The notes under the pieces: model-generated
Databases searched by the model: none
Seen by the model: only the letters and a program-made list of their open reading frames with translations
What the model was told of the DNA's origin: nothing
Assembly: GCF_000422785.1 (NCBI RefSeq)
Contig: NZ_AUGS01000002.1
Coordinates: 372,001 to 436,000, forward strand
Reading direction: 5' to 3'
DNA length: 64,000 bases
Source of the DNA: Pseudovibrio exalbescens DSM 16456
Lineage (GTDB): Bacteria; Pseudomonadota; Alphaproteobacteria; Rhizobiales; Stappiaceae
Shown: positions 1 to 64,000 of the stretch, one piece after another
How positions within the stretch are numbered: position 1 is the first letter of the stretch
Layout: every line of letters begins with the position of its first letter
Made by a program: the position numbers and the translations under genes

Positions 1-840
1 AAGCGTGAACACATTACAGACCACCTGATCCTGATTCTCGGCGCGGTGTTCATGATTGCGCCCGTTATCGTGGCCTTCATGACATCCACCCATGATGCTG
101 TTTCGGTTTATCGAAACGGCCTGCAAATGACATGGGGCGGGCATTTCTCCGATACATACAGTGCGGTCCTGACGGAAGCCGGGGGCTTCACCAAGGAGGT
201 GACGGGCTTCACCATGCTCAAGAACTCCATGATTCTGGGGCTGGGATTTGCCATCGGCAAAATCATCATTTCCATGTTGGCTGCCTATGCGATTGTTTAT
301 TTCCGCTTTCCACTCGCCAGCTTCTGCTTCTGGGTCATTTTCGCCACCTTGTTGTTGCCGCTGGAGGTGCGCATTCTGCCCAGCTACGAGATCGTTCAGG
401 GCCTTGGCATGATGAATTCCTATTCGGGATTGATCGTGCCCTTGATCGCCTCGGCAACCGGAACTTTCTACTTCCGGCAGTTTTTCAAATCCGTGCCGGA
501 TGAACTGGTGGAAGCAGCCCGCATAGACGGTGCCGGCCCGATCAAGTTCTTCATCGACATTCTGGTGCCGTTGTCCAAGACGATGATTGCGGCAATCTTC
601 ATCATCATGTTCGTCTACGGGTGGAACCAGTACCTCTGGCCAACCCTGATCACAACCGATGAGACCTTCTTCACATTGGTGCGCGGGATGCGCCAGATTT
701 TGCAGGTCTGGATTGGGGCGCAAATACCTGAAACCAATCAGGCAATGGCGCTTGCCGTGCTGGCCATGCTGCCGCCGGTTATCGTTGTGATTGTTTTCCA
801 GTCCTGGTTTGTCAAAGGTCTGGTGGAAAGCGAGAAATAA
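1..840 (+). CDS. ugpE: sn-glycerol-3-phosphate ABC transporter permease UgpE (5' end cut by window)
   Basis: Inner-membrane permease subunit of the UgpABCE importer for glycerol-3-phosphate and glycerophosphodiesters. The reading frame is open from base 1 (K-R-E-H-I-T-D at the left edge), so the N-terminus lies outside the window; a GTG at 46 is internal, not a start. Several hydrophobic segments are visible. The permease EAA loop reads [18 protein letters not shown] near base 510, followed by VPLSKT, and the C-terminus KGLVESEK closely resembles E. coli UgpE (RGLVDSEK). It is followed after one base by the ATPase gene ugpC, as in canonical ugp operons. The closeness to UgpE as I remember it makes me prefer this over a generic carbohydrate permease. 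Confidence 0.9.
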
Positions 841-841
841 A

Positions 842-1945
842 ATGGCAGGCATCACTCTTAGCAACGTTCGCAAGACCTATGCCGGTGGAGTTGCCGCCGT
901 GAAAGGCGTCTCCATCGATATTGAAGATGGTGAGTTCATCGTGCTGGTGGGCCCGTCGGGCTGCGGAAAGTCCACCTTGCTGCGTATGGTTGCCGGGCTT
1001 GAAGCGATCACCGAAGGCGAAATCTCCATTGGCGATCGGGTGGTCAACAAGATCGAACCTGCAGATCGCGACATCGCCATGGTCTTCCAAAATTATGCGC
1101 TCTACCCGCATATGACCGTTTACAACAACCTGGCGTACGGCCTTAAAAACCGAGGCATCAAAAAGGAAGAGATTGACCGGCGGGTTCGCGAAGCTGCGCG
1201 TATTCTTGAAATCGCGGACTACCTGGATCGCAAACCCCGTGCCCTGTCTGGTGGTCAACGTCAGCGTGTGGCGATGGGGCGTGCTATTGTGCGCGAACCA
1301 AAGGCGTTTCTGTTTGATGAGCCTCTCTCGAACTTGGACGCCAAACTGCGCGTTCAAATGCGCATTGAAATCAAGAAGCTGCAAAAGGCACTCGGCACAA
1401 CCAGCCTTTATGTGACACATGATCAGCTCGAAGCCATGACACTGGCAGACCGCCTCGTCGTGCTTAATGGCGGTCAGGTCGAGCAAATCGGCACGCCAAT
1501 TGATGTCTATGAAAATCCGGCCTCCACGTTTGTGGCCAGTTTCATCGGCTCACCGGCCATGAACTTGATGGAAATCGAACGGGATAACGCTCAGTGGCAT
1601 CTCAGCCGGGGTGACGGTCTGTCCCTTAAGTCGGAGCTTGAAGAGCGCAGTGCCATTTTGGGTCTGCGTCCGGAAGATTTGCATATCGTTGAGGATGAGA
1701 CCCAGCTTGAGGATCCACTTGTTCTCTCCCTCATCGTATCGGCCGTAGAGCCTGTCGGGGCGGAGAGCTATGTTCATGCCACCCTCGGAGAGCAGGGGCA
1801 GGAAGTGATTGTGCGTGCGCCAGGCAAGCAGCATTTTGAAGTTGGTTCTGTGCTCAAGGTGGCTGCAAAGCGAGAAAAACTCCACTTTTTCTCCTCGGAG
1901 ACCGGCAAAGCCCTCACATCGACCGGTAAACTTCAGCCGGCATGA
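842..1945 (+). CDS. ugpC: ABC transporter ATP-binding protein UgpC
   Basis: ATPase of the glycerol-3-phosphate importer (367 aa), acting on the cytoplasmic face with UgpA/UgpE. The ATG at 842 begins one base after the ugpE stop and gives [13 protein letters not shown]; an upstream in-frame start would overlap ugpE and is unlikely. Walker A is GPSGCGKST (about residues 37-45), the Q-loop is [12 protein letters not shown], the signature is [14 protein letters not shown], Walker B is [12 protein letters not shown], and the H-loop is YVTHDQ. The C-terminal 130 residues form the regulatory TOBE/MalK-like domain ([10 protein letters not shown]). The MalK/UgpC/MsmK ATPases are interchangeable in sequence, so the Ugp name rests mainly on the neighbouring permease. 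Confidence 0.88.
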
Positions 1946-1971
1946 TGGGCAGACAAGCCTTTTCACGCGTC

Positions 1972-2001
1972 AAAGCCCGGCCAATGCGCCGGGCTTTGTG
2001 T
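1972..2001 (+). terminator. Hairpin terminator after ugpC
   Basis: Perfect 9-bp stem AAAGCCCGG (1972-1980) and CCGGGCTTT (1989-1997) around an 8-nt loop, followed by TGTGTCTTT. The T-rich tail is interrupted, so termination may be partial. It lies 26 bp past the ugpC stop and closes the ugp operon. Confidence 0.7.
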
Positions 2002-2067
2002 CTTTGCGCTGAAAACCTGTGTCATTTGACCGCAGAAAGCTGCTTTGCGGTTTTCTGAGAAATAACT

Positions 2068-2082
2068 TGATATAGAAACTCA
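2068..2082. promoter_or_regulatory. Possible RirA-type iron box upstream of hutW
   Basis: The sequence reads TGA-N9-TCA (TGA 2068-2070, TCA 2080-2082), the form reported for the rhizobial iron-responsive operator bound by RirA. It overlaps a possible -10 element GATATA (2069-2074) with TTGCGG 18 nt upstream, and lies 30 bp before the haem-use gene hutW. Such a short pattern occurs by chance fairly often, so the call leans on context. Confidence 0.4.
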
Positions 2083-2111
2083 TATTTAGCCAGCTGCCGC
2101 TAGCGAACTCC

Positions 2112-3479
2112 ATGAACAACAAGCAGGTCTTCATGAGCGCAGCGGAGCTTGAGCGATTTTTCGCAGATACATCTGGCAATCCTATCCAGCACGCCTTCTC
2201 GCGGCGGGGTGGTCACATGCCGGGCGCCTCCGGTGAGCCAGTTGCCGCAGATGCCCACCAGAGCATTTGGCGGCAAGTCCAAGACCAGCCGCGGTCTGGC
2301 CCCACGGTCATGTACCTGCATGTGCCGTTTTGCGCCAACCACTGCCTTTTTTGCGGCTTCTATCGCAACAAGTGGACTGATGACGCCTCCGCTCCCTATA
2401 CGGATGCTCTCCTTCAGGAGTTGGAAATGGAAGCGACGTCCCCTGCCGCGCAATCAGCTCCCATCAACGCGGTATACTTCGGCGGAGGAACGCCCACTGC
2501 TCTTCATGCGCAGGATCTGAAGCGCCTAGTCGCGCGAATTCGTGAGCTTTATCCGCTGGCTTCAGACTGCGAGATTACGGTAGAAGGCAGGATCTATCAT
2601 TTTGATAATGACAAGATCGAGGCCTGTCTGGATGCGGGCGCCAACCGGCTTTCTACCGGTACACAATCCTTTGATACCCGTGTACGCAGGCGTCAGGGCC
2701 GAAAGGTAAGCGGCGAGGAGGCGCGGCGGTTTTTTGAAGGTCTGCGGGATCGCAATCGCGCCGCCATTATATGTGATCTCATTCTGGGGCTGCCCGATCA
2801 GGACGAAGAGATTTGGCAGGCCGACCTCAAAACGGTTGTTGATTTGGGCCTTGATGGCGTGGATTTGTATACGCTTGCCGTGTTTCCGGGGGCTCCGCTT
2901 TTCAAAGCCATCGAGAAAGGCAAGATCAGTCCGGCAGCGCCTTTGCCGCATCAAGGGCTCATGTATGAAACGGGCCTCACCTTTCTTCAGCGCCAAGGTT
3001 GGCGCCAGTTGTCCTCAAGCCATTGGGCCAGCGGGACGCGGGAACGTAATCTGTATAACACGCTGATCAAATCAGGCGCACAGTGCCTCGCGTTCGGCGC
3101 GGGCGCGGGGGGCAACCTCAACGGCTACAGCTACTCGGTTCAGAGTGAGTTGGCCCATTACTATGACATGGTAAAAAAGGGTGAAAAGCCACTGGCATCG
3201 TTGGCCCGAAATGGCCCCTTGACCCCAGTCCTGAATGGTTTGGCCGCTGGCATTGAAACCATGCGGGTCGATTTGGCTGGGCTTGAACGCCACCCCGCCG
3301 TGCCGGAGGGCGTGCTGGCCTATCTGGCACCACTTCTGGACAATTGGCGAGCGGCCGATCTCATTACCGGTAACACAGTGATCCGGCTGACGACCGCGGG
3401 ACGGTTCTGGCATCAGACACTTCTGACACACCTAAAGGCAGCTGTGGCGGAGTATTGTGGGCCTCATCCTGAGCCTTGA
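2112..3479 (+). CDS. hutW: HutW/ChuW-type radical SAM protein (anaerobic haem degradation)
   Basis: 455-aa radical SAM enzyme of the HemN-like superfamily. The cluster motif is C74-x3-C78-x2-C81 (HVPFCANHCLFCGFY), followed by YFGGGTPTAL, STGTQSFD and a HemN-type core (DLILGLPDQ). ChuW/HutW proteins open the haem ring without oxygen by radical methyl transfer, releasing iron and a linear tetrapyrrole (anaerobilin). The gene directly precedes hutX, the usual partner, which supports HutW over coproporphyrinogen dehydrogenase HemN. The ATG at 2112 lacks a strong Shine-Dalgarno; an ATG at 2136 with AGG 8 nt upstream is a reasonable alternative. Cytoplasmic. A possible RirA iron box lies just upstream. 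Confidence 0.8.
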   Translation: MNNKQVFMSAAELERFFADTSGNPIQHAFSRRGGHMPGASGEPVAADAHQSIWRQVQDQPRSGPTVMYLHVPFCANHCLFCGFYRNKWTDDASAPYTDALLQELEMEATSPAAQSAPINAVYFGGGTPTALHAQDLKRLVARIRELYPLASDCEITVEGRIYHFDNDKIEACLDAGANRLSTGTQSFDTRVRRRQGRKVSGEEARRFFEGLRDRNRAAIICDLILGLPDQDEEIWQADLKTVVDLGLDGVDLYTLAVFPGAPLFKAIEKGKISPAAPLPHQGLMYETGLTFLQRQGWRQLSSSHWASGTRERNLYNTLIKSGAQCLAFGAGAGGNLNGYSYSVQSELAHYYDMVKKGEKPLASLARNGPLTPVLNGLAAGIETMRVDLAGLERHPAVPEGVLAYLAPLLDNWRAADLITGNTVIRLTTAGRFWHQTLLTHLKAAVAEYCGPHPEP

Positions 3480-3523
3480 CCCTGTTTTCCTCTACCAAAC
3501 ACAACAGATGGAGCTATTGCCTC

Positions 3524-4024
3524 ATGACAACGGTACTTGACGACCTGAAACGCAAACTTGCTGACAATCCGGCAGGCATTTTGGAAAACATTGCCAAGGA
3601 GCATCAGGTTTGTCTGGCTGACGCCATCAAATGCTTGCCTGCGGATATGTGGCGTGAACTGAGCGGGGACCACTTTGAGCGGGTTATCAAGGAAGTTCCA
3701 GACTGGGGGCAGGTCACCACCATTGCCAACACAGGGGACATGATCTTTGAGGTCTCCGGTGATTTCCCGCAGGGCACATTTGCCCGAGGCTACTATAACT
3801 TGAAAAAGACACAGGGTGGCTTTTCTGGCCACATCAAGGAAGATGCCTGTCATTCCATCTTGTTTTTGAAGCGTCCGTTCTTTTCCAAGCTGTCTGCGTC
3901 GATCAACTTCGTCAACGAGCAGGGCAATTGCTATTTGAAGATCTTCCTTGGACGAGACGAAGGGGGCGAGCTGCGCGCCGACCAACTGGAAAAATTCCAC
4001 GCGCTGTCCAACTGGGAGCACTAA
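3524..4024 (+). CDS. hutX: Haem-utilisation carrier protein HutX/ChuX family
   Basis: 166-aa cytoplasmic protein resembling HutX/ChuX, a small haem-binding protein that carries haem to the degrading enzyme. Recognisable segments are LADNPAGILENIAKEHQV near the N-terminus, LPADMWREL, DWGQVTTIANTGDMIFEV and the C-terminal block DACHSILFLKRPFFSKLS with SINFVNEQG, which form the split-barrel fold. The ATG at 3524 has GGAG about 10 nt upstream; a longer frame from TTG 3476 overlapping the hutW stop is less likely. It is co-transcribed with hutW (44-bp gap). No HutZ or HemS-type haem oxygenase is nearby, so in this window only the anaerobic route is represented. Confidence 0.8.
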   Translation: MTTVLDDLKRKLADNPAGILENIAKEHQVCLADAIKCLPADMWRELSGDHFERVIKEVPDWGQVTTIANTGDMIFEVSGDFPQGTFARGYYNLKKTQGGFSGHIKEDACHSILFLKRPFFSKLSASINFVNEQGNCYLKIFLGRDEGGELRADQLEKFHALSNWEH

Positions 4025-4117
4025 GCTCCATTTCTCCAAGCTTTCCACACAACCGGCAGAATCCGGGGCTTATCAGCGCCGGATTCTGCCCACCTTGGCG
4101 GTGAATGGTGCTGACAA

Positions 4118-4147
4118 CTTGAATCATTGCACCGATATCGCCATATT
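4118..4147 (+). promoter_or_regulatory. RpoH (sigma-32)-type promoter for hsp20
   Basis: CTTGAA (4118-4123), a 17-nt spacer and CCATATT (4141-4147) match the alphaproteobacterial heat-shock promoter pattern CTTGAA/C - N16-17 - CYTATNT. The predicted start near 4154 leaves a leader of about 84 nt before the hsp20 ATG at 4237. Confidence 0.65.
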
Positions 4148-4152
4148 CCAAG

Positions 4153-4236
4153 GCAACAGAGGCAGCTTGGCTGCCCTGACAAACCGGATGCCGAGCGAGG
4201 GTCCGGACCAAGGTCGCTTTGGAAAGGACTTTGACA
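4153..4236 (+). ncRNA. ROSE-type RNA thermometer in the hsp20 leader
   Basis: The leader ends in a hairpin that hides the Shine-Dalgarno sequence. The ROSE hallmark U-Y-G-C-U is present as UCGCU (4214-4218) facing AGGA (4225-4228) across a 6-nt loop, with the expected G-G pairing (4216/4226) and one unpaired C (4217). The stem continues with G4213-C4229, G4212-U4230, A4211-U4231, A4210-U4232 and C4209-G4233. Upstream is a perfect 6-bp hairpin, GGCAGC/GCTGCC (4161-4175), and a possible CCGGA/TCCGG stem, the multi-hairpin form typical of ROSE elements before rhizobial small heat-shock genes. Melting at high temperature would free the ribosome site. Confidence 0.78.
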
Positions 4237-4665
4237 ATGACGCGTATGTCAGCGTTTTCGAGCCCCTTCTTGTTGGGTTTCGACGATATTGAGCGTGTGC
4301 TCGATCGAGTGAGTAAGGGCGCCAATGATGGCTATCCGCCCTACAACATTGAAAGGCTGCCGGCCACGGCAGAAAAGAGCGATACAATCCGCATAACCAT
4401 TGCGGTTGCAGGATTTACCCGCGAACAGCTGGAAGTCTCCGTCGAAGAGAGCCAGCTCGTCATTCGCGGTCGCCAACAGGAAGACAAAAGCAAAGAATAT
4501 TTGCATCGGGGCATTGCCGCGCGCCAGTTCCAGCGTACCTTTGTTCTTGCCGAAGGTATCGAGATACTGGGCGCAGAGCTGTGCGACGGCCTGCTGTCCA
4601 TCGATCTGGCCCGGCCCGAACCGGAGCGCATTGTGCGCAAGATCGAAATTTCAGCGGGTGGCTAA
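4237..4665 (+). CDS. Small heat-shock protein, Hsp20/IbpA family
   Basis: 142-aa alpha-crystallin-domain chaperone that binds unfolding proteins and holds them for refolding. The N-terminal segment FLLGFDDIERVLDRVS is typical of rhizobial IbpA-like proteins. The alpha-crystallin domain runs from YNIERL (about residue 35) through DTIRITIAVAGFTREQLEVS and LVIRG to FQRTFVLAEGIEI and the closing GLLSIDLARPEPE. The ATG at 4237 is 8 nt after AGGA, which pairs into the leader hairpin; an ATG at 4246 is possible. Transcription from the RpoH-like promoter plus the thermometer gives two levels of heat control. Followed by a DUF1150 gene. Confidence 0.9.
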   Translation: MTRMSAFSSPFLLGFDDIERVLDRVSKGANDGYPPYNIERLPATAEKSDTIRITIAVAGFTREQLEVSVEESQLVIRGRQQEDKSKEYLHRGIAARQFQRTFVLAEGIEILGAELCDGLLSIDLARPEPERIVRKIEISAGG

Positions 4666-4721
4666 AGGCCTCAAAGCCTCACATCACGTGCAATACCAAT
4701 CAACAAACGAAGGAGAAGGCG

Positions 4722-4982
4722 ATGACTACGAATCCCTTCGCGGATGGCGGCATGGCCCAGGAAGCGTTTGCCGAATTTGGCACTGGAGAACTGGCTTACG
4801 TCAAAAAGGTAAGCGATGCCGATCTGCATCGCATGTTCCCCGGTGCGGACCTGGATGGCGTGGATCAACCCGTATGGGCGTTGTTGTCTGCAGATGGTTC
4901 TCCCATCTTGTTGACCGACAGCCGCGACGCGGCACTGGCCAATGCAATGGAGCAGGAGCTGGAAGCCGTTAGCCTCCATTAG
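4722..4982 (+). CDS. DUF1150 family protein
   Basis: 86-aa acidic protein of the DUF1150 family, frequently found next to hsp20 genes in alphaproteobacteria. The ATG at 4722 has AGGAG about 7 nt upstream. Visible features are YVKKVSDADLHRMFP, then VWALLSADGSPILLTDSRDAAL, the conserved family core. It has no signal peptide or membrane segment. It lies 56 bp after hsp20 and before a strong terminator, so it is probably in the same heat-induced transcript. Function unknown; a chaperone-associated role is inference from position only. Confidence 0.75.
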   Translation: MTTNPFADGGMAQEAFAEFGTGELAYVKKVSDADLHRMFPGADLDGVDQPVWALLSADGSPILLTDSRDAALANAMEQELEAVSLH

Positions 4983-5040
4983 GCCGGGCTTTGGCCAGCT
5001 GGTGCTGGTCCGTCACGCATCAAAAAAAGCATGTAAATAA

Positions 5041-5074
5041 AAGCCCCGGTACCAGATGGTACCGGGGCTTTTTT
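5041..5074. terminator. Strong intrinsic terminator between DUF1150 and ptsN
   Basis: Perfect 13-bp stem AAGCCCCGGTACC (5041-5053) and GGTACCGGGGCTT (5058-5070) with loop AGAT, followed by a T-run to 5074. On the minus strand the stem is followed by TTTTATTTA, so it can also stop the convergent ptsN transcript. Confidence 0.9.
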
Positions 5075-5112
5075 GAAACTCTTTGGCCGGTTCAGCCAAC
5101 GTACTTTGAAAG

Positions 5113-5583
5113 TCACGCCGGTGTTGTGGGCGACGTCGTGGGCTGCGTCAGTATTGAATACAACGCGGCCGCATCCTTTGTCGCGCGCAACTTTGAAGCC
5201 ACATCCTGATCACGCAGCACCCGTGCAACACGGGCCAGCGCCTTCAGGTGATCTGCACCAGCTCCTTCAGGAGCCAGCAGAGCAAAAATCAGGTCCACCG
5301 GTTGGTCGTCCAGACTTTCAAACTCAATTGGCTTGTCCAGACGAACAAACACGCCGTAGAGCCTGTCGATCTGCTGCAGCTTGCCATGGGGGATTGCCAC
5401 CCCGTTGCCGACACCCGTGGACCCAAGGCGCTCGCGTTGCAGCAGGGTATCAAAAATATCCCGCTCCGGCAGACCGCACAGGGGCGCGCCCTTGTGCGCG
5501 ATTTCCTGCAGCGCGTGCTTCTTGCTGTTGGCCTTGAGGCTGGGTACGACGGCCTCTGGACTCAGTAGTTCGATCAGCTCCAT
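5113..5583 (-). CDS. ptsN: PTS IIA-like nitrogen-regulatory protein PtsN (EIIA-Ntr)
   Basis: 156-aa regulatory phosphocarrier of the nitrogen PTS; it does not transport sugar but signals through its phosphorylation state. It starts MELIELLSPEAVVPSLK from the ATG at 5583; a longer upstream frame is not conserved. The EIIA active site is VGNGVAIPHGK with the phosphorylatable His near residue 66, followed by VFVRLDKPIEFESLDDQPVDLIFALLAP. It is the last gene of the rpoN-hpf-ptsN unit, the usual order. EIIA-Ntr of this kind is a typical alphaproteobacterial PTS component, in contrast to the sugar PTS at 42829-46859. Confidence 0.95.
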   Translation of the reverse strand: MELIELLSPEAVVPSLKANSKKHALQEIAHKGAPLCGLPERDIFDTLLQRERLGSTGVGNGVAIPHGKLQQIDRLYGVFVRLDKPIEFESLDDQPVDLIFALLAPEGAGADHLKALARVARVLRDQDVASKLRATKDAAALYSILTQPTTSPTTPA

Positions 5584-5610
5584 CTCACGATCCGTGATCA
5601 CTGAAAAGCT

Positions 5611-5634
5611 GCAAAGCCGGCGAACCGGCTTTGC
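5611..5634 (-). terminator. Hairpin between hpf and ptsN
   Basis: Perfect 10-bp stem GCAAAGCCGG (5611-5620) and CCGGCTTTGC (5625-5634) with a CGAA loop, followed on the minus strand by AGCTTTTCAG. With only a short T tract it may be a partial terminator or a processing/stability element that sets ptsN expression below hpf. Confidence 0.6.
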
Positions 5635-5650
5635 AAATAACGAAAATGTC

Positions 5651-6238
5651 TCATCCCGCCTCGGCGTTCGCCGCCAATCCTGGATCAATCCAGCCGATGT
5701 TGCCATCGGGGCGACGGAATACGACATTTACTCCGCCATTGCCGGCGTTCCGGAACATGACCACTGGTGCTTCAGAAAGGTCAAGCTCCATCACTGCCAT
5801 GCCAACGGTCATGGTTTTCACCTTTGCCGAGGTTTCTGCGACTACAATTGGATTGTAGTCCTCAGGAACTTCTTCTTCGCCTTCCGGATCAGCCAGAACG
5901 TACGAAGTTGCTTCAAAGATGCCCTTGTCCGCATGGGCGCCGTTTTTGTGCGCTTTCAGCTTTCTGTTGTAGCGCCGCAGACGTTTTTCAATTCGTTCTG
6001 CCGCTATGTCAAAACTCTGTCGAGCATCCTGGCTATCACCGGAAGCCTGCAACACGACACCGGTACTCAGGCTTAGTGTGCATTCGGACCGGAAGCCGGA
6101 ACCCTCTCGCGAAATTGTCACATGACCTGAATATGCGCCCGGGTAGTATTTCTCCAGCGCGTCTGCAATCCGGTTTTCGACGTGGATGCGAGTAGCATCA
6201 CCAATGTCCACGTTTCTTCCCGAAATACGCAATGTCAT
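5651..6238 (-). CDS. hpf: Ribosome hibernation promoting factor, long form
   Basis: 195-aa protein that pairs 70S ribosomes into inactive 100S dimers in stationary phase. The N-terminal S30AE domain runs from MTLRISGRNVDIGDATRIHVENRI to about residue 110 (IEKRLRRYNRKLKAHK). A linker follows, then the C-terminal dimerisation domain (VAVMELDLSEAPVVMFRN) that marks the long form found in bacteria lacking RMF. It lies between rpoN and ptsN, as in most proteobacteria. The ATG at 6238 fits the family start. Its own promoter is visible upstream (6373-6401). Confidence 0.93.
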   Translation of the reverse strand: MTLRISGRNVDIGDATRIHVENRIADALEKYYPGAYSGHVTISREGSGFRSECTLSLSTGVVLQASGDSQDARQSFDIAAERIEKRLRRYNRKLKAHKNGAHADKGIFEATSYVLADPEGEEEVPEDYNPIVVAETSAKVKTMTVGMAVMELDLSEAPVVMFRNAGNGGVNVVFRRPDGNIGWIDPGLAANAEAG

Positions 6239-6372
6239 GGGAACCTCATATGTTAGAAACGACTCAAAGCGGCGAAAAGCAAATCCAATTACGGAAAACC
6301 TTCCGACACTTACACAATGGACCAGCTAAAAAGAAAGTGCCACCTTTTTTGGGCCGTTGGCCTAACGCTGGC

Positions 6373-6401
6373 TATCTAATCTGGGGGATACTAAAAGTCA
6401 A
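6373..6401 (-). promoter_or_regulatory. Sigma-70-type promoter for hpf-ptsN
   Basis: On the minus strand: TTGACT (6401-6396), 17-nt spacer, TAGATA (6378-6373). It would start transcription near 6366, about 130 nt before the hpf ATG, so hpf and ptsN can be expressed independently of rpoN. Confidence 0.6.
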
Positions 6402-6457
6402 CTGAAGTCCTTGGAAACTCTTGGTCCGGTGGATCGGCCCGTTTCCCCGCCAAATCC

Positions 6458-7987
6458 CTAGGCTCTTGCTCGCTTTTCCCGGCGTCGTTGCACCGAGGAG
6501 GGGATTTTCATCGCCTCGCGGTATTTTGCCACTGTGCGCCGAGCGATATCCACACCGTCTTGTTTGAGCAGCTTTACGAGGGTGTCATCAGACAGGATTG
6601 CCTTGGGATCTTCGTTATCAATCAGATGCTTGATCTTGTAGCGTACAGCCTCGCCGGATAGTGCATCGCCGCCTTCCGTTGCGTTGATCGCTGACGAAAA
6701 GAAGTACTTCAGCTCAAAGATACCTCGCGGTGTGGCAATGTATTTGTTGGAGGTAACCCGGCTGACCGTAGACTCGTGCATGCCAATTGCATCGGCAATC
6801 GTTTTCAGGTTCAGCGGACGCAGATACTGGACGCCATGAGCCAGAAATCCATCTTGTTGGCGCACAATCTCCGAAGAGACCTTCAAGATTGTCTTGGCCC
6901 GCTGATCCAGACTCTTCACCAGCCAGTTGGCCGTCTGAATACAGTCGGTGAAATAGGCCAGATCCTGATCATTCTTAACAGTGCTGCTGATCTGGGAATA
7001 ATAGGTCTGGTTCACCAGCACCCGTGGAAGGGTGTCGGGGTTCAATTCCACCACCCAGCCTCCATCACTACCGGGACGTACAATGGCATCGGGCACAACG
7101 GGCTGAACCGCTTCCGTGCCGAATGACGCACCGGGCTTGGGATTCAACGCCTTGATCTCGCGGATCATGTCGCTCAGGTCGTCGTCATCCACGGCGCACA
7201 GGCGTTTCAAGCTGGCGACATCGTAGCGGGCCAGCAGATCGATGTTCTCTACCAGTTGCTGCATGGCGGGATCGTACCGATCCTTCTCTCGCAACTGGAT
7301 TGCCAGACATTCCGCCAGCGAGCGGGCAAACACACCACTGGGTTCCAGTGTCTGCAACGACCGAATGATCCGCTCCAGATGGGCCTGTTCAATCCCGAGC
7401 CGGTCGGCAGTTTCCTGCATGTCTATGGCCAGATAGCCATTGTCGTCCAGGCTGTCGATCAGATTCTTGGCGATCAATTGATCCGTTGGGGATGTCACGG
7501 CCAGCGAGAGCTGCTCCACCAGAAAGTCTTTCAGGGAAACATCCGAGGCTACAAAGGCCTCAAGGTTGTAGTCAGCCGTTGCTACGGTGCCATTGGCTGG
7601 CGGTTGCCATTGGTCGCCCTTCAGCGCAGTTGGATCAAGCGTGGGTTGGCTTCCATTGTCGTCGGGAAACACGTTGCCAAGGTCCGCATCCATCTGACTG
7701 GACATGTCAGAGGCGTTGGTTGCCAGCTGCGTTTCCAGCCATTCACTGTCGTCGCGTGTGGCCGAGGCGTTGTCGCTCTCGTCGCCGGAAGACGCGTCCA
7801 TGTCGCCGTCGGACGACGGGTATTCTTCTTCCGCGCGTTCCAGAAACGGGTTACTTTCCAACTCGTTGTCGACATAGGACACCAGATCCAAGCTGGAGAG
7901 TTGCAACAGCTTGATCGCCTGCATCAGCTGAGGTGTCATCACCAGCTGTTGGCTTTGCCGTATCTCGAGCTTGGGTGTTAAAGCCAT
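6458..7987 (-). CDS. rpoN: RNA polymerase sigma-54 factor RpoN
   Basis: 509-aa alternative sigma factor that recognises -24/-12 promoters and needs an AAA+ activator. Region I is the glutamine-rich start (MALTPKLEIRQSQQLVMTPQLMQAIKLLQ). An acidic region II lies at about residues 50-120. The core-binding domain follows. The C-terminus carries the DNA-binding helix-turn-helix and the RpoN box ARRTVAKYRE (about 482-491). The ATG at 7987 is 12 nt after AGGAGG. It lies between lptB and hpf. A near-consensus sigma-54 site on the opposite strand (8021-8038) overlaps the region where its own promoter should be. Confidence 0.97.
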   Translation of the reverse strand: MALTPKLEIRQSQQLVMTPQLMQAIKLLQLSSLDLVSYVDNELESNPFLERAEEEYPSSDGDMDASSGDESDNASATRDDSEWLETQLATNASDMSSQMDADLGNVFPDDNGSQPTLDPTALKGDQWQPPANGTVATADYNLEAFVASDVSLKDFLVEQLSLAVTSPTDQLIAKNLIDSLDDNGYLAIDMQETADRLGIEQAHLERIIRSLQTLEPSGVFARSLAECLAIQLREKDRYDPAMQQLVENIDLLARYDVASLKRLCAVDDDDLSDMIREIKALNPKPGASFGTEAVQPVVPDAIVRPGSDGGWVVELNPDTLPRVLVNQTYYSQISSTVKNDQDLAYFTDCIQTANWLVKSLDQRAKTILKVSSEIVRQQDGFLAHGVQYLRPLNLKTIADAIGMHESTVSRVTSNKYIATPRGIFELKYFFSSAINATEGGDALSGEAVRYKIKHLIDNEDPKAILSDDTLVKLLKQDGVDIARRTVAKYREAMKIPSSVQRRREKRARA

Positions 7988-8020
7988 GCTAAATCGCGTC
8001 CTCCTGCGTCGCTCGGCTAT

Positions 8021-8038
8021 TTGGCACGAAACATGCTT
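8021..8038 (+). promoter_or_regulatory. Sigma-54-type -24/-12 element between rpoN and lptB
   Basis: TTGGCACG, four bases, ATGCTT: the GG and GC dinucleotides are exactly 10 nt apart, and the element matches YTGGCACG-N4-TTGCW except for one T to A. It points to the plus strand, away from rpoN and antisense into the 3' end of lptB. It may bind RpoN and act in autoregulation, or drive an antisense RNA. Confidence 0.5.
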
Positions 8039-8061
8039 GGGAAGCTAGCACATCTTTCCGG

Positions 8062-8859
8062 CTAAAGAGTAAATTGTTCTCCCAAATAGAGACGGCGCAC
8101 GTCAGGGTCCGCAACAATCGTATGTGGTTTGCCTTCCGTCAGCACTTCGCCCGCCGCAATAATGTAAGCCCGGTCGATCAGGCCCAGCGTTTCGCGCACA
8201 TTGTGGTCGGTAATAAGCACGCCAATGCCCCGTTGTGTCAGGTGGCGCACGAGTTGTTGGATATCGCCAACCGCAATGGGATCAATGCCGGCAAACGGCT
8301 CGTCAAGCAACATGAACGAGGGACGGCTGGCGAGGGCGCGGGCGATTTCCACACGGCGACGCTCGCCGCCGGAAAGCGCAATACTGGGTGATTTGCGCAA
8401 GTGCATCACGCCAAACTCTGAGAGCAGGGAATCCAGTTCCTGTTCGCGCTTCTTGCGCTTGGGCTCCACCACTTCCAGCACGGCGCGGATGTTTTCTTCC
8501 ACTGTCAGACCACGAAAAATGGAGGCTTCCTGAGGCAGGTATCCAATGCCCAGACGTGCTCGCTGGTACATGGGCAGTTGGGTAATCTCAAACCCGTCCA
8601 GCGAAATGGTGCCATGATCGGGGCGGATCAGACCGGTGATCATGTAAAAACAGGTTGTCTTGCCCGCGCCGTTTGGCCCCAGCAATCCCACAGCCTCGCC
8701 GCGGCGCACATTCAGGCTCACATGCTTGACCACCTGCCGGCGACGATAGCTCTTGCCAATGCCTTCGACTTCCAGCTTGGTGTTTTCCTCCGCCGCCTGA
8801 AGCGGTACAGCGCTGAAGGATTGAGCCGAGGCGGCCCCGGAGTGGGAGTGGGGTCTCAA
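8062..8859 (-). CDS. lptB: LPS export ABC transporter ATP-binding protein LptB
   Basis: 265-aa ATPase that powers lipopolysaccharide extraction from the inner membrane with LptF/LptG/LptC. Walker A is GPNGAGKTT (61-69), the Q-loop region is IGYLPQEASIFRGLTVEENI, the signature is LSGGERRRVEIARAL, Walker B is FMLLDEPFAGIDP and the H-loop is LITDHNVRETL. The only in-frame start in reach is TTG at 8859, with AAGGA 9 nt upstream; the first 28 residues are a low-conservation extension. It follows lptC and lptA in the classic order lptC-lptA-lptB-rpoN. Essential for outer membrane assembly in most Gram-negatives. Confidence 0.95.
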   Translation of the reverse strand: MRPHSHSGAASAQSFSAVPLQAAEENTKLEVEGIGKSYRRRQVVKHVSLNVRRGEAVGLLGPNGAGKTTCFYMITGLIRPDHGTISLDGFEITQLPMYQRARLGIGYLPQEASIFRGLTVEENIRAVLEVVEPKRKKREQELDSLLSEFGVMHLRKSPSIALSGGERRRVEIARALASRPSFMLLDEPFAGIDPIAVGDIQQLVRHLTQRGIGVLITDHNVRETLGLIDRAYIIAAGEVLTEGKPHTIVADPDVRRLYLGEQFTL

Positions 8860-8882
8860 AGTGTTCGATCCTTGGCCGTTTC

Positions 8883-9434
8883 TTAGTTGTTGTTTTGCAA
8901 GCTGTTGGGTTGCAACAGCATTTTCACGCGGCCTGTTTGCGGTGAGTCGAGGTCCACCTTGCCGGTCTTCAGGTTCACGGTCAGTTGGCTTCCCACAATC
9001 ACGTTCTGTCCCTGACTCAGTACCACTTTGTCGCCGGTCATCACCATAACCTGCTTTTCCATGTCAAAGGTGGCATCATCACCGGTGGCTGTCTGGTCTT
9101 TCGAGGAAATGAAAACGCCGCCGTCTGCTTCAAGGCGGCTGATCGTCTGCTGCAGTCCGTCTTCGCCCGATGTGGACAGCGACCCGCCATAAAACACTTT
9201 CAGGCGTTCGGTTTTCAGCGTGGCATCACCTTGAGAGACCACAACGTCGCCACTGAACACGGCGCTCTTCTTGTTGTCTTCCACCTGCAAATCCGTGGCT
9301 TCGATCTGGATCGGCTCGTCGCTGTTGGCGCCGAACCCTGCAAATGCATCATCAAAGGTCTGGGCCGCTGCGCCGGTAGCTACCAGCACTGGCAGAGCCA
9401 TGGAAATCAAGAGGGTTCGCAACCATGCTGTCAT
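8883..9434 (-). CDS. lptA: LPS transport periplasmic protein LptA (OstA-like)
   Basis: 183-aa periplasmic bridge protein carrying LPS between LptC and the outer membrane LptD. A signal peptide is clear (MTAWLRTLLISMALPVLVATGAAAQ, cleavage after AAA-Q around residue 24). The OstA beta-jellyroll follows: PIQIEATDLQVEDNKKSAVFSGDVVVSQGDATLKTERLKVFY. It overlaps the end of lptC by 4 bp (start 9434, lptC stop at 9431), indicating translational coupling. Confidence 0.92.
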   Translation of the reverse strand: MTAWLRTLLISMALPVLVATGAAAQTFDDAFAGFGANSDEPIQIEATDLQVEDNKKSAVFSGDVVVSQGDATLKTERLKVFYGGSLSTSGEDGLQQTISRLEADGGVFISSKDQTATGDDATFDMEKQVMVMTGDKVVLSQGQNVIVGSQLTVNLKTGKVDLDSPQTGRVKMLLQPNSLQNNN

Positions 9435-10099
9435 TGACTGTTCTCCAGAGATGACGGGTTGATCCGCATGGACACGCCGTCGCTGAACCGCATCACTCCG
9501 CTATCCTGCTGGTAGTCCATGGAGCCTGCGTGAATGTATCCACCTTCTGCCTGCACTGTCACCGCACTATTCGTCAAGATCTCGCCGCTCGTCATGTCGA
9601 TATCAAGATAGTCGAATTCCGCCGTGTATCCGCCACTGTAAGTGACGGTAATGCCATCTGTCAGGTTTAAAGTCTCCGCTTCGGCATTGTAAGTACCTTT
9701 TGCGGCAACAACCTCCGCATTCTCGTCTTTTCCAAGAACAATTTTGGCGCGGATCGTGTCCAGGTCGATAATCTTGGGGTTGGTAATGCGCTGTACCGCT
9801 TCGGCAGCGGAAACGGAGTAGGATCGTTCGCCATCACTGCCGGACAGATGCGGGTTGGACATCACCAGCCCATCCACCGTCAGGCTGATGTCGCCAAGCC
9901 CCATCCCGGCAAGGATATTGCGCAAAATCACGGCACCGATCACGCCAACCGCGATCAGCGTGCCAAGCGCTGGCAACAGGAAACGCAAAAACTTGACGAG
10001 CCGGGTGTGCCGCTTGGCGGAGCGCCGCGCAGCTTCCTGCTTTTTCCTTGCTTGCTCAGACCAGACAAAGCCCTCAGTTGCTTCTGGAGCCGGTTGCAC
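9431..10099 (-). CDS. lptC: LPS export protein LptC
   Basis: 222-aa bitopic inner-membrane protein of the Lpt machine. One transmembrane helix lies at about residues 37-62 (LRFLLPALGTLIAVGVIGAVIL) after a basic N-terminal segment; the rest is periplasmic (MSNPHLSGSDGERSYSVSAAEAVQRI, then repeated beta-strand motifs). The start is GTG at 10099; there is no in-frame ATG between it and the upstream stop. It overlaps lptA by 4 bp. Confidence 0.88.
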   Translation of the reverse strand: MQPAPEATEGFVWSEQARKKQEAARRSAKRHTRLVKFLRFLLPALGTLIAVGVIGAVILRNILAGMGLGDISLTVDGLVMSNPHLSGSDGERSYSVSAAEAVQRITNPKIIDLDTIRAKIVLGKDENAEVVAAKGTYNAEAETLNLTDGITVTYSGGYTAEFDYLDIDMTSGEILTNSAVTVQAEGGYIHAGSMDYQQDSGVMRFSDGVSMRINPSSLENSQ

Positions 10100-10276
10100 T
10101 GCACCATCCTTGGATCTGTTGTTGTTATGGTTATGATTGCCCTGAGGGCGTTGGTGCGGGTGTTTGAGGCGTCATCCACATCCCGCACCGGTAATTAATC
10201 CAAACTAATGTCGGTCCTGTTTAAATTCAATGAAGTCCGGAGGTTCTTTTGCTGAAGTGCCCTGCCAATTCAATTA

Positions 10277-10897
10277 TCAGGAATGGGCAAAAATATCCGT
10301 TTCACCCCAGCCTGCCAGATCCAGCTTGGCGCGGGTCGGCAGAAAGCGGAAGCACTCCAGAGCCATTTCGTGACGTTCTTCCCGGTTCAACATGAACTCC
10401 AGACGCTCCTTGAGCTTGTGCAGGTGCAGCACGTCGGAGGCGGCATAGGCAAGCTGTGCGTCCGTCAGAGTGTCTGCCGCCCAGTCGGAGCTTTGCTGCT
10501 GTTTGGAGATGTCGACGCCCAGAAGTTCCTTTGACAGGTCTTTCAGGCCGTGACGGTCGGTGTAAGTGCGCGTCAGTTTGGACGCAATCTTCGTGCACCA
10601 GACCGGAGACACTTCTATATCGAGATAGGCGTAGAGCACCGCAACATCAAACCGCGCGAAATGAAAGATCTTTGGCTTCGCCGGATCCGTGAACAGCTGG
10701 CGCAGAACGGGAGCGTCAGTCTGGCCTTTCTCGATTTGCACAACGTCGGCCGTCCCGTCGCCCGGAGAAAGCTGCACAACGCACAAGCGGTCACGGTGTG
10801 GGTTCAGGCCCAGTGTTTCCGTGTCCACGGCAACGGCGTCTGCTGCGTTGTAATTCTCAAGAGAGGGGAGGTCGTTCCTGTGAAATCTGATTGTCAT
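10277..10897 (-). CDS. rnd: Ribonuclease D-like 3'-5' exonuclease
   Basis: 206-aa exoribonuclease consisting only of the DEDD catalytic domain, about half the length of E. coli RNase D because the C-terminal HRDC domains are absent; this short form is common in Rhizobiales. Motif I is VDTETLGL (D and E metal ligands), motif II is FHFARFD, and motif III is YAASDVLHLHKL, a DEDDy arrangement. It is likely to trim 3' ends of tRNA or other small RNAs. It sits upstream of lptC in the same orientation with a 177-bp gap. Confidence 0.9.
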   Translation of the reverse strand: MTIRFHRNDLPSLENYNAADAVAVDTETLGLNPHRDRLCVVQLSPGDGTADVVQIEKGQTDAPVLRQLFTDPAKPKIFHFARFDVAVLYAYLDIEVSPVWCTKIASKLTRTYTDRHGLKDLSKELLGVDISKQQQSSDWAADTLTDAQLAYAASDVLHLHKLKERLEFMLNREERHEMALECFRFLPTRAKLDLAGWGETDIFAHS

Positions 10898-11136
10898 CGG
10901 CGCTTCTCATCTGTCTTTGCATCGTGTGTGTCTGGCACGCGCAGGTCGTTTGAAGCCTAGATGCCATCCCTGAGCAAGGGTTGCAAAGAAAAACTATGCG
11001 GTTTGGAGAGCTGCGTCGGTGAAAACCTGCTTTTTGCGATACAGGCATACGATCATGCAAAGGATCATTTGCAACAATAGCTGGCAATATACCTTGCTAT
11101 CTTTTTAGTGCGCTATATTTTCTTGAGAAGAAAAGA

Positions 11137-11223
11137 TGGTGCCCAGGAGAGGACTCGAACCTCCACGCCCTTGCGAGCACTAGCACCTGAAGCTAGCGCG
11201 TCTACCAATTCCGCCACCTGGGC
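11137..11223 (-). tRNA. tRNA-Leu (anticodon CAG)
   Basis: 87-nt tRNA on the minus strand beginning GCCCAGG and ending CCTGGGC-A-CCA, with CCA encoded (plus-strand TGG at 11137-11139). The D-arm, the anticodon stem CTAGC/GCTAG with loop TTCAGGT (anticodon CAG), a class II variable arm (TGCTCGCAAGGGCG) and the T-arm GGTTCGAGTCC are all present. Confidence 0.96.
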
Positions 11224-11274
11224 ACTTCCACGTTGCGCTGTTTTGTGGAGCAGCGCCGTGTCTGTGGAGGCGGT

Positions 11275-11302
11275 GTTTAAGGGTCATTAGGCGGGTTGTC
11301 AA
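11275..11302 (-). promoter_or_regulatory. Sigma-70-type promoter for tRNA-Leu
   Basis: On the minus strand TTGACA (11302-11297), a 16-nt spacer and TTAAAC (11280-11275) lie about 50 bp upstream of the mature tRNA 5' end at 11223. Confidence 0.55.
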
Positions 11303-11428
11303 TCAGGCTTTTGTGAAGAAATTATTTTCATCCACAGACTGCCTTCACAGAAAGGCAACGAGGGGATAAGAGGTCCCTAGGAATACTGATTTTCTCAAAG
11401 ACGCATGTCCGTGCGAGGTAGGGATACG

Positions 11429-12409
11429 ATGGCGACGGCACTCAACGGCAAACTTGTAACGGTATTCGGCGGGTCAGGCTTTCTGGGCCGGCACATCATC
11501 CGCGCCCTTGCTTTGCGCGGGTATCGTGTGCGCGCGGCGGTGCGCCGTCCAGAGAATGCAGAGCACCTTCAACCTCTTGGAGTTGTTGGTCAAATAATGC
11601 CCGTTCAGGCCAATATCCGAAACCGGGATTCGGTCGCCAATGCGATGCGGGGTGCAGATGCCGTGATCAACCTGGTGGGTATTCTGCATCAGTCAGGAAA
11701 ACAGACATTTGATGCCGTACAGGCGGAGGGCGCCGAGAATGTGGCTGCCGTTTGTGCCGAACTTGGTGTGAGTCGGGTGGTGCACCTCTCGGCCATAGGG
11801 GCCGACGAGAAGAGCAGCTCCATGTACGCCCGAACCAAGGCCGCTGGGGAAAACGCCTTCAAAAAGCACTGTCCTGAGGCAATTATTTTCCGCCCGTCCA
11901 TCGTGTTCGGTCCGGAAGATGATTTCTTCAATCGGTTCGGCGCAATGGCACGCATCGCCCCGGCACTGCCACTCGTGGGGGGTGGCAAAACCAAATTCCA
12001 GCCCGTGTTTGTCGGGGACGTTGCCGAGGCAGTTGCTCGCGCTGTGGATGGTGAAGCAGTACCCGGAACTACCTATGAGTTGGGCGGGCCGGAAGTGCGC
12101 ACTTTCAAGGAATGCTTGCAGATTTTGCTGAAGGTCATTCGCCGCCGTCGCCCTCTGGTCAATCTTCCCTTCAAGATGGCGCGTTTTCAGGCGCGGTTCA
12201 TGCAATTGCTGCCGAACCCTCCGCTTACAGTGGATCAGGTGGAGCTGTTAAAGGCGGATAATGTGGTGAGTCAACAGGCGCAGGATGAAGGGCGCACGCT
12301 ACAGGGCCTTGGCATTGCTGCGCATACGATCGAAGCGATCTTGCCCTCCTACGTGGACAAGTTCATGCCGCACGGCCAGTACGACGCGCGCCGTCCTTTG
12401 GAGGACTAA
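11429..12409 (+). CDS. NDUFA9-like NAD(P)-dependent epimerase/dehydratase family protein
   Basis: 326-aa atypical short-chain dehydrogenase of the complex I NDUFA9 family. The NAD(P)-binding motif is VTVFGGSGFLGRHI near residue 12, followed by a Rossmann fold (AVINLVGIL; VVHLSAIGAD). The usual YxxxK is present in altered context (YARTKAAGE). NDUFA9 homologues stabilise respiratory complex I in alphaproteobacteria and mitochondria; whether this one does so is inference. ATG 11429 has GAGGTAGGG upstream, so I prefer it to ATG 11405, which lies before that ribosome site. It is monocistronic, followed by a hairpin and the convergent uppP. Confidence 0.85.
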   Translation: MATALNGKLVTVFGGSGFLGRHIIRALALRGYRVRAAVRRPENAEHLQPLGVVGQIMPVQANIRNRDSVANAMRGADAVINLVGILHQSGKQTFDAVQAEGAENVAAVCAELGVSRVVHLSAIGADEKSSSMYARTKAAGENAFKKHCPEAIIFRPSIVFGPEDDFFNRFGAMARIAPALPLVGGGKTKFQPVFVGDVAEAVARAVDGEAVPGTTYELGGPEVRTFKECLQILLKVIRRRRPLVNLPFKMARFQARFMQLLPNPPLTVDQVELLKADNVVSQQAQDEGRTLQGLGIAAHTIEAILPSYVDKFMPHGQYDARRPLED

Positions 12410-12470
12410 CTCCGCACCAAGGACATCACCTGAAGTGATGCACGGCAGGTCATCTCAAGACAATCGAGTT

Positions 12471-12490
12471 GGCGCGCTTTTCAGCGCGCC
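12471..12490. terminator. GC-rich hairpin between convergent genes
   Basis: GGCGCGC (12471-12477) and GCGCGCC (12484-12490) form a 7-bp stem with a 6-nt loop. No T-run follows on either strand, so it is at best a weak shared terminator for the NDUFA9-like gene and uppP. Confidence 0.35.
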
Positions 12491-12542
12491 CTCTGAGCTT
12501 TCAGATTGTTTGAGGGCGCAAGGGCCGGGCTTTCTGATCCGG

Positions 12543-13355
12543 TCAAACCGCGTTCTGGATGATCAAGCCAATAAGACCTAGGCCGCCGACGCCAATGCGC
12601 CACCAGCCGAATGGGGCAAACCCGTGTTTGCTGACGAAATCAAGAAACGTGCGGACGACAAAGTATCCGGCAATGAATGAGGCCACGAATCCGATGCCGA
12701 TCAGCGTTGCATTGTCGACCGTAATCAGGTCACGATTCTTGAACAGGTCATAAGCGAAAGCGCCGCTCATGGTTGGCATGGCCAGAAAGAACGAAAACTC
12801 CGCCGCCGATCGCTTGTCCGTGCCCATGAGCAAGGAGCCGACAATGGTGGCCCCGCTCCGCGACACACCGGGGATCATGGCCACGCACTGACACAGGCCA
12901 ATTTTCAGGCACAGTCCCAAAGGGTATTCGGTAATTTCGCGGTATCGAACCTCCAGCGGCATCCGGTCCACCAGCAACATGATGATGCCGCCGAAGATCA
13001 GCGTGATGCATACCAGCACCGGCGTTTCAAACAAGACCTGTTTGATAAAACCGTGGGCCAGCACCCCGATAACCACAGCGGGGAGAAAGGCGATCAGAAT
13101 TCCTGCCACGAAATGGCGTGAGCGCGGATCAGTTGGAATTGTTGTCGCAAGTTGCCACAATCTTCTGAAATACACCGACAGGATCGCAAGAATGGCCCCG
13201 AGCTGAATCAGCACTTCAAACATCCGGCCATCACTTTGAAAGCCGATGAAATGGCCCAGCAACAACAGGTGACCCGTCGAAGAAACAGGCAAGAACTCTG
13301 TCAGCCCCTCCACGATGCCAAGGATGAGCGCCCCGATGATTGTTTCAGTTGTCAT
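12543..13355 (-). CDS. uppP: Undecaprenyl-diphosphatase UppP (BacA)
   Basis: 270-aa integral membrane phosphatase that recycles the lipid carrier undecaprenyl pyrophosphate to the monophosphate for peptidoglycan and polysaccharide synthesis. Both family signatures are intact: [19 protein letters not shown] (about residues 15-35, catalytic Glu-rich motif) and [15 protein letters not shown] (about 165-180). Seven or eight hydrophobic segments are visible. ATG 13355 has GGAG about 11 nt upstream; a TTG six codons earlier is less likely. Confidence 0.96.
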
Positions 13356-13506
13356 TGCTGAGTAGATCTCCAAATACGCCTGGCTGGGGATACGGGAGTT
13401 GTCCCCCGCTTATTTTTCGGCTGGGTGATGACGGTAAACACAAAAGGAAGAAAATTCGGTTAAAGCAGATTTAATTGGTTAACGGTTTGCCCCGAAAAAG
13501 AACCCC

Positions 13507-14199
13507 ATGCTGAAGCTATACCACCACCCGTTTTGTCCCCATTCACGCACTGTCCGGCTCGCGCTGGGCGAGTATGGGGTGCAGTTTGATTGTACGACGG
13601 AATATCCGTGGATACGGCGTCAGGATTTCCTGATGCTCAATCCGGCCGGAACGATTCCGGTGCTAAATGAGAATGATGGCGGACCTGTGTGCGGGACGTG
13701 GGTTATCCTCGAATATCTGGATGAAACCCGCGGCTATTCCATACCGGATCGGCGCTTGTTGCCGGATCATCCCGCAAAGCGTGCCGAAGTGCGGCGGCTG
13801 ATGGATTGGTTTTTATACAAGTTCCATCAGGAAGTGCTCTCTTACATTGTGCATGAGCGCATTTATAAGCAGGAGATGGCCCCCAAATATGGCGGTGGTC
13901 AGCCGGATTCCTCAGCTCTGCGCGTGGCCCGCATCAACATGGGCCATCATTTGCAATATATCGGCTACCTTGCCGGCACGCGCAAATGGCTGGCAGGGGA
14001 TCAACTGAGCTTTGCCGATCTGGCTGCGGCCGCTATGCTGTCTGCTGCGGACTATCTGGGCGAAGTGCCCTGGTCGCGTGACGAAAACACAAAAAGCTGG
14101 TATGCGCGGGTGAAGTCGCGGCCAAGCTTCCGGCCATTGCTTTCCGACAAGATGTTGGGCATGCCTGCGTCGCCGACCTACGCGGATTTGGACTTCTAA
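13507..14199 (+). CDS. Glutathione S-transferase family protein
   Basis: 230-aa cytosolic GST. The thioredoxin-fold N-terminal domain (1-80) begins MLKLYHHPFCPHSRTVRLALGEYG, with the usual glutathione-binding NPAGTIPVL motif and a catalytic Ser/Cys region at PFCPHS. The helical C-terminal domain has LAGDQLSFADLAAAAML. Substrate is unknown. It is followed 18 bp later by queG and is likely co-transcribed; this pairing is common in Rhizobiales. Confidence 0.88.
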   Translation: MLKLYHHPFCPHSRTVRLALGEYGVQFDCTTEYPWIRRQDFLMLNPAGTIPVLNENDGGPVCGTWVILEYLDETRGYSIPDRRLLPDHPAKRAEVRRLMDWFLYKFHQEVLSYIVHERIYKQEMAPKYGGGQPDSSALRVARINMGHHLQYIGYLAGTRKWLAGDQLSFADLAAAAMLSAADYLGEVPWSRDENTKSWYARVKSRPSFRPLLSDKMLGMPASPTYADLDF

Positions 14200-14217
14200 C
14201 CAAGCACGGACTGCCCG

Positions 14218-15375
14218 ATGTTGACAGACCGGCAAGCCAATCGGGTCAAGAGCGATCTGATCAAGCGCGCCCATGCCCTGGGATTTGGACAGGTGCGCAT
14301 TGCGCGTCCGGATGCCATTCCCCATGCCCCTGAACGGCTGCGCCAATTCATTGAGGCCGGCTATCACGCGACCATGAACTGGATGCCCGAGACGGAGGCA
14401 CGCCGGTCAGATCCGCGTGTGCTTTGGCCGGAGGTGCGCAGTATCATCATGCTTGCCATGAATTACGGCCCTGATGAAGATCCGCTGGCGCTCCAGGAAA
14501 AACCGGAGAAGGCGGCAATCTCCGTTTATGCGCGCAACCGCGACTACCATGATGTGGTCAAAGGCAAGCTCAAGGAACTGGCCAACCTCGTGGCCTCACG
14601 GGGGGGCGGAGATGTGAAGGTGTTTGTCGACACGGCGCCGGTTATGGAAAAGCCTCTGGCCCAAGCTGCAGGCCTTGGCTGGCAAGGCAAGCACACCAAC
14701 CTGGTGTCCCGTGAGTTGGGAAGCTGGTTTTTTCTCGGCTCCATCTTCTCGACGCTGGAGTTGCCGGTGGACGAGACCGAGGTTGACCACTGCGGGCGCT
14801 GTCGCCGGTGTCTGGATGCCTGCCCCACGAAAGCGTTTCCCGCGCCTTATCAGTTGGATGCCAATCGGTGTATTTCTTACCTCACCATCGAGCATCACGG
14901 ACCGATCCCGCACGAGTTTCGGCGGCCCATGGGGAACCGGATTTACGGCTGTGATGACTGTCTCGGGGTGTGTCCATGGAACAAGTTCGCGCAAGAAGCA
15001 TCTGAAGCCAAGTTGCGAGCGCGTGAGGATCTGAAAGAGCCATCCATTGCGGACTTGCTGAAGCTGGACGACGCTAGCTTCCGGCGCTTTTTCACGGGCT
15101 CTCCCATCAAGCGCGTGGGCCGTGACCGGTTCATTCGCAATGTCTTGATCGCTGCGGGCAATTCGGGAAAGGCCGAGCTTCTGGGGGATGTGATCCGCCT
15201 GTTGGAGGATCCTGCGCCGGTGGTGCGGGCCACGGCGGTTTGGGCGCTGGGTGAGTTGGGCTCACCTGCGCAGCAAGCCGACCTGCATGACGGATTGGCG
15301 CCTTCAGAAACCGCTAGAGAGGTTCAGGAGGAGTGGCAACGGCTCAAGCAGGCGGCCGGCAGGAACTCGGTCTAA
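14218..15375 (+). CDS. queG: Epoxyqueuosine reductase QueG
   Basis: 385-aa cobalamin- and Fe-S-dependent enzyme for the last step of queuosine synthesis in tRNA (epoxyqueuosine to queuosine). The N-terminal half carries the cobalamin-binding domain ([29 protein letters not shown]). Two [4Fe-4S] motifs follow: [16 protein letters not shown] (about residues 192-207) and [11 protein letters not shown] (about 243-253). A HEAT-like repeat ends the protein ([21 protein letters not shown]). Its stop codon overlaps the stop of the convergent rppH by two bases. Confidence 0.95.
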
Positions 15376-15872
15376 GCCGTCAGGTGCGCGAACGCACGCA
15401 CCACCTGCGCATAAACCTCACGTTTGAAGGGCACGATCATGTCAGGCAAGTTTGCGGCCTGTTCCCAACGCCATTCGCTGAACTCCTGATTATGTCCTTC
15501 AGGTGGGTTCAAAATGTTGATCTCGGCGTCATCTCCGTCAAACCGCATGGCAAACCACTTTTGTGTTTGGCCGCGAAATTTGCCCCGCCGCGTGCTTTGC
15601 TGCACTTCCGGGGGAAAATCATAGGCAAACCACTCGGGAGCTTCAGCCAGAAGAGAAACTGAAGCCACACCGGTTTCCTCGTAAAGTTCGCGTTTGGCCG
15701 CTTCCAGAGGGTCCTCTCCCTCATCCAGTCCGCCCTGTGGCATCTGCCAGGCAAAGGCATCGGGCACCGGAGTCTTGTCACCAAAGCGCTTGCCCACCCA
15801 GACAAGGCCTTGCTTGTTGAGAAGCATGATACCCACGCAGGGGCGATAGGGAAGGGATGTCAGGTCGGTCAT
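15372..15872 (-). CDS. rppH: RNA pyrophosphohydrolase RppH (Nudix)
   Basis: 166-aa Nudix hydrolase that removes pyrophosphate from the 5' end of mRNA to start decay. The Nudix box [22 protein letters not shown] is intact, preceded by WQMPQGG and followed by the RppH-type stretch [14 protein letters not shown] 15872 gives the conserved start [23 protein letters not shown]; a longer frame to 15911 is not supported by conservation. It is convergent with queG, with overlapping stops, and is the last gene of a minus-strand series that includes the divergent polysaccharide deacetylase and ctpA. Confidence 0.93.
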
Positions 15873-15917
15873 GAAAGAGTCCAGAATGGCCCGGCATACC
15901 ACCGGGCACATGAGTTT

Positions 15918-17066
15918 TTAGTGAGAGGCGTCGCCGTCAATGGCGGCGCTGATGGGGATTAACGTCAGCCCGCGATCTTCAAGGGTGCGGGTCCAGCGCG
16001 CCAGTTGTTTCAGGGTAATGGGGTAGGCCGTGGCTGATGCCACTGCCAGGCCCCGAGACCGTGCCAACGATTCCAACTGAAGCAATTGGGTTTCGATGGC
16101 CTGTTGGCTCAACTCCTCATCCACCACAACGTCGACCTTCACAAAGGGCGTCTGAGTGGTATCGGCGATTTCCTGCGAAAGAGATCGCGCCGATCCGGAG
16201 GCATCCACGAACATCAGGCCGCGCTCCTGTGCTTCCTGCAAAAACGGCGTCAGCGCTTTCCCATCGGAAAGAAACCGTTGTCCCATGAAGTTCACAAGGC
16301 CGATGTAGTTGGTTGTGCGCGCCATCACCCAATGCAGCTTGTCAGTATTCTGGGCACTGGCGGATTTGGTCAGCAAACTGTGCGGGCCTGCGTCATTATC
16401 AGGATAATCGAAGGGCTCCATGGGCACCTGCATCAGCACTTCATTGCCCTGTTGGCGCGCAGTGCTCATCCACCGGTCCACATCGGTGCCATAAGGCGAC
16501 AAGCCCAGAGTGATCTGTTTGGGCAGGTTATCCAGAGCCATGCTGGAAATCGTTTCATTCAGGCCCACACCGTTAAGCAGCAGCGCAATGCGCGCCGGCG
16601 CTTCATGTGCAAGGGGAGCAATCTGAGCGTAAACATCCAGTGGGCGCACGCCATTATCTGCAGTTCGCGGCAGCGGGCCATAGGGGCCGTTCTCAATCAG
16701 TTCCTGCAGCGGCAAGTGCGGCGCATCGGGTTCGGCGCCTAATTCTGCGGCCATCTCCGGCTGCGGGCCCTTGCCGGCGTTCACTGTCTGCCGGGCCGGT
16801 TCGGCGCCGTCCGGACCGATCACATTGTCCAGCTCCCGCGGTAGCTCAACCACGGTGAAGTCGTGCTGCGTTACGCCCTTGAGGTCCGTCGACAATTTCA
16901 CCGTTGCAGTTGGTTCTCCGCCCAACGGATCGTTCACAACGCCGATCCAGATAAAACCGGTGATTGCCAACAGTGTGAGCAGGGCGACCCCGATCAGGCC
17001 AAACGGCGGATGGTGATACCAAGGTTGTTTCAGCCCAAGCGGGGCTGTCAGGTCATCTCCGGGCAT
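15918..17066 (-). CDS. Divergent polysaccharide deacetylase family protein (YibQ-like)
   Basis: 382-aa membrane-anchored protein. A transmembrane segment lies at about residues 22-45 (PFGLIGVALLTLLAITGFIWIGVV), then a variable periplasmic linker rich in Pro/Ala/Glu, then a divergent polysaccharide deacetylase domain from about 160 (RIALLLNGVGLNE; ITLGLSPYGTDVDRWM; EVLMQVPMEPFDYPDNDAGPHSLL; FVDASGSARSL). The residue pattern of metal-dependent deacetylases is only partly kept. The position next to ctpA and envC suggests a role in peptidoglycan remodelling at the envelope; this is inference from conserved neighbourhood. Confidence 0.82.
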   Translation of the reverse strand: MPGDDLTAPLGLKQPWYHHPPFGLIGVALLTLLAITGFIWIGVVNDPLGGEPTATVKLSTDLKGVTQHDFTVVELPRELDNVIGPDGAEPARQTVNAGKGPQPEMAAELGAEPDAPHLPLQELIENGPYGPLPRTADNGVRPLDVYAQIAPLAHEAPARIALLLNGVGLNETISSMALDNLPKQITLGLSPYGTDVDRWMSTARQQGNEVLMQVPMEPFDYPDNDAGPHSLLTKSASAQNTDKLHWVMARTTNYIGLVNFMGQRFLSDGKALTPFLQEAQERGLMFVDASGSARSLSQEIADTTQTPFVKVDVVVDEELSQQAIETQLLQLESLARSRGLAVASATAYPITLKQLARWTRTLEDRGLTLIPISAAIDGDASH

Positions 17067-17149
17067 ACCAGATCCAACGAAGTTTCAAGCATCGACTATA
17101 GGGAAAAAGGGGCCGCGCCGATCATGCAGCGCGGCCCATCGATAGGGAC

Positions 17150-18478
17150 TTACTTGGCAGCCTGCTTGTCTGGCTGCGGTGGGAAGGCATCGTCAGAAGC
17201 TTCCCCACGCAACAGGTCCAGAGCCAGTTGCAGTTGGTTGTCCTCGCTCTTGTCACGCGGCACATAGGCCTGACTGCCGGACATTTCCTCGCCTTCCTCG
17301 GCAGACAGATGTCCCCGCAGACCGGCTTCACCCTTGGTTTCGGCACGGCCCTGCAGTTCCTCCGGCAACTCCTGCAAGGTGATGATGTCAGGTGTGATGC
17401 CCTTGGCCTGAATTGACGTGCCAGACGGTGTGTAATAACGCGCCGTGGTCAGGCGGATTGCGCCGTTTGCGCCCAGCGGAATGATGGTCTGGACCGAGCC
17501 CTTTCCGAAGGACCGGGTGCCAAGAACCGTTGCCCGGCGATGGTCTTGCAGCGCGCCAGCGACAATTTCAGAGGCAGAAGCGGATCCGCCGTTGACGAGC
17601 ACGATCACCGGCTTGCCATCCACCAGATCGCCCGGCCGGGCGTTGTAGCGCTGAATTTCATCCGCGTGGCGTCCACGGGTTGAAACGATCTCACCTTGAT
17701 TCAGGAAGGCATCGGAAACTGAAATCGCCTGATCCAGCAAACCGCCCGGATTGTTGCGCAGGTCAATCACGAATCCCTTGAGATTGTCCGCACCCACATC
17801 CTCGGAGATTTCGACGATCGCATTTTCAAGATTGTCGTAGGTCTGCTCGTTGAACTGGGTAACGCGGATGTAGCCCACATCATCCATGGTTTCCCAGCGT
17901 ACCGCACGAATGCGGATCACATCGCGGGTCAGCGTCACCTCAAGCGGCTCCTCAACGTTTTCACGCAGAATCGTCACGGTGATGTCGGTATCGACCGGGC
18001 CCCGCATTTTCTCGACGGCTTCGTTGAGCGTCAGGCCCAGCACCTGTTCGCCGTCAAGATGCGTAATCAGGTCACCTGCCATGATGCCGGCATCGAAGGC
18101 CGGTGTGTCATCGATTGGCGCAACAACCTTTACCAGACCTTCTTCCATGGTCACTTCAATGCCCAGACCGCCAAACTCGCCGCGGGTCTGCACTTGCATG
18201 TCCCGGAAGTTTTTCGGGGAAAGGTAGCTGGAGTGAGGATCGAGATCGGTCAGCATGCCGTTGATGGCTGCTTCGATCAGATCAGCATCCACCGGCTGTT
18301 CCACGTAGTCCGAGCGCACACGCTCGAATACGTCGCCAAACAGATTGAGCTGGTTATAGGTGTCCGGCGAAGCCGCATGCGCGGGCTCGGAGATCCTGAA
18401 CGGGGCTTGTGAGTAGGTCACAACTGCCGTGGCCCCAAGGACCACACCCACCAGTAAGAGTGAAACTTTCCGTATCAT
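17150..18478 (-). CDS. ctpA: Carboxy-terminal processing protease CtpA (S41)
   Basis: 442-aa periplasmic serine protease. Signal peptide or anchor at residues 2-24 (IRKVSLLLVGVVLGATAVVTYS), S41 N-terminal region (LFGDVFERVRSDYVE), PDZ domain at about 95-165 (EFGGLGIEVTMEEGLVKVVAPIDDTPAF...GDLITHLDGEQV), and the catalytic domain with Ser in GGSASASEIVAGALQD and Lys in GTRSFGKGSVQ, a Ser-Lys dyad. The C-terminus is a low-complexity charged tail. ATG 18478 overlaps the envC stop (ATGA), so the two are coupled. In proteobacteria such proteases trim peptidoglycan hydrolases, fitting its EnvC-like partner. Confidence 0.94.
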   Translation of the reverse strand: MIRKVSLLLVGVVLGATAVVTYSQAPFRISEPAHAASPDTYNQLNLFGDVFERVRSDYVEQPVDADLIEAAINGMLTDLDPHSSYLSPKNFRDMQVQTRGEFGGLGIEVTMEEGLVKVVAPIDDTPAFDAGIMAGDLITHLDGEQVLGLTLNEAVEKMRGPVDTDITVTILRENVEEPLEVTLTRDVIRIRAVRWETMDDVGYIRVTQFNEQTYDNLENAIVEISEDVGADNLKGFVIDLRNNPGGLLDQAISVSDAFLNQGEIVSTRGRHADEIQRYNARPGDLVDGKPVIVLVNGGSASASEIVAGALQDHRRATVLGTRSFGKGSVQTIIPLGANGAIRLTTARYYTPSGTSIQAKGITPDIITLQELPEELQGRAETKGEAGLRGHLSAEEGEEMSGSQAYVPRDKSEDNQLQLALDLLRGEASDDAFPPQPDKQAAK

Positions 18479-19827
18479 CCGCGAACCTTTTCGTTTTCGG
18501 CATTGGACCACCACGGCTTGGGGTCCACGGCGGTGCCATCTTTTCTAAACTCTACATATAGCACTGGCTGCTCAGATCCAAAATTAAGATTTGCAACACT
18601 GGCTACGCGGGTGTCGCCCATTCTGGCCACCGGTTCACCGGCAAGAACGAACTGACCCAACTCCACATTGATCTGATCCATGCCCGCCAGCAATATATGA
18701 TATCCATTTCCAGCGTTCAGAATGACGAGTTGTCCATAGGACCTGAACTCCCCCGCGTAAGCAACCCATCCATCCGCTGGAGAGGTTATCTGGGCATTGG
18801 CGCGGGTGACGTAGGACTGACCATTCGTCTTGTTCCCAAATCCGTCAGCCACCCCATAATCCTGCAGCAATGTGCCAGAAACCGGGCGGGGCAGAAATCC
18901 TTTTGCATCCGCAAACGGAATCTGGGGGCTAAGGCGACCGGGATCGGCAAACGGGTCCGCATAGCCATAGCGACCCGATGCGTGCGCTTCATCCGACGCG
19001 CGGGCGGCGGCTGCTGCCTCGCGTGCACTGCCCACTTCGTTTTCAAGATCAGCCAGCAATTGTTTCAGCGAGGTGGCTTTTGCCGCCAGTTCCTCCGCAC
19101 GCTCGCGCTCTTGCGCCAGCATTTGCTCGCTTTTTTCGCGTTTTTTCTGCTTTTCAGCCAGCAACAATTCCAGTCGGTGCTGTTCTTCGGCCAGCTTCGT
19201 TGCACCGGCGCGCAGCCGCTCATATTCTGTTTCAATGGAGGCGCGCAGCCGTGTCAGTTCGGCCAGATCGCTGGCCAGCGCTTCAGCCTCAATGCGCACA
19301 TCCGGCATGACAGCGTTCAACAGAATCGCGCTGCGCACGGCAGCCAAAGCGTCCTGAGGGCGCACAGCCATGGCGGGGGGAGGGCGATGCCCGATGCGCT
19401 GCAAGGCAACCAGAACTTCCGCCAATGTCCCGCGCCGCTCTTGCAGGGAGGCGCGCACGGTATCCTCGTTCTGTTGGTGGCGCGCCAGACGGCGTTCGGT
19501 TGCGTTCATCTGCGCTTCAAGTTGTTGCATGCGCGAACCCGTCCGGATCAGTTCCTCGTTCAGGCCCTTGCGGTCACGATCAATGGTCCGAATGGTCCGG
19601 TTGATCTGCTCCAGTTTTTCCTCGGAAATCGAGATGTCGCGGGTCACATCGCGCAGTTCGCTCTCCCGCTTCAGACGGCGCTCTTCTGTCTTTTCCTCTG
19701 CGGAAACAGGGGCTGCCTCGGCTTCCTCTGCTGCATGGGAGCGGGAGACGGTTCCCGTCATGCCAACCAGCACGACAGCCACCGCCAAACCTGCAGACAA
19801 AAAGTGCGACGGGAAGGCCCTGCGCAT
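18475..19827 (-). CDS. EnvC-like murein hydrolase activator with degenerate LytM domain
   Basis: 450-aa periplasmic protein. Signal peptide at 1-33 (SAGLAVAVVLVGMTGTVSRSHAAEE), two long coiled coils (about 40-130 and 185-285, rich in E/K/R/Q), then an M23/LytM domain (about 315-445). The M23 zinc ligands are missing: the HxxxD position reads SYVTRANAQ and the HxH position reads VLYVEF. It therefore should not cut peptidoglycan itself but activate an amidase, as E. coli EnvC does during cell separation. It overlaps ctpA by 4 bp. Confidence 0.88.
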   Translation of the reverse strand: MRRAFPSHFLSAGLAVAVVLVGMTGTVSRSHAAEEAEAAPVSAEEKTEERRLKRESELRDVTRDISISEEKLEQINRTIRTIDRDRKGLNEELIRTGSRMQQLEAQMNATERRLARHQQNEDTVRASLQERRGTLAEVLVALQRIGHRPPPAMAVRPQDALAAVRSAILLNAVMPDVRIEAEALASDLAELTRLRASIETEYERLRAGATKLAEEQHRLELLLAEKQKKREKSEQMLAQERERAEELAAKATSLKQLLADLENEVGSAREAAAAARASDEAHASGRYGYADPFADPGRLSPQIPFADAKGFLPRPVSGTLLQDYGVADGFGNKTNGQSYVTRANAQITSPADGWVAYAGEFRSYGQLVILNAGNGYHILLAGMDQINVELGQFVLAGEPVARMGDTRVASVANLNFGSEQPVLYVEFRKDGTAVDPKPWWSNAENEKVRG

Positions 19828-20047
19828 TCGTATAGTGCTTCCTTTGCAACGCGTTTCGCGTGGACTGTGAATGACCAGCGTTAATTTAGTGTCAATTCGC
19901 AGAGGCTGTTAACCATTCACCCAGCGTGCATCCAAACAGAAGCGATGGTCTACGGCAAGTCACGAACCCTTAAAGTTTCGTAAGGAAGCAGGTGCTGGTG
20001 CGTTGCTGCTGTGGTTGGCAGCCTTGCACCCCAATGCAAGTGATGTG

Positions 20048-20530
20048 CTATGCCCGGTGATACGGGTGGCCACTCATGATTGTCATGGCACGGTAAATCT
20101 GCTCGGCACACAGTATCCGCACCAGTTGGTGCGGCCACGTCATGGAACCCAGTGCAATCTTGAGATTTGCCTTGGCAATCAGTTCCGGGCCATGGCCATC
20201 TGCACCCCCAATGGCAAGCACCAGATCACTGACACCACTGTCCGTCCAGTCGCGCACTTGGGTGGCAAACTGATCGCTGGACAGTGTTTTGCCGTGTTCA
20301 TCAAGTACAATCAGCACGGCGCCAGCGGGCAGCGCCTTCAGCAGAGCGCTGGCTTCTTCCGCTTTGCGATCAGCCGCGCGCTGAGCGCGGCTTTCGGGTA
20401 GCTCGATGACTGCAACTGATGTAATGCCAAGGCCTTTTCCTGTTTTGCGGGCCCGATCAAGATAACGGTCGCAAAGATCCTTTTCTGCGCCAGCTTTCAT
20501 TTTGCCAACGCAGGCCAAACTCACTTTCAT
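20048..20530 (-). CDS. rlmH: 23S rRNA pseudouridine-1915 N3-methyltransferase RlmH
   Basis: 160-aa SPOUT methyltransferase that methylates the pseudouridine at 1915 in helix 69 of 23S rRNA. ATG 20530 gives MKVSLACVGKMK; a short upstream extension is not family-like. The knot region is visible as LVLAIGGADGHGPELIAKANLKIALGSMTWPHQLVRILCAEQIYRAMTIMSGHPYHRA, with the conserved GG-x-GH and the C-terminal Y-H. Follows rsfS (96-bp gap), the usual order. Confidence 0.96.
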   Translation of the reverse strand: MKVSLACVGKMKAGAEKDLCDRYLDRARKTGKGLGITSVAVIELPESRAQRAADRKAEEASALLKALPAGAVLIVLDEHGKTLSSDQFATQVRDWTDSGVSDLVLAIGGADGHGPELIAKANLKIALGSMTWPHQLVRILCAEQIYRAMTIMSGHPYHRA

Positions 20531-20626
20531 GGAAAACGCCCTGCACAGGGGACAAAAGCCCATTGCGCTGCCTGAATTCTCAAAAAGGCAGCGATTGTGA
20601 GCGACCCCAAACCAATTACGCGGTTA

Positions 20627-21034
20627 TTACCCGATATACTGTGTTGGTGTTGTTGTCTCTGTCGACCACATTTTCTCGACGTTGTAGAAGCCACGGACTT
20701 CCGGACGGAAAATGTGAATGATGGCATCGCCAATATCGACCAGAACCCAGTCACAGTGCGGCAACCCTTCAACGCGTGCATTGCCGTAGCCCGCGTCCTT
20801 CAAGTCGCGAAGCAGGTGGTCGGTAACCGCGCCGACGTGTCGGTGGGAACGACCGGACGCCACGACCATGTAGTCTGCGACAGAGGTCTTGCCTGCCAAG
20901 TCTAGGGAAACAATATCCTCGGCCTTGGAGTCATCAAGGCTCTTGAGGATCGATTTCAGCAGGGCCTCCACATCAGAGGTATCCTGCGGTAGAAGAGGAG
21001 CGACTGAATCCGTCCCTTCATGAGTTGCTGTCAT
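20627..21034 (-). CDS. rsfS: Ribosomal silencing factor RsfS
   Basis: 135-aa protein that binds L14 and blocks subunit joining during starvation. The conserved core is KAEDIVSLDLAGKTSVADYMVVASGRSHRHVGAVTDHL, then EGLPHCDWVLVDIGDAIIHIFRPEVRGFYNVEKMW. The W-x-LVD and HxFxPExRxFYxLE signatures are intact. It lies between nadD and rlmH. Confidence 0.95.
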   Translation of the reverse strand: MTATHEGTDSVAPLLPQDTSDVEALLKSILKSLDDSKAEDIVSLDLAGKTSVADYMVVASGRSHRHVGAVTDHLLRDLKDAGYGNARVEGLPHCDWVLVDIGDAIIHIFRPEVRGFYNVEKMWSTETTTPTQYIG

Positions 21035-21190
21035 GGTCAGCTGTGTAGCCTTTCGCCATGGTTAGAAGATAGTGCGGTTTAACCGCGGGATTGCCTCGAA
21101 AAACCGGTCTTCTCAGCATTCCTGTAAGGAAGGATAGCGCTACCGGCATTGCATTTTCAAGACACTTGTTTTGCATAGCTCTGGATGGCT

Positions 21191-21847
21191 TCATCCAGAG
21201 TGTTGGCCCCGCCTTATATGCGTTGACGAGGAGGCGTCAAGGGGGGCTGTAAGAAACGTCCAGGCCGGTGCCTTCAAGCTGCTGAGATTTCGTGCCTTTT
21301 CCTGAGGGATACGAGATGTCGCATAAGTCTGGCTCATGGGCGCCGACAGCGGAGCCAGCGTGGCTCCGGGGCGGTTGACAATTGCGAGAGGTACCCGTTC
21401 CACAATGCTGCGCCACGCCTGCCAGCGATGAAAACCGGAAAGATTGTCAGCCCCCATCACCCAAACAAACCTCAGCTCCGGATTGCGCGCCTGCAGCGCG
21501 GCAATAGTGCGGGCCGTATAGGGTGTGCCCAGCTGCACTTCATGGGCCGTGACCTTCATTTTCGGGTGTTTGGCCATGGCTTGAACGGCTGCCACGCGCT
21601 CCGCCAGCGGGGCCAGTTCACTGTGTTCCTTCAAAGGGTTGCCCGGTGTCACCAGCCACCAGATCTGATCAAGATCCAGCCGCCTCAGTGCCGTTTCCGC
21701 TACCAGCAGGTGGCCGCTATGGGGCGGGTTGAAAGATCCGCCAAACAGGCCGATCCGGTTACCGGGCGCGGCATAGGGCAGGCGAACCCAGTCCGCCTGT
21801 TTGCTGGTGTCGGTTGTACGCAACCGGGTATCGAAGGTGTGGTTCAT
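21191..21847 (-). CDS. nadD: Nicotinate-nucleotide adenylyltransferase NadD
   Basis: 218-aa enzyme joining ATP and nicotinate mononucleotide to make deamido-NAD. The nucleotidyltransferase motif is [18 protein letters not shown] (about residues 33-50), followed by [11 protein letters not shown] and [17 protein letters not shown]; the C-terminal motif [11 protein letters not shown] is the family iSSTxIR element. The start ATG overlaps the proA stop by 4 bp. Confidence 0.95.
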
Positions 21848-23121
21848 GGGCGTGTCTGACCATCCCCGCGCACCACGTATTTGAAGCTTGTCAGCTGTTC
21901 GACCCCGACAGGACCGCGCGCATGCATGCGACCGGTCGCAATGCCAATTTCGGCGCCCATGCCGAATTCACCGCCATCGGCAAACTGGGTGGACGCGTTG
22001 TGCAGAACTATTGCTGAATCCACTTCATTCTGGAAACGGCGCGCCGCCGATGCGTCCTCGGTGATGATGCAGTCGGTATGGTTGGAGCTGTAGGTGGCAA
22101 TGTGCTCGATCGCTTCATCCAGTCCGCTGACCAGCTTCACTGAAAGGATTGGGGCCAGATATTCAGTGGACCAATCTTCCTCCTCGACCGGTTTCACGTT
22201 GGCACACAGCAGGGCCACTTCTTCATCGCCACGAATTTCGCAGCCCTTGGCTTGAAGCGCATCGATGATCGGACGCAGGTGGGTGGTTGCGATCTTCTCG
22301 TCCACCAGCAGCGTTTCCAGCGCACCACAAATGCCGGTGCGGCGCAGTTTCGAATTAACGACAATATCGACGGTTTTGTTCAAATCCGCGCGTTCGTGAA
22401 CGAAAATGTGCACCAGGCCTTCAAGGTGCGCAAACACCGGTACTCTCGCATCCTCTTGTACCCGTGCCACAAGGCTTTTACCCCCGCGCGGAACGATCAC
22501 ATCCAGGTTGCCTTGCAGGCCCTTGAGCATTTCACCCACCGCATCGCGACTGGTTACGGGGACAAGTTGAATGGAGTCCGCAGGCAAACCCGCTTCCTCC
22601 AGCCCGCTTTGCAGTGCCTTGTGAATAGCCAGATTGGATTTGATTGTGTCCGAACCGCCGCGCAAAATGACTGCATTGCCCGCCTTCAGACACAAGGCCC
22701 CTGCATCCGCCGTGACATTGGGCCGGCTTTCGTAAATCACACCAATCACACCCAAGGGCGTGCGAACACGAGAGATTTCCAGTCCATTGGGTCGATCCCA
22801 TTTGGCCATGACGTTGCCAACCGGGTCGGGCAGAGCGGCGACCTCTTCAAGAGCTTTGGCAATGCCTTCAATCCTGTCCGCGTCAAGGGTGCCGCGATCA
22901 ATGTAGGATTCCGGCTGTCCATTGGCAGTCATCCGCTCGATATCCTGAGCATTGGCTGCGAGGATATCTTGCGTTGCGGCGCGCACGGCCGTGGCCATGG
23001 CTTTCAACGCCGTGTCTTTTTGAGGCCCCGGAGCCAGCGAGAGCGCACGTGCCGCCGCGCGGGCTTTCTTGCCCATGCCATCCATCAGCTCGGGAATGTT
23101 CACATCTGCCTCAGTCACCAT
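21844..23121 (-). CDS. proA: Gamma-glutamyl phosphate reductase ProA
   Basis: 425-aa enzyme reducing glutamyl 5-phosphate with NADPH in proline synthesis. It is an aldehyde-dehydrogenase-fold protein with catalytic Cys in the segment [16 protein letters not shown], and conserved blocks [37 protein letters not shown] and [17 protein letters not shown]. It lies 46 bp after proB and is translationally coupled to nadD. Confidence 0.97.
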
Positions 23122-23167
23122 CGTCTATCCTCAATCCGCCGGGAGAACGGCCCGGCTCATGCAAAAC

Positions 23168-24292
23168 CTAACATCTTTCAGAGGCTTCCAGCACGAGATC
23201 GTCGTGATGAATCATTTCAGAGCGCCCGGCGTATCCTAAAATGCTCTCGATCTCGTGGCTGTTGCGGCCAATAATCAGGCTGGCCTCTGCGAAGTCATAG
23301 GCAATTAGGCCGCGCCCGACAGCCCGTCCTTCCGCATCCACCAACCGGACTGCATCGCCGCGGTGGAAGTTGCCATCAACGCGAGTTATGCCCGCCGGCA
23401 GCAGGCTTTTTCCCCGTTTGATGGCGGAGAGGGCCCCGTCGTCAACCTGCACAAGGCCCATGAGTTCCAAATGTCCGCCAATCCACGCCTTGCGCGCCGA
23501 TTTGGGCGTGGACGCTGCTGGAAACCAGGTAGCCCGTTCGCCATTGCAGATGGCGGCCAGGGGATTCATCTTCTGACCGGAGGAAATCACCATGGTTGTC
23601 CCCGCCCCAACCGCGATTTTGGCAGCGTCAATCTTGGTTTTCATCCCCCCGGATGAAAAAGCCGAGCCCGCAGCGCCGGCCATCGCTTCGATTTCCGGCG
23701 TAACCGACATCACCTCCGGCAGAAAAACCGCATTCGGGTCTTGTTGAGGAGGGGCCGTGTAAAGACCATCTACATCCGACAACAGAACAAGACAGTCCGC
23801 GCTTGCCATTGTGGCAACGCGAGCACCAAGCCGGTCGTTATCCCCGTAGCGGATCTCGTTGGTGGCAACGCTATCGTTTTCGTTGATAATCGGGACCGCG
23901 CCGATTTTCAGAAGCGTTTCAATGGTTTCCCGTGCATTGAGATAACGGCGGCGTTCCTCCGTATCGCGGAGCGTCAAAAGGATTTGCCCGGCAGTCAGTC
24001 CGCGCGCTTTCAGAATTTCCGAATAGGCCTGCGCCAATGCAATCTGGCCAACGGAGGCCGCGGCTTGAGCCTGTTCAAGCCGCAACGGGCCTTGAGGAAA
24101 CCCTAATACGCCGCGCCCCAACGCAATGGAGCCCGAGGAAACCACGAGGATTTCCTTGCCCTTGTCCGCGAGCGAGCGCAGGTCGTCCGCCAGAGACTCC
24201 AGCCATGCCCGCTTCAGTCCGTTTTCATCAACCAGTAACGCCGAACCGATCTTTACGGTTATCCGGTTGAACTCACTCAATTTTCTCGTCAT
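23168..24292 (-). CDS. proB: Glutamate 5-kinase ProB
   Basis: 374-aa kinase for the first step of proline synthesis, the point of feedback inhibition by proline. The amino-acid-kinase domain (1-260) has [45 protein letters not shown] and [13 protein letters not shown]. The C-terminal PUA domain (about 280-370) begins [23 protein letters not shown]. The start ATG at 24292 directly follows the obgE stop at 24293. Confidence 0.97.
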
Positions 24293-25339
<1,047 letters not shown>

Positions 25340-25483
25340 CTATCTCTTTAAGACCGTGTGCGGACGTCTTTGTGTTACCTCTTGAATCCTTGTGGCGAAA
25401 GCTCGGTGTTCAGGAAAAGGGCCAAAGAACGGTACATTTCGTGTTGGGGTGCCACCCGAATGCTGACGACCGTGTTTAAACGG

Positions 25484-26038
25484 TTATGCGTCGGATGTGT
25501 CAAGTTTTTCCGCCAAAAACTGCACACGGGTCAACTCAAACCGGGTGCTTGGAATTTCGGCACCGGGGCGTGCGCGACTGGTCTCGATGCTCTGACCGGC
25601 AGGGCGAAACCCAACCTTCTGCAAAACGGCCTGAGAGGCCGGATTGTCGTTGAATGCATGCGCTCGCAGGGCGTCTACTGTTGGATAGGCATTGAAAATG
25701 TGAGCCAATGCCACTCTGGCGGCCTCGCTCATGTAGCCTTTGCCCCAGAACGGCTGTCCCAACCAATAGCCAAAACTGTTGCTCCCTGCGAGCCCATGGG
25801 CGCCAATGACGCCCACGAGACCGGTACCGTCATCTATCGCCCAGTTAATCGTGTCGGACAGATCGACTTTCTCGTTAAAGGTGACCCATTCTCTTGCATC
25901 TTTATCCGTATAAGGAAATGGGATGGGGCCAAGCATACGAGAAACCCGCACATCACCGAGATAGTCGGTCAGATTGACAACGTCATCAATGCTGAACGGC
26001 CGTAAGATCAAACGCGAAGTTTTCAGTGTTGGCAACAT
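25484..26038 (-). CDS. GNAT family N-acetyltransferase (RimJ/RimL type), copy 1
   Basis: 184-aa acetyltransferase. ATG 26038 has AAGGAG upstream and gives MLPTLKTSRLILRPFSIDD, the classic RimJ/RimL opening. The acetyl-CoA loop is FWGKGYMSEAARVALAHIF (Q/RxxGxG/A type), followed by AHAFNDNPASQAVLQKVGFR. The substrate is unknown; RimJ/RimL relatives acetylate ribosomal protein N-termini, and the location beside ribosomal genes fits but does not prove it. First of four such genes in a row upstream of obgE. Confidence 0.85.
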   Translation of the reverse strand: MLPTLKTSRLILRPFSIDDVVNLTDYLGDVRVSRMLGPIPFPYTDKDAREWVTFNEKVDLSDTINWAIDDGTGLVGVIGAHGLAGSNSFGYWLGQPFWGKGYMSEAARVALAHIFNAYPTVDALRAHAFNDNPASQAVLQKVGFRPAGQSIETSRARPGAEIPSTRFELTRVQFLAEKLDTSDA

Positions 26039-26057
26039 GAGTGGGCTCCTTTGCGTG

Positions 26058-26591
26058 CTACCCCAAGCGGAAAAAGGTTTCGCGTGGCAAAATGTAATGA
26101 TTTTCCTCGATCTGCCTGCCGCCCCGAGCCCGGCAGCGCTGCGTCCCCTTTCCACACCATGAAAAACCCAGCTTGGTCAACAGGTGGATTGAGCCGCTAT
26201 TGTCAACATACGCCCCGGCCTTCACTGCAGCCGCGCCCAATTCTTCAAAGGCATGGCGCAACACGGGGCGAACGGCTTCGCTCATGAGGCCTTGGCCCCA
26301 ATATGGCTGGGCAAGCCAATAGCCTAGCGTCCACGTCTCGGGCGCAGGGTGTCGCAGGACGACTGCTCCAATCACCTCTTTTTGATAGTCAAGCAGCCAC
26401 GTGTGAACGTTTGGGTGCTGCTTTGCCTCGATCCATTCCACGGCATCTTTTTCAGAATAAGGAAACGGCACCACCGCCAACCTCTTGGAGACTTCGAAGT
26501 TGTTGAGATGCCGCGCAATAGCCCGTGCGTCCGTCAATCGAGGGGCGCGCAACATCATGCGAGACGTGGACAATTCGGAGGTCAAGGCCAT
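26058..26591 (-). CDS. GNAT family N-acetyltransferase (RimJ/RimL type), copy 2
   Basis: 177-aa paralogue of the neighbours: TSRMMLRAPRLTDARAIARHLNN, then LGYWLAQPYWGQGLMSEAVRPVLRHAFEELG (acetyl-CoA-binding P-loop) and GSIHLLTKLGFSWCGKG. ATG 26591 is preferred over an upstream TTG. Its stop is 20 bp before the next GNAT start, so they are in one transcript. Substrate not predictable. Confidence 0.84.
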   Translation of the reverse strand: MALTSELSTSRMMLRAPRLTDARAIARHLNNFEVSKRLAVVPFPYSEKDAVEWIEAKQHPNVHTWLLDYQKEVIGAVVLRHPAPETWTLGYWLAQPYWGQGLMSEAVRPVLRHAFEELGAAAVKAGAYVDNSGSIHLLTKLGFSWCGKGTQRCRARGGRQIEENHYILPRETFFRLG

Positions 26592-26651
26592 GAGAGAATT
26601 TCTTTTCAAGTAATAACGGGCCGCCCAAGTCTCTATGGGGCAGGATGCGAT

Positions 26652-27209
26652 CTAAAGGGGATTGGAGGCGTGAAAGCGATGCTTTGGAAGGAGTAGCACG
26701 TGGTTTTCTACGTGTTCGTTCAGTGGTTTGCTGAAGCGGACACATTCTCCCACCTGCTGAAAGCCGAGCTTTGCAAGCACGCGCTGAGACGCTGTATTGT
26801 CTTTGAAAACCCGCGCCGCGAGAACATCAAATGATGAATGCGCAAAGAAGTGACCGATTGCGGCCCGAGCCGCTTCACTGGCATAGCCCTGTCCATGGGC
26901 GGCAGGTGTCAGCCAATAACCGAGTGTTGGCCATTCGGGGTTATCCTTGAGATCTCCCGGCGCTGTCACGTCAACGCCGCCGATCATCTCGTTATTCAGG
27001 AAAATGGAAAACGAACCAAAACCCGGATCGGTTGTTGTTGTGCTTTTGACGTTTATGTTCTCCTGAGCTGTCTGCCAATCAGCGGGCCACGTGGGACCGG
27101 TTAGCCATTTGACAACGTCATATTGGGTCAGGCCCTTGTCCCAAAGGTCTTGCAGGTGGTCGGCTATGAGCGGTCGAAGTGACAAGCGTGCGCTTTCTAG
27201 TGCCAACAT
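26652..27209 (-). CDS. GNAT family N-acetyltransferase (RimJ/RimL type), copy 3
   Basis: 185-aa acetyltransferase opening MLALESARLSLRPLIADHLQDLW from ATG 27209. The CoA-binding block is GYWLTPAAHGQGYASEAARAAIGHFF; the C-terminal block is RVFKDNTASQRVLAKLGFQQVG. A longer frame to 27251 exists but lacks family similarity. It is more diverged from copies 1 and 2 than they are from each other by eye. Confidence 0.84.
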   Translation of the reverse strand: MLALESARLSLRPLIADHLQDLWDKGLTQYDVVKWLTGPTWPADWQTAQENINVKSTTTTDPGFGSFSIFLNNEMIGGVDVTAPGDLKDNPEWPTLGYWLTPAAHGQGYASEAARAAIGHFFAHSSFDVLAARVFKDNTASQRVLAKLGFQQVGECVRFSKPLNEHVENHVLLLPKHRFHASNPL

Positions 27210-27399
27210 CGCGGGTCTCCGGGGCGGGGGATGGCAGCCACTATCATGCATGATGTGGTTGCAAATAAAGGCAGGAGCGCCGTTAAGTGGAACAAGGCAC
27301 CAGCCCGTACCCTGCGCTGAAGGGTGGTTGTCAATTTCCTCAGCGCGAGGTTCAAGGCAGGAACCTCATTCCACCTGAAACAGGCAGGTGTTGGTCAGG

Positions 27400-28011
27400 T
27401 CAGGCGGCTTGGCCCCAGGCCTTGAGCGCCTTCCAGGTGCTGCGTGTCAGCGAAAAACGGTCCACGTTCACAAGACCGCTGTTGCCGGACATGCGCATCT
27501 TGGATTGTTCGCGAAATTGGAAGCCACACTTCTCCAGCACTCGTCTGGAAGCCGGGTTGTTTACATGGCAGCTTGCCGTCAGTGTGGAGATCCCCCCGTC
27601 GGAAAAGGCAAAGTCGACCATGGCGTGAGCGGCTTCCGTCGCATAACCCTGTCCCCAGAACGGTTCCCCAATCCAGTAGCCCAGATGGCAGGCGCCGCCG
27701 TCTTCCATGGACGGGGCATAGCCGATGGCGCCGATGAACCGACCGGTGTTCTTCATGCGGATGGCAAAAAGCGTATTGCCCATGTGGCCCGCTTCGCTGC
27801 GTTTCACCAGCGCTTTGGCGTCTTCAAGTGTGAAGGGGTGGGGCATGCTGGCCACCATATCGGTCACCCGGCGGTTATTCGCCAGAAAGATGATATCGGC
27901 CAGATCGTCTTGACGCGAGGCGTTGATGGCCAGACGCGCCGTGTCCTGCGGCTCATGTGCGGCCGCACTGTAACTGCTTTCCTCTAAGCTATCCTCATAT
28001 TCGACAACCAT
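27400..28011 (-). CDS. GNAT family N-acetyltransferase (RimJ/RimL type), copy 4
   Basis: 203-aa acetyltransferase with an acidic N-terminal extension of about 35 residues before the fold (MVVEYEDSLEESSYSAAAHEPQDTA). The core has ARLAINASRQDDLADIIFLANN, GYWIGEPFWGQGYATEAAHAMVDFAF and CHVNNPASRRVLEKCGFQ. It is the GNAT gene nearest to rpmA, separated from it by a strong terminator, so the GNAT-obgE series must have its own promoter here. Confidence 0.84.
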   Translation of the reverse strand: MVVEYEDSLEESSYSAAAHEPQDTARLAINASRQDDLADIIFLANNRRVTDMVASMPHPFTLEDAKALVKRSEAGHMGNTLFAIRMKNTGRFIGAIGYAPSMEDGGACHLGYWIGEPFWGQGYATEAAHAMVDFAFSDGGISTLTASCHVNNPASRRVLEKCGFQFREQSKMRMSGNSGLVNVDRFSLTRSTWKALKAWGQAA

Positions 28012-28051
28012 GTTCTTTTCTCCGGCACAAGCCCTGATGTCAGGGCAAAAT

Positions 28052-28085
28052 AAAAAGGGAAGATGGCGTCCCATCTTCCCTTTTT
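28052..28085 (-). terminator. Intrinsic terminator after rpmA
   Basis: Perfect 15-bp stem AAAAAGGGAAGATGG (28052-28066) and CCATCTTCCCTTTTT (28071-28085) with a CGTC loop; the minus-strand tail is T-rich (TTTTTATTTTG). It ends the rplU-rpmA transcript. Confidence 0.92.
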
Positions 28086-28166
28086 CTGATCTTTTTTAGA
28101 TCGGAGGCCGGATTTCCATCCCGCCGGGTCGATGAGACGCCGACGGTTTGGAAACTCACGTCGGCT

Positions 28167-28436
28167 TTACTCTGCGGCTAGCGCCACTGGCATCACATTA
28201 ATGAATGTTCGGCCATTGCGTTTTGTTTCAAAAGTCACTTTGCCTTCTGCGGTCGCAAAGATGGTGTGGTCTTTGCCCATGCCAACACCTGCGCCCGGGT
28301 GCCACGTTGTGCCACGCTGACGAGCAATGATGTTGCCTGGAATGACAGCTTCACCACCGAACTTCTTGATGCCAAGACGACGACCAGCTGAGTCGCGACC
28401 GTTGCGGGATGAACCGCCAGCTTTTTTATGAGCCAT
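28167..28436 (-). CDS. rpmA: 50S ribosomal protein L27
   Basis: 89-aa protein near the peptidyl-transferase centre. The start [28 protein letters not shown] is the invariant L27 N-terminus, with no Firmicutes-type cleavable leader. The rest ([26 protein letters not shown]) is typical. Follows rplU with a 47-bp gap; a purine-rich AGGAG site precedes the ATG. Confidence 0.98.
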
Positions 28437-28483
28437 AACGAAGTACTCCTCGTTTAATCTCTTAAGGACAGGTTAGGCGGCAA

Positions 28484-29056
28484 TTACTTGCCTGCCAGTT
28501 CCTTGGCCTGTTCAACCCAGTTATCGCGTTCGAAACGACCCTTCAGGCCGGCTTCTTCTTCAACGCGGGCGATGTCTTCAGCAGAGAACGCTGCGATCTG
28601 AGCGTATGTGGTAACGCCCGCAGCATTCAGCTTCTTTTCAATTGCAGGGCCAAGGCCGCTCAGCTTCTTAAGGTCGTCTGCGCCTTCAACAGCAGGGGCA
28701 GCGGCTTCCTTGGGAGCTGCAGCTTTTTTGGCCGGCTTTGCGCCACCGGTCAGGATATCAGTGATCTTCACGGTCGTGAAGGACTGACGATGACCATTGC
28801 GGCGACGGGAATTCTGACGACGACGCTTCTTGAACACGATGATCTTGCGATCACGAGCCTGTTCAACAACTTCAGCTACAACCGAAGCGCCTTCTACGGT
28901 TGGCGCACCAATGGTGGTATCTGCGTCGTTACCTACCATCAGGACTTCGTCAAAAGTGACGGTTTCGCCTGCTTCAGCAGAAACTTTTTCGATCCGCAAC
29001 AGATCGTCTGCAGCGACGCGGTACTGCTTACCGCCGGTCTTAATAACTGCGAACAT
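28484..29056 (-). CDS. rplU: 50S ribosomal protein L21 with C-terminal extension
   Basis: 190-aa protein, against about 103 aa for E. coli L21. Residues 1-100 are ordinary L21 ([48 protein letters not shown]). An Ala/Lys/Pro-rich linker (about 105-127) leads to a helix-hairpin-helix-like module of about 60 residues ([40 protein letters not shown]). Similar extensions occur in alphaproteobacterial L21 proteins; their role is unknown. ATG 29056 is preferred over 29065, which adds three non-family residues. Confidence 0.97.
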
Positions 29057-29270
29057 GTCTAGCACGTCCTTCTTTTAAAATTTAGCGCGCCCTGTGGCGC
29101 CGCACGAATGCGGACTTTGGCAACTGATTCCACTTTCTCAGCTCAGGGAACCATCCTCAATTCAGAGGAAATCGGTCGCAAACTTCAGTAGCTTGACTGA
29201 AAGGCGACAACGATGTCTAGCCTCGGACAGCGCGGTCCAGCGGATTACCCCGCCTATTAAGAGCAGGCGC

Positions 29271-29298
29271 AATATACGGATGGCGCCAGTAAAGTCAA
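29271..29298 (-). promoter_or_regulatory. Sigma-70-type promoter for rplU-rpmA
   Basis: On the minus strand TTGACT (29298-29293), a 16-nt spacer and TATATT (29276-29271). Transcription would begin near 29264, leaving a leader of about 205 nt before the rplU ATG, long enough for ribosomal-protein feedback control. Confidence 0.7.
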
Positions 29299-29299
29299 C

Positions 29300-29645
29300 G
29301 TGAAAAGCCCGGATTTGCGCGCGGTTTGTTGAGTTTTCCGGGTATAGTGTTCTGCATTGCCTCAATAATGGGAGGTTGGCGGGGCCTTGAGGGGCATATT
29401 GTTCGCGATCGTGGTTCTGCCATATCGTTTTACAGGGACTATCTTTTCAAAAACAGCTGCACGTGATGGTGTAACTATCGAAATGCCACCCGTTGGAAAA
29501 AGCAGGAGCCCGTATGCTTCGGCCGAAAGCAGAACCGCTCTAAAACAGGCTTGTGTGTTTTGCCGTTTTCCACTGCATCGGGACTTGTCGAATGAAAACG
29601 CCTTCTATATGTTCCGCGCAAATCTTGGACCACACGCCAAAATAT
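29300..29645. other. Intergenic region between rplU promoter and tRNA-Ser
   Basis: About 345 bp without a convincing gene. Apart from the tRNA promoter candidate at 29585-29611 I see no conserved element; the short open frames here lack ribosome sites and family-like sequence. Confidence 0.5.
29585..29611 (+). promoter_or_regulatory. Possible promoter of tRNA-Ser
   Basis: TTGTCG (29585-29590), a short 15-nt spacer and TATATG (29606-29611), 34 bp upstream of the tRNA 5' end. Spacing is below optimum, so this is tentative. Confidence 0.35.
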
Positions 29646-29735
29646 GGAGAGTTGCCGGAGTGGTCGAACGGGGCGGTCTCGAAAACCGTTGAGCACGCAA
29701 GTGTTCCGAGGGTTCGAATCCCTCACTCTCCGCCA
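29646..29735 (+). tRNA. tRNA-Ser (anticodon CGA)
   Basis: 90-nt class II tRNA beginning GGAGAGTTGCCGGAGTGG and ending CTCTCC-G-CCA with encoded CCA. The anticodon loop is CTCGAAA (anticodon CGA, decoding UCG) within the stem GCGGT/ACCGT; a long variable arm (GAGCACGCAAGTGTTC) and T-arm GGTTCGAATCC are present. Confidence 0.96.
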
Positions 29736-30342
29736 TAATCTCGATTCCATTTTGTCAAGGTATTGTTTTTGTAATGCTCATTGGGGCACCACTTAGGGTG
29801 GCTGCTACATGGTCTTTTTCCGATTAGCCTCTGAGGCGTTGCAAGCAACCCTATCGATCGATTTTTCACACTTGCCGAAACTCATTTAGGTTGTAAGCCC
29901 AAATTTAATTAGGTCAGAAAATTGCAGGAAAGTTGTATTATTCTTTGCGAGTAAATTCCTCAGAACTTCCAGAGTTTATGTTAGGAAAGAAGGAAAGTGT
30001 GCACGCAAAAATGATTTTGAACAGTGGCTGTAGTCTACTGCTTCGAATTTCCCTAGCGGGTATGGGCTTAGGGAAACCTGCTCTTGCTTTTAGTCGTTTT
30101 AGGCCCCGCAAATAGGTAGCGGAGTATTCTTGCTTGATCTCGCTGTTGTTGGGCGAATATGGTGTTGTGTGTGTGTCAAACCGGCCGCCTTTATTGTTTG
30201 AGCCAAGATTGACAGCATGTGTTTATAGAAGTTTGCCATTCTTAATGGCTAATGTCGTTCAGAAAATTTATTCATCTATCCGCCAAAATTCCGGAACCCG
30301 ACTTCCTTACTTAGAATAGTTTTTTTCTCAGCTGGATTTCGC
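29736..30342. other. Gene-free stretch after tRNA-Ser
   Basis: About 600 bp that looks more AT-rich than the rest of the window, with no supported gene. I searched for a copy of the tRNA 3' end (an attachment-site scar) between here and 32000 and did not find one. Confidence 0.5.
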
Positions 30343-30774
30343 TCACTGGCAGTCGAAGATAAATGTTGAGGCTTTGTCGATTGGTGTCTCAAGACGGTGC
30401 TGGGAATAAAAAAGTTTCTTATTCGCGAGGTCAAATGTGTAGAGTGAGTGCACCATGGCTGCATATTTTACCAACACGCTGATGGAATGCTCCCCGACCC
30501 CTACAACGGAGACTTCTGCGCCATCTGCTCGTGAGCTCTGGTAGCCTCTAACATCTTTGTAGAGAATGTCGATCTCTTTGGTTTCGCTAACTGTAAGCGC
30601 TATCAAACCGGTTGTGTCTGACTGCCAACCTGCGTCGTCGTCGCTAAAGAATTCGCTTGAGTTGAAAAAGGAATAGCCCTTACCTACCGGGCATTCTGCC
30701 AAACTGGCTGCTTTCGTGCTCGCGAAAGGGAAGAAAAGCAATACGGCAGCGGCTAGCGAAACAGCTTTTTGCAT
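30343..30774 (-). CDS. Hypothetical secreted protein
   Basis: 143-aa protein (149 if ATG 30792 is used). It has a clear signal peptide: MQKAVSLAAAVLLFFPFASTKA, with cleavage likely before ASLAECP. The mature part has two Cys (near residue 29 and the penultimate residue), which could form a disulfide, and alternating polar/hydrophobic stretches (TGLIALTVSETKEIDILYKDVRG; HSISVLVKYAAMVHSLYTFD) suggesting a beta-rich periplasmic fold. I do not recognise the family. It is the only convincing gene between tRNA-Ser and guaD. ATG 30774 has GAG about 9 nt upstream; neither start has a strong site. Confidence 0.6.
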   Translation of the reverse strand: MQKAVSLAAAVLLFFPFASTKAASLAECPVGKGYSFFNSSEFFSDDDAGWQSDTTGLIALTVSETKEIDILYKDVRGYQSSRADGAEVSVVGVGEHSISVLVKYAAMVHSLYTFDLANKKLFYSQHRLETPIDKASTFIFDCQ

Positions 30775-30792
30775 CTTAGCTCGATCTATCAT

Positions 30793-31990
30793 TATCAGTG
30801 TGACTTGGTGACTATGTGTCTTTTCTAGCTACAAGGAGTTTCTTTAGAATCTCTGCTGGTTAGATATGTCTCTGATTAAGCGGAGCCCTAGGACTAGGTT
30901 AGTATCCCGCCCACCAACTTTCCGCCAATGTTAGGCGCCAACGGTAAGCCCAATTCTTCTTTATTGATATCTCATGTTGCTTGCTTCAGGCCGAACCATT
31001 CCGATCGGTTTTTGGGTGTTCATCGGGAGAGCCCATAGTAAGACTATAATGGTAAGTCTGTTTTGTTTTCTCCCCATTCCTGCTTTCACGCGCCTAAATT
31101 GTATCAAGCATTTCTTTGCGCACGATAGGCTGTGCACTGCTGCTTAATAGCAATTTAATTGGCGTGATTAACAGTTCATGTGATTACGCGTGAAGGCCGC
31201 GAGCACCTAGACAGTATTGCCCTTGAGGGTGTGACCAGTTCTTTAGAATGCATTCGTTCATTAGCTAGCTTGGCTCAAGTTGTGAGTCATTGCAATGTGT
31301 GGTGTAAACAATCTCGTTTGGGTCCTTCAGGTATCATTAATTGCGCATTTTAGTGAGGCTTTCTTCTGGTAGTTGGGTTTTCTCATTAACTTGCTGGATA
31401 CAAGTAGCGAGCAAGGTGGTTTGCGTCCGTCTACTTATCGTGATCTTGCAAGTGCTGTGGGTTGGGGCGTGCAGCGTTTGCCGATTCTTTCATTTTGCAC
31501 TGCTGATGATGCGCTGGACTCAGACAAATAGGCGATAAAATGCAGGAATGGTTCAGTAAGAATACGTGGTTATTGATATTGCATTCTTATGGGACAGTTT
31601 TGATTAATCACTATTTCTGATGATAGGGTACGAGGCGGTCGCTGCAGCGTAAGCCGAGACTCTGATTTTCAGTGCTCCGCCGTTGATAATTTAATAATGT
31701 TATTCAACAGGTTAGTTATGAGCTGGAATGATCGTTCTTTTTGGCGGTGGAGAGTTGGGTTTTATCCTACGTTTTGTCACTGATCAATTTCTCCGGGCGC
31801 TAATCAGCTTCTGCATCTCTAGGAGATTCACTTATTGACCGACGCGCTGATATCTTCTTATCGTTGATCTTGCCTCGGCCATGGTCTCGCATCTTGAAGC
31901 GAGCATGAGGCCGGTTCGGGGCCGTAAAACCGCTGTAAAAAAGCGAGAACGGCGCTGCCCTCCCTCAGGCGGATCACCACTCGACATAAC
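30793..31990. other. Long gene-poor region before guaD
   Basis: About 1.2 kb with no convincing gene on either strand; stops are frequent and no family-like peptide is visible. A near-direct repeat CTTATCG-T-TGATCTTGC occurs at 31434-31449 and 31857-31873. Around 31875-31915 there is a GGCC/GGCC plus CTCGC/GCGAG interrupted stem that may belong to the guaD leader. Confidence 0.5.
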
Positions 31991-32024
31991 AGCCTACCTG
32001 TAACCGTTTTGACAGACGGAGGCT
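31991..32024 (+). promoter_or_regulatory. Shine-Dalgarno-sequestering hairpin in guaD leader (possible riboswitch)
   Basis: AGCCT (31991-31995) pairs with AGGCT (32020-32024) and CCGT (32004-32007) with ACGG (32016-32019), leaving an 8-nt bulge ACCTGTAA on the 5' side and an 8-nt loop. The guaD ribosome site ACGGAGG (32016-32022) is entirely inside the 3' strand. The two-stem, one-sided-bulge form next to a purine gene recalls the compact xanthine-sensing NMT1-type riboswitch, but I cannot confirm its consensus from memory. Confidence 0.45.
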
Positions 32025-32029
32025 CGGCT

Positions 32030-33367
32030 ATGTCTAAAATAGCAATTCGAGGAACCTACCTCACCTACACGGGTGACCCCTTCAAGTCCGCAGTTGATGA
32101 CGTGATGAAGGTGGAATCCGATGGTATCATTCTGATTGAAGACGGCAAGATCAAGGACATGGGACCTGCAGCGCAGATGCAGGCGAAGCTCCCAGTCGAG
32201 ATCGAAGTGATAGAGTACAAGGACTCTGTCATCATGGCCGGCTTTATCGATAGCCACGTTCACTATCCGCAGACCCAGATCATTGGCGCCTATGGTGAAC
32301 AGCTCATCGAGTGGCTTAACAACTATACCTTTGTTGCCGAACAGCAGTTCCGTGACAAAGCCCACGCGACCAAGGTTGCAGAAGTCTTCCTGCGCGAGCA
32401 GCTGCGGGCGGGCACGACATCCGTTGCAACGTTCTGCACGGTTTACCCGGAATCCGTGGACGCGTTTTTTGAGGTGTCCGAGCGATACAACATGCGCAAC
32501 ATCGCCGGCAAGGTGATGATGGACCGCAATGCCCCACCTGCGCTCACCGATACGGCCAAACAGGGATACGACGATTCAAAGGCGCTGATCGAAAAGTGGC
32601 ATGGTCGTGGGCGTCAGATGTATTCGGTCACGCCGCGTTTTGCGCCAACTTCCACGCCGGAACAGCTGGAAGCAGCAGGTGCGCTGTGGCGTGAATCCGA
32701 AGGCACCTTCATGCAGACCCACGTTTCCGAAAACGTGAATGAAGTGGCATGGGTGAAGGAGTTGTATCCGGAACATGAAGGATACCTCGACGTTTATGAC
32801 AAGTTCGGCCTCTGCGGCGAGCGAGCACTGTTCGGCCACGGTATCCACCTGACCGAGAAGGAGCTTGCCAGACTGTCCGAAACGGGTGGCACCATCACCC
32901 ATTGCCCAACATCCAACTTCTTCCTGGGTTCAGGGTATCTGAATGTACACAATGCCAAGAAGCTCGAACGCCCTGTTCGTGTCGGTTTGGCAACCGATCT
33001 GGGCGCAGGCACCAGCTTCTCCATCCTGCAAACACTGAATGAGACATACAAAGCAGCACAGTTGAACGGAAATGCCTTGTCGGCGGGCCATGCTTTCTAT
33101 CTGGCAACCCGCGGCACAGCAGAGTCCATGTGCATCGACGACAAGGTCGGTCACCTTGCGCCGGGCATGGAAGCTGACATCGTGGTTCTCGATCTGAAAC
33201 CAACACAGATCATGGATTTCCGCATGTCCTTCGCCAAGGACTTTGAAGAACAGCTGTTCATCCTGATGACACTGGGTGACGACCGCAACACCCGCGCGAC
33301 CTACGTCGCCGGCAAGCTGGTCTATGACCGTGGAGAGCTTCCGGTCACCGCTCGTTTCGCTGCTTAA
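32030..33367 (+). CDS. guaD: Guanine deaminase
   Basis: 445-aa amidohydrolase converting guanine to xanthine and ammonia in purine salvage or catabolism. Metal ligands are visible: MAGFIDSHVHYPQTQ (HxH), MQTHVSEN (His), FGHGIHLTEKEL (His) and GLATDLGAG (Asp). NYTFVAEQQFRD near residue 105 and the SFSILQTLNETYKAAQL region are typical of GuaD. ATG 32030 lies 7 nt after ACGGAGG, which is held in a hairpin. It is followed by two MFS transporters in the same direction, probably purine-related. No xanthine dehydrogenase gene is in the window. Confidence 0.93.
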   Translation: MSKIAIRGTYLTYTGDPFKSAVDDVMKVESDGIILIEDGKIKDMGPAAQMQAKLPVEIEVIEYKDSVIMAGFIDSHVHYPQTQIIGAYGEQLIEWLNNYTFVAEQQFRDKAHATKVAEVFLREQLRAGTTSVATFCTVYPESVDAFFEVSERYNMRNIAGKVMMDRNAPPALTDTAKQGYDDSKALIEKWHGRGRQMYSVTPRFAPTSTPEQLEAAGALWRESEGTFMQTHVSENVNEVAWVKELYPEHEGYLDVYDKFGLCGERALFGHGIHLTEKELARLSETGGTITHCPTSNFFLGSGYLNVHNAKKLERPVRVGLATDLGAGTSFSILQTLNETYKAAQLNGNALSAGHAFYLATRGTAESMCIDDKVGHLAPGMEADIVVLDLKPTQIMDFRMSFAKDFEEQLFILMTLGDDRNTRATYVAGKLVYDRGELPVTARFAA

Positions 33368-33427
33368 TCCAATTTGGTGAGACCGGGCCGCGCGCCCGGC
33401 TCCTCACCCTGCTCACAGGAGCAAAGT

Positions 33428-34714
33428 ATGTCTACCGTAAATAATGCAGATATGGCCCGCACCGAGCCCAAGCTCGGCGGTGCCAATGCGTGGCTTGTCT
33501 GGGTCATCGCAACAACTTTCGTGGTCTTCCTGTTTTCCATTCAGACGGGCTACGCCATTGTGAACTCATCCATGCAGGCGTCTACCGGTGTCACCGTGGC
33601 TCAGGTCGGAATCATCGCAGCCACCTACACATGGGTCTTTGCGTTCTGTCAGTTCTATGGCGGGGCGATCCTTGACCAACTGGGCGCGCGGCGTGTGCTG
33701 CCAATTTCCGTGGCTCTGGTCACTGCGGGCACGTTCTTGTTCGCCAACGCATCTGGCTTTGGCATGCTTCTGCTGTCTCAGACAGTTCTGGCCATCGGTT
33801 CCTGCACAGGGTTCGTTGGTGCCGGGTATGTGGGCGGCAAATGGTTTGGCATGGCCAAATTTGGCGTGATGTTCGGCCTTGTACAGGTCGTCGCAGCGGC
33901 AACGTCATCCTTTTCTCAGAACTTGATCGGTATGGCGCTGGACGTTGTGGACTGGCGTGCACTGTTCAACTATGTCGGCTTTTTCGGCATAGGGCTGACG
34001 GCAATTGCCTTCCTGTTCGTGCGTGATCCGGAACCCGTTCACCCAGAAGCCAAGTCTTTCGGTGCGTTCTTCGTGTCCGTTACCAAGGCGCTATTGAGTG
34101 TTGCCAAGAATGTTCAGGTTCTGATTGCCTCTGCTTACGGCGCTGCCACCTTTGGTGCCATGCTTGCTCTAGGCGTGATCTGGGCGCCAAAAATCGTCAT
34201 GGCTCATGGCATCGAAGCGGGCACGGCTTATCTGGCCACGTCCATGCTTTGGATCGGCTTGGCCGTCGGGTCCGCAATCGTGCCATCTTGGTCCGAGCGC
34301 AACCATTCCCGTAAACTCCCGAACATGATCGGCACCGCAGTGCAGTTGGCATCCCTTGCTGCCTTGCTCTACATCCCGAACCTGGGTGGCATTGCATGCA
34401 TCGCGTTGTTGTTCATCTTCGGCTTCGCAAATGCATCTCACATGCTGGCGTTCTCCGGTGCCGCGGACGTTGTCCCGGTCGAGAAGATCGGCACCTCAGC
34501 AGCAGTAGCAAACGGCAGTATGTTCATCTTCGGTGGTATCTTGATGGGAATGCCCGGCGCACGCTTCGGTGAAGCCGCCGAAATGGGCCTTGAAGGCATA
34601 GGCGCATCACAGTTTGCCATGTTGCCAATCACTGTTGTTCTAGTCGCTGCCCTTGTCCTTACCGTGGTGATGAAAGAAACCCACCCGGCAAAGAATAAGG
34701 GTGCCAAGGAATGA
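33428..34714 (+). CDS. MFS transporter (downstream of guaD)
   Basis: 428-aa, twelve-helix major facilitator. The MFS motif between helices 2 and 3 is GGAILDQLGARRVLP; helices such as LVWVIATTFVVFLFSIQTGYAIV and GFGMLLLSQTVLAIGSCTGFVGAGYVGGKWF are clear. ATG 33428 has AGGAG 6 nt upstream; a longer frame from 33374 runs into the guaD spacer. The gap of 60 bp and shared strand suggest co-transcription with guaD, so a purine base or nucleoside is a reasonable substrate, by inference. It is clearly related to the next gene. Confidence 0.82.
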   Translation: MSTVNNADMARTEPKLGGANAWLVWVIATTFVVFLFSIQTGYAIVNSSMQASTGVTVAQVGIIAATYTWVFAFCQFYGGAILDQLGARRVLPISVALVTAGTFLFANASGFGMLLLSQTVLAIGSCTGFVGAGYVGGKWFGMAKFGVMFGLVQVVAAATSSFSQNLIGMALDVVDWRALFNYVGFFGIGLTAIAFLFVRDPEPVHPEAKSFGAFFVSVTKALLSVAKNVQVLIASAYGAATFGAMLALGVIWAPKIVMAHGIEAGTAYLATSMLWIGLAVGSAIVPSWSERNHSRKLPNMIGTAVQLASLAALLYIPNLGGIACIALLFIFGFANASHMLAFSGAADVVPVEKIGTSAAVANGSMFIFGGILMGMPGARFGEAAEMGLEGIGASQFAMLPITVVLVAALVLTVVMKETHPAKNKGAKE

Positions 34715-34726
34715 AGAAATAACCAT

Positions 34727-34756
34727 CAAAGGGTGCTCCAATCGGGGCGCCCTTTG
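34727..34756 (+). terminator. Hairpin between the two MFS genes
   Basis: CAAAGGGTGC (34727-34736) and GCGCCCTTTG (34747-34756), 10 bp with one T-G pair, and a 10-nt loop, followed by TTGCTTTG. Probably a partial terminator after guaD and the first transporter. Confidence 0.55.
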
Positions 34757-34797
34757 TTGCTTTGAGCGAACCAAACCGTACACAAGGGGGGAAGGGC

Positions 34798-36189
34798 ATG
34801 ACAGAAACAGCTGGTCATCCCCAAACTGAAACTTATCGCAGTACTCAAAGCCAGATTGACTTTAGGGGGAGCGGCCGCGCTTGGCTCAATTGGGGGCTGG
34901 GCGTGGCTTTTGTCGTTGTCGTATTCATCATGCAATCGGGCTACGCCATCACGAACAAGTCGGTGGCGGCGGATTTGGGCTTGTCGCTCACGCAGGTCGG
35001 CTTGGTTGGGTCTGTCTACACATGGGTGTTTGCCATTGCCCAGTTCGGATCCGGGTCCATGCTGGACCGTCTGGGCGCACGGCGGTGCTTGCCCTTGGCG
35101 GCGGCATTACTCACCGTGGGGGCAGTGGTCTTTGCCTTGGCCACAAGTTACTGGATGCTGATTGCTGGGCAGGTTTTGATGGCGCTGGGGGGCTCCTTTG
35201 GTTTCATCGGTGCCGGTTTCATCGGGGGCCAGTGGTTTGACCCTCTCAAATACGGCTTCATGTTTTCATTGGTACAGTTCGCAGCGTCTACAGGCGCGTT
35301 GGTTGGTCAGCGAAGCATTTCATTTCTGATTGAAAACCTCGGCCTGACATGGCCTGTTCTGATTGGTGGGATCGCGGTTTTGGGAGCGCTTGTTACGGTC
35401 CTTATGCTGTTGGTTTTACGCGATCCGCCAGGTGCGGAAGAGAACCGTGAAGGGTGGCAGGGTCTGCGCAGCTTCATAGACAGCATTCTGACAGCTGTCA
35501 GCACGGTCGCCTCGGTGCGGGCCGGCTGGTTGAACGCACTGATTGCCGGTGCCACCTTTGGCTCTCTCTTTGCCATGGGTGTCGTATGGGGGCCGCGCTT
35601 GATGATGGCTGCCGGAATGCCGGATGGCCAGGCTTACTCTGTGGGCTCACTCTGCTGGCTGGGGCTTGCAACCGGCGCTCCCTGCATCTCCTGGCTGTCT
35701 GATCGCCTTGGCAAGCTTGTCAAGCCGATGGCTGTGGCTTGTGCCTTGCAGCTTGTTTTCCTTGGTGCCGCGTTGATCTGGGCGCCCGTATCTCCGGTAC
35801 TGGCGTCGGTTCTGCTGTTTGCTTTCGGATTTTGTGCCGGTGGCTCCATGCTGCCTTTTGCCATCGCGGCCAAGCTGGTGCCGGGAAAGCTGGTAGGCAC
35901 GTCGGCTGCTTTGGTCAATGCCGTGCAGTTTATAATTAGCGGCATGTTGATGGCGTTGCCTGGCCAGATACTGGCTGGTGCAAGCAATGTCGTTCCCGCC
36001 CAGAACATTGTGGCAGAGCCAACCTACGGGGATTATCAGGTCGCCATGCTGGTATTCCCCGGTGCATTGCTGCTCGCGTTGATCCTGAGCTTTTTCCTGC
36101 ATGAGCCATACAGTGAAGCGGACCGCGCTCACCTTGAAGTGGAGGCTAATGAGATCGCCGCCATGATTGAAAAACGCAAGATCGGTTGA
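34798..36189 (+). CDS. MFS transporter, paralogue of the preceding gene
   Basis: 463-aa, twelve-helix MFS protein sharing the layout and motifs of the 33428-34714 product (QSGYAITNKSVAADLGLSLTQVGLVGSVYTWVFAIAQFGSGSMLDRLGARRCLP). The central loop is LRDPPGAEENREGW, and a 30-residue charged C-terminal tail follows the last helix. ATG 34798 directly follows an AAGGGGGGAAGGG ribosome site. The substrate may be related to that of its neighbour. A strong terminator follows. Confidence 0.82.
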   Translation: MTETAGHPQTETYRSTQSQIDFRGSGRAWLNWGLGVAFVVVVFIMQSGYAITNKSVAADLGLSLTQVGLVGSVYTWVFAIAQFGSGSMLDRLGARRCLPLAAALLTVGAVVFALATSYWMLIAGQVLMALGGSFGFIGAGFIGGQWFDPLKYGFMFSLVQFAASTGALVGQRSISFLIENLGLTWPVLIGGIAVLGALVTVLMLLVLRDPPGAEENREGWQGLRSFIDSILTAVSTVASVRAGWLNALIAGATFGSLFAMGVVWGPRLMMAAGMPDGQAYSVGSLCWLGLATGAPCISWLSDRLGKLVKPMAVACALQLVFLGAALIWAPVSPVLASVLLFAFGFCAGGSMLPFAIAAKLVPGKLVGTSAALVNAVQFIISGMLMALPGQILAGASNVVPAQNIVAEPTYGDYQVAMLVFPGALLLALILSFFLHEPYSEADRAHLEVEANEIAAMIEKRKIG

Positions 36190-36213
36190 AACAACCTCCC
36201 AGCCGAGTGAAAG

Positions 36214-36250
36214 GCCATGAACGGATAAGCTGTTCATGGCTTTTCTTGTT
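36214..36250 (+). terminator. Intrinsic terminator after second MFS gene
   Basis: GCCATGAAC (36214-36222) and GTTCATGGC (36232-36240), a perfect 9-bp stem with a 9-nt loop, followed by TTTTCTTGTTTCTTG. It separates the guaD-MFS segment from the araC-type gene and contains the ATG (36236) of a longer frame of that gene, arguing against that start. Confidence 0.85.
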
Positions 36251-36343
36251 TCTTGTTTGTGCTCTTGTGTGCAGGAACATAGGCAGATCGCTTCTTGTTC
36301 TGTTAAAACGGACAGCGAGGTCGAGAGGCAAAGGGGATCAGCG

Positions 36344-37231
36344 GTGCGAACAGAACCGGCGAGCGGACCGGCAAACCTGACAGAACGGTTCGAAGCGTAT
36401 GCCGAAACGCCGCATACCATCCGTAGAGTATTTTACGCGGGCAATTTACCCGCGCCGCCGCCTTTGGCTTATCAGGTCCATTTCCCGCGCCTCGAAATGG
36501 TGTTGGATGGTCAACTGCTCATGGAAGTGGGAAACAACACCGGCGAAGATACCCAGCACCTTATGACGCGTGGTTGTGCGCTATACATTCCGGCAGAGAG
36601 CTGGAACAAACCGGTACTCACCCATCCGGTAGAAACTCTGAGCATTTTGATTGGCAAGCAAAGCTTTGGCCTCAGCATTTTGAAGTGGAATGGGGAAAAT
36701 TACGAGACCGCACTGAAGCACAACATCATGCGACGAGGACCGCGTACCGGCACATTTATCGTTCAGGCGCTGGAGGAACTGAGTTGGCATGTTCAGGATC
36801 AACAAACCGCGCGACTGCTTGTGGCCTCGCTTTTGAGCCATATCAGCGAGTTGACCCACTCACCTCCCGAAGCCCCTTCCAAGAGCAAGGCTTTGTTTGA
36901 AGCTGTCCGCGGTTATCTCGAACAGCATTATCACGAGCCGCTCACGCGGGATTCCGTTGCCAAGCACTTTTACATCTCGTCGAACTACCTTTCCCAATTG
37001 TTTGCAAAGGAGGGAAAGGTAAAATTCAATGAATACCTGAACCATATTCGTCTGGAGCGGGCAAAATATCTGCTCAAGGAGTATGATATGAAGGTGAAAG
37101 AGGTTGCTCACAGATGCGGATTTTCTGACAGCAATTACTTCTGCAGACTGTTTCGGGCACAAACTGCGCGCTCGCCATCAGAATACCGGACTCACTACCG
37201 AAGCAGGGTCAAGGCTGAGGCTACAGACTGA
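36344..37231 (+). CDS. AraC family transcriptional regulator of the PTS-glycyl radical locus
   Basis: 295-aa regulator. The N-terminal cupin-like sensing domain (about 1-170) includes YQVHFPRLEMVLDGQLLMEV and GCALYIPAESWNKP. The C-terminal AraC DNA-binding domain has two helix-turn-helix motifs: TRDSVAKHFYISSNYLSQLFAKEGKVKFNEYLNHIRLERAKYLLKE and KVKEVAHRCGFSDSNYFCRLFRAQTARSPSEYR. GTG 36344 has AAAGGGGAT upstream; the ATG at 36236 falls inside a terminator. It is convergent with frwD, overlapping by 11 bp, and is probably the substrate-responsive regulator of the gene cluster that follows; that role is inference from position. Confidence 0.85.
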   Translation: MRTEPASGPANLTERFEAYAETPHTIRRVFYAGNLPAPPPLAYQVHFPRLEMVLDGQLLMEVGNNTGEDTQHLMTRGCALYIPAESWNKPVLTHPVETLSILIGKQSFGLSILKWNGENYETALKHNIMRRGPRTGTFIVQALEELSWHVQDQQTARLLVASLLSHISELTHSPPEAPSKSKALFEAVRGYLEQHYHEPLTRDSVAKHFYISSNYLSQLFAKEGKVKFNEYLNHIRLERAKYLLKEYDMKVKEVAHRCGFSDSNYFCRLFRAQTARSPSEYRTHYRSRVKAEATD

Positions 37232-37556
37232 TCTTTGTCGCAGGTGGTGCGTGTCGAATTTTCTCCAGCGCCTCAAATACGTGAGTAGGGTCTTTCAGAA
37301 AGGCCGTTATGGTTGCTCGCACCAACCGGCAGTCCTGAAAACGCTCGCTGCCCTCGATGTTGATATCTGCAACAATCACGACGACATCTGCGTTCGCAAT
37401 CATGTCAGCCGACAAGGCGTTTTCGGAGCCAAGTGCCCCTTGAGTTTCAACAGTGATGGTGTGGCCGGCCTTCTTGGCCTTTTTCTCCAGAAGCTCTGCA
37501 GCCATGTATGTATGAGCTACACCGCTTAAACATGCCGTAACACCAACAATTTTCAT
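37221..37556 (-). CDS. frwD: PTS fructose-like EIIB component, FrwD type
   Basis: 111-aa phosphocarrier. The phosphorylatable Cys is residue 9 in MKIVGVTACLSGVAHTYMAAE; most fructose EIIB proteins read CPTG here. The body (VETQGALGSENALSADMIANADVVVIVADI...ERFQDCRLV) and the long C-terminal tail match E. coli FrwD, the second EIIB-like protein of the frw locus. It is the last gene of the minus-strand operon, separated from the aldolase gene by a hairpin. FrwD may be an accessory or regulatory EIIB; no transport role has been shown that I know of. Confidence 0.85.
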   Translation of the reverse strand: MKIVGVTACLSGVAHTYMAAELLEKKAKKAGHTITVETQGALGSENALSADMIANADVVVIVADINIEGSERFQDCRLVRATITAFLKDPTHVFEALEKIRHAPPATKISL

Positions 37557-37575
37557 AGTTGCGCCCACAAACCAT

Positions 37576-37609
37576 AGAAACCCAACGGGTATCATCCCGC
37601 TGGGTTTCT
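37576..37609 (-). terminator. Intercistronic hairpin between fsa and frwD
   Basis: AGAAACCCAACGGG (37576-37589) and CCCGCTGGGTTTCT (37596-37609), 14 bp with one mismatch, loop TATCAT. The minus-strand tail after the stem is ATGGTTTG, not a T-run, so it is more likely a partial terminator or stabiliser lowering frwD expression. Confidence 0.5.
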
Positions 37610-37645
37610 GTCATATGCGCTAAATCAATTGGACGCAACTATCGC

Positions 37646-38323
37646 TTAAATGACATCAAGAACTGTGGTTTCCGCGCCGTACACGCTTTCCCAGTCGCTG
37701 GTGAAACCGGCAACACTCGAGTCCGTAAGGGGGTGTATCAGGAGCTGGTCGAACACATCCGGAGCGATCGTGACCGATTGGGCACCGGCTTTCGCGATCT
37801 CATGGACCTGTTGAACGTTTTTGAACGAGGCGGCGAGCACTTTAGCTTCTAACTGATAAACGTCGATCAGATGAGCAATTTCGGCAGCGACCTGAGTGCC
37901 ATCGGCGCAAATGTTATCCAGACGGTTCACATAGGGTGCCAGAAACTCCGCCCCGGCCACTGCGGCCATCAGCGCTTGCTGTGGCGTAAGAATGGCTGTT
38001 GCAGTGATACGGAAGCCAAGTGCCTTTAGTTCCTTAATGGCTTTGATGCCTTGCTGGGTGACGGGCACCTTGATGATGATTTCTTCATCGATCTCGCGCA
38101 TGGCCTGCGCTTCCCTAACCATCACCTCGGCTGTTTTGCCCATGACCTGAGCGTGGAGCATCCGATCTTTGCCGATGACGGCCCGAATATCGCGGATGAT
38201 ATCCGCGAAACTCCGCTTTTCCTTGGCGATGATGGAAGGGTTCGTGGTTACGCCAGCAAGCGGATACAGGTCAACGGCCTTTTTGATCGCTTCGATGTCT
38301 GCGGTGTCGAGCATATAAATCAT
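37646..38323 (-). CDS. fsa: Fructose-6-phosphate aldolase-like (FSA/TalC) protein
   Basis: 225-aa small transaldolase-family aldolase. The Schiff-base Lys is residue 85 in EEIIIKVPVT, the same position as in E. coli FsaA. Other landmarks are LYPLAGVTTNPSI, APYVNRLDN and KVLAASFKNVQQVHEI. Family members split or join C3 units through dihydroxyacetone or hydroxyacetone. Next to a PflD-type lyase the likely reaction is cleavage of 1-deoxyfructose 6-phosphate to glyceraldehyde 3-phosphate and hydroxyacetone. By eye it is closer to Gram-positive FSA proteins (TATAILTPQQAL) than to E. coli FsaA/FsaB. Nineteen bp separate it from the upstream reductase gene. Confidence 0.9.
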   Translation of the reverse strand: MIYMLDTADIEAIKKAVDLYPLAGVTTNPSIIAKEKRSFADIIRDIRAVIGKDRMLHAQVMGKTAEVMVREAQAMREIDEEIIIKVPVTQQGIKAIKELKALGFRITATAILTPQQALMAAVAGAEFLAPYVNRLDNICADGTQVAAEIAHLIDVYQLEAKVLAASFKNVQQVHEIAKAGAQSVTIAPDVFDQLLIHPLTDSSVAGFTSDWESVYGAETTVLDVI

Positions 38324-38342
38324 GGTAGCCTCATGTGGTCCT

Positions 38343-39197
38343 TTAGTAGCCGAATTCTCTTAGGCATTTTGTCAGGGCAGCCTTGCTCTCGGTAAAGCGG
38401 ATGCCTTGTTCTGCAAGTTTGGAGGTGTCTAGTCGCACATCTCGCGTTTTGGGGGCTTCAGCAGGTTCTAAAAGCACGTCAAGGCGTTCACCTTGCCCGA
38501 GCTCCTTGAGAATATGCTCCGCGATTTCATAACGGCTGGCTGGGTTATGAGCACCCGTATGATACGTCCCATAGGGAATTTCAAAAATCTGCGGGAATTG
38601 ATCAATCAACTCATGCACATAGGTTAAGCCACGGAACTCGTTGCGCCGTTCCCTCATCTTGGCGCCGCCAATCAGCGCTTGCATCGTGTTCCAGAGCACA
38701 TTCGGGTTGATGCTGGTCTGGCGTTCAGGCAAGCCAAACAACCAAGTAAAGCGCAGAATCCACATTTCTTCGAGGATCTGTTTCAGCCGGCCCTCTGCTT
38801 CCAGCTTGTTCAGCCCATATACAGTGTCGGGTACAGCTTCATGGTCTTCGCAGTACGGCCCAGCTTCCTCGTTGCCATTAAACACCTGCTCCGTGCTGAT
38901 AAAGACGAGTTTCGATCCGACTGCGCGGCACGCCCGGCCCACGTTTACCGCGCCGGATACATTGACCTTGTGCGCCACATCAGGATGTTTGTTGCAAAAG
39001 TCTGTAACCGCAATGGCGGCGGCGTGAATGACATAGTCCGGACGGAGTTCATCAAACAGGGCGTCAACCATCTCGGCGTTCGTGATATCCAGTTGCTCAA
39101 CATCGGTTGCGGTGATGGCGAACCTGTCTTGATATGTCTTGATGAACCGGGTTCCGAAAAAGCCGTTTGCGCCGGTAATGAGGATTTTCTTCTTCAT
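38343..39197 (-). CDS. RmlD-like extended SDR reductase
   Basis: 284-aa NAD(P)-dependent sugar-nucleotide-type reductase. Rossmann motif KILITGANGFFG (about 5-15), VIHAAAIAVTDFCNKHPDVAHKVNV, STEQVFNG, and the catalytic Y127-x3-K131 (YGLNK) are intact; the C-terminal half follows the RmlD pattern (YGTYHTGAHNPASRYEIAEHIL). ATG 39197 starts two bases after the activase stop. RmlD proteins reduce dTDP-4-keto-rhamnose, but no other rhamnose gene is here. In E. coli the equivalent position holds GldA, which reduces hydroxyacetone; a catabolic carbonyl-reductase role is inference. Confidence 0.82.
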   Translation of the reverse strand: MKKKILITGANGFFGTRFIKTYQDRFAITATDVEQLDITNAEMVDALFDELRPDYVIHAAAIAVTDFCNKHPDVAHKVNVSGAVNVGRACRAVGSKLVFISTEQVFNGNEEAGPYCEDHEAVPDTVYGLNKLEAEGRLKQILEEMWILRFTWLFGLPERQTSINPNVLWNTMQALIGGAKMRERRNEFRGLTYVHELIDQFPQIFEIPYGTYHTGAHNPASRYEIAEHILKELGQGERLDVLLEPAEAPKTRDVRLDTSKLAEQGIRFTESKAALTKCLREFGY

Positions 39198-39199
39198 GG

Positions 39200-40102
39200 T
39201 CACCCACCAATGTTTACTGTGTAACCGCGTGCCTCGACGCGGCGTCTTATGGCTTCGATTTCGGTGTCGGTTGGCACCGGCACATCCTTGAACTCATAGT
39301 CCATCCCGAAGATTTCATACTTGTTGGCGCCGAATTGATGGAACGGCAGCAGATGAACCTCCTGCAGGTCAAAAGCACTCAGGAAGTCGAGAATGGCGTC
39401 GATATTCTCGAAGCTCATGGTGTAGCCAGGAATCAATGGAATCCGCGGGACAACATGTGTGCCTTGGTCGACCAGCTGTCGGAAATTATCCAGACAGCGT
39501 TGTAGGTTGATGCCGACAACATCCTTCGCGACTTTCGAATCCATGATCTTGAAATCATAAAGAACCTCGTCACAGAACTGCCCAAGCTCCAACAAGAGCG
39601 TTGTGTTCCCGTGCCCTGTCGTTTCTATAGCCGTGTTGTAACCCAGCCGTTTCAGTCGCTTCAAAAGCTCCAAAGCAAAGGGCGCCTGCGTGAGCACCTC
39701 ACCTCCGGATAGCGTTACCCCGCCACCCGAAGAGCGGTAGAACACCTCGTCCCTCTCGATTTCGGCCATCAGCTCATCAAGTGTCATGTCCGTGCCGACC
39801 AACTCGAGGGCACCTGTGGGACACTCGTTCACGTCATTTGAGCAAACTGCACAGTGACGGCACTTGGCCTCTCGGCGAATGATCTGTTGCTTTGAGGACC
39901 GGGACTCGGGATTGGAGCACCAAGGGCACCGCAAGGGACATCCCTTGAAGAACACAACAGTACGGATGCCCTCGCCATCATTGAGCGAATAGCGCTGGAT
40001 ATTGAATACCCGCCCGGTAGAAGGGGGTGGCGTTCCCTCAACCGCAGCATCGTGACATCTGTTTGGATTACAGCTCATGGGCCGTTCTTCTGATGATGTC
40101 AT
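39200..40102 (-). CDS. pflC: Glycyl radical enzyme activating protein (PflC-type radical SAM)
   Basis: 300-aa radical SAM enzyme that installs the glycyl radical on the adjacent PflD-like protein. The cluster motif is C55-x3-C59-x2-C62 (FKGCPLRCPWCSNPES). An inserted ferredoxin-like motif CRHCAVCSNDVNECPTGAL (C81, C84, C87, C94) offers one extra [4Fe-4S] site. Also visible are GGGVTLSGGEVLTQAPFALELL and HLLPFHQFGANKYEIFGMDY. ATG 40102 has AAGGA 8 nt upstream and overlaps the end of pflD; ATG 40078 is an alternative. Requires anaerobic conditions and SAM. Translational coupling to pflD fits the enzyme-activase pairing. Confidence 0.93.
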   Translation of the reverse strand: MTSSEERPMSCNPNRCHDAAVEGTPPPSTGRVFNIQRYSLNDGEGIRTVVFFKGCPLRCPWCSNPESRSSKQQIIRREAKCRHCAVCSNDVNECPTGALELVGTDMTLDELMAEIERDEVFYRSSGGGVTLSGGEVLTQAPFALELLKRLKRLGYNTAIETTGHGNTTLLLELGQFCDEVLYDFKIMDSKVAKDVVGINLQRCLDNFRQLVDQGTHVVPRIPLIPGYTMSFENIDAILDFLSAFDLQEVHLLPFHQFGANKYEIFGMDYEFKDVPVPTDTEIEAIRRRVEARGYTVNIGG

Positions 40103-42368
40103 CTTGGATTTCCTTGGATAGCTCAACGAAAAAGGCGCTATATCCGGCAACCCGAACCACGAGACCAGCAAAGTCCTCTGGACGCTTCTGAGCGTCACGC
40201 AAGGTTTCAGCGTTCAGCACGTTGAACTGAATGTGCTGTAGTTTCAGTTTCATGAATGCGCGTAAAAAGTCGCCAAGCTTGGTTAGCCCCTGTTCGCCTT
40301 CAAGGGTGGATGGAGTAAATTTCACGTTCAAAAGGCTGCCGTTGGACAGCAAATAGTTGTCCAGCTTACTCACGGACTTGAGAACAGCAGTGGGGCCTTT
40401 GTGGTCTTTTCCCAGCATGGGCGAGAGTCCGCCGTCCGCCAACTGTTCGCCTTTCAAACGACCATCCGGTGTTGCGCCAACGACTGCACCTAGGGGGACG
40501 TGAGCCGAAACCGTGTAGGAGCCGGGGGTGAAAACTCCGCCGCGCGGGTTTGTGTATTGCTCCACTTCCTTGCAGTAGAACCGCAGAATATCTGCACCAT
40601 AGGTATCGACGCCGTCGATGTCGTTGCCGTACTTGTCGTAGCGATTCATCAAGCGGGCGCGGATCTGCTCGCCTCTTTCGCCATCAAAGTTGCTCTCCAG
40701 AACGTCGATGAATTCTTTGAAAGTCGCGCGCTTTTCTTCGAACACGAACTGCTTAAGTGCGGCTAGGGAGTCCGACAGATTGGCAATGCCGATCCCCTGA
40801 ACCCCGGAGAAGTTGTAGCGTGCACCGCCATAGGTAATGTCCTTGCCGTTTTCGATACAGTCGCTGATGAAGGACGATAGCAGGGGCACGGGTGCCCAGT
40901 CGCGATGGCCGATGTCACAGATATTGGACCCTTCGGCCATCAACTTGACGTAGTGGCGAATGTCCTGCCGGATTTCCTCGAGCAGTTGCTCGAAGGTTAT
41001 CTCCGCGTTGTCCTTGTTGCGGTCCAGCACCAACTCCATCACCTTCAGGAGATTGAACATGGCGATGTCATGCAAGCCGTAGGTCTTGCCTGGAATTGAA
41101 AGCTCCACGCAGCCTACAACGGAGTAGTCGCGAGCGTCTTCCAGCGAAACACCGCGGTTGAGGAAAGCAGGCACAACCACTTCGTCATTGAAGATCTGCG
41201 GAATGCCGGTACCCATTCGGATTGTTTCAGTTGTTTTGCGCAGGAACTCACGGTCGATCAACTCATTGACGCGTACGCCCAGGTTGGGCTGAGGCAGCCG
41301 GATGCTCTGATATGCGTCAAGGCACAACAGCGAAAGCTCATTGACGGCGCTGCGGCCAGTCTCTGTCAAACCGCCCAACAAAATGGTGTAGCCTGTCGGG
41401 AAACCTGCGAAGAATTTTGCGCTACCGGTTGAGCGCAGCAGAACCACATCATTGGTCTTGATCCAGAGGCTTTCCAGATACTCTTTCAGGAGCGCCGGGT
41501 CTTCTCCGTTGGCAAGAGACGCTCGATAAAACGGCAGCATATACTGATCGAACCGGCCCAGTGAGAGGGAGCTGGCATTGGATTCGTATTGCAGGATCAC
41601 GTTCATGAACCAGAACAACTGCACCGCTTCGTAAAAGTCCTCGGGCTTTTCGGTGACGATTTTCGCGGAAATCGATGCGATTTTCAGCAATTCCTCGGCT
41701 CGGGCTTTATCGTCGCAATCGTCTGCCATTTTGCGCGCCAATGCTTCATAGCGGCGAATATGTCGAATGGAGGCTTCCAGAAGAATGACAACAGCCTTGT
41801 AAAAGTCATTCTCGCTGTTTTTCGCGCTTAGGACTTTCAACTCATCCAGAAGGGTTCCGAGACCATTGCCAAGAAGGCGGTCGAAGTCGATGATAATGTG
41901 CCCCTGACCTTTGTCGGTCTGGTTCACGCTGAAAATCTTGTGGCGGGTTGCTTCTTTAATTTCCTCGGGAAACTGGGCATTGATGAAGTCTTTCATGGAG
42001 CGCTTGGACCAGTATGGTAGCAGCTGCTCACGATAGATTTTCTTGTCATCCTCGCTAATGAAGAACTTGTCCTGGGGGCGGGTTTCGAAAGTGTCCAGTT
42101 CCTTGTCCAGCCAGTAGGGATCCATTTCCGGGGACATGATGCCTGCGCGTGGCTTGACTGTTCTGTTGCCAGCAATCAGTTCATCAGGGCGGATCGAAAT
42201 CTCGACATTGTCCAGAATGTGAGCGGTCGCCAACGCCCGCCGAACCAGTGTGTGTTCGCCTTCGGTCTGCTTGTGGCTTTCGGTATACAGAAGAGCGCGT
42301 TCGAGAGAAATTTCGCGTTTGGCTTCAAACAAGGCGGCCTTGAGGCGTTCAATTCTTGGAGTGCTCAT
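40068..42368 (-). CDS. pflD: Glycyl radical enzyme, PflD type (probable 1,5-anhydromannitol-6-phosphate lyase)
   Basis: 766-aa glycyl radical enzyme. The thiyl-radical Cys is C420 in YSVVGCVELS, followed by E422, the CxE arrangement of eliminating and dehydrating members rather than the CC pair of pyruvate formate-lyase. The glycyl radical loop is VVRVAGYSAFF with G742. Length and many long blocks (IAGNRTVKPRAGIMSPEMD; ILQYESNASSLSLGRFDQYM; GSNICDIGHRDWAPVPLL) match E. coli PflD as I remember it, including the C-terminus EIQDDIIRRTAHEL. E. coli PflD is reported to open 1,5-anhydromannitol 6-phosphate to 1-deoxyfructose 6-phosphate. Substrate here is inferred from that and the PTS/FSA neighbours. 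Confidence 0.92.
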   Translation of the reverse strand: MSTPRIERLKAALFEAKREISLERALLYTESHKQTEGEHTLVRRALATAHILDNVEISIRPDELIAGNRTVKPRAGIMSPEMDPYWLDKELDTFETRPQDKFFISEDDKKIYREQLLPYWSKRSMKDFINAQFPEEIKEATRHKIFSVNQTDKGQGHIIIDFDRLLGNGLGTLLDELKVLSAKNSENDFYKAVVILLEASIRHIRRYEALARKMADDCDDKARAEELLKIASISAKIVTEKPEDFYEAVQLFWFMNVILQYESNASSLSLGRFDQYMLPFYRASLANGEDPALLKEYLESLWIKTNDVVLLRSTGSAKFFAGFPTGYTILLGGLTETGRSAVNELSLLCLDAYQSIRLPQPNLGVRVNELIDREFLRKTTETIRMGTGIPQIFNDEVVVPAFLNRGVSLEDARDYSVVGCVELSIPGKTYGLHDIAMFNLLKVMELVLDRNKDNAEITFEQLLEEIRQDIRHYVKLMAEGSNICDIGHRDWAPVPLLSSFISDCIENGKDITYGGARYNFSGVQGIGIANLSDSLAALKQFVFEEKRATFKEFIDVLESNFDGERGEQIRARLMNRYDKYGNDIDGVDTYGADILRFYCKEVEQYTNPRGGVFTPGSYTVSAHVPLGAVVGATPDGRLKGEQLADGGLSPMLGKDHKGPTAVLKSVSKLDNYLLSNGSLLNVKFTPSTLEGEQGLTKLGDFLRAFMKLKLQHIQFNVLNAETLRDAQKRPEDFAGLVVRVAGYSAFFVELSKEIQDDIIRRTAHEL

Positions 42369-42459
42369 CTAAAGCTCCCGGATGGCTTCGTAATCTGGTG
42401 TAGGCAAAGGAGAGGTGGGGGAGTGGGGAGCCGTGGCTCCCCACGAGGCCGTCTTGGGA

Positions 42460-42780
42460 TTAGGCAGCCTTGTTAAGATGGGCTTCAATCTTGTCCATTA
42501 CGGCAGCCGCGCGCTTGACAGCATCGCTGACACCGATGCGCACGACCACTTTGCCTTCAAAACGTTCTTGACCCTTGATGTCGATATCCTTTGTCAGGAT
42601 GACGACGTCTGCTGCTGCAATGTCTTCTGCGGTCAGTTCGTTCTCAATGCCGATGGAGCCCTGAGTTTCGACCTTGCATGCCCAGCCCTTGGCCTTTGCG
42701 GCCTGTTCGACTGCTTCAGCAGCCATGTAGGTGTGAGCGACGCCGGAGGGACATGCGGTTACTGCGACTACGTTTGTCAT
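42460..42780 (-). CDS. frwB: PTS fructose-like EIIB component, FrwB type
   Basis: 106-aa cytoplasmic phosphotransfer subunit with phosphorylatable C10 in VAVTACPSGVAHTYMAAEAVEQAA. VETQGSIGIENELTAEDIAAADVVILTKDIDI and the C-terminus VSDAVKRAAAVMDKIEAHL match E. coli FrwB. It passes phosphate from the EIIA domain of the fused protein (44352-46859) to the incoming sugar alcohol bound by EIIC. It lies between the EIIC gene (49-bp gap) and pflD (91-bp gap). Confidence 0.92.
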   Translation of the reverse strand: MTNVVAVTACPSGVAHTYMAAEAVEQAAKAKGWACKVETQGSIGIENELTAEDIAAADVVILTKDIDIKGQERFEGKVVVRIGVSDAVKRAAAVMDKIEAHLNKAA

Positions 42781-42828
42781 GATCTTCGCCTTTTTTGTTT
42801 GATGTGCTTTGTGTGGGAGCCGTGCAGA

Positions 42829-43899
42829 TCAACCGAACTCGATATCGAGGTCGCCGTCGTCTGCTGCTTCCTTGGTCGGTGACTCCTTGCGCATGGACTT
42901 GAGAGCGTTCACCAGTACGGCAGTGACAACGGCACCAACAGTCAGGGCGACAATGAACCCAATGCGGCCATCAACCACTGGCAGCACGATCAGGCCACCC
43001 CAGGCTGCAAAGCACTCAACACCGAGAACCGCAGCAGTTACTGCACCACAAGCGGTACCAATCATGATGGAAGGCAGAACCCGCAGAGGGTCAGCAGCAG
43101 CAAACGGAATTGCACCTTCGGTGATGCCTACAGTGCCCATAAGGAAGGAAGCGCGACCGGCTTCTTGCTCAGAAGGTTCATAGAGCTTCTTGTTGATGAA
43201 GGTAGCCAGGCCCATGCCGATGGACGGAACCGCAACGGACACCGCGCTGATGCCGGCCACGTTGTAGATGCCTTCACCCACACACATGATGACAAAGGCG
43301 TATGCTACCTTGTTGACTGGCCCGCCCATATCAAAGGCGATCATCAAACCCATCACGATGGCAAGAACAACGATGCTGGAATCCTGCATACCGCGCAGGA
43401 ACTCGGTAAGAGACGCCGTGGCCATGCCGATTGGTTCGCCAATACCCCATACCATGACACCGGCCGTAATGAACGTACCGACGATTGGAATTACGAAGAT
43501 CGGCATGATTGAGCGGGCAAACGCGGGCACTTTGATCTTCTTGAGATAGTGCACGATGATACCAGCCAGAAGGCCGGCGAAAATCGCGCCGAAGAAGCCA
43601 GTATTGTACATGTTGGCGCCAATGAACGCGCCGATAGCTGCCGGTGCCAGTGCGGACCGGTCCGCAATGGAGTAACCAATATAGGCTGCCAGGATTGGCA
43701 CCATGAGCTGAAAACCGGCAACGCCGATGAAGAACAGATCATGAAGCCAGGTGCCTTCCGCCGGAACAGCGCCCTCACCATAGAGCATTACCGAGGCTGC
43801 GAGCAGAATACCACCAGCCACAACAAACGGGATCATGTAGGACACGCCTGTCATGAGATGTTGTCGGGTATTCTTGAGTATTACTAGTAGATCATTCAT
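42829..43899 (-). CDS. frwC: PTS fructose-like EIIC permease, FrwC type
   Basis: 356-aa membrane permease of the fructose-mannitol PTS superfamily, with about nine hydrophobic segments (GVSYMIPFVVAGGILLAASVML; GFFGAIFAGLLAGIIVHYL; LAIVMGLMIAFDMGGPVNKVAY). Conserved substrate-site blocks are FDMGGPVNKVAYAF and GTVGITEGAIPFAAADP. ATG 43899 follows a GGGGAGGA ribosome site; the longer frame to 43950 is rejected. First gene of the minus-strand operon, facing the ptsA-like gene across a 452-bp control region. Substrate inferred as a 1,5-anhydrohexitol. Confidence 0.92.
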   Translation of the reverse strand: MNDLLVILKNTRQHLMTGVSYMIPFVVAGGILLAASVMLYGEGAVPAEGTWLHDLFFIGVAGFQLMVPILAAYIGYSIADRSALAPAAIGAFIGANMYNTGFFGAIFAGLLAGIIVHYLKKIKVPAFARSIMPIFVIPIVGTFITAGVMVWGIGEPIGMATASLTEFLRGMQDSSIVVLAIVMGLMIAFDMGGPVNKVAYAFVIMCVGEGIYNVAGISAVSVAVPSIGMGLATFINKKLYEPSEQEAGRASFLMGTVGITEGAIPFAAADPLRVLPSIMIGTACGAVTAAVLGVECFAAWGGLIVLPVVDGRIGFIVALTVGAVVTAVLVNALKSMRKESPTKEAADDGDLDIEFG

Positions 43900-44351
43900 C
43901 TGATTATCCTCCCCAGAGAATATGAGCGAATAGCGATCGGTCTTTTCCAAGCGGTCCCGACCTCTGTGAGGCCCTTGGAAATCAAGTTGAGTATGTTGGA
44001 TTCTGTGCTACTCAAGTAGAGGACAAAAACACTATTTACTGGATAAATGTTAGATATATAAAGGATGGAGAAATACGATAAATAACGTAGGTAGTAACAA
44101 TTACAAGAAATATATTTTATTAACTAATTGATATAATTTACTAAATAATGACGCCGTTATGGTGATGCAGATTTCATCTCCGTTGCGTGCTCTGAAGTAT
44201 GTAGTAATTCTAATGTATCTAAGATCTCTGTGGTATTCTAACAAATGTCCAGCAAAACGAAGTTTTGTCCAATAGAGACACCGGTGGTTCCCGGCTACAG
44301 TTGGATCAACAGCTTGACCCAGAGCTATCTTTTGATTCTGAGGGACACAAA
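43900..44351. other. AT-rich divergent control region between frwC and ptsA-like gene
   Basis: No gene in 452 bp. The middle (about 44030-44160) is strongly AT-rich, as expected for divergent promoters. An inverted repeat TTGAGTA (43987-43993) with TACTCAA (44009-44015), 15 nt apart, overlaps the short palindrome CTACT-CA-AGTAG (44008-44019) and is a candidate regulator site. I found no FNR box of the TTGAT-N4-ATCAA type. Confidence 0.5.
43987..44019. promoter_or_regulatory. Inverted repeats upstream of frwC (candidate operator)
   Basis: TTGAGTA (43987-43993) is repeated inverted as TACTCAA (44009-44015); the right arm is itself part of CTACTCAAGTAG (44008-44019). It lies about 90-120 bp upstream of the frwC ATG, a plausible binding site for the locus AraC-type protein or another regulator. 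Confidence 0.35.
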
Positions 44352-46859
44352 ATGAAAACATTCTCCTTTACTTGTGAATTGCCGAATGGTGTCCATGCGA
44401 GACCGGCTAATCACGTAGAGACGCTGTGTAACAACTATTCTTCTGAAATAAAATGGACCAATGAGCGCACCGGTATTACTGGCAACGCCAAGAGCGTTCT
44501 ATCCTTGATTGGTACGGATACCCTTTTTGAAGACACTTGCACCATCTCCGTTGAGGGCTCGGACGAGAATGAAGCGTTTGAGAAGGTCAAGCAGTTCATA
44601 GAGACTGAGTTTGAACACTGTGATGCGCCTTTGGAAACCGCGAATGAAGACGATGGTGAGTTCGTGCCCTTGCCACGCAACTTCGCCAATCTGAAGGCGG
44701 AGCACATCAGGGGGCGCGCTGTCAGTGGCGGTTTTGGACGTGGCAAACTCGTGCGCGTCGGGGCTGTTGATTTTGATAGCTTGACGGATCTGCCGCCCGT
44801 TGCCGCTATAGAGGAAGAGAAGAACCAGCTGGAAGCGGGATTTGAAACTCTTTCCCGGTCGTTCAAGGTGCAGCTTGCAAGCGCCGCGGCCACTGAGGCG
44901 GATGTGGTAAAGGCGCATTTGGCCATCGTGAACGATATCGAATTCAAGGCAACGCTTGATGCAAAGATGGCAGAGGGCAAGGGCGCTGCAGAAGCTGTTA
45001 TTGCAACTGCAAAGCATTATACCGCGCAGCTGAGAAACTCCGCCAGTGCCTATATGCGTGAGCGTGAGCTCGACATTCGCGACGTATGTTTTCAGCTTCT
45101 CCAGGCGATTTATGGAGAGGACAAGTTCTCCAACTCGCTGGCTCTAACCGGTCCGACCATCTGTCTGGCAGATGACCTGACACCGAGTCAGTTTCTGGAG
45201 TTGGATAAGAGCCTTCTCAAGGGATTGATACTGACACGCGGTGGAAGCACTTCACACACGGTCATTCTGGCGCGGTCTTTCGCCATCTCGACCCTTGTTG
45301 GCGTGGATGAGACCAAACTGGGCGATCGCTTGGGCTATGAAGTCATGGTGGATGGTGATCTTGGTCTGGTGGTCACAGAGATCACAAAGCCGGTATCCCG
45401 TTACTACGAGCAGGAACAACGGGTTCAGGACACTGTGCGCGAACGACAGGCGGCTTTTCGTGATCAAAAGGGAATGACAGCTGATGGCAAACCAGTGGAA
45501 CTTGCCGCAAACATTGCACACTCCATAGAAGCCGGTCCTGCGTTCAGGAACGGTGCCGAAGCCATCGGCCTGTTCCGCACTGAAATGCTGTACATGGACC
45601 GCACCTGTGAGCCGGATGAGGATGAGCTCTACAACATCTATTGTCAGGCCATTGAGGATGCTGATGGAAAATCCATCATCATCCGCACCATCGACATCGG
45701 CGGTGATAAGCCGGTCGACTATCTTCAGATTCCGGCAGAAAACAATCCGTTCCTCGGATATCGTGCCGTACGCATCTACGAAGAGTTCATTGACCTGTTC
45801 AAGGCGCAATTGCGTTCGATCTTGCGTGCTTCGGCACATGGGTCGCTGAAGATCATGATCCCCATGATTTCCTCCCTTGAAGAGATCCTGTGGGTGAAGG
45901 ATATCTTGGCGGAAATTCGTCAGGATTTGCGCAAAGAGCATATCCCGTTCGACGAGAAAATCCCGCTGGGCATCATGGTTGAAGTTCCGTCTGTTGCCTT
46001 CATTATCGACCAGTGCTGTGAGGAGGTCGACTTCTTCAGTATCGGAAGCAACGATCTGACCCAGTATCTGATGGCCGTTGACCGGGATAATGCCAAGGTA
46101 ACTAAGCACTACAACAGCCTGAATCCGGCGTTTTTGCGCACGCTTGATCACATTGTCACTTCGGTCCACCGCCATGGCAAGTGGGTCGGCCTGTGTGGTG
46201 AGCTGGGTGCGAAGGGATCTGTCCTGCCATTGCTCGTTGGCCTCGGTCTTGATGAAATCAGCATGAGCGCTCCCAGCATTCCGGCAACCAAAGAGCGTGT
46301 CTCCAAGCTTGATAGTCGCCAATGCCGTATCTTGCTGAACAAGGCCATGGACTGCCGAACCTCTTTGCAGGTGGAACACCTTCTTGCTCAGTTCCGCATG
46401 GAACAGTCTGATGCGCCTCTCGTCTCCAGAGATTGCATCATGCTGGATGCCGACCTGCGCTCCAAGGAAGAGGTTATCAAGACATTGTCGGATAACCTCT
46501 TTCTTGCGGGGCGTTGCCGCTACCCCAACAGCCTTGCGGATGACCTTTGGGCTCGCGAAGATGTGTTCTCTACTGGCCTTGGTTTCGGGTTCGCTATACC
46601 GCATACAAAATCCGAGCATATCGAACAGTCCGCGATCAGCGTTTCTCGTTTGGCAAAGCCAATCCAGTGGGGTGATGAAGAGGCGCAGTTCGTCATCATG
46701 TTGACCCTGAACAAGCATGCGGCAGGGGATCAGCACATGAAGATTTTCTCCAAGCTGGCGCGCCGCATAATGCAAGAGGAGTTCCGCAGCAAGCTCATGA
46801 ATGCTGCATCTGTCGCAGAGGTTGAAAACACGCTGAAGAGCGAGTTGGAACTCGCCTGA
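44352..46859 (+). CDS. ptsA: Fused PTS phosphocarrier: HPr - enzyme I - EIIA (PtsA/FrwA type)
   Basis: 835-aa multiphosphoryl transfer protein combining all soluble general and first specific PTS steps. The HPr domain (1-90) has its active H15 in CELPNGVHARPANHVETL. Enzyme I (about 115-660) has active H302 in TRGGSTSHTVILARS, GLFRTEMLYMDR and the PEP-binding region GSNDLTQYLMAVDRDNA with catalytic Cys in GLCGELGAKG. The EIIA-Fru domain (about 690-830) has H751 in FAIPHTKSEH. Order and length match E. coli PtsA (833 aa). ATG 44352 follows GAGGGA; a frame from 44265 adds non-family residues. It makes this PTS independent of any housekeeping HPr/EI. Confidence 0.95.
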   Translation: MKTFSFTCELPNGVHARPANHVETLCNNYSSEIKWTNERTGITGNAKSVLSLIGTDTLFEDTCTISVEGSDENEAFEKVKQFIETEFEHCDAPLETANEDDGEFVPLPRNFANLKAEHIRGRAVSGGFGRGKLVRVGAVDFDSLTDLPPVAAIEEEKNQLEAGFETLSRSFKVQLASAAATEADVVKAHLAIVNDIEFKATLDAKMAEGKGAAEAVIATAKHYTAQLRNSASAYMRERELDIRDVCFQLLQAIYGEDKFSNSLALTGPTICLADDLTPSQFLELDKSLLKGLILTRGGSTSHTVILARSFAISTLVGVDETKLGDRLGYEVMVDGDLGLVVTEITKPVSRYYEQEQRVQDTVRERQAAFRDQKGMTADGKPVELAANIAHSIEAGPAFRNGAEAIGLFRTEMLYMDRTCEPDEDELYNIYCQAIEDADGKSIIIRTIDIGGDKPVDYLQIPAENNPFLGYRAVRIYEEFIDLFKAQLRSILRASAHGSLKIMIPMISSLEEILWVKDILAEIRQDLRKEHIPFDEKIPLGIMVEVPSVAFIIDQCCEEVDFFSIGSNDLTQYLMAVDRDNAKVTKHYNSLNPAFLRTLDHIVTSVHRHGKWVGLCGELGAKGSVLPLLVGLGLDEISMSAPSIPATKERVSKLDSRQCRILLNKAMDCRTSLQVEHLLAQFRMEQSDAPLVSRDCIMLDADLRSKEEVIKTLSDNLFLAGRCRYPNSLADDLWAREDVFSTGLGFGFAIPHTKSEHIEQSAISVSRLAKPIQWGDEEAQFVIMLTLNKHAAGDQHMKIFSKLARRIMQEEFRSKLMNAASVAEVENTLKSELELA

Positions 46860-46972
46860 CCGCGATAAGGTGATGGGGGCTCGGTCTCCTCCCACGGGGT
46901 CCTCGTTTTCTTGGCAGTCCGGCGTTTGGCCGGGCTGCTCTTTTTCAAATCCGGGAGCAGGAGGATGGACGC

Positions 46973-48004
46973 ATGACACCAATCAAAACGGCGCTGATCG
47001 GATTTGGCATCTCCGGACAATCTTTTCAGGCTCCGATTTTGCAAGCGCTGGGTGAGTATGAGTTGACCAGCGTCGTCTCAAGCAATACTGAAAAAGTTCA
47101 TGCTCAGTTGCCGTCCGCAGTCGTTTATCCATCCATTGATGAGCTGCTTGCAAAAGGCGATGAGGAGTTGGTGGTCATTGCGACCCCAAATGAACTACAT
47201 GGCCCGTTCGCCGAAAAAGCCTTGCGTGCTGGCAAGCATGTGGTGGTGGAAAAGCCCTTTACGATCGACAGTGCAGAAGGCAAGCAGATTGCGGCCTTGG
47301 CGGAAGAGCAGGGCAAAAAGATCAGTGTCTATCACAGTCGCCGATTTGACGGTGATTTCCTCACTATCCAGAAGCTGATCTCAGAAGGGCACCTTGGCGA
47401 GGTACATACCTTGTTCTCCAGCTATAACCGCTATCGTCCTGTGGTGAAGGATCGGTGGCGGGAGCAGAATATTCCCGGCGCCGGAATTTTGTATGATCTC
47501 GGGTCTCATCTTATTGATCAAGCGTTGGCCTTTTTCGGGCCCCCTAAAAGCGTGACAGCAACCTTGCGAAACCAGCGTCCCGGCGCGCAGGCTGTGGACC
47601 ACTTTCATATCTGCCTTGGTTACGACCAAAGGGACGTCATTCTGCATGGCAACAATCTCAGCACGACTGAAGGCCCGCGCTTTCAGGTCTATGGCTCGGA
47701 AGGTGCTTTCATCAAATATGTAATGGATAAACAAGAAGACCTGCTTCGCGAGTTGAAGGGGCCCGGCTGCGAGGGGTGGGGCGAAGACCCTGAGAGCGCA
47801 TGGGGCGTCTACACTGATGCCAGCGGGAAAGCCGTTGCTGTGCCAACCGAACGCGGTTGCTATGAGCGGTTTTACCTTGAAATGGCTTCAGCTATCCGTG
47901 GTGGGGGCGAGGTGCCCGTGATGCCGCAAGAAGCAATCACCACAATCAAGATCGTTGAAGCGGCTTATGCCAGTAGCGCCGCGCACAAAACCGTTTTCCT
48001 TTAG
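46973..48004 (+). CDS. Gfo/Idh/MocA family oxidoreductase, YdgJ-like
   Basis: 343-aa NAD(P)-dependent dehydrogenase. The Rossmann motif is KTALIGFGISGQSFQAPIL; the family EKPF motif is HVVVEKPFTIDSAEGKQ with the catalytic Lys; the C-terminal domain has RDRW-like VVKDRWREQNIPGAGILYDLGSHLIDQAL and NQRPGAQAVDHFHICLGY, strongly resembling E. coli YdgJ. It follows the ptsA-like gene by 113 bp on the same strand. Rhizobial 1,5-anhydrofructose reductase, which forms 1,5-anhydromannitol, belongs to the same superfamily, so a link to anhydrohexitol redox chemistry is attractive but unproven; YdgJ itself has inositol-type activities reported. Confidence 0.85.
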   Translation: MTPIKTALIGFGISGQSFQAPILQALGEYELTSVVSSNTEKVHAQLPSAVVYPSIDELLAKGDEELVVIATPNELHGPFAEKALRAGKHVVVEKPFTIDSAEGKQIAALAEEQGKKISVYHSRRFDGDFLTIQKLISEGHLGEVHTLFSSYNRYRPVVKDRWREQNIPGAGILYDLGSHLIDQALAFFGPPKSVTATLRNQRPGAQAVDHFHICLGYDQRDVILHGNNLSTTEGPRFQVYGSEGAFIKYVMDKQEDLLRELKGPGCEGWGEDPESAWGVYTDASGKAVAVPTERGCYERFYLEMASAIRGGGEVPVMPQEAITTIKIVEAAYASSAAHKTVFL

Positions 48005-48012
48005 GGGGGGAT

Positions 48013-48495
48013 ATGTCAGAGCTGTTGGAGAAGTTGCTCGAGCAGGAGAGCCGATTGCAGTTCGCTTGGTTTTCTCACCAACGGGCCTGGGACCTTGGAG
48101 TTGCGCTGAAAACGGCAGCAGAAGCTGAAGGCGCAAGTGTTGCCATTGATATTACACTGAATGGTCTGACGTTGTTTGCCTTTGTCCTGCCCGGTGCGCG
48201 CGGTGACAATCTTGAGTGGGTCAGGCGCAAGAAAAACTCGGTAACCCGCTATCATCACAGCACTTGGTATCTGGCCAACGCCTACAAGGCCAAGGGCAAG
48301 AACATGTATGAGGGGTCCGGCGTGGATCCGAAAGACTATGCCTGCCACGGCGGTGGTTTTCCTTTAACTGTCCGGGGCGTGGGTGTTGTTGGCTCGATTA
48401 CGGTTTCCGGTTTGCCGCAGGAAGACGATCACCGTCTCATCGTGGAGGTGCTTGAGAGCTTCCTCGATGAGGGCGAGAAGGCATGCGCTGACTAG
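48013..48495 (+). CDS. UPF0303 / haem-degrading-domain (HbpS/GlcG-like) protein
   Basis: 160-aa cytoplasmic protein with the UPF0303 pattern: FSHQRAWDLGVALKTAAEAEGASVAIDITLNG, then ARGDNLEWVRRKKNSVTRYHHSTWYLANAYKAKGK and HGGGFPLTVRGVGVVGSITVSGLPQEDDHRLIVEVL. The GGG-FP...G.iGVSG block is the HbpS/GlcG-like fold. Its molecular function is unknown; members are often found beside sugar oxidoreductases or dehydratases. Eight bp separate it from the Gfo/Idh gene, so they are one unit. Confidence 0.85.
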   Translation: MSELLEKLLEQESRLQFAWFSHQRAWDLGVALKTAAEAEGASVAIDITLNGLTLFAFVLPGARGDNLEWVRRKKNSVTRYHHSTWYLANAYKAKGKNMYEGSGVDPKDYACHGGGFPLTVRGVGVVGSITVSGLPQEDDHRLIVEVLESFLDEGEKACAD

Positions 48496-48894
48496 CCAGA
48501 GCCTTCCTGCCCGCGTCCCCTCGTTTTTCTTCGCCTGTACGAGGGGGCGCAAGCACTACGACTGGATGCGAGCCAGTTCATGGCGACGGGAAATTTCCTA
48601 TATATCTAATTTATTGCTCATCGTTGGTTTATTACCGTCGGAATTGGCAGCTAAAATGCCTTTCATCGCATCGCGGGGCGCCATTTTGTGGGTGTGTGGT
48701 GCGTATCTCGGGGATCCGAGAAAAATGGTTTCTTTTGCGTGGTGACGCAATCTAGTTCTCTTGTTGTCTGATCACCGTCGAAAACGGGGCGAAGTTCGTG
48801 CAGACTGAGTTCTTGGGTTGGCCTCCTTTCCGTCTACGTAACATCGCGTGAATCTGCTAGGCATGATGCAACAGTGGTAAAAACGGAGAGGGAC
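48496..48894. other. Intergenic region between UPF0303 gene and SDR gene
   Basis: About 400 bp without a supported gene. It contains a hairpin CCCCTCGT (48517-48524)/ACGAGGGG (48539-48546) without a T-run, which may still end the upstream transcript, a perfect palindrome GGAAATTTCC (48589-48598) and a following AT-rich patch that may hold the promoter of the SDR gene. Confidence 0.45.
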
Positions 48895-49668
48895 ATGAGC
48901 GAAATCAAGGGTAAGTGCGTCATCATTACGGGGGCCAGCCGCGGAATTGGTGCAGCTACTGCGCGCTATCTTGCCGAACAGGGCGCGAAGGTTGTTTTGG
49001 CTGCGCGAAACAGCGAGGCTATCGGAGATCTTGCTCAGGAAATCATTGCGACCGGTGGTGATGCCTCGGCCTTTCCATGTGATGTGAGCGATTATGACGA
49101 AGTGGCCGCGCTGGTTCAGCATTGCCTTGATACGTTCGGCAAGATCGATGTTCTGGTGAACAACGCCGGCGTCATTGAACCAATCGCGCCGTTGATTGAA
49201 AGCGATCCCCACGAATGGTCAAAGGTGGTCGATATCAACTTGAAAGGCGTTTACTACGCCATCCGTTCCGCAGCCCCGCACATGGTCAAGCAAGGGAGCG
49301 GCACCATCATCAACATCAGTTCTGGTGCGGCCTACATGCCCCTCGATGGATGGAGCCAGTACTGCACAACCAAGGCTGGCGTTTTGATGCTAACCCAGTC
49401 GGGCCACCATGAATTGGCAGCTCAGGGTGTTCGTGTAATGGGGTTATCGCCCGGGACTGTTGCCACCAACATGCAGGTGACCATCAAGGCCTCTGGGATC
49501 AATCCGGTTAGTCAAATGGATCCGTCGGTTGATATACCCGCCAAATGGGTTGCAAAGGCGATTGCTTTCCTGATCGGTCCCGGCGGTGACGACTATGTGG
49601 GACGTGACTTTTCCTTGAAAACCGATGAAGGGCGAGTCGCTGTTGGGCTGCCGGGGCTGGCCGGGTAG
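48895..49668 (+). CDS. Classical short-chain dehydrogenase/reductase
   Basis: 257-aa NAD(P)-dependent oxidoreductase with TGASRGIGAATARYL (cofactor motif TGxxxGIG), NNAGVIEPI, ISSGAAYMPLDGWSQYCTTKAG (catalytic Ser, Y-x3-K), and LSPGTVATNMQ. Substrate is not predictable. ATG 48895 has GGAGAGGGAC upstream. It stands alone between the anhydrohexitol-type locus and an ABC importer; it could belong with the latter (155-bp gap). Confidence 0.88.
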   Translation: MSEIKGKCVIITGASRGIGAATARYLAEQGAKVVLAARNSEAIGDLAQEIIATGGDASAFPCDVSDYDEVAALVQHCLDTFGKIDVLVNNAGVIEPIAPLIESDPHEWSKVVDINLKGVYYAIRSAAPHMVKQGSGTIINISSGAAYMPLDGWSQYCTTKAGVLMLTQSGHHELAAQGVRVMGLSPGTVATNMQVTIKASGINPVSQMDPSVDIPAKWVAKAIAFLIGPGGDDYVGRDFSLKTDEGRVAVGLPGLAG

Positions 49669-49823
49669 CCGTGCCCAATCTTGCATCTGCAAAGGGCGTT
49701 GGACAATCAACGCTCTTCACGCGTTATCACAGGGGTTTTACTGTACCCTTCCAAGCGCTGTGCCTAGTCTCCGCCGCATCATGGACTGGGCATGGAGTGA
49801 GGTACTGAATAGGGCATGGGCAG

Positions 49824-50918
49824 GTGTTGAAGGTTCACCCGAGCGAAACTGATCAGATCCGTCAAGGTACACGCATTACGTTGGAGGGCCTCTCCAAACA
49901 ATATGCTGACCAAACCGCCGTGCATCACATGAACCTTGACGTAGCTGGCGGTGAGTTCGTTGTATTGCTCGGACCTTCTGGATGCGGAAAGACCACAACC
50001 CTTCGTCTTGTCAGTGGGCTCGATACACCCAGTGCTGGCGATATCGCCTTTGATGGTCATACCGTTGCAAATCTCCCAGTGCAGCAGCGCAACGTCGGGC
50101 TGGTCTCGCAACGCTTCAATCTGTTCCCCCACATGCGGGTTTATGACAACGTCGCATTCGGGCTTTCCGTAAGGGGGGTAGGGGCGAGCGAAATCCGCGA
50201 ACGGGTGCATGTTATGCTGGAAGCGGTTCAACTCGTCCCTTATGCAGACCGTTTTCCTTCTCAGCTCTCTGGCGGCCAGATGCAACGCGTCGCGATTGCC
50301 CGCACGCTGGTTACTGAGCCGAAAGTTCTGCTGCTTGATGAGCCATTCGCCAGTCTGGATACCTCGTTGCGCATGGAAATGCGCTCTTTCCTCAAGGAAC
50401 TCCAACGCGATATGGGCATGACGACACTGCTGGTCACCCATGATCAGACGGAGGCTATGGATCTGGCCGATCGGATAGCGGTCATGTTCGATGGACATCT
50501 GGCGCAAGTTGGCGTGCCTGAGGATGTTTATCACCATCCGATCTCGGAGCGCGTGGCCCGGTTCATGGGCGCTTCGAATATAGCGCCCGCCACTATGGTG
50601 AGTCCCGATTGTATCGACACACCATGGGGGAAGCTTCAAGTAGCGAAGGCTGATGTGGGTGCGGGAAGCTGCAAAGCGATGGTGCGATATGAAGCAATCG
50701 GCATTTCTTTGGACAAAGAACCGCTTTTGAACGGACCGGCCAACCGGCTTTCAGGCACCATCACGTCCATTGAGTTCTTGGGGCCAGTCAAGCGTTGCAC
50801 CGTCCAGGTGGGGGCCGAATGCTTGATTGCCGACCAACCCTCGACCAGCTCTTTGCAAGTTGGGCAACCTGTAGCGGTACTTATTTGCCCCGACCACATT
50901 GGCCTTTTGAGGAAATAG
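49824..50918 (+). CDS. ABC transporter ATP-binding protein (YnjD/PotA-like)
   Basis: 364-aa ATPase of a binding-protein-dependent importer. Walker A GPSGCGKTTT (about 50-59), Q-loop region VGLVSQRFNLFPHMRVYDNVAFGL, signature LSGGQMQRVAIART, Walker B VLLLDEPFASLD, H-loop LVTHDQTEAMDLADR. A TOBE domain of about 110 residues follows (GPVKRCTVQVGAECLIADQP). Starts at GTG 49824 or the adjacent TTG. Followed by a substrate-binding protein and two permeases; together they form a spermidine/thiamine/YnjBCD-type importer of unknown ligand. Confidence 0.87.
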   Translation: MLKVHPSETDQIRQGTRITLEGLSKQYADQTAVHHMNLDVAGGEFVVLLGPSGCGKTTTLRLVSGLDTPSAGDIAFDGHTVANLPVQQRNVGLVSQRFNLFPHMRVYDNVAFGLSVRGVGASEIRERVHVMLEAVQLVPYADRFPSQLSGGQMQRVAIARTLVTEPKVLLLDEPFASLDTSLRMEMRSFLKELQRDMGMTTLLVTHDQTEAMDLADRIAVMFDGHLAQVGVPEDVYHHPISERVARFMGASNIAPATMVSPDCIDTPWGKLQVAKADVGAGSCKAMVRYEAIGISLDKEPLLNGPANRLSGTITSIEFLGPVKRCTVQVGAECLIADQPSTSSLQVGQPVAVLICPDHIGLLRK

Positions 50919-50968
50919 GAAATGCCTGAGTGCATTCTGATTTCCGGCAAATCCTGAAGGGAGATTCG

Positions 50969-52321
50969 ATGCAAAACCTGAAGAAGATGGGATGGAGCGC
51001 TGCACTTTTGACAGCGCTGCTTAGCGCTGGCAGCACCCATGCCATGAGTGATGATGAGTTTCGAAACGAGTTCCTAGCCGGATCTATGGCGTGGAGTGAG
51101 GTGGAAAGCCGAGCCCAGGAAGAGGGAACCGTCAACTTCTACTACTGGGGTGGTAGTGACATCATCAATTTATGGATTGATCAGGTCGCCAAACCGGCTC
51201 TTGCTGAACGTGGCGTGACGCTAAACCCTGTTCGAATCTCTGCCACAAAAGACACCGTTGATGTCATCATCGCGGAAATCGCATCCGGGAAGGGCTCGGG
51301 TGAAGGGTCCGTCGACATGGTGTGGGTGAATGGCGAGAACTTCTTCACACTAAAACAGCAAGGCGCGCTGTGGGGCTCATTTGCCCATAAGCTGCCGAAC
51401 TCTGCAAATTTCGAATGGGATGAAACGGATCCACGCTCACTTCTCAACCTTCGCGATTTCGGCACGCCAACCGAGGCCATGGAGATGCCGTGGTCGGGAG
51501 AACAGTATGTCTGTGCAGTGAATCGTGCCCACGTAACGCAATCGGAAACACCCGCCACCTTTGCGGACTTGAAAGCCTATTTGGAGCAGAACCCGGGCAA
51601 ATTCACCTACGTGAAGCCTCCGCATTATCTCGGCAACACGTTTGTGCAATCCGTTCTGTATGCCCACAACCCTGAGGGCTCCGGGGCTGATCCCTTCCAA
51701 AACTCTCTTGAAGACCTCGGGGTAGAGCGCCTCGCCACTCTCATTACACCGGGTTTCGAGTATCTCAAGGAGCTTGATCCGTTGCTGCTGGGCGGGCCAC
51801 AAGGAAATCCGCGCTATCCGGAAAGCTCTTCCGAGCTGGATAATCTGTTCTTGAACTCAGAGGTGCATTTCAACTGCAAGTTTGGGCTTTATGGTGTGCA
51901 CACTGGGCTGATCACGGGCACCTATCCCGAAAGGGCAGAGGAAATGATCTTTCCGAAGGGCAACATGATCAAGAACAAGAATTATTTGGCAGTTCCGCTC
52001 AACAGCCCGAACCCGGCCGCGGCCTTGGTCGCGATCAACTACTTCTCCTCGGTGGAAGCGCAGGCCTCCATGATGGCTCAGGCTGGCATGCCGGCAGGTG
52101 TTGACATGTGGACCCTTTCGGCGGCTGATCAGGCACGTATTACCGAGGCTGCGCCACCTCACTACGGTGTCACACAGGCAGAACTGGATGCCAACATCGC
52201 GCCAGATACTAACGCCAGTCTTGTTGATGTGATCGAAGGCACGTGGCTTGAAGTGATTGAGCGTGGTTCGAACAAACCAATCAAGCAAGTAGTGGCTGAT
52301 GTTGTTGCAGGTCTGAATTGA
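50969..52321 (+). CDS. ABC transporter substrate-binding protein, YnjB-like
   Basis: 450-aa periplasmic binding protein. A signal peptide is visible (KKMGWSAALLTALLSAGSTHA, cleavage before MSDDEF). The mature region resembles E. coli YnjB: VNFYYWGGSDIINLWIDQVAKPAL, SVDMVWVNGENFFTLKQQGALWG, PGKFTYVKPPHYLGNTFVQSVLY. YnjB is slightly over 380 aa, so this one is longer. The ligand is unknown; related proteins bind thiamine, iron or polyamines. ATG 50969 follows AAGGGAG. A hairpin just after the stop probably keeps its mRNA more abundant than the permease mRNA. Confidence 0.85.
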   Translation: MQNLKKMGWSAALLTALLSAGSTHAMSDDEFRNEFLAGSMAWSEVESRAQEEGTVNFYYWGGSDIINLWIDQVAKPALAERGVTLNPVRISATKDTVDVIIAEIASGKGSGEGSVDMVWVNGENFFTLKQQGALWGSFAHKLPNSANFEWDETDPRSLLNLRDFGTPTEAMEMPWSGEQYVCAVNRAHVTQSETPATFADLKAYLEQNPGKFTYVKPPHYLGNTFVQSVLYAHNPEGSGADPFQNSLEDLGVERLATLITPGFEYLKELDPLLLGGPQGNPRYPESSSELDNLFLNSEVHFNCKFGLYGVHTGLITGTYPERAEEMIFPKGNMIKNKNYLAVPLNSPNPAAALVAINYFSSVEAQASMMAQAGMPAGVDMWTLSAADQARITEAAPPHYGVTQAELDANIAPDTNASLVDVIEGTWLEVIERGSNKPIKQVVADVVAGLN

Positions 52322-52336
52322 ATGAGTAACCCATTT

Positions 52337-52358
52337 GGGCGAGCCCGATTGCTCGCCC
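52337..52358 (+). terminator. Hairpin between substrate-binding protein and permease genes
   Basis: GGGCGAGC (52337-52344) and GCTCGCCC (52351-52358), a perfect 8-bp stem with loop CCGATT, without a T-run. Typical of the stabilising or partly terminating hairpins found after binding-protein genes in ABC operons. Confidence 0.6.
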
Positions 52359-52374
52359 ATCCCGTGTGAGGCAG

Positions 52375-53283
52375 ATGACCACATCGCATCGCTATTCCAA
52401 AACTCGGACAACCTTTGGTCTGTGGCAGCTCATTCAACTGGCTCCGGCATTGTTGGTGGTGGTCGGTCTGTTTGGCGGCGCACTTGCGTTGGCTTTGCTG
52501 CAAAGCTTGGGCTTTGCCCCCTGGTTCGGTATCAACGAGTTTCCCAATCCCAACTACTTTTTAGCTCTTTGGTCAGAACCGGACTTTTGGCGTTCTCTTT
52601 GGTTGACGCTGTATTATGGCCTTGCTTCAACGGTAGTCGGTCTGGTGATCTCGGTACCGTTGGCGTTGACGTTTGAACGCAGATTTCGCGGCTCGAAAAC
52701 ACTGTTGGCGCTGACGCGGCTACCCTTGATGATACCCTACACGGTGGGCATTGCCCTCGCGCTTCTCATGCTGGGAAATGGGGGCATCCTATCGCGCTTG
52801 GCTGCCGGTCTGGGACTGATTACCGATCCTGGCGAGTTTCCACGCGTGCTTCAAACACATTGGGGTTGGGGTGTTATTGCCGTCTATGTGTGGAAGCAGG
52901 TGCCGTTCATGACCTTGGCCTTGTTGGCTGTGCTCATGGGAATCGGTCAGGGCACACGAGAAGCCGCGCGTATTTTGGGAGCGAGCCAGGTTCAGGTGTT
53001 CTGGCGGATCACTCTGCCGCAACTCATGCCGGGCGTTGTCTCAGCCTCGCTCATTTGCTTTGCGTTCAACGTGGGGGCGTTTGAGGCCCCGTTCATACTG
53101 GGCGGCGGGCATCCGGAGACGTTGCCCGTGCTGGCTTGGCGGTATTTCAATGATGCAAATTATACCTACCAGCTTCAGGGAATGGCAGTCATTGTCTCTC
53201 TGATCTTGGTGTCTGGTAGCATTCTGGTAGGCTATCTCGCGATAGTTCGACGGTTCGAGCGGGTGCGAGGAAAAGCTCCATGA
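52375..53283 (+). CDS. ABC transporter permease 1 (YnjC/PotB-like)
   Basis: 302-aa membrane permease with six hydrophobic segments (APALLVVVGLFGGALALALLQ; SLWLTLYYGLASTVVGLVISVPLAL; MIPYTVGIALALLML; GVIAVYVWKQVPFMTLALLAVLMGI). The EAA loop is GTREAARILGASQVQVFWRITLPQLMPGV. ATG 52375 has GAGG upstream. Its stop overlaps the start of the next permease by 4 bp (ATGA). Confidence 0.88.
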   Translation: MTTSHRYSKTRTTFGLWQLIQLAPALLVVVGLFGGALALALLQSLGFAPWFGINEFPNPNYFLALWSEPDFWRSLWLTLYYGLASTVVGLVISVPLALTFERRFRGSKTLLALTRLPLMIPYTVGIALALLMLGNGGILSRLAAGLGLITDPGEFPRVLQTHWGWGVIAVYVWKQVPFMTLALLAVLMGIGQGTREAARILGASQVQVFWRITLPQLMPGVVSASLICFAFNVGAFEAPFILGGGHPETLPVLAWRYFNDANYTYQLQGMAVIVSLILVSGSILVGYLAIVRRFERVRGKAP

Positions 53284-54131
53284 CAACTCAGGGCCTGCGT
53301 CGTCTATCTGTAGGGCAGAGGCTTTTCGTTCTCGCCGTGCTGGCTTTCACGGTTGGGCCGTTCGCCCCTCTATTGATCCAAAGCTTTGCATTTCGTTGGG
53401 CTTGGCCGGATTTGATGCCATCGGTTTGGTGGTTCGAACAACGCCAGATTTCGCCGTTCCCTTTGGCGTGGGACTATGTTCTTTCACCCACCTCTCAGGT
53501 GTTGGAAGCCACAATCAACACCGTGGGAATTGGTGTTGCAGTTATGGTGGTGTGCCTCATCATTTGTTTGCCAGCCGCACGGGTATTGGCGCGCGGGCAT
53601 TTCCGAGGAAAAAGGCGCTTGGAGTTTGTGTTCTCGTTGCCGCTGTTGGTGCCGGAAGCGGCTATTGGAATCGCACTTTTAATGATCTTCATCGGTCTTG
53701 GGATTTCCGGCACGTATCCCGGTGTGATCGCTGTGCACCTCATCCCTACTGTACCCTACATGCTACGTATGCTGACCTCCGTGTATCAAGGGCTGGATGC
53801 GGGCTATGAAGATTGTGGTCGCGTTCTTGGCGCCAACGAATGGCAGGTGCTTACCAGGATAACGCTGCCCCTTTTGCTGCCTGGGGTTCTGGCGGGTGCG
53901 TTGTTTACTTTTCTGGTTTCTACCAATTTGTTTTTGCTAACGTTTTTTATTGGTCAAGGTAAGATTGTCACGCTGCCGACCTTGCTGTTTTCGCAAATCT
54001 CGGGCGGGGCCATGGGCGCCACGGCGGCAGGGATCGCGTTGATAGCGTCCATACCGGGTTTGATCCTGCTGGTCCTCTCGGATCGGCTGATCCGGGAGGA
54101 GGCTTTTGCGTTGGGCATTGGTGACACCTAG
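53280..54131 (+). CDS. ABC transporter permease 2 (PotC-like)
   Basis: 283-aa second permease with six hydrophobic segments and EAA loop GYEDCGRVLGANEWQVLTRITLPLLLPGVLAG. Together with permease 1 it forms a heterodimeric channel; E. coli YnjC is one fused permease, while here the two halves are separate genes. A small inverted repeat TGACAC/GTGTCA (54122-54141) covers its stop codon. Convergent with the next gene. Confidence 0.88.
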   Translation: MTTQGLRRLSVGQRLFVLAVLAFTVGPFAPLLIQSFAFRWAWPDLMPSVWWFEQRQISPFPLAWDYVLSPTSQVLEATINTVGIGVAVMVVCLIICLPAARVLARGHFRGKRRLEFVFSLPLLVPEAAIGIALLMIFIGLGISGTYPGVIAVHLIPTVPYMLRMLTSVYQGLDAGYEDCGRVLGANEWQVLTRITLPLLLPGVLAGALFTFLVSTNLFLLTFFIGQGKIVTLPTLLFSQISGGAMGATAAGIALIASIPGLILLVLSDRLIREEAFALGIGDT

Positions 54132-54138
54132 CAGCGTG

Positions 54139-55119
54139 TCAGGCGCGCGCTGGGCGATAGAAAATCCGCTTGAACCGGTCTTCCGGTAGCATCAGCATCA
54201 CTCGGCTGATCAGGATCATTGCGATGACAGTAAAGACAAACCGCCCGATCAGCACCCCGGAATAGTGTCCACCGAAGGCCATCATGACCAACGGATCTTC
54301 AATCAAGCCGTGGCAAAGCCCCATGAAGCTGACGGAAAGCACCACGTCGCGTGGGCTTAAATTACCTGCTTGCGCTTCACGAATGATCAGTCCGCCGCCA
54401 TATGAAAGGCCTAGCAATACGCCGATCATGGTGATGTTGGTCGCTTTGGGGCTGATCCCCATAAGGCCGAGGAGCGGCGCAAACAAGCGCGTCAGCCAGC
54501 CTGTAATGCCGGTGATTTCCAACAGTTTCAAAAACACGATCAACGCCAAAATGATCCAGAACAGTGAAAAGAGCAGGGAGGCGCTGGACCATGCCCATTC
54601 AAGCCATGTCTCATCAGCCTGGGGTACGACGGGAAGCCAGCTCAGGTCGAGCGGTTGTTGCAGCCAGTTACCCGCAGCGTAAATAAGGTTAAGGATCACA
54701 CCATACGCCATGGCCACGACTAGGCGCAAACCGGCTGAAAACACAAAACTCACGCCGGCTTTGCGGGAGATGCCTTGCTCCAGTGGCAGCGCATGCGCAA
54801 TCAACACCATGGACAGAAGCACGGTGACTTGAGCGACAGTCATTTCCATGCCGGGCAACAAACCCATCATCGCTGCCAATGCGCCGTAGTTGTTCACCAG
54901 CAATCCGGTGGCAAAAACAATTCCTGTCTCGGCAGGCAGCCCCGCCACGCTCATGACGGGACTTAAAATGGCAGCCAGATGCTCCACGGCGCCAAACTCA
55001 ATGCCAATGCGCACAAGGATCATGATAGGCACCATGACCTTGACCATATCGATGAAGAGCGAAATGGCGTCCTTGCCTAATTTGAGAGCAGCGATAAGAA
55101 CGGTTTGCATGAAAGGCAT
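54139..55119 (-). CDS. Nucleoside-recognition (Gate) domain membrane protein
   Basis: 326-aa integral membrane protein with about nine hydrophobic helices and two related halves, each with the Gate motif pattern (first half LVNNYGALAAMMGLLPG, second half LLGLSYGGGLIIREAQAG). Gate-domain proteins include spore maturation proteins and putative nucleoside or metabolite transporters; the true substrate is unknown. The start may be ATG 55119 or 55110. Convergent with the ABC operon and about 150 bp downstream of ornithine cyclodeaminase on the same strand, so it could be the last gene of the arginine operon. Confidence 0.75.
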   Translation of the reverse strand: MPFMQTVLIAALKLGKDAISLFIDMVKVMVPIMILVRIGIEFGAVEHLAAILSPVMSVAGLPAETGIVFATGLLVNNYGALAAMMGLLPGMEMTVAQVTVLLSMVLIAHALPLEQGISRKAGVSFVFSAGLRLVVAMAYGVILNLIYAAGNWLQQPLDLSWLPVVPQADETWLEWAWSSASLLFSLFWIILALIVFLKLLEITGITGWLTRLFAPLLGLMGISPKATNITMIGVLLGLSYGGGLIIREAQAGNLSPRDVVLSVSFMGLCHGLIEDPLVMMAFGGHYSGVLIGRFVFTVIAMILISRVMLMLPEDRFKRIFYRPARA

Positions 55120-55276
55120 CCCTGCGCGTGGGGCTGATGGAAGGAGACCTAGGTGTACTGAAGCAAAAACTGGAGTGCAAGATAGTCAGGCTTGCGAAAT
55201 TGGCCCGCCAGAGATGAGGCCAGCTAAAGGCTCGAGGCGCGCCAAGGGACACAGCGCGCCCGATTTGGAGGTGGGG

Positions 55277-56326
55277 TCAAATGCCGTTTTCCACGGCCAG
55301 TTTGGGCCCCACCGGCTTGGTCAGCAGGCCGAACAGGTCTCGTGGATCAGTCGGATCAGCTACCATGTCCAGGGTATCATAGAGCCCGGTTGCGACCGCC
55401 CGGTCGTGCAGGTAGCGCAAGGCTGAGAAGTCTTCTGTGGCAAATCCGACAGAATCGAACAGGGTGATCTGGCGATCGTCATCTCGGCCCTTGGCCTCGC
55501 CTCGGATCACTTGCCAGAGTTCATTCACTGGGTAGTCATCGTCCAGCTGCTGAATTTCCCCTTCAATGCGTGTTTGCGGCGGATACTCGACGAAAATCTT
55601 TGATCGAAGCAATACGTCTTTGTGCAGCTCTGTCTTACCGGGACAATCACCGCCAATCGCGTTGATATGCAGCCCACTCCCAACCATGTTGTCGGTCAAG
55701 ATGGTTGCGTTTTGTTTGTCGGCGGTAACCGTTGTTATGATGTCAACGCCGGCGACGGCTTCTTCCCCGCTGGTACAGGCCGTCAGGTTGAATCCACGTC
55801 CATTCAGATTGCGCATCAGCTTTTCAGTTGCTTTCGGGTCGATGTCATAAAGACGCAGATCGGTAATGCCCAGCAGTTCCTTGAACGCGATTGCCTGAAA
55901 TTCCGACTGCGCGCCATTGCCAATCATGGCCATGCTTTTCGAACCTGGACGCGCAAGGACCTTGGCAGCAACGGCTGATGTGGCTGCGGTGCGCAGTGCA
56001 GTGAGCACCGTCATTTCCGATAGCATCAGCGGGTAGCCGGTATAAACATCCGCCAGCAAACCGAACGCGGTAACGGTCTGGAGCCCTTCCTTGGTGTTCT
56101 TGGGATGACCATTTACATATTTGAAGGTGTAGTGCTCTCCATCACTGGTTGGCATCAGCTCGATCACACCTACTTTGGAGTGACTGGCAACCCGCGGGAT
56201 CTTGTCGAACAGTTCCCAGCGTTTGAAATCCTCCTCCACGTAGGAGGCGAGGCCTTGCAGAAACTCTTCGATACCCTGATCGCGTACAATTTCCAGGATG
56301 TTGTCGACGCTGACGAATTTTACCAT
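55277..56326 (-). CDS. Ornithine cyclodeaminase
   Basis: 349-aa NAD-dependent enzyme of the OCD/mu-crystallin family converting ornithine to proline and ammonia. The Rossmann motif is KSMAMIGNGAQSEFQAIAF (about 133-150); substrate-site residues lie in FKYVNGHPKN and the ligand-binding INAIGGDCPGKTEL. Together with the arginase gene 31 bp upstream it gives arginine to ornithine to proline. It complements the ProB-ProA synthesis genes elsewhere in the window. Confidence 0.92.
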   Translation of the reverse strand: MVKFVSVDNILEIVRDQGIEEFLQGLASYVEEDFKRWELFDKIPRVASHSKVGVIELMPTSDGEHYTFKYVNGHPKNTKEGLQTVTAFGLLADVYTGYPLMLSEMTVLTALRTAATSAVAAKVLARPGSKSMAMIGNGAQSEFQAIAFKELLGITDLRLYDIDPKATEKLMRNLNGRGFNLTACTSGEEAVAGVDIITTVTADKQNATILTDNMVGSGLHINAIGGDCPGKTELHKDVLLRSKIFVEYPPQTRIEGEIQQLDDDYPVNELWQVIRGEAKGRDDDRQITLFDSVGFATEDFSALRYLHDRAVATGLYDTLDMVADPTDPRDLFGLLTKPVGPKLAVENGI

Positions 56327-56357
56327 TTACGTGTCCCTTTCGTAGGATGACCGCACC

Positions 56358-57278
56358 TCAGGTGGGGCGATCCAGAATTCTCTTCCCAAACAGGCTTCCC
56401 ACCAGATCGACCATGAGCCGAGCAGTCTTGCCCCGCTCATCAAGAAACGGGTTCAACTCGACCAGATCGATCGAGGTGACAAGGTTGCTGTCATGCAGCA
56501 TTTCCATGATGAGATGAGCTTCACGGAAGGTGGCTCCTCCCGGTACGGTCGTGCCCACTGCGGGTGCTATCCCGGGATCAAGAAAGTCCACATCAAAGCT
56601 GAGATGAAGCCGGCCGTTGGCCTCCTTCACACGGTCAAGGAAGGTGCGCAACGGAGCTATGATCCCATGTTCATCAATGCTGCGCATGTCGTGGGCCACC
56701 ACGCCGGCTTCAGCCAATGCTGTTCTTTCTGCCGGATCCACTGAGCGAAGTCCCATCATGCACAAATTCCCCGGCTTGATGGGGGCCTTGAGCGCGGGCA
56801 GGTACGGCGTGAAACTGGCATGGCCGGTAAAATAGGCTGTAGGTGTGCCGTGCAAATTGCCCGTTTCACTGCTTTCCAGACTATGAAAGTCCGGATGCGC
56901 ATCCAGCCAGAGTACGAATTGCTCTTGCCGGGCGTCAGCGGCTTGCTGAGCAATGCCGGAAATTGTTCCAGCTGCCATGCTGTGATCGCCGCCAAGAAAG
57001 ATCGGCAAGCCGCCGATTGCCAAGGCCGTATGCGCGGCTTCGCAGAGAACCCGCGTCCACGCACCATATTCTGCCAAATGATGAAGTTGTGTGTTTGGGT
57101 GGGAAAGCGGCTTTTGCTCCTCAATGCTTAGGTTGCCGTGGTCTTCCACCTCGTAGCCAAGCGTTTCCAACATCTGCGCAAGGTTGGCCGTGCGATACGC
57201 ATCCGGTCCCATCAGGCAGCCTCTTACGCGAGACCCTTCCTGAACTGGAGCGCCATAGAGCAGAATTGGTTTCGCCAT
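56358..57278 (-). CDS. rocF: Arginase
   Basis: 306-aa manganese enzyme hydrolysing arginine to ornithine and urea. Metal-binding motifs are GGDHSMAAGTISG, WLDAHPDFHS (DAHxDxH) and SFDVDFLDPGIAPAVGT (DxD). ATG 57278 follows AGAGGAAGAAG. It is the first gene of an operon with ornithine cyclodeaminase and lies opposite an Lrp/AsnC-type regulator; a palindrome 12 bp upstream of its ATG is the likely operator. Confidence 0.95.
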   Translation of the reverse strand: MAKPILLYGAPVQEGSRVRGCLMGPDAYRTANLAQMLETLGYEVEDHGNLSIEEQKPLSHPNTQLHHLAEYGAWTRVLCEAAHTALAIGGLPIFLGGDHSMAAGTISGIAQQAADARQEQFVLWLDAHPDFHSLESSETGNLHGTPTAYFTGHASFTPYLPALKAPIKPGNLCMMGLRSVDPAERTALAEAGVVAHDMRSIDEHGIIAPLRTFLDRVKEANGRLHLSFDVDFLDPGIAPAVGTTVPGGATFREAHLIMEMLHDSNLVTSIDLVELNPFLDERGKTARLMVDLVGSLFGKRILDRPT

Positions 57279-57289
57279 CTTCTTCCTCT

Positions 57290-57316
57290 GCATAATGCCT
57301 ATGATGGGTATTATGC
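57290..57316. promoter_or_regulatory. Palindromic operator between rocF and Lrp/AsnC gene
   Basis: GCATAATGCC (57290-57299) and GGTATTATGC (57307-57316) form an inverted repeat with 9 of 10 positions matching and a 7-nt centre. It lies immediately upstream of the rocF ribosome site and 83 bp from the regulator gene start, well placed for Lrp/AsnC binding. Confidence 0.6.
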
Positions 57317-57398
57317 GGCTTCCCGTGGCGATAAAAAGAGACCATAGTGCTCAAAGTGTCGGCTACACCTCTCAAAACGATAAGGTCTCTTGAGCGAT

Positions 57399-57872
57399 AT
57401 GGATAAGATAGACAGGCAGCTGATCGCGTTACTACGTAGAAATGGGCGTGCGAGTGTTTCCGATATGGCAGTGGAACTGGATCTTGCCCGAGCCACTGTG
57501 CGCTCCCGGCTGGACAAGCTTCAGGAAAGCGGTGAGATTCTTGGCTTTACGGCCGTTCTGCGCACCGATGTTCATGATCAACCGGTTCGCGGTATCATGC
57601 TGGTGAAGATTGAGGGCAAGGGAGCGGAGAAGATTATCGCTCGCCTCAACAGGATGCCGGAGGTGTCTGCAGTCCATACAACCAACGGCAATTGGGACCT
57701 GATATTGGAGATTGGCACCGAAACCCTCACCCAGCTCGATGAAGTGCTGGCCGACATCCGTTTGATTGATGGCGTGGCGTCCAGTGAAACGAACCTGCTT
57801 CTGTCGACAAAGCGCAGCGGGTTGAAAGCATCCTCATTGCGCTTTGATGGCTTTCGAGAGGCCGATGGATAG
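57399..57872 (+). CDS. Lrp/AsnC family transcriptional regulator of arginine catabolism
   Basis: 157-aa regulator. The N-terminal helix-turn-helix (MDKIDRQLIALLRRNGRASVSDMAVELDLARATVRSRLDKLQ) is typical, followed by the RAM/effector domain (VRGIMLVKIEGKGAEKIIARLNRMPEVSAVHTTNGNWDLILEI). ATG 57399 fits the family start; a TTG three codons upstream has AAGG nearer. Divergent from the arginase-cyclodeaminase operon, so it most likely activates that operon in response to arginine or ornithine, as rhizobial OocR/ArcR-like regulators do; the effector is inferred. Confidence 0.87.
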   Translation: MDKIDRQLIALLRRNGRASVSDMAVELDLARATVRSRLDKLQESGEILGFTAVLRTDVHDQPVRGIMLVKIEGKGAEKIIARLNRMPEVSAVHTTNGNWDLILEIGTETLTQLDEVLADIRLIDGVASSETNLLLSTKRSGLKASSLRFDGFREADG

Positions 57873-57913
57873 AAGGGGGCCGGATGGCGTTCTGGCCCGC
57901 TTTGAAAAGCGGA

Positions 57914-58561
57914 CTAAAAGGCCATCCAGTAAATGAAGAAGGGCGTTGGATACATGGCCACCGAAAGCAAAGGCAACAACAGGTGTTGATTGGCGGCCAG
58001 CCGCTTACGCGCAATGAAGTAGGCGGGCGGAAAGATGATGAATAACGGCAGACCGAATTTAACGCTGTCCTCATAAATTGCCTTCAACGCCTTGCTGTCA
58101 ATGCGATGGAAGCAGGCGCTCAAGACGGGGTAGGCCATCAGGAAATAGGCCGGCAGCAGGTAAATGCGAAAATCATCCGCAGCCGCCGGAATGATGGCAC
58201 CCAGCAACAGCGCAAACAGCGCGCTGATGATTGGCGAAAAAGCCATCAACCAGGCAAGCGAAGGCGCTACCTGCCGCGGGGGCCGGTTTGATTCCGCTTC
58301 TGCCTTTGCCGCCTCATCGGCTTCCTGCAGAAGCGTCATGAGGCGTTCGACTTCATATACCCGTCGCCATACAGGCCCGAGCTCACGAGACCACACACGA
58401 GTTGACCGGCTCAATTGGCCGGACGTGATAAGCTCCAGAAATTCAGGCTCGTCAATTGGCCCGACATTTTCCCCGTCTTCCTTGTAGAACCAACGAACGG
58501 GCTTACCCTGACTCGGTAGATCGCTGTTACTCACAGGGGGCGTCCTTGCGTTCAAGGTCAC
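57914..58561 (-). CDS. GYF_2 domain membrane protein
   Basis: 215-aa protein. Residues about 22-75 form a GYF_2 (DUF4339) domain: WFYKEDGENVGPIDEPEFLELITSGQLSRSTRVWSRELGPVWRRV. Four or so transmembrane helices follow (LAWLMAFSPIISALFALLLGAII; IYLLPAYFLMAYPVLSACF; FGLPLFIIFPPAYFIA; LLLPLLSVAMYPTPFFIYW). The N-terminal domain likely binds a proline-rich partner in the cytoplasm. Start may be GTG 58561 or TTG 58555 after AGGAGG. Function unknown. Confidence 0.78.
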   Translation of the reverse strand: MTLNARTPPVSNSDLPSQGKPVRWFYKEDGENVGPIDEPEFLELITSGQLSRSTRVWSRELGPVWRRVYEVERLMTLLQEADEAAKAEAESNRPPRQVAPSLAWLMAFSPIISALFALLLGAIIPAAADDFRIYLLPAYFLMAYPVLSACFHRIDSKALKAIYEDSVKFGLPLFIIFPPAYFIARKRLAANQHLLLPLLSVAMYPTPFFIYWMAF

Positions 58562-58746
58562 CGTCCTCCTTTATCATCAGTAAGTCTTGGCGACCCTATC
58601 GCCTGTTTGACAGTCTACTGACGATGCACCGATACCAAGATTTTACTTGGTTTATTTTTGTAGAAAGCAGCAGGTCGGAGTGTGCCGCAAACCCGCACTT
58701 TTTACAACTCCCATGCAGAGGATCAAGAGCAACTGTGATGTATACC

Positions 58747-59397
58747 TCAAGTTTTTTCGCGGGGTTCGTTGCTCGGATAAGCTGCGCGAAAGGCATCTTG
58801 CTCACTGAGGAACTCGGCAATCCGGTTGATGTTGCGCAAATCGCTGCGATCAGCCCCCCAACGATCCGCATTGTAGATCTGGGGCATCAGGCATATGTCG
58901 GCCAGCGAAATGGCGGATCCGAAGCACACCTCACCGTCACTGCCGAACTGCGCCAGCAGCCCTTCAAAGGCCACAAGGCCGTCACGGATTTTCTCGCGCA
59001 TCCATCGTGGTTTGATGGCTTCATTGCCGCCAGCCAGATCGACGATGCTCTGTACTACGTTGAGATTGCAGATCGGGTGGATGTCCATCGCGATCACTTG
59101 TGACAACTGACGAACACGCGCCCGTTCAAGAGGATCCTGCGGGAGCAAGGGCGGATTCGGGTAAAGGTCATTCAGATACTCTATGATGGCCAGCGACTGC
59201 GTGAGCCGTATGCCGTCAATTTCCAGTGTCGGCACAAGCCCCTGCGGGTTCATCTCTGTGTATGCCGGGGCTTGCTGGCCGCGCTCAAGCAGGTTTACTT
59301 CTTCGCATTCAAAGGCTAGCCCTTTCAGGTGCAAGGCAATTCGCACCCGGTAGCTCGCTGAAGAGCGCCAGTAATCATAGAGTTTAATCTCAGGCAT
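58747..59397 (-). CDS. maiA: Maleylacetoacetate isomerase (zeta-class GST)
   Basis: 216-aa zeta-class glutathione transferase converting maleylacetoacetate to fumarylacetoacetate in tyrosine/homogentisate breakdown. The zeta motif reads SSASYRVRIAL, with Ala in place of the usual Cys of SSCS. Also visible: MNPQGLVPTLEIDG, LTQSLAIIEYL and SLADICLMPQIYNADRW. ATG 59397 follows GGAGGG. Co-transcribed with marR upstream; the two stop/start regions nearly abut (maiA start 59397, marR stop 59427). Confidence 0.92.
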   Translation of the reverse strand: MPEIKLYDYWRSSASYRVRIALHLKGLAFECEEVNLLERGQQAPAYTEMNPQGLVPTLEIDGIRLTQSLAIIEYLNDLYPNPPLLPQDPLERARVRQLSQVIAMDIHPICNLNVVQSIVDLAGGNEAIKPRWMREKIRDGLVAFEGLLAQFGSDGEVCFGSAISLADICLMPQIYNADRWGADRSDLRNINRIAEFLSEQDAFRAAYPSNEPREKT

Positions 59398-59426
59398 AAT
59401 TCCCTCCCCACCGAACAAGGCTGCCC

Positions 59427-59888
59427 TCAACCGCTATGTTCGGCCATTTTCAACGTTTCTTCCGCTTTGTGTTTGACCCGCGCCATGAGTTTTTCCAGAA
59501 CGCGCAGTTCGTCATCGCTCAGATCAGAGATCAGCTGCTGTTCCACATCCCGAACCAGCGGCACCAAGTCCTGAAAAACGCGATTTCCTTCTTCTGTCAG
59601 TCGAAGCACGGCACGCCGCCTGTCATCTCCGTCGATGTCGCGCTTCAGCAGCCCTTTCTTGCGAAGAGATTGAACCGCGCGAGACACGTTGACCTTGTCC
59701 ATGCTGGATTTTTCGACGATCTCCTTGGCGGACAGGGCGCGATTGCTGCCCAAAATGGCCATGGTCCGCCATTCCGACACCGCCAGCCCGTGCCGTTCAG
59801 TGTAGACGCGCGTCACGGCGGCACTTACCGCGGTGGCAAACACGCGGACACGGTAGGGAAAAAAGTCACGAAGGTCGAAGTCGTGCAT
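59427..59888 (-). CDS. MarR family regulator of the homogentisate-type cluster
   Basis: 153-aa winged-helix repressor. Core motif is LAVSEWRTMAILGSNRALSAKEIVEKSSMDKVNVSRAVQSLRKKGLLKRDIDGDDRRRAVLRLTEEG, with the DDRR wing. Divergent from fahA. Two copies of one palindrome lie in its own promoter and in the fahA promoter (59971-59988, 60122-60139), so it probably represses both directions until an aromatic intermediate binds. Functionally like HmgR-type regulators, though HmgR of Pseudomonas belongs to the IclR family. Confidence 0.9.
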   Translation of the reverse strand: MHDFDLRDFFPYRVRVFATAVSAAVTRVYTERHGLAVSEWRTMAILGSNRALSAKEIVEKSSMDKVNVSRAVQSLRKKGLLKRDIDGDDRRRAVLRLTEEGNRVFQDLVPLVRDVEQQLISDLSDDELRVLEKLMARVKHKAEETLKMAEHSG

Positions 59889-59966
59889 TCCTCGGTAGAT
59901 CCTGCTGGGCGCTTCTCAACGGATTGCGCAGATGAAACTTGCGGCATCCCGCCGCAGTCTTGAGCC

Positions 59967-59996
59967 ATAATAGTAACATATGAAACTAAAAGTCAA
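59967..59996 (-). promoter_or_regulatory. marR-maiA promoter with operator copy 1 in the spacer
   Basis: On the minus strand TTGACT (59996-59991), an 18-nt spacer and TATTAT (59972-59967). The near-palindrome TAGTAACATATGAAACTA (59971-59988) fills the spacer, so a bound repressor would block RNA polymerase. Confidence 0.65.
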
Positions 59997-60115
59997 TTTG
60001 AGCGATTATTGAAAAAATTGACGGATATTGAGGGTTTCCTAGCGTTTTCAGGCACTAAAGGCGCTGAATACGGTGTTGTAGACAATAGGCTAATATCTCA
60101 CAGCGTGAGTCTAGA

Positions 60116-60143
60116 TTGACAAAGTTTCATCTGTAACTATCAT
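60116..60143 (+). promoter_or_regulatory. fahA operon promoter with operator copy 2 in the spacer
   Basis: TTGACA (60116-60121), a 16-nt spacer and TATCAT (60138-60143). The spacer holds AAGTTTCATCTGTAACTA (60122-60139), matching the reverse complement of the marR site at 15 of 18 positions. The transcript would start near 60150, some 60 nt before the fahA ATG. Confidence 0.65.
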
Positions 60144-60209
60144 GATACGCACTAGTCCTTTCAGGGGCAATCCGTAGGTTGTCCGCCCAAACCAGAAGCG
60201 AGTTTTTTG

Positions 60210-61481
60210 ATGAAAAGCTGGGTTGAAAGCGCCAATCAAAGCGACAGTCATTTCCCGATTCAAAACCTTCCTTACGGTGTTTTCTCCGTTGACGGTCACG
60301 CGCCTCGTTGCGGGGTGGCTCTGGGTGAATTTGTCATCGACCTTTCTGAGCTCGAAGAGGCCGGTCTGGTGTCTGCAGGTGGGTCCGAGCATGTGTTCAA
60401 CCAGCCCGCCCTGAATGAGTTCATGGCGTTGGGCAAGCCCGCATGGGATCAGGTCCGCGACAGGCTTGTCGCTCTGTTCAAGGCTGACGGTGATCCGGCA
60501 CTGAAGGAAAATGCTGCACTGCGCGACAAGGCAATGGTGCTTCAATCTCGCGCGACCATGCATCTGCCGTTTCACGTCGCTGAGTACACCGATTTTTATG
60601 CGGGGCGCCAGCATGCGTTCAACGTGGGCACCATGTTCCGCGGTCCGGAAAACGCGCTGCCGCCAAACTGGCTTCATATCCCGATCGGGTACAATGGCCG
60701 TGCGTCCACCGTGGTCGTTAGTGGTACGGACATCGCCCGTCCGCTTGGCCAGAAAAAAGCGCCAACCGACGAGATGCCGCGCTTCGGTGCCTGTGAGCGT
60801 CTCGACATCGAGTTGGAAATGGGGGCTGTCGTGGGTCTGCCGAGTGAGATGGGTCGTCCCATCTCGGTGCAGGAAGCTGATGGCATGATCTTCGGCTATG
60901 TCTTGTTGAACGATTGGTCCGCGCGCGACATTCAGGCTTGGGAATACCAGCCGCTTGGGCCTTTCCAGGCCAAGGCATTTGCAACCTCCATCAGTCCTTG
61001 GGTTGTCACCAAGGCAGCCTTGGAACCGTTCCGCACTTCAACTCCGCCCCGTGAAAAAGAGCTGCTGCCTTATCTGCGTGAACCGGGTCCGATGCTCTAC
61101 AATATTGAGCTGGAAGTCCTGATGCAGCCGGAAGGGGCGGACAAGCCAACCCGCATCGCCAAGACGAATTACAACAACATGTACTACTCCGCAGCTCAGC
61201 AGTTGGCTCACCATGCGGTGAGTGGCTGCAAGATGAGCACGGGTGACTTGCTCGGCTCAGGCACTGTTTCTGGGCCTGAGAAGACAGAATACGGCTCGCT
61301 ACTTGAACTGACTTGGGGCGGCAAGGAGCCGCTTGAACTGGAAACCGGTGAAACCCGGCGGTTCATTGAAGATGGCGACACACTCACTCTAACAGGTTGG
61401 GCGCAGGGCGATGGATATCGCATTGGCTTCGGCGAATGCGTTGGCACCATTAAGCCTTCACCTGATTTCGACCCTCGCTAA
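60210..61481 (+). CDS. fahA: Fumarylacetoacetase
   Basis: 423-aa enzyme hydrolysing fumarylacetoacetate to fumarate and acetoacetate, the last step of tyrosine/homogentisate breakdown. The length and two-domain form (SH3-like N-terminal domain to about 120; catalytic domain after) fit full fumarylacetoacetases. The active-site block is AEYTDFYAGRQHAFNVGTMFRG; metal and substrate residues lie in RLDIELEMGAVVG, LLNDWSARDIQAWEYQPLGPF, and TSISPWVVT. ATG 60210 (a TTG lies one codon upstream). First gene of the plus-strand operon; homogentisate dioxygenase is not in the window. Confidence 0.94.
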   Translation: MKSWVESANQSDSHFPIQNLPYGVFSVDGHAPRCGVALGEFVIDLSELEEAGLVSAGGSEHVFNQPALNEFMALGKPAWDQVRDRLVALFKADGDPALKENAALRDKAMVLQSRATMHLPFHVAEYTDFYAGRQHAFNVGTMFRGPENALPPNWLHIPIGYNGRASTVVVSGTDIARPLGQKKAPTDEMPRFGACERLDIELEMGAVVGLPSEMGRPISVQEADGMIFGYVLLNDWSARDIQAWEYQPLGPFQAKAFATSISPWVVTKAALEPFRTSTPPREKELLPYLREPGPMLYNIELEVLMQPEGADKPTRIAKTNYNNMYYSAAQQLAHHAVSGCKMSTGDLLGSGTVSGPEKTEYGSLLELTWGGKEPLELETGETRRFIEDGDTLTLTGWAQGDGYRIGFGECVGTIKPSPDFDPR

Positions 61482-61497
61482 GGGGGAGGGAGACCAA

Positions 61498-62448
61498 ATG
61501 ACCAAAGCATTTGCATCAACCGGCGACATGGAAAAAAAGACCATCTCCTTTACGGAGATCGGCCCGGACCTTTACGCGTTCACTGCAGAAGGCGACCCGA
61601 ATACCGGTGTTATCATCGGCGACGACAGCGTCATGGTGATGGACGCACAAGCAACGCCTGTCATGGCGAACCTCGTCATCGAGAAGGTGCGAGAGGTTAC
61701 CGACAAACCCATCAAATACGTCACGCTCAGCCACTATCATGCTGTGCGTGTGTTGGGTGCGTCCGCTTACAATGCCTCTGAAATCATCGCCTCAGAAAAA
61801 TGTCAGGCCATGATCTATGAGCGTGGTCAGGAAGACTGGGACTCTGAATATGGCCGCTTCCCGCGTCTGTTCGAAGCTGCGGACAGCATTCCGGGCCTCA
61901 CTTGGCCCACCATGACGTTCAAGGATCGCATGACCGTCAACATGGGCAAGCGACGTGTGGAGCTCATGCATCTGGGGCGGGCCCATACTGCTGGCGATAT
62001 TGTGGCTTGGGTGCCCGATGCCGGCGTGATGTTCACCGGTGATATCGTTGAATACCACTCCGCTTGCTATTGCGGTGATGGGCACTTCAAGGATTGGGGA
62101 AACACGCTGGATGCAATCAAGGCCTTCAACCCGGATGCCATTGCGCCAGGTCGTGGTGACGCATTGGTCGGCGACACGATGGTGAACGCCGCCATCGAGA
62201 ACACCCGTGACTTTGTCGAGAGCACTTACCGTCCGATTGAACGCGTGGTCGCTCGTGGGGGATCCCTGAAAGAAGCATGGGATGCCTGCCGTGCCGAATG
62301 CGATCCCAAGTTCAAGGACTACGCCATTTACGAGCATTGTCTGCCGTTCAATGTGGCTCGCGCCTTTGACGAAGCGCGCGGCATCGATACTCCGCGGATC
62401 TGGACCGCAGAACGTGACCGCGAAATGTGGGCACAGCTTCAGGGATAA
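61498..62448 (+). CDS. Metallo-beta-lactamase-fold protein with altered metal motif
   Basis: 316-aa protein of the MBL-fold superfamily. GVIIGDDSVMVMDAQATP is the opening strand-turn. The HxHxDH motif is degenerate: H79-Y-H81-A-V-R-V, with Asp and the third His replaced by Val and Arg. Later ligands are kept: H163 in LGRAHTAGD and D182 in FTGDIVEYHS. One metal site may remain, but a standard binuclear site is unlikely. It lies 16 bp after fahA, so it probably acts in the same aromatic pathway, perhaps as a hydrolase or lactonase; the substrate is unknown. Confidence 0.82.
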   Translation: MTKAFASTGDMEKKTISFTEIGPDLYAFTAEGDPNTGVIIGDDSVMVMDAQATPVMANLVIEKVREVTDKPIKYVTLSHYHAVRVLGASAYNASEIIASEKCQAMIYERGQEDWDSEYGRFPRLFEAADSIPGLTWPTMTFKDRMTVNMGKRRVELMHLGRAHTAGDIVAWVPDAGVMFTGDIVEYHSACYCGDGHFKDWGNTLDAIKAFNPDAIAPGRGDALVGDTMVNAAIENTRDFVESTYRPIERVVARGGSLKEAWDACRAECDPKFKDYAIYEHCLPFNVARAFDEARGIDTPRIWTAERDREMWAQLQG

Positions 62449-62478
62449 CACTTTGAATGCTGTTGGGAGGCAGCAAGC

Positions 62479-64000
62479 ATGACCAAAATTTTTGAAGTGC
62501 CACTTTATCCCTATGTCCGCACGGCGGATCAGGATGCCGCTACACCGGCACGGCATAAGGTACTCATCGTCGGGGCAGGGCCAATTGGCCTTGCCGCGGC
62601 AATCGATCTGGCCATGCAGGATGTTCCTGTGGTCGTGGTGGATGAGAACGACAAGGTGAGTTGGGGGTCCCGTGCGGTGTGCTATGCCAAGCGACCGCTG
62701 GAAATTCTTGATCGCATGAAGTGTGGCGACAAGTTCGTTGACAAGGGTGTCCAGTGGAACATCGGCAAGGTGTTCTTCGACGAACGGCAGGTCTACCAGT
62801 TCGATCTTTTGCCGGAGGATGGGCACAAACGCCCCGCCTTCATCAACCTCCAGCAATACTATCTGGAAGAGTATCTCGTCGAGCGTGTTCAGCAGCTCAA
62901 GGCCGAGGGAAAATCCATTGAAATCCGCGGCAACAACAAGGTCACCCAGGTCGAGCAAAAGGATGGCTTTGCTATTGTGACCATGGAAACGCCGGAGGGC
63001 TCCTATTCGGTGGAGGCCGATTGGGTCATCGCCTGTGATGGGGCCAGTTCGCCGATCCGCCAAATGCTGGATCTGGATTTTCGCGGGCGTGTATTTGAGG
63101 ACAACTTCCTCATTGCCGATGTGGTCATGAATGCGGACTTCCCGACCGAGCGTTGGTTCTGGTTCGATCCACCGTTCAACAAGGGGCAATCTGCTCTGCT
63201 TCACAAGCAGCCGGACAATGTATGGCGCATCGATCTTCAACTTGGCTGGGACATCGACAAGGAAGAAGAGCAAAAACCGGAAAACGTTATCCCACGCCTG
63301 AAAGCCATGCTGGGCGAGGACGTCGAGTTTGAACTTGAATGGGTGTCCATCTACACCTTCCAGTGTCGCCGTATGGAGCAATTCCGCCACGGTTCCGTTA
63401 TCTTTGCTGGCGACAGCGCGCACCAAGTATCCCCGTTTGGCGCACGTGGAGCCAACAGCGGCTTGCAGGATACCGATAACCTGTGCTGGAAGCTCAAACT
63501 GGTCATGGACGGCAAGGCGCCCGAAAGCCTGCTGGATACCTATGATCAGGAGCGGGTTTACGCCGCAGATGAGAACATCTTGAACTCATCCCGGTCGACG
63601 GATTTCATCACGCCTAAAACAGAGATGAGCCGCATTTTCCGGAATGCCGTGTTGGACTTGTCCGAGGACACAGCCTTTGCCCGGCCATTGGTAAATTCCG
63701 GTCGGTTGTCCATGCCAAGTACCTATGATGGTTCCCCTCTGAACGGGCCAGATCATCCGGACATGCCCGAACGGTCTCGCCCGGGCGCGCCTGCAAGTGA
63801 TGCGCCCGTCGAAGGCGGATGGCTGATGGATCAATTGGGCAACGGTTTTCAATTGTTGGCGATCAATGCAGACACACCGGCCGAGCTGGATGTTGCCGGC
63901 ATCAGGATCACAAGCGTTGCACACAGCGCCGAACCGGGATCGCATCTGGCCGAGCGCTACTTGGGAGACGCCCCAACCGCAGTGTACTTGATGCGGCCCG
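62479..64000 (+). CDS. FAD-dependent aromatic monooxygenase (3' end cut by window)
   Basis: At least 507 codons, open to the right edge. The FAD-binding Rossmann motif is HKVLIVGAGPIGLAAAIDLAMQ; the DG motif is WVIACDGASSPIRQ; the GD motif is VIFAGDSAHQVSPFGARGANSGLQDTDNLCWKL, typical of class A flavoprotein hydroxylases such as MhpA, PobA and 3-hydroxybenzoate hydroxylases. The C-terminal thioredoxin-like region begins near base 63800. ATG 62479 follows GGGAGG, 30 bp after the MBL-fold gene. It probably hydroxylates a phenolic compound that feeds the fumarylacetoacetate route; the exact substrate is unknown. Confidence 0.9.
   Translation, partial: MTKIFEVPLYPYVRTADQDAATPARHKVLIVGAGPIGLAAAIDLAMQDVPVVVVDENDKVSWGSRAVCYAKRPLEILDRMKCGDKFVDKGVQWNIGKVFFDERQVYQFDLLPEDGHKRPAFINLQQYYLEEYLVERVQQLKAEGKSIEIRGNNKVTQVEQKDGFAIVTMETPEGSYSVEADWVIACDGASSPIRQMLDLDFRGRVFEDNFLIADVVMNADFPTERWFWFDPPFNKGQSALLHKQPDNVWRIDLQLGWDIDKEEEQKPENVIPRLKAMLGEDVEFELEWVSIYTFQCRRMEQFRHGSVIFAGDSAHQVSPFGARGANSGLQDTDNLCWKLKLVMDGKAPESLLDTYDQERVYAADENILNSSRSTDFITPKTEMSRIFRNAVLDLSEDTAFARPLVNSGRLSMPSTYDGSPLNGPDHPDMPERSRPGAPASDAPVEGGWLMDQLGNGFQLLAINADTPAELDVAGIRITSVAHSAEPGSHLAERYLGDAPTAVYLMRP

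Follow-up and report, generated by a model that had tools for sequence, protein, structure and literature searches.

A Vibrionaceae-type locus in Pseudovibrio exalbescens predicted to serve the use of 1,5-anhydromannitol

Described anhydrohexitol routes and the layout of the locus

The breakdown of starch and glycogen yields anhydrohexitols, which have received little notice, and one of their phosphates, 1,5-anhydroglucitol 6-phosphate, acts as a toxic compound in the neutropenia that accompanies two inherited diseases. According to the available part of a review (PMC12441222), 1,5-anhydrofructose (AF) is made by alpha-1,4-glucan lyase in red algae and fungi, a rhizobium reduces AF to 1,5-anhydromannitol (AM), and both the PTS step and the lyase reaction on AM 6-phosphate (AM6P) have been published for E. 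coli, PflD being the AM6P lyase. The aerobic counterpart enzyme is treated there as still to be identified. The fermentation pathway itself, known from E. coli, is not new; what is new is the Vibrionaceae-type layout of the locus described here. The term 'anhydroglycolysis' was found in no paper of the PubMed Central collection.

The E. coli genes are arranged as frwC-frwB-pflD-pflC-frwD and ptsA-fsaB-gldA, and the PTS parts, PflD, PflC, FrwD, PtsA and FSA are also encoded in the window, that is, the whole analysed stretch of 64,000 nucleotides. The locus extends over 36236-48495 and comprises, in this order:

36236..37231 (ORF extent; the start may lie inside), plus strand: AraC-family regulator (HTH_18; PF12833, 77.2 bits)
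37221..37595, minus strand: FrwD-type PTS EIIB, 50% identical to E. coli FrwD
37646..38323, minus strand: FSA-type aldolase, predicted to split 1-deoxyfructose 6-phosphate
38343..39203, minus strand: RmlD-like extended SDR, proposed C2 reductase of a sugar phosphate, the PTS product
39200..40198, minus strand: PflC-type activase, radical SAM; its likely start near 40102 overlaps the end of the lyase gene, as in E. coli
40068..42368, minus strand: PflD-type glycyl radical enzyme (GRE) with C420, E422 and G742, predicted 1,5-anhydromannitol-6-phosphate lyase
42460..42780, minus strand: FrwB-type PTS EIIB (NF007783, 184.2 bits, cut-off 135), 75% identical to FrwB
42829..43950, minus strand: FrwC-type PTS EIIC, likely start about 43899, 66% identical to FrwC
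43900..44348, no strand: divergent control region between EIIC and PtsA, G+C 0.39
44265..46859, plus strand: PtsA-type fused HPr-EI-EIIA, likely start about 44349, 64% identical to E. coli PtsA
46973..48004, plus strand: Gfo/Idh/MocA oxidoreductase of the YvaA/YdgJ type
48013..48495, plus strand: HbpS-like protein, named UPF0303 in the initial annotation (PF03928, 102.9 bits; NF002696, 185.3 bits, cut-off 146)

Both loci are laid out divergently and have an AraC-type regulator, YijO in E. coli, at the FrwD end. Unlike the E. coli locus, that of the window lacks gldA, has its FSA beside FrwD and from another branch, and adds the RmlD-like, Gfo/Idh and HbpS-like genes. The plasmid pTHAF190c_b of Vibrio sp. 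THAF190c has the gene order of the window, with RmlD between the activase and FSA and with Gfo and HbpS beside PtsA, but it also encodes PfkB, a SIS-domain protein, PhyH and ManA. Since the sister species and Vibrionaceae have the same operon gene by gene, the arrangement is far beyond chance. The two extra redox genes, from which a pathway variant had been suspected, both belong to this Vibrionaceae-type layout, which supports that suspicion.

The locus is read here, with a probability of about 0.72, as a horizontally acquired, Vibrionaceae-type system for AM and probably also for its 2-keto precursor AF. PtsA, the two EIIBs and EIIC would import the sugar and phosphorylate it at C6, after which the RmlD-like protein, in some strains with the aid of Gfo/Idh, would reduce AF 6-phosphate (AF6P) at C2 to AM6P. 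Without oxygen, the activase would load a glycyl radical onto G742 of PflD, which would open the ring of AM6P through C420 and E422, giving 1-deoxyfructose 6-phosphate. FSA, with K85, would split this product into glyceraldehyde 3-phosphate and hydroxyacetone, and the latter may leave the cell or serve as substrate of a GldA whose gene lies outside the locus. As judged from alignments and profiles, the PTS parts, PflD, the activase and FSA are orthologues with their catalytic residues in place; we infer the reduction of AF6P, what becomes of hydroxyacetone, and the control by AraC.

The list of PTS, GRE, activase and aldolase parts drawn up in the initial annotation was borne out by intact ORFs, at or close to the coordinates given for them, and by family profile matches. 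The AraC ORF opens at 36236 and not at 36344. Alignment placed C420, E422 and G742 of the GRE and K85 of FSA where they had been assigned, and the HPr, EI and EIIA order within one protein agrees with the Pfam domain matches (PF00381, PF05524, PF00391, PF02896, PF00359). PtsA also scored 474.5 bits against PTS_I_fam (cut-off 341.7), and EIIC 575.3 bits against NF007787 (cut-off 426), matching from residue 18. The FrwD-type EIIB exceeded the cut-off of TIGR00829 (101.3 vs 76.85) and fell below that of NF007747 (135 vs 153 bits). A dedicated PTS and FSA are linked to PflD in the locus; this PTS is not the sole sugar PTS of the organism, as the genome has six EI-type and five EIIC matches, those of the window included.

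Most Vibrionaceae loci, as well as L006, have an AraC orthologue at their FrwD end. Allowing up to 2 mismatches, we found neither an FNR-like nor a full CRP-like site in 43801-44400. A shortened CRP pattern with two mismatches had four matches there against 301 in the whole window, and FNR-like two-mismatch matches numbered 32 in the window, two of them inside the AraC ORF. These matches are all at chance level, and control of the locus by FNR or CRP is unsupported.

Distribution of the locus and the PhyH and ManA genes of relatives

Among 16 Pseudovibrio genomes PflD occurs in two, and among 385 sampled Alphaproteobacteria it exceeds the family cut-off only in the genome of the window itself. 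In the PflD tree, the window and P. exalbescens M63 fall with 12 Vibrionaceae into a clade of 14 rows (SH-aLRT 100), inside which the branching of Pseudovibrio is not settled. This rarity within Pseudovibrio, along with the grouping with Vibrionaceae, indicates that the locus was probably acquired by horizontal transfer.

The genome loci compared were the best 80 of the 187 relatives that exact peptide patterns retrieved, so that distant PflDs are under-sampled, and a gene counts as absent from a locus when it is missing from the flanking DNA, at most about 10 kb to either side. The set of 20 Vibrionaceae loci was drawn from 18 of the 19 genomes with PflD and completed by L007 and the THAF190c plasmid; the nineteenth genome (L015/G409), cut by contig ends, was left out, and one of the 20 (L147) has a broken PflD. 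Contig ends also truncate some of the 67 non-marine loci, L074 and L078 at the least. The HbpS-like gene is present in 12 of the 13 marine loci among the best 80 of 187 relatives, the remaining one being cut by its contig. A further Vibrionaceae locus, L146, which has no GRE, could be a decaying remnant.

A PhyH-type Fe/2-oxoglutarate dioxygenase is encoded inside the PflD cluster in 13 of the 20 Vibrionaceae loci and in 12 of the 67 other loci from the best 80 of 187 relatives. In five PflD loci (L012, L150, L174, L175, L176), and also in the GRE-less L146, it is directly followed by ManA, the mannose-6-phosphate isomerase. Five of the Vibrionaceae loci, by which the survey was extended, raised the PhyH count by four, with ManA adjoining in three cases. 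Among the 67 non-marine loci of the same set (best 80 of 187 relatives), PhyH against FSA gave a Fisher value of 3.0e-10, which ignores shared ancestry. The frequency of PhyH and its position before ManA led us to propose an aerobic twin route from AM6P to mannose 6-phosphate. The layout may thus be a two-regime sugar system, a tentative reading that we place slightly below an even chance: the shared PTS and RmlD would make AM6P, PflD and FSA would use it anaerobically, and with oxygen the PhyH of the relatives would hydroxylate AM6P at C1 to mannose 6-phosphate, which ManA would pass on to glycolysis. As part of this tentative reading, the window strain would have the anaerobic branch only, P. 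exalbescens M63 both branches, and one Vibrionaceae genome the oxygen branch only. The logic is that of the AF route of Sinorhizobium morelense, in which a reductase is followed by C1 hydroxylation to mannose, but here at the phosphate level; the hydroxylase of that route is described in the available part of the review as P450-like and still to be identified (PMC12441222).

PhyH and ManA may instead be bystanders, with ManA serving mannose imported via the same PTS and PhyH acting on something else, which we regard as a serious possibility, though somewhat less than an even one. It would fit the absence of PhyH from seven of the 20 Vibrionaceae PflD loci, the loci that have ManA but no PhyH (L013, L014 and L173, the last with a ManA of only 41% identity and so more distant), and the confinement of the 12 Enterobacterales PhyH loci to one 15-row clade of the PflD tree. 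Moreover, the PhyH gene of P. exalbescens M63 lies far from its PflD locus, among unrelated neighbours. The presence of PhyH inside so many PflD clusters and its direct adjacency to ManA argue against such a bystander role.

PhyH, ManA and PfkB were not found in the window (tblastn, E 1e-5), nor was PhyH found in its genome. Besides P. exalbescens M63, eight distant PhyH matches (32-38% identity) occurred in six of 397 genomes; at three loci a Gfo/Idh-type gene lay within some kb, the one of these inspected more closely had a gene for a sugar-binding protein near it, and these neighbourhoods were set aside as too unspecific for a functional clue. Klebsiella PhyH DNA had no match in the E. coli genome collection at blastn sensitivity. 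E. coli YbiU (PF07350, 'Gig2-like'), encoded next but one to ybiW, was considered for its position as an aerobic partner of YbiW and dropped for want of support. No paper of the PubMed Central collection was found that contains both phytanoyl-CoA dioxygenase and anhydromannitol.

The putative reductases and the fate of hydroxyacetone

The RmlD-like protein belongs to the fold family PF04321 (164.1 bits) and scores below the cut-off of the dTDP-4-dehydrorhamnose reductase model TIGR01214 (148.2 vs 224.05); the GxxGxxG and YxxxK motifs are kept in all nine aligned RmlD-like sequences. Among the best 80 of 187 relatives, all 13 marine loci, one of them truncated at a contig end, have its gene, and none of the 67 others does. 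Across 296 Vibrionaceae genomes, RmlD and PflD occur together in 18, RmlD alone in one and PflD alone in one, where RmlD runs off the contig end (Fisher 1.3e-26, a value that ignores shared ancestry). The RmlD-only locus, L146, has kept the PTS, RmlD, HbpS and AraC while the GRE, activase and FSA are missing; therefore, RmlD probably acts on the PTS product.

The Gfo/Idh protein just exceeds the cut-off of the YdgJ-type model NF008607 (333 vs 330 bits), and its gene, present in nine of the 20 Vibrionaceae PflD loci, is an optional part of the layout. It matches YvaA (PDB 3gdo) with 312.6 bits and the AF reductase of Sinorhizobium (2glx) with 59.5 bits, the latter not being its closest solved structure; 2glx is also not among the 40 PDB sequences matched by RmlD. 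By these comparisons, neither RmlD nor Gfo is an orthologue of the known AF reductase, which has none in the window locus. RmlD relatives on other plasmids led nowhere: in Persicobacter there were no related genes nearby, and in Enterococcus raffinosus (36%) a YbiW-like GRE is encoded some 6 kb away.

The aldolase exceeds the cut-off of NF009299 (233.8 vs 214 bits) and remains under those of two other FSA models, TIGR00875 (231.5 vs 245.95) and NF009296 (236.8 vs 306). D6, T26, N28, K85, A129, R134 and S166 are invariant across six aligned FSA sequences, including FsaA and FsaB; we take K85 to be the Schiff-base lysine and D6, N28, A129, R134 and S166 to be neighbouring active-site residues. 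With identities of 43% to FsaA and 40% to FsaB, the protein is a distinct branch of FSA.

The locus encodes no known hydroxyacetone reductase. The absence of gldA, reported in the initial annotation, holds for the locus but not for the genome, in which GldA is represented only by two pieces at the ends of contigs C15 and C27, probably one gene split by an assembly gap. One could therefore suppose that RmlD-like and/or Gfo/Idh replace GldA in reducing hydroxyacetone to 1,2-propanediol, with no step upstream of AM6P. Genomes with RmlD and without gldA (at E up to 1e-50), namely P. exalbescens M63, V. variabilis and Photobacterium lipolyticum, are consistent with this, as is gldA at the site of Gfo in Photobacterium alginatilyticum (L052). 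However, RmlD is still there in L052 although GldA is linked, RmlD, Gfo and GldA coexist in L013 and L014, Gfo adjoins GldA in G409 (L102), and L146 keeps RmlD where hydroxyacetone would not form. We consider such a replacement unlikely and prefer reduction of AF6P.

The lyase and the significance of the locus

The window GRE scored 1479.5 bits against NF007437 (PRK09983, PflD; cut-off 1109), its best family, which rules out a pyruvate formate-lyase, and 1300 bits against the PflD of PDB 8yjo. It is 75% identical to E. coli PflD and 39% to YbiW, the E. coli 1,5-anhydroglucitol 6-phosphate lyase, a level that rules out a YbiW-like enzyme even though both share the GRE superfamily, the C-x-E and the glycine radical sites. 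The window GRE has the PflD residue at every one of the 370 positions that sequence alignment shows to be invariant across 81 other PflDs, and YbiW differs at 188 of them. One of these is S266, aligned with His in YbiW and in glycerol dehydratase. At this level of sequence invariance, the comparison with PflD and YbiW proposed in the initial annotation came out in favour of PflD. The activase supports the assignment with 427 bits against NF007483 (cut-off 326) and 53% identity to PflC. On sequence grounds, the GRE is a PflD orthologue. Since GRE substrate ranges can shift through few residue changes, the lyase might be PflD-like by ancestry only and act on 1,5-anhydroglucitol 6-phosphate or another polyol phosphate, but the complete retention of the PflD-invariant positions makes this improbable.

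The core of the earlier interpretation, PTS import, a PflD-type lyase acting on AM6P and cleavage by FSA, is thus supported by orthology and by the available part of the review (PMC12441222), while its '1,5-anhydrohexitol' was too broad and should be narrowed to anhydromannitol.

Summarizing, the presented comparison suggests that the anaerobic anhydromannitol route has probably moved into a marine alphaproteobacterium, and the RmlD-like protein is a candidate anhydrofructose-phosphate reductase. The relatives of the locus point to PhyH as an easily assayed candidate enzyme for using anhydromannitol in air, which does not yet extend to anhydroglucitol. If this is true, PhyH would represent the type of aerobic enzyme that the available part of the review leaves to be identified (PMC12441222).

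Content of the locus and identity of its glycyl radical enzyme

The putative anhydromannitol locus (36236-48495) of Pseudovibrio exalbescens DSM 16456 comprises eleven open reading frames, all of them intact.

Features of the locus
36236-37231: AraC-type regulator, facing the operon end
Minus strand, in this order away from the control region: EIIC, EIIB, glycyl radical enzyme (GRE), activase, RmlD-like short-chain reductase (RmlD), fructose-6-phosphate aldolase type enzyme (FSA), second EIIB
Control region: about 0.45 kb, G+C 0.39, between the divergent EIIC and HPr-EI-EIIA genes
Plus strand, outward from the same control region: fused HPr-EI-EIIA, Gfo/Idh oxidoreductase (Gfo), HbpS-like protein

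The initial annotation described this arrangement of PTS, lyase and aldolase genes correctly, and its gene names, along with that of the HbpS-like protein, are backed by family searches. Two assignments are weaker: the FrwD-type EIIB scored under its equivalog cut-off but fits the general model for fructose EIIBs, and for the FSA one FSA model was reached and two were not.

The GRE shares 75% identity with E. coli PflD and 39% with YbiW, and among solved structures it matches PflD best (8yjo, 1300 bits, versus 478 bits for YbiW). It was aligned with 81 other PflD sequences, namely E. coli K-12 PflD and those of 80 genome loci. All 370 columns invariant among these 81 are matched by the Pseudovibrio enzyme (370/370), and YbiW deviates at 188 of them. 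The catalytic residues C420, E422 and G742, named in the initial annotation, are present in the alignment. S266 is replaced by His in both YbiW and glycerol dehydratase; in glycerol dehydratase this His contacts the substrate. The PflD-like identity, the invariant columns and the catalytic residues lead us to predict that the substrate, as for PflD, is 1,5-anhydromannitol 6-phosphate (AM6P). The PflD reaction on this compound has already been published (PMC12441222, excerpt, citing Ma et al.). The pathway itself is known; what is new is its host, its probable acquisition by transfer and a layout that includes reductase genes.

Relation to Vibrionaceae loci

Within the genus, PflD was found in two of 16 genomes, the 4.16 Mb genome studied here and that of P. 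exalbescens M63 (PflDs 90% identical), and among 385 sampled genomes of the class it exceeded the family cut-off in the former only. In the PflD tree both Pseudovibrio sequences lie within a 14-row clade whose remaining 12 members are Vibrionaceae (SH-aLRT 100); their position inside the clade is not settled. Among the genes compared on both sides, EIIC, EIIB, PflD, activase, FSA and PtsA are nearer to Vibrionaceae than to E. coli. The simplest reading of these sequence comparisons is a transfer from Vibrionaceae or from a common source. The SDR gene that neighbours the locus has a counterpart in P. exalbescens M63 (76%), located beyond further genes on the HbpS side; this species and M63 therefore probably inherited a single insertion. 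A few kb from the locus (29646-32000), a tRNA-Ser(CGA) precedes a stretch of low G+C (about 0.46), a possible insertion site.

A candidate oxygen-dependent branch in relatives

The best lead lies outside the window, in a gene of the Fe(II)/2-oxoglutarate dioxygenase family (PhyH), a candidate aerobic partner for the oxygen-killed enzyme. It occurs within the PflD cluster of 13 of 20 Vibrionaceae PflD loci (L007, L008, L009, L011, L012, L016, L052, L148, L150, L174, L175, L176 and L177) and also in the GRE-less locus L146. A mannose-6-phosphate isomerase gene (ManA) directly follows it in L012 and in the five loci listed below.

PhyH then ManA beside an anhydromannitol PTS locus
L146: 11896-13900
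L150: 14001-16017
L174: 2299-4437
L175: 15302-17451
L176: 15073-17224

All 30 aligned PhyH rows, seven distant ones included, share two His, one Asp and two Arg without exception; the two His and the Asp correspond to the residues that bind iron in such dioxygenases. The best 80 of 187 relatives consist of 13 marine loci of Vibrionaceae type and 67 from Enterobacterales, Pasteurellaceae and Orbaceae. Among these 67, PhyH occurs in 12, all Enterobacterales, and PhyH and FSA, the latter counted at the locus only, are mutually exclusive (12 PhyH without FSA, 51 FSA without PhyH, 4 neither); the 12 fall in one clade of 15. Five Kluyvera loci (L026, L037, L038, L043, L045) carry PflD, activase, PhyH and AraC, with PTS and FSA not linked; the upstream DNA in L026 encodes an AIRS-domain protein and a sigma-54 activator.

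The linkage to ManA, the invariant residues and the co-occurrence with PflD lead us to propose that PhyH may hydroxylate AM6P at C1, yielding mannose 6-phosphate. The absence of PhyH from 7 of the 20 Vibrionaceae PflD loci, the presence of ManA without PhyH in L013, L014 and L173, and the possibility that mannose is merely another substrate of the PTS count against C1 hydroxylation. In the order, a close PhyH (77%) was found in one of 397 genomes, the other PflD-bearing Pseudovibrio, on a separate contig without related neighbours; the window's own genome gave no PhyH at E up to 1e-20.

Several Vibrionaceae PflD loci also contain a sugar phosphatase of the HAD family, which in L008 (4113-4775) and L013 (17627-18301) comes close to PRK11587 (262 and 254 bits, respectively, cut-off 282), just as the sugar phosphatase gene ybiV adjoins ybiW in E. 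coli. It possibly relieves anhydrohexitol phosphate build-up while the lyase is dead in air.

The reductase-bearing layout and a proposed role for RmlD

In all 13 marine loci, one of them cut off by its contig after the RmlD start, RmlD is placed between the activase and FSA genes, an arrangement seen in none of the other 67. Among 296 Vibrionaceae genomes, RmlD-like genes and PflD were each found in 19 and together in 18; the single genome counted for PflD alone is that in which a contig end cuts RmlD. A GRE sequence adjoins RmlD in 18 of 19 RmlD loci. Gfo, present in 9 of the 20 Vibrionaceae PflD loci, is an optional member of the layout. A whole-genome search of 13 genomes found it in seven (E up to 1e-50, single copy each); six of the seven have a complete locus, and there the copy found is always the one in the locus. 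One Vibrionaceae genome has PflD split in two frames within an apparently whole locus (L147, 5692-7990), and in Photobacterium lipolyticum a YbiW/YbiY/FSA-like set directly follows the PflD locus (L073, 17459-20940), placing both anhydrohexitol enzymes side by side.

A role of RmlD as hydroxyacetone reductase predicts its loss together with FSA and its redundancy beside a linked GldA, the enzyme that forms 1,2-propanediol. However, the RmlD-only genome (G686) retains PtsA, EIIC, EIIB, RmlD, FrwD, AraC and HbpS, although GRE, activase and FSA are absent at the locus and no PflD match was found in the genome at E up to 1e-200. RmlD is also kept in L013, L014 and L052, where a GldA is linked; this GldA forms a branch of its own (54% to E. 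coli GldA) and adjoins Gfo in G409, the genome of L102. Neither prediction holds, and action of RmlD on the product of the PTS agrees better with these loci than the hydroxyacetone role. Tentatively, at somewhat below even odds (about 0.4), RmlD would reduce anhydrofructose 6-phosphate at C2 to AM6P. The GxxGxxG and YxxxK motifs are kept in 9/9 aligned RmlD-like proteins. According to the same excerpt (PMC12441222), anhydrofructose is produced via glucan lyase in red algae and fungi, and in a rhizobium reduction of the free sugar yields anhydromannitol. If the C2 reduction is true, the cell could use anhydrofructose.
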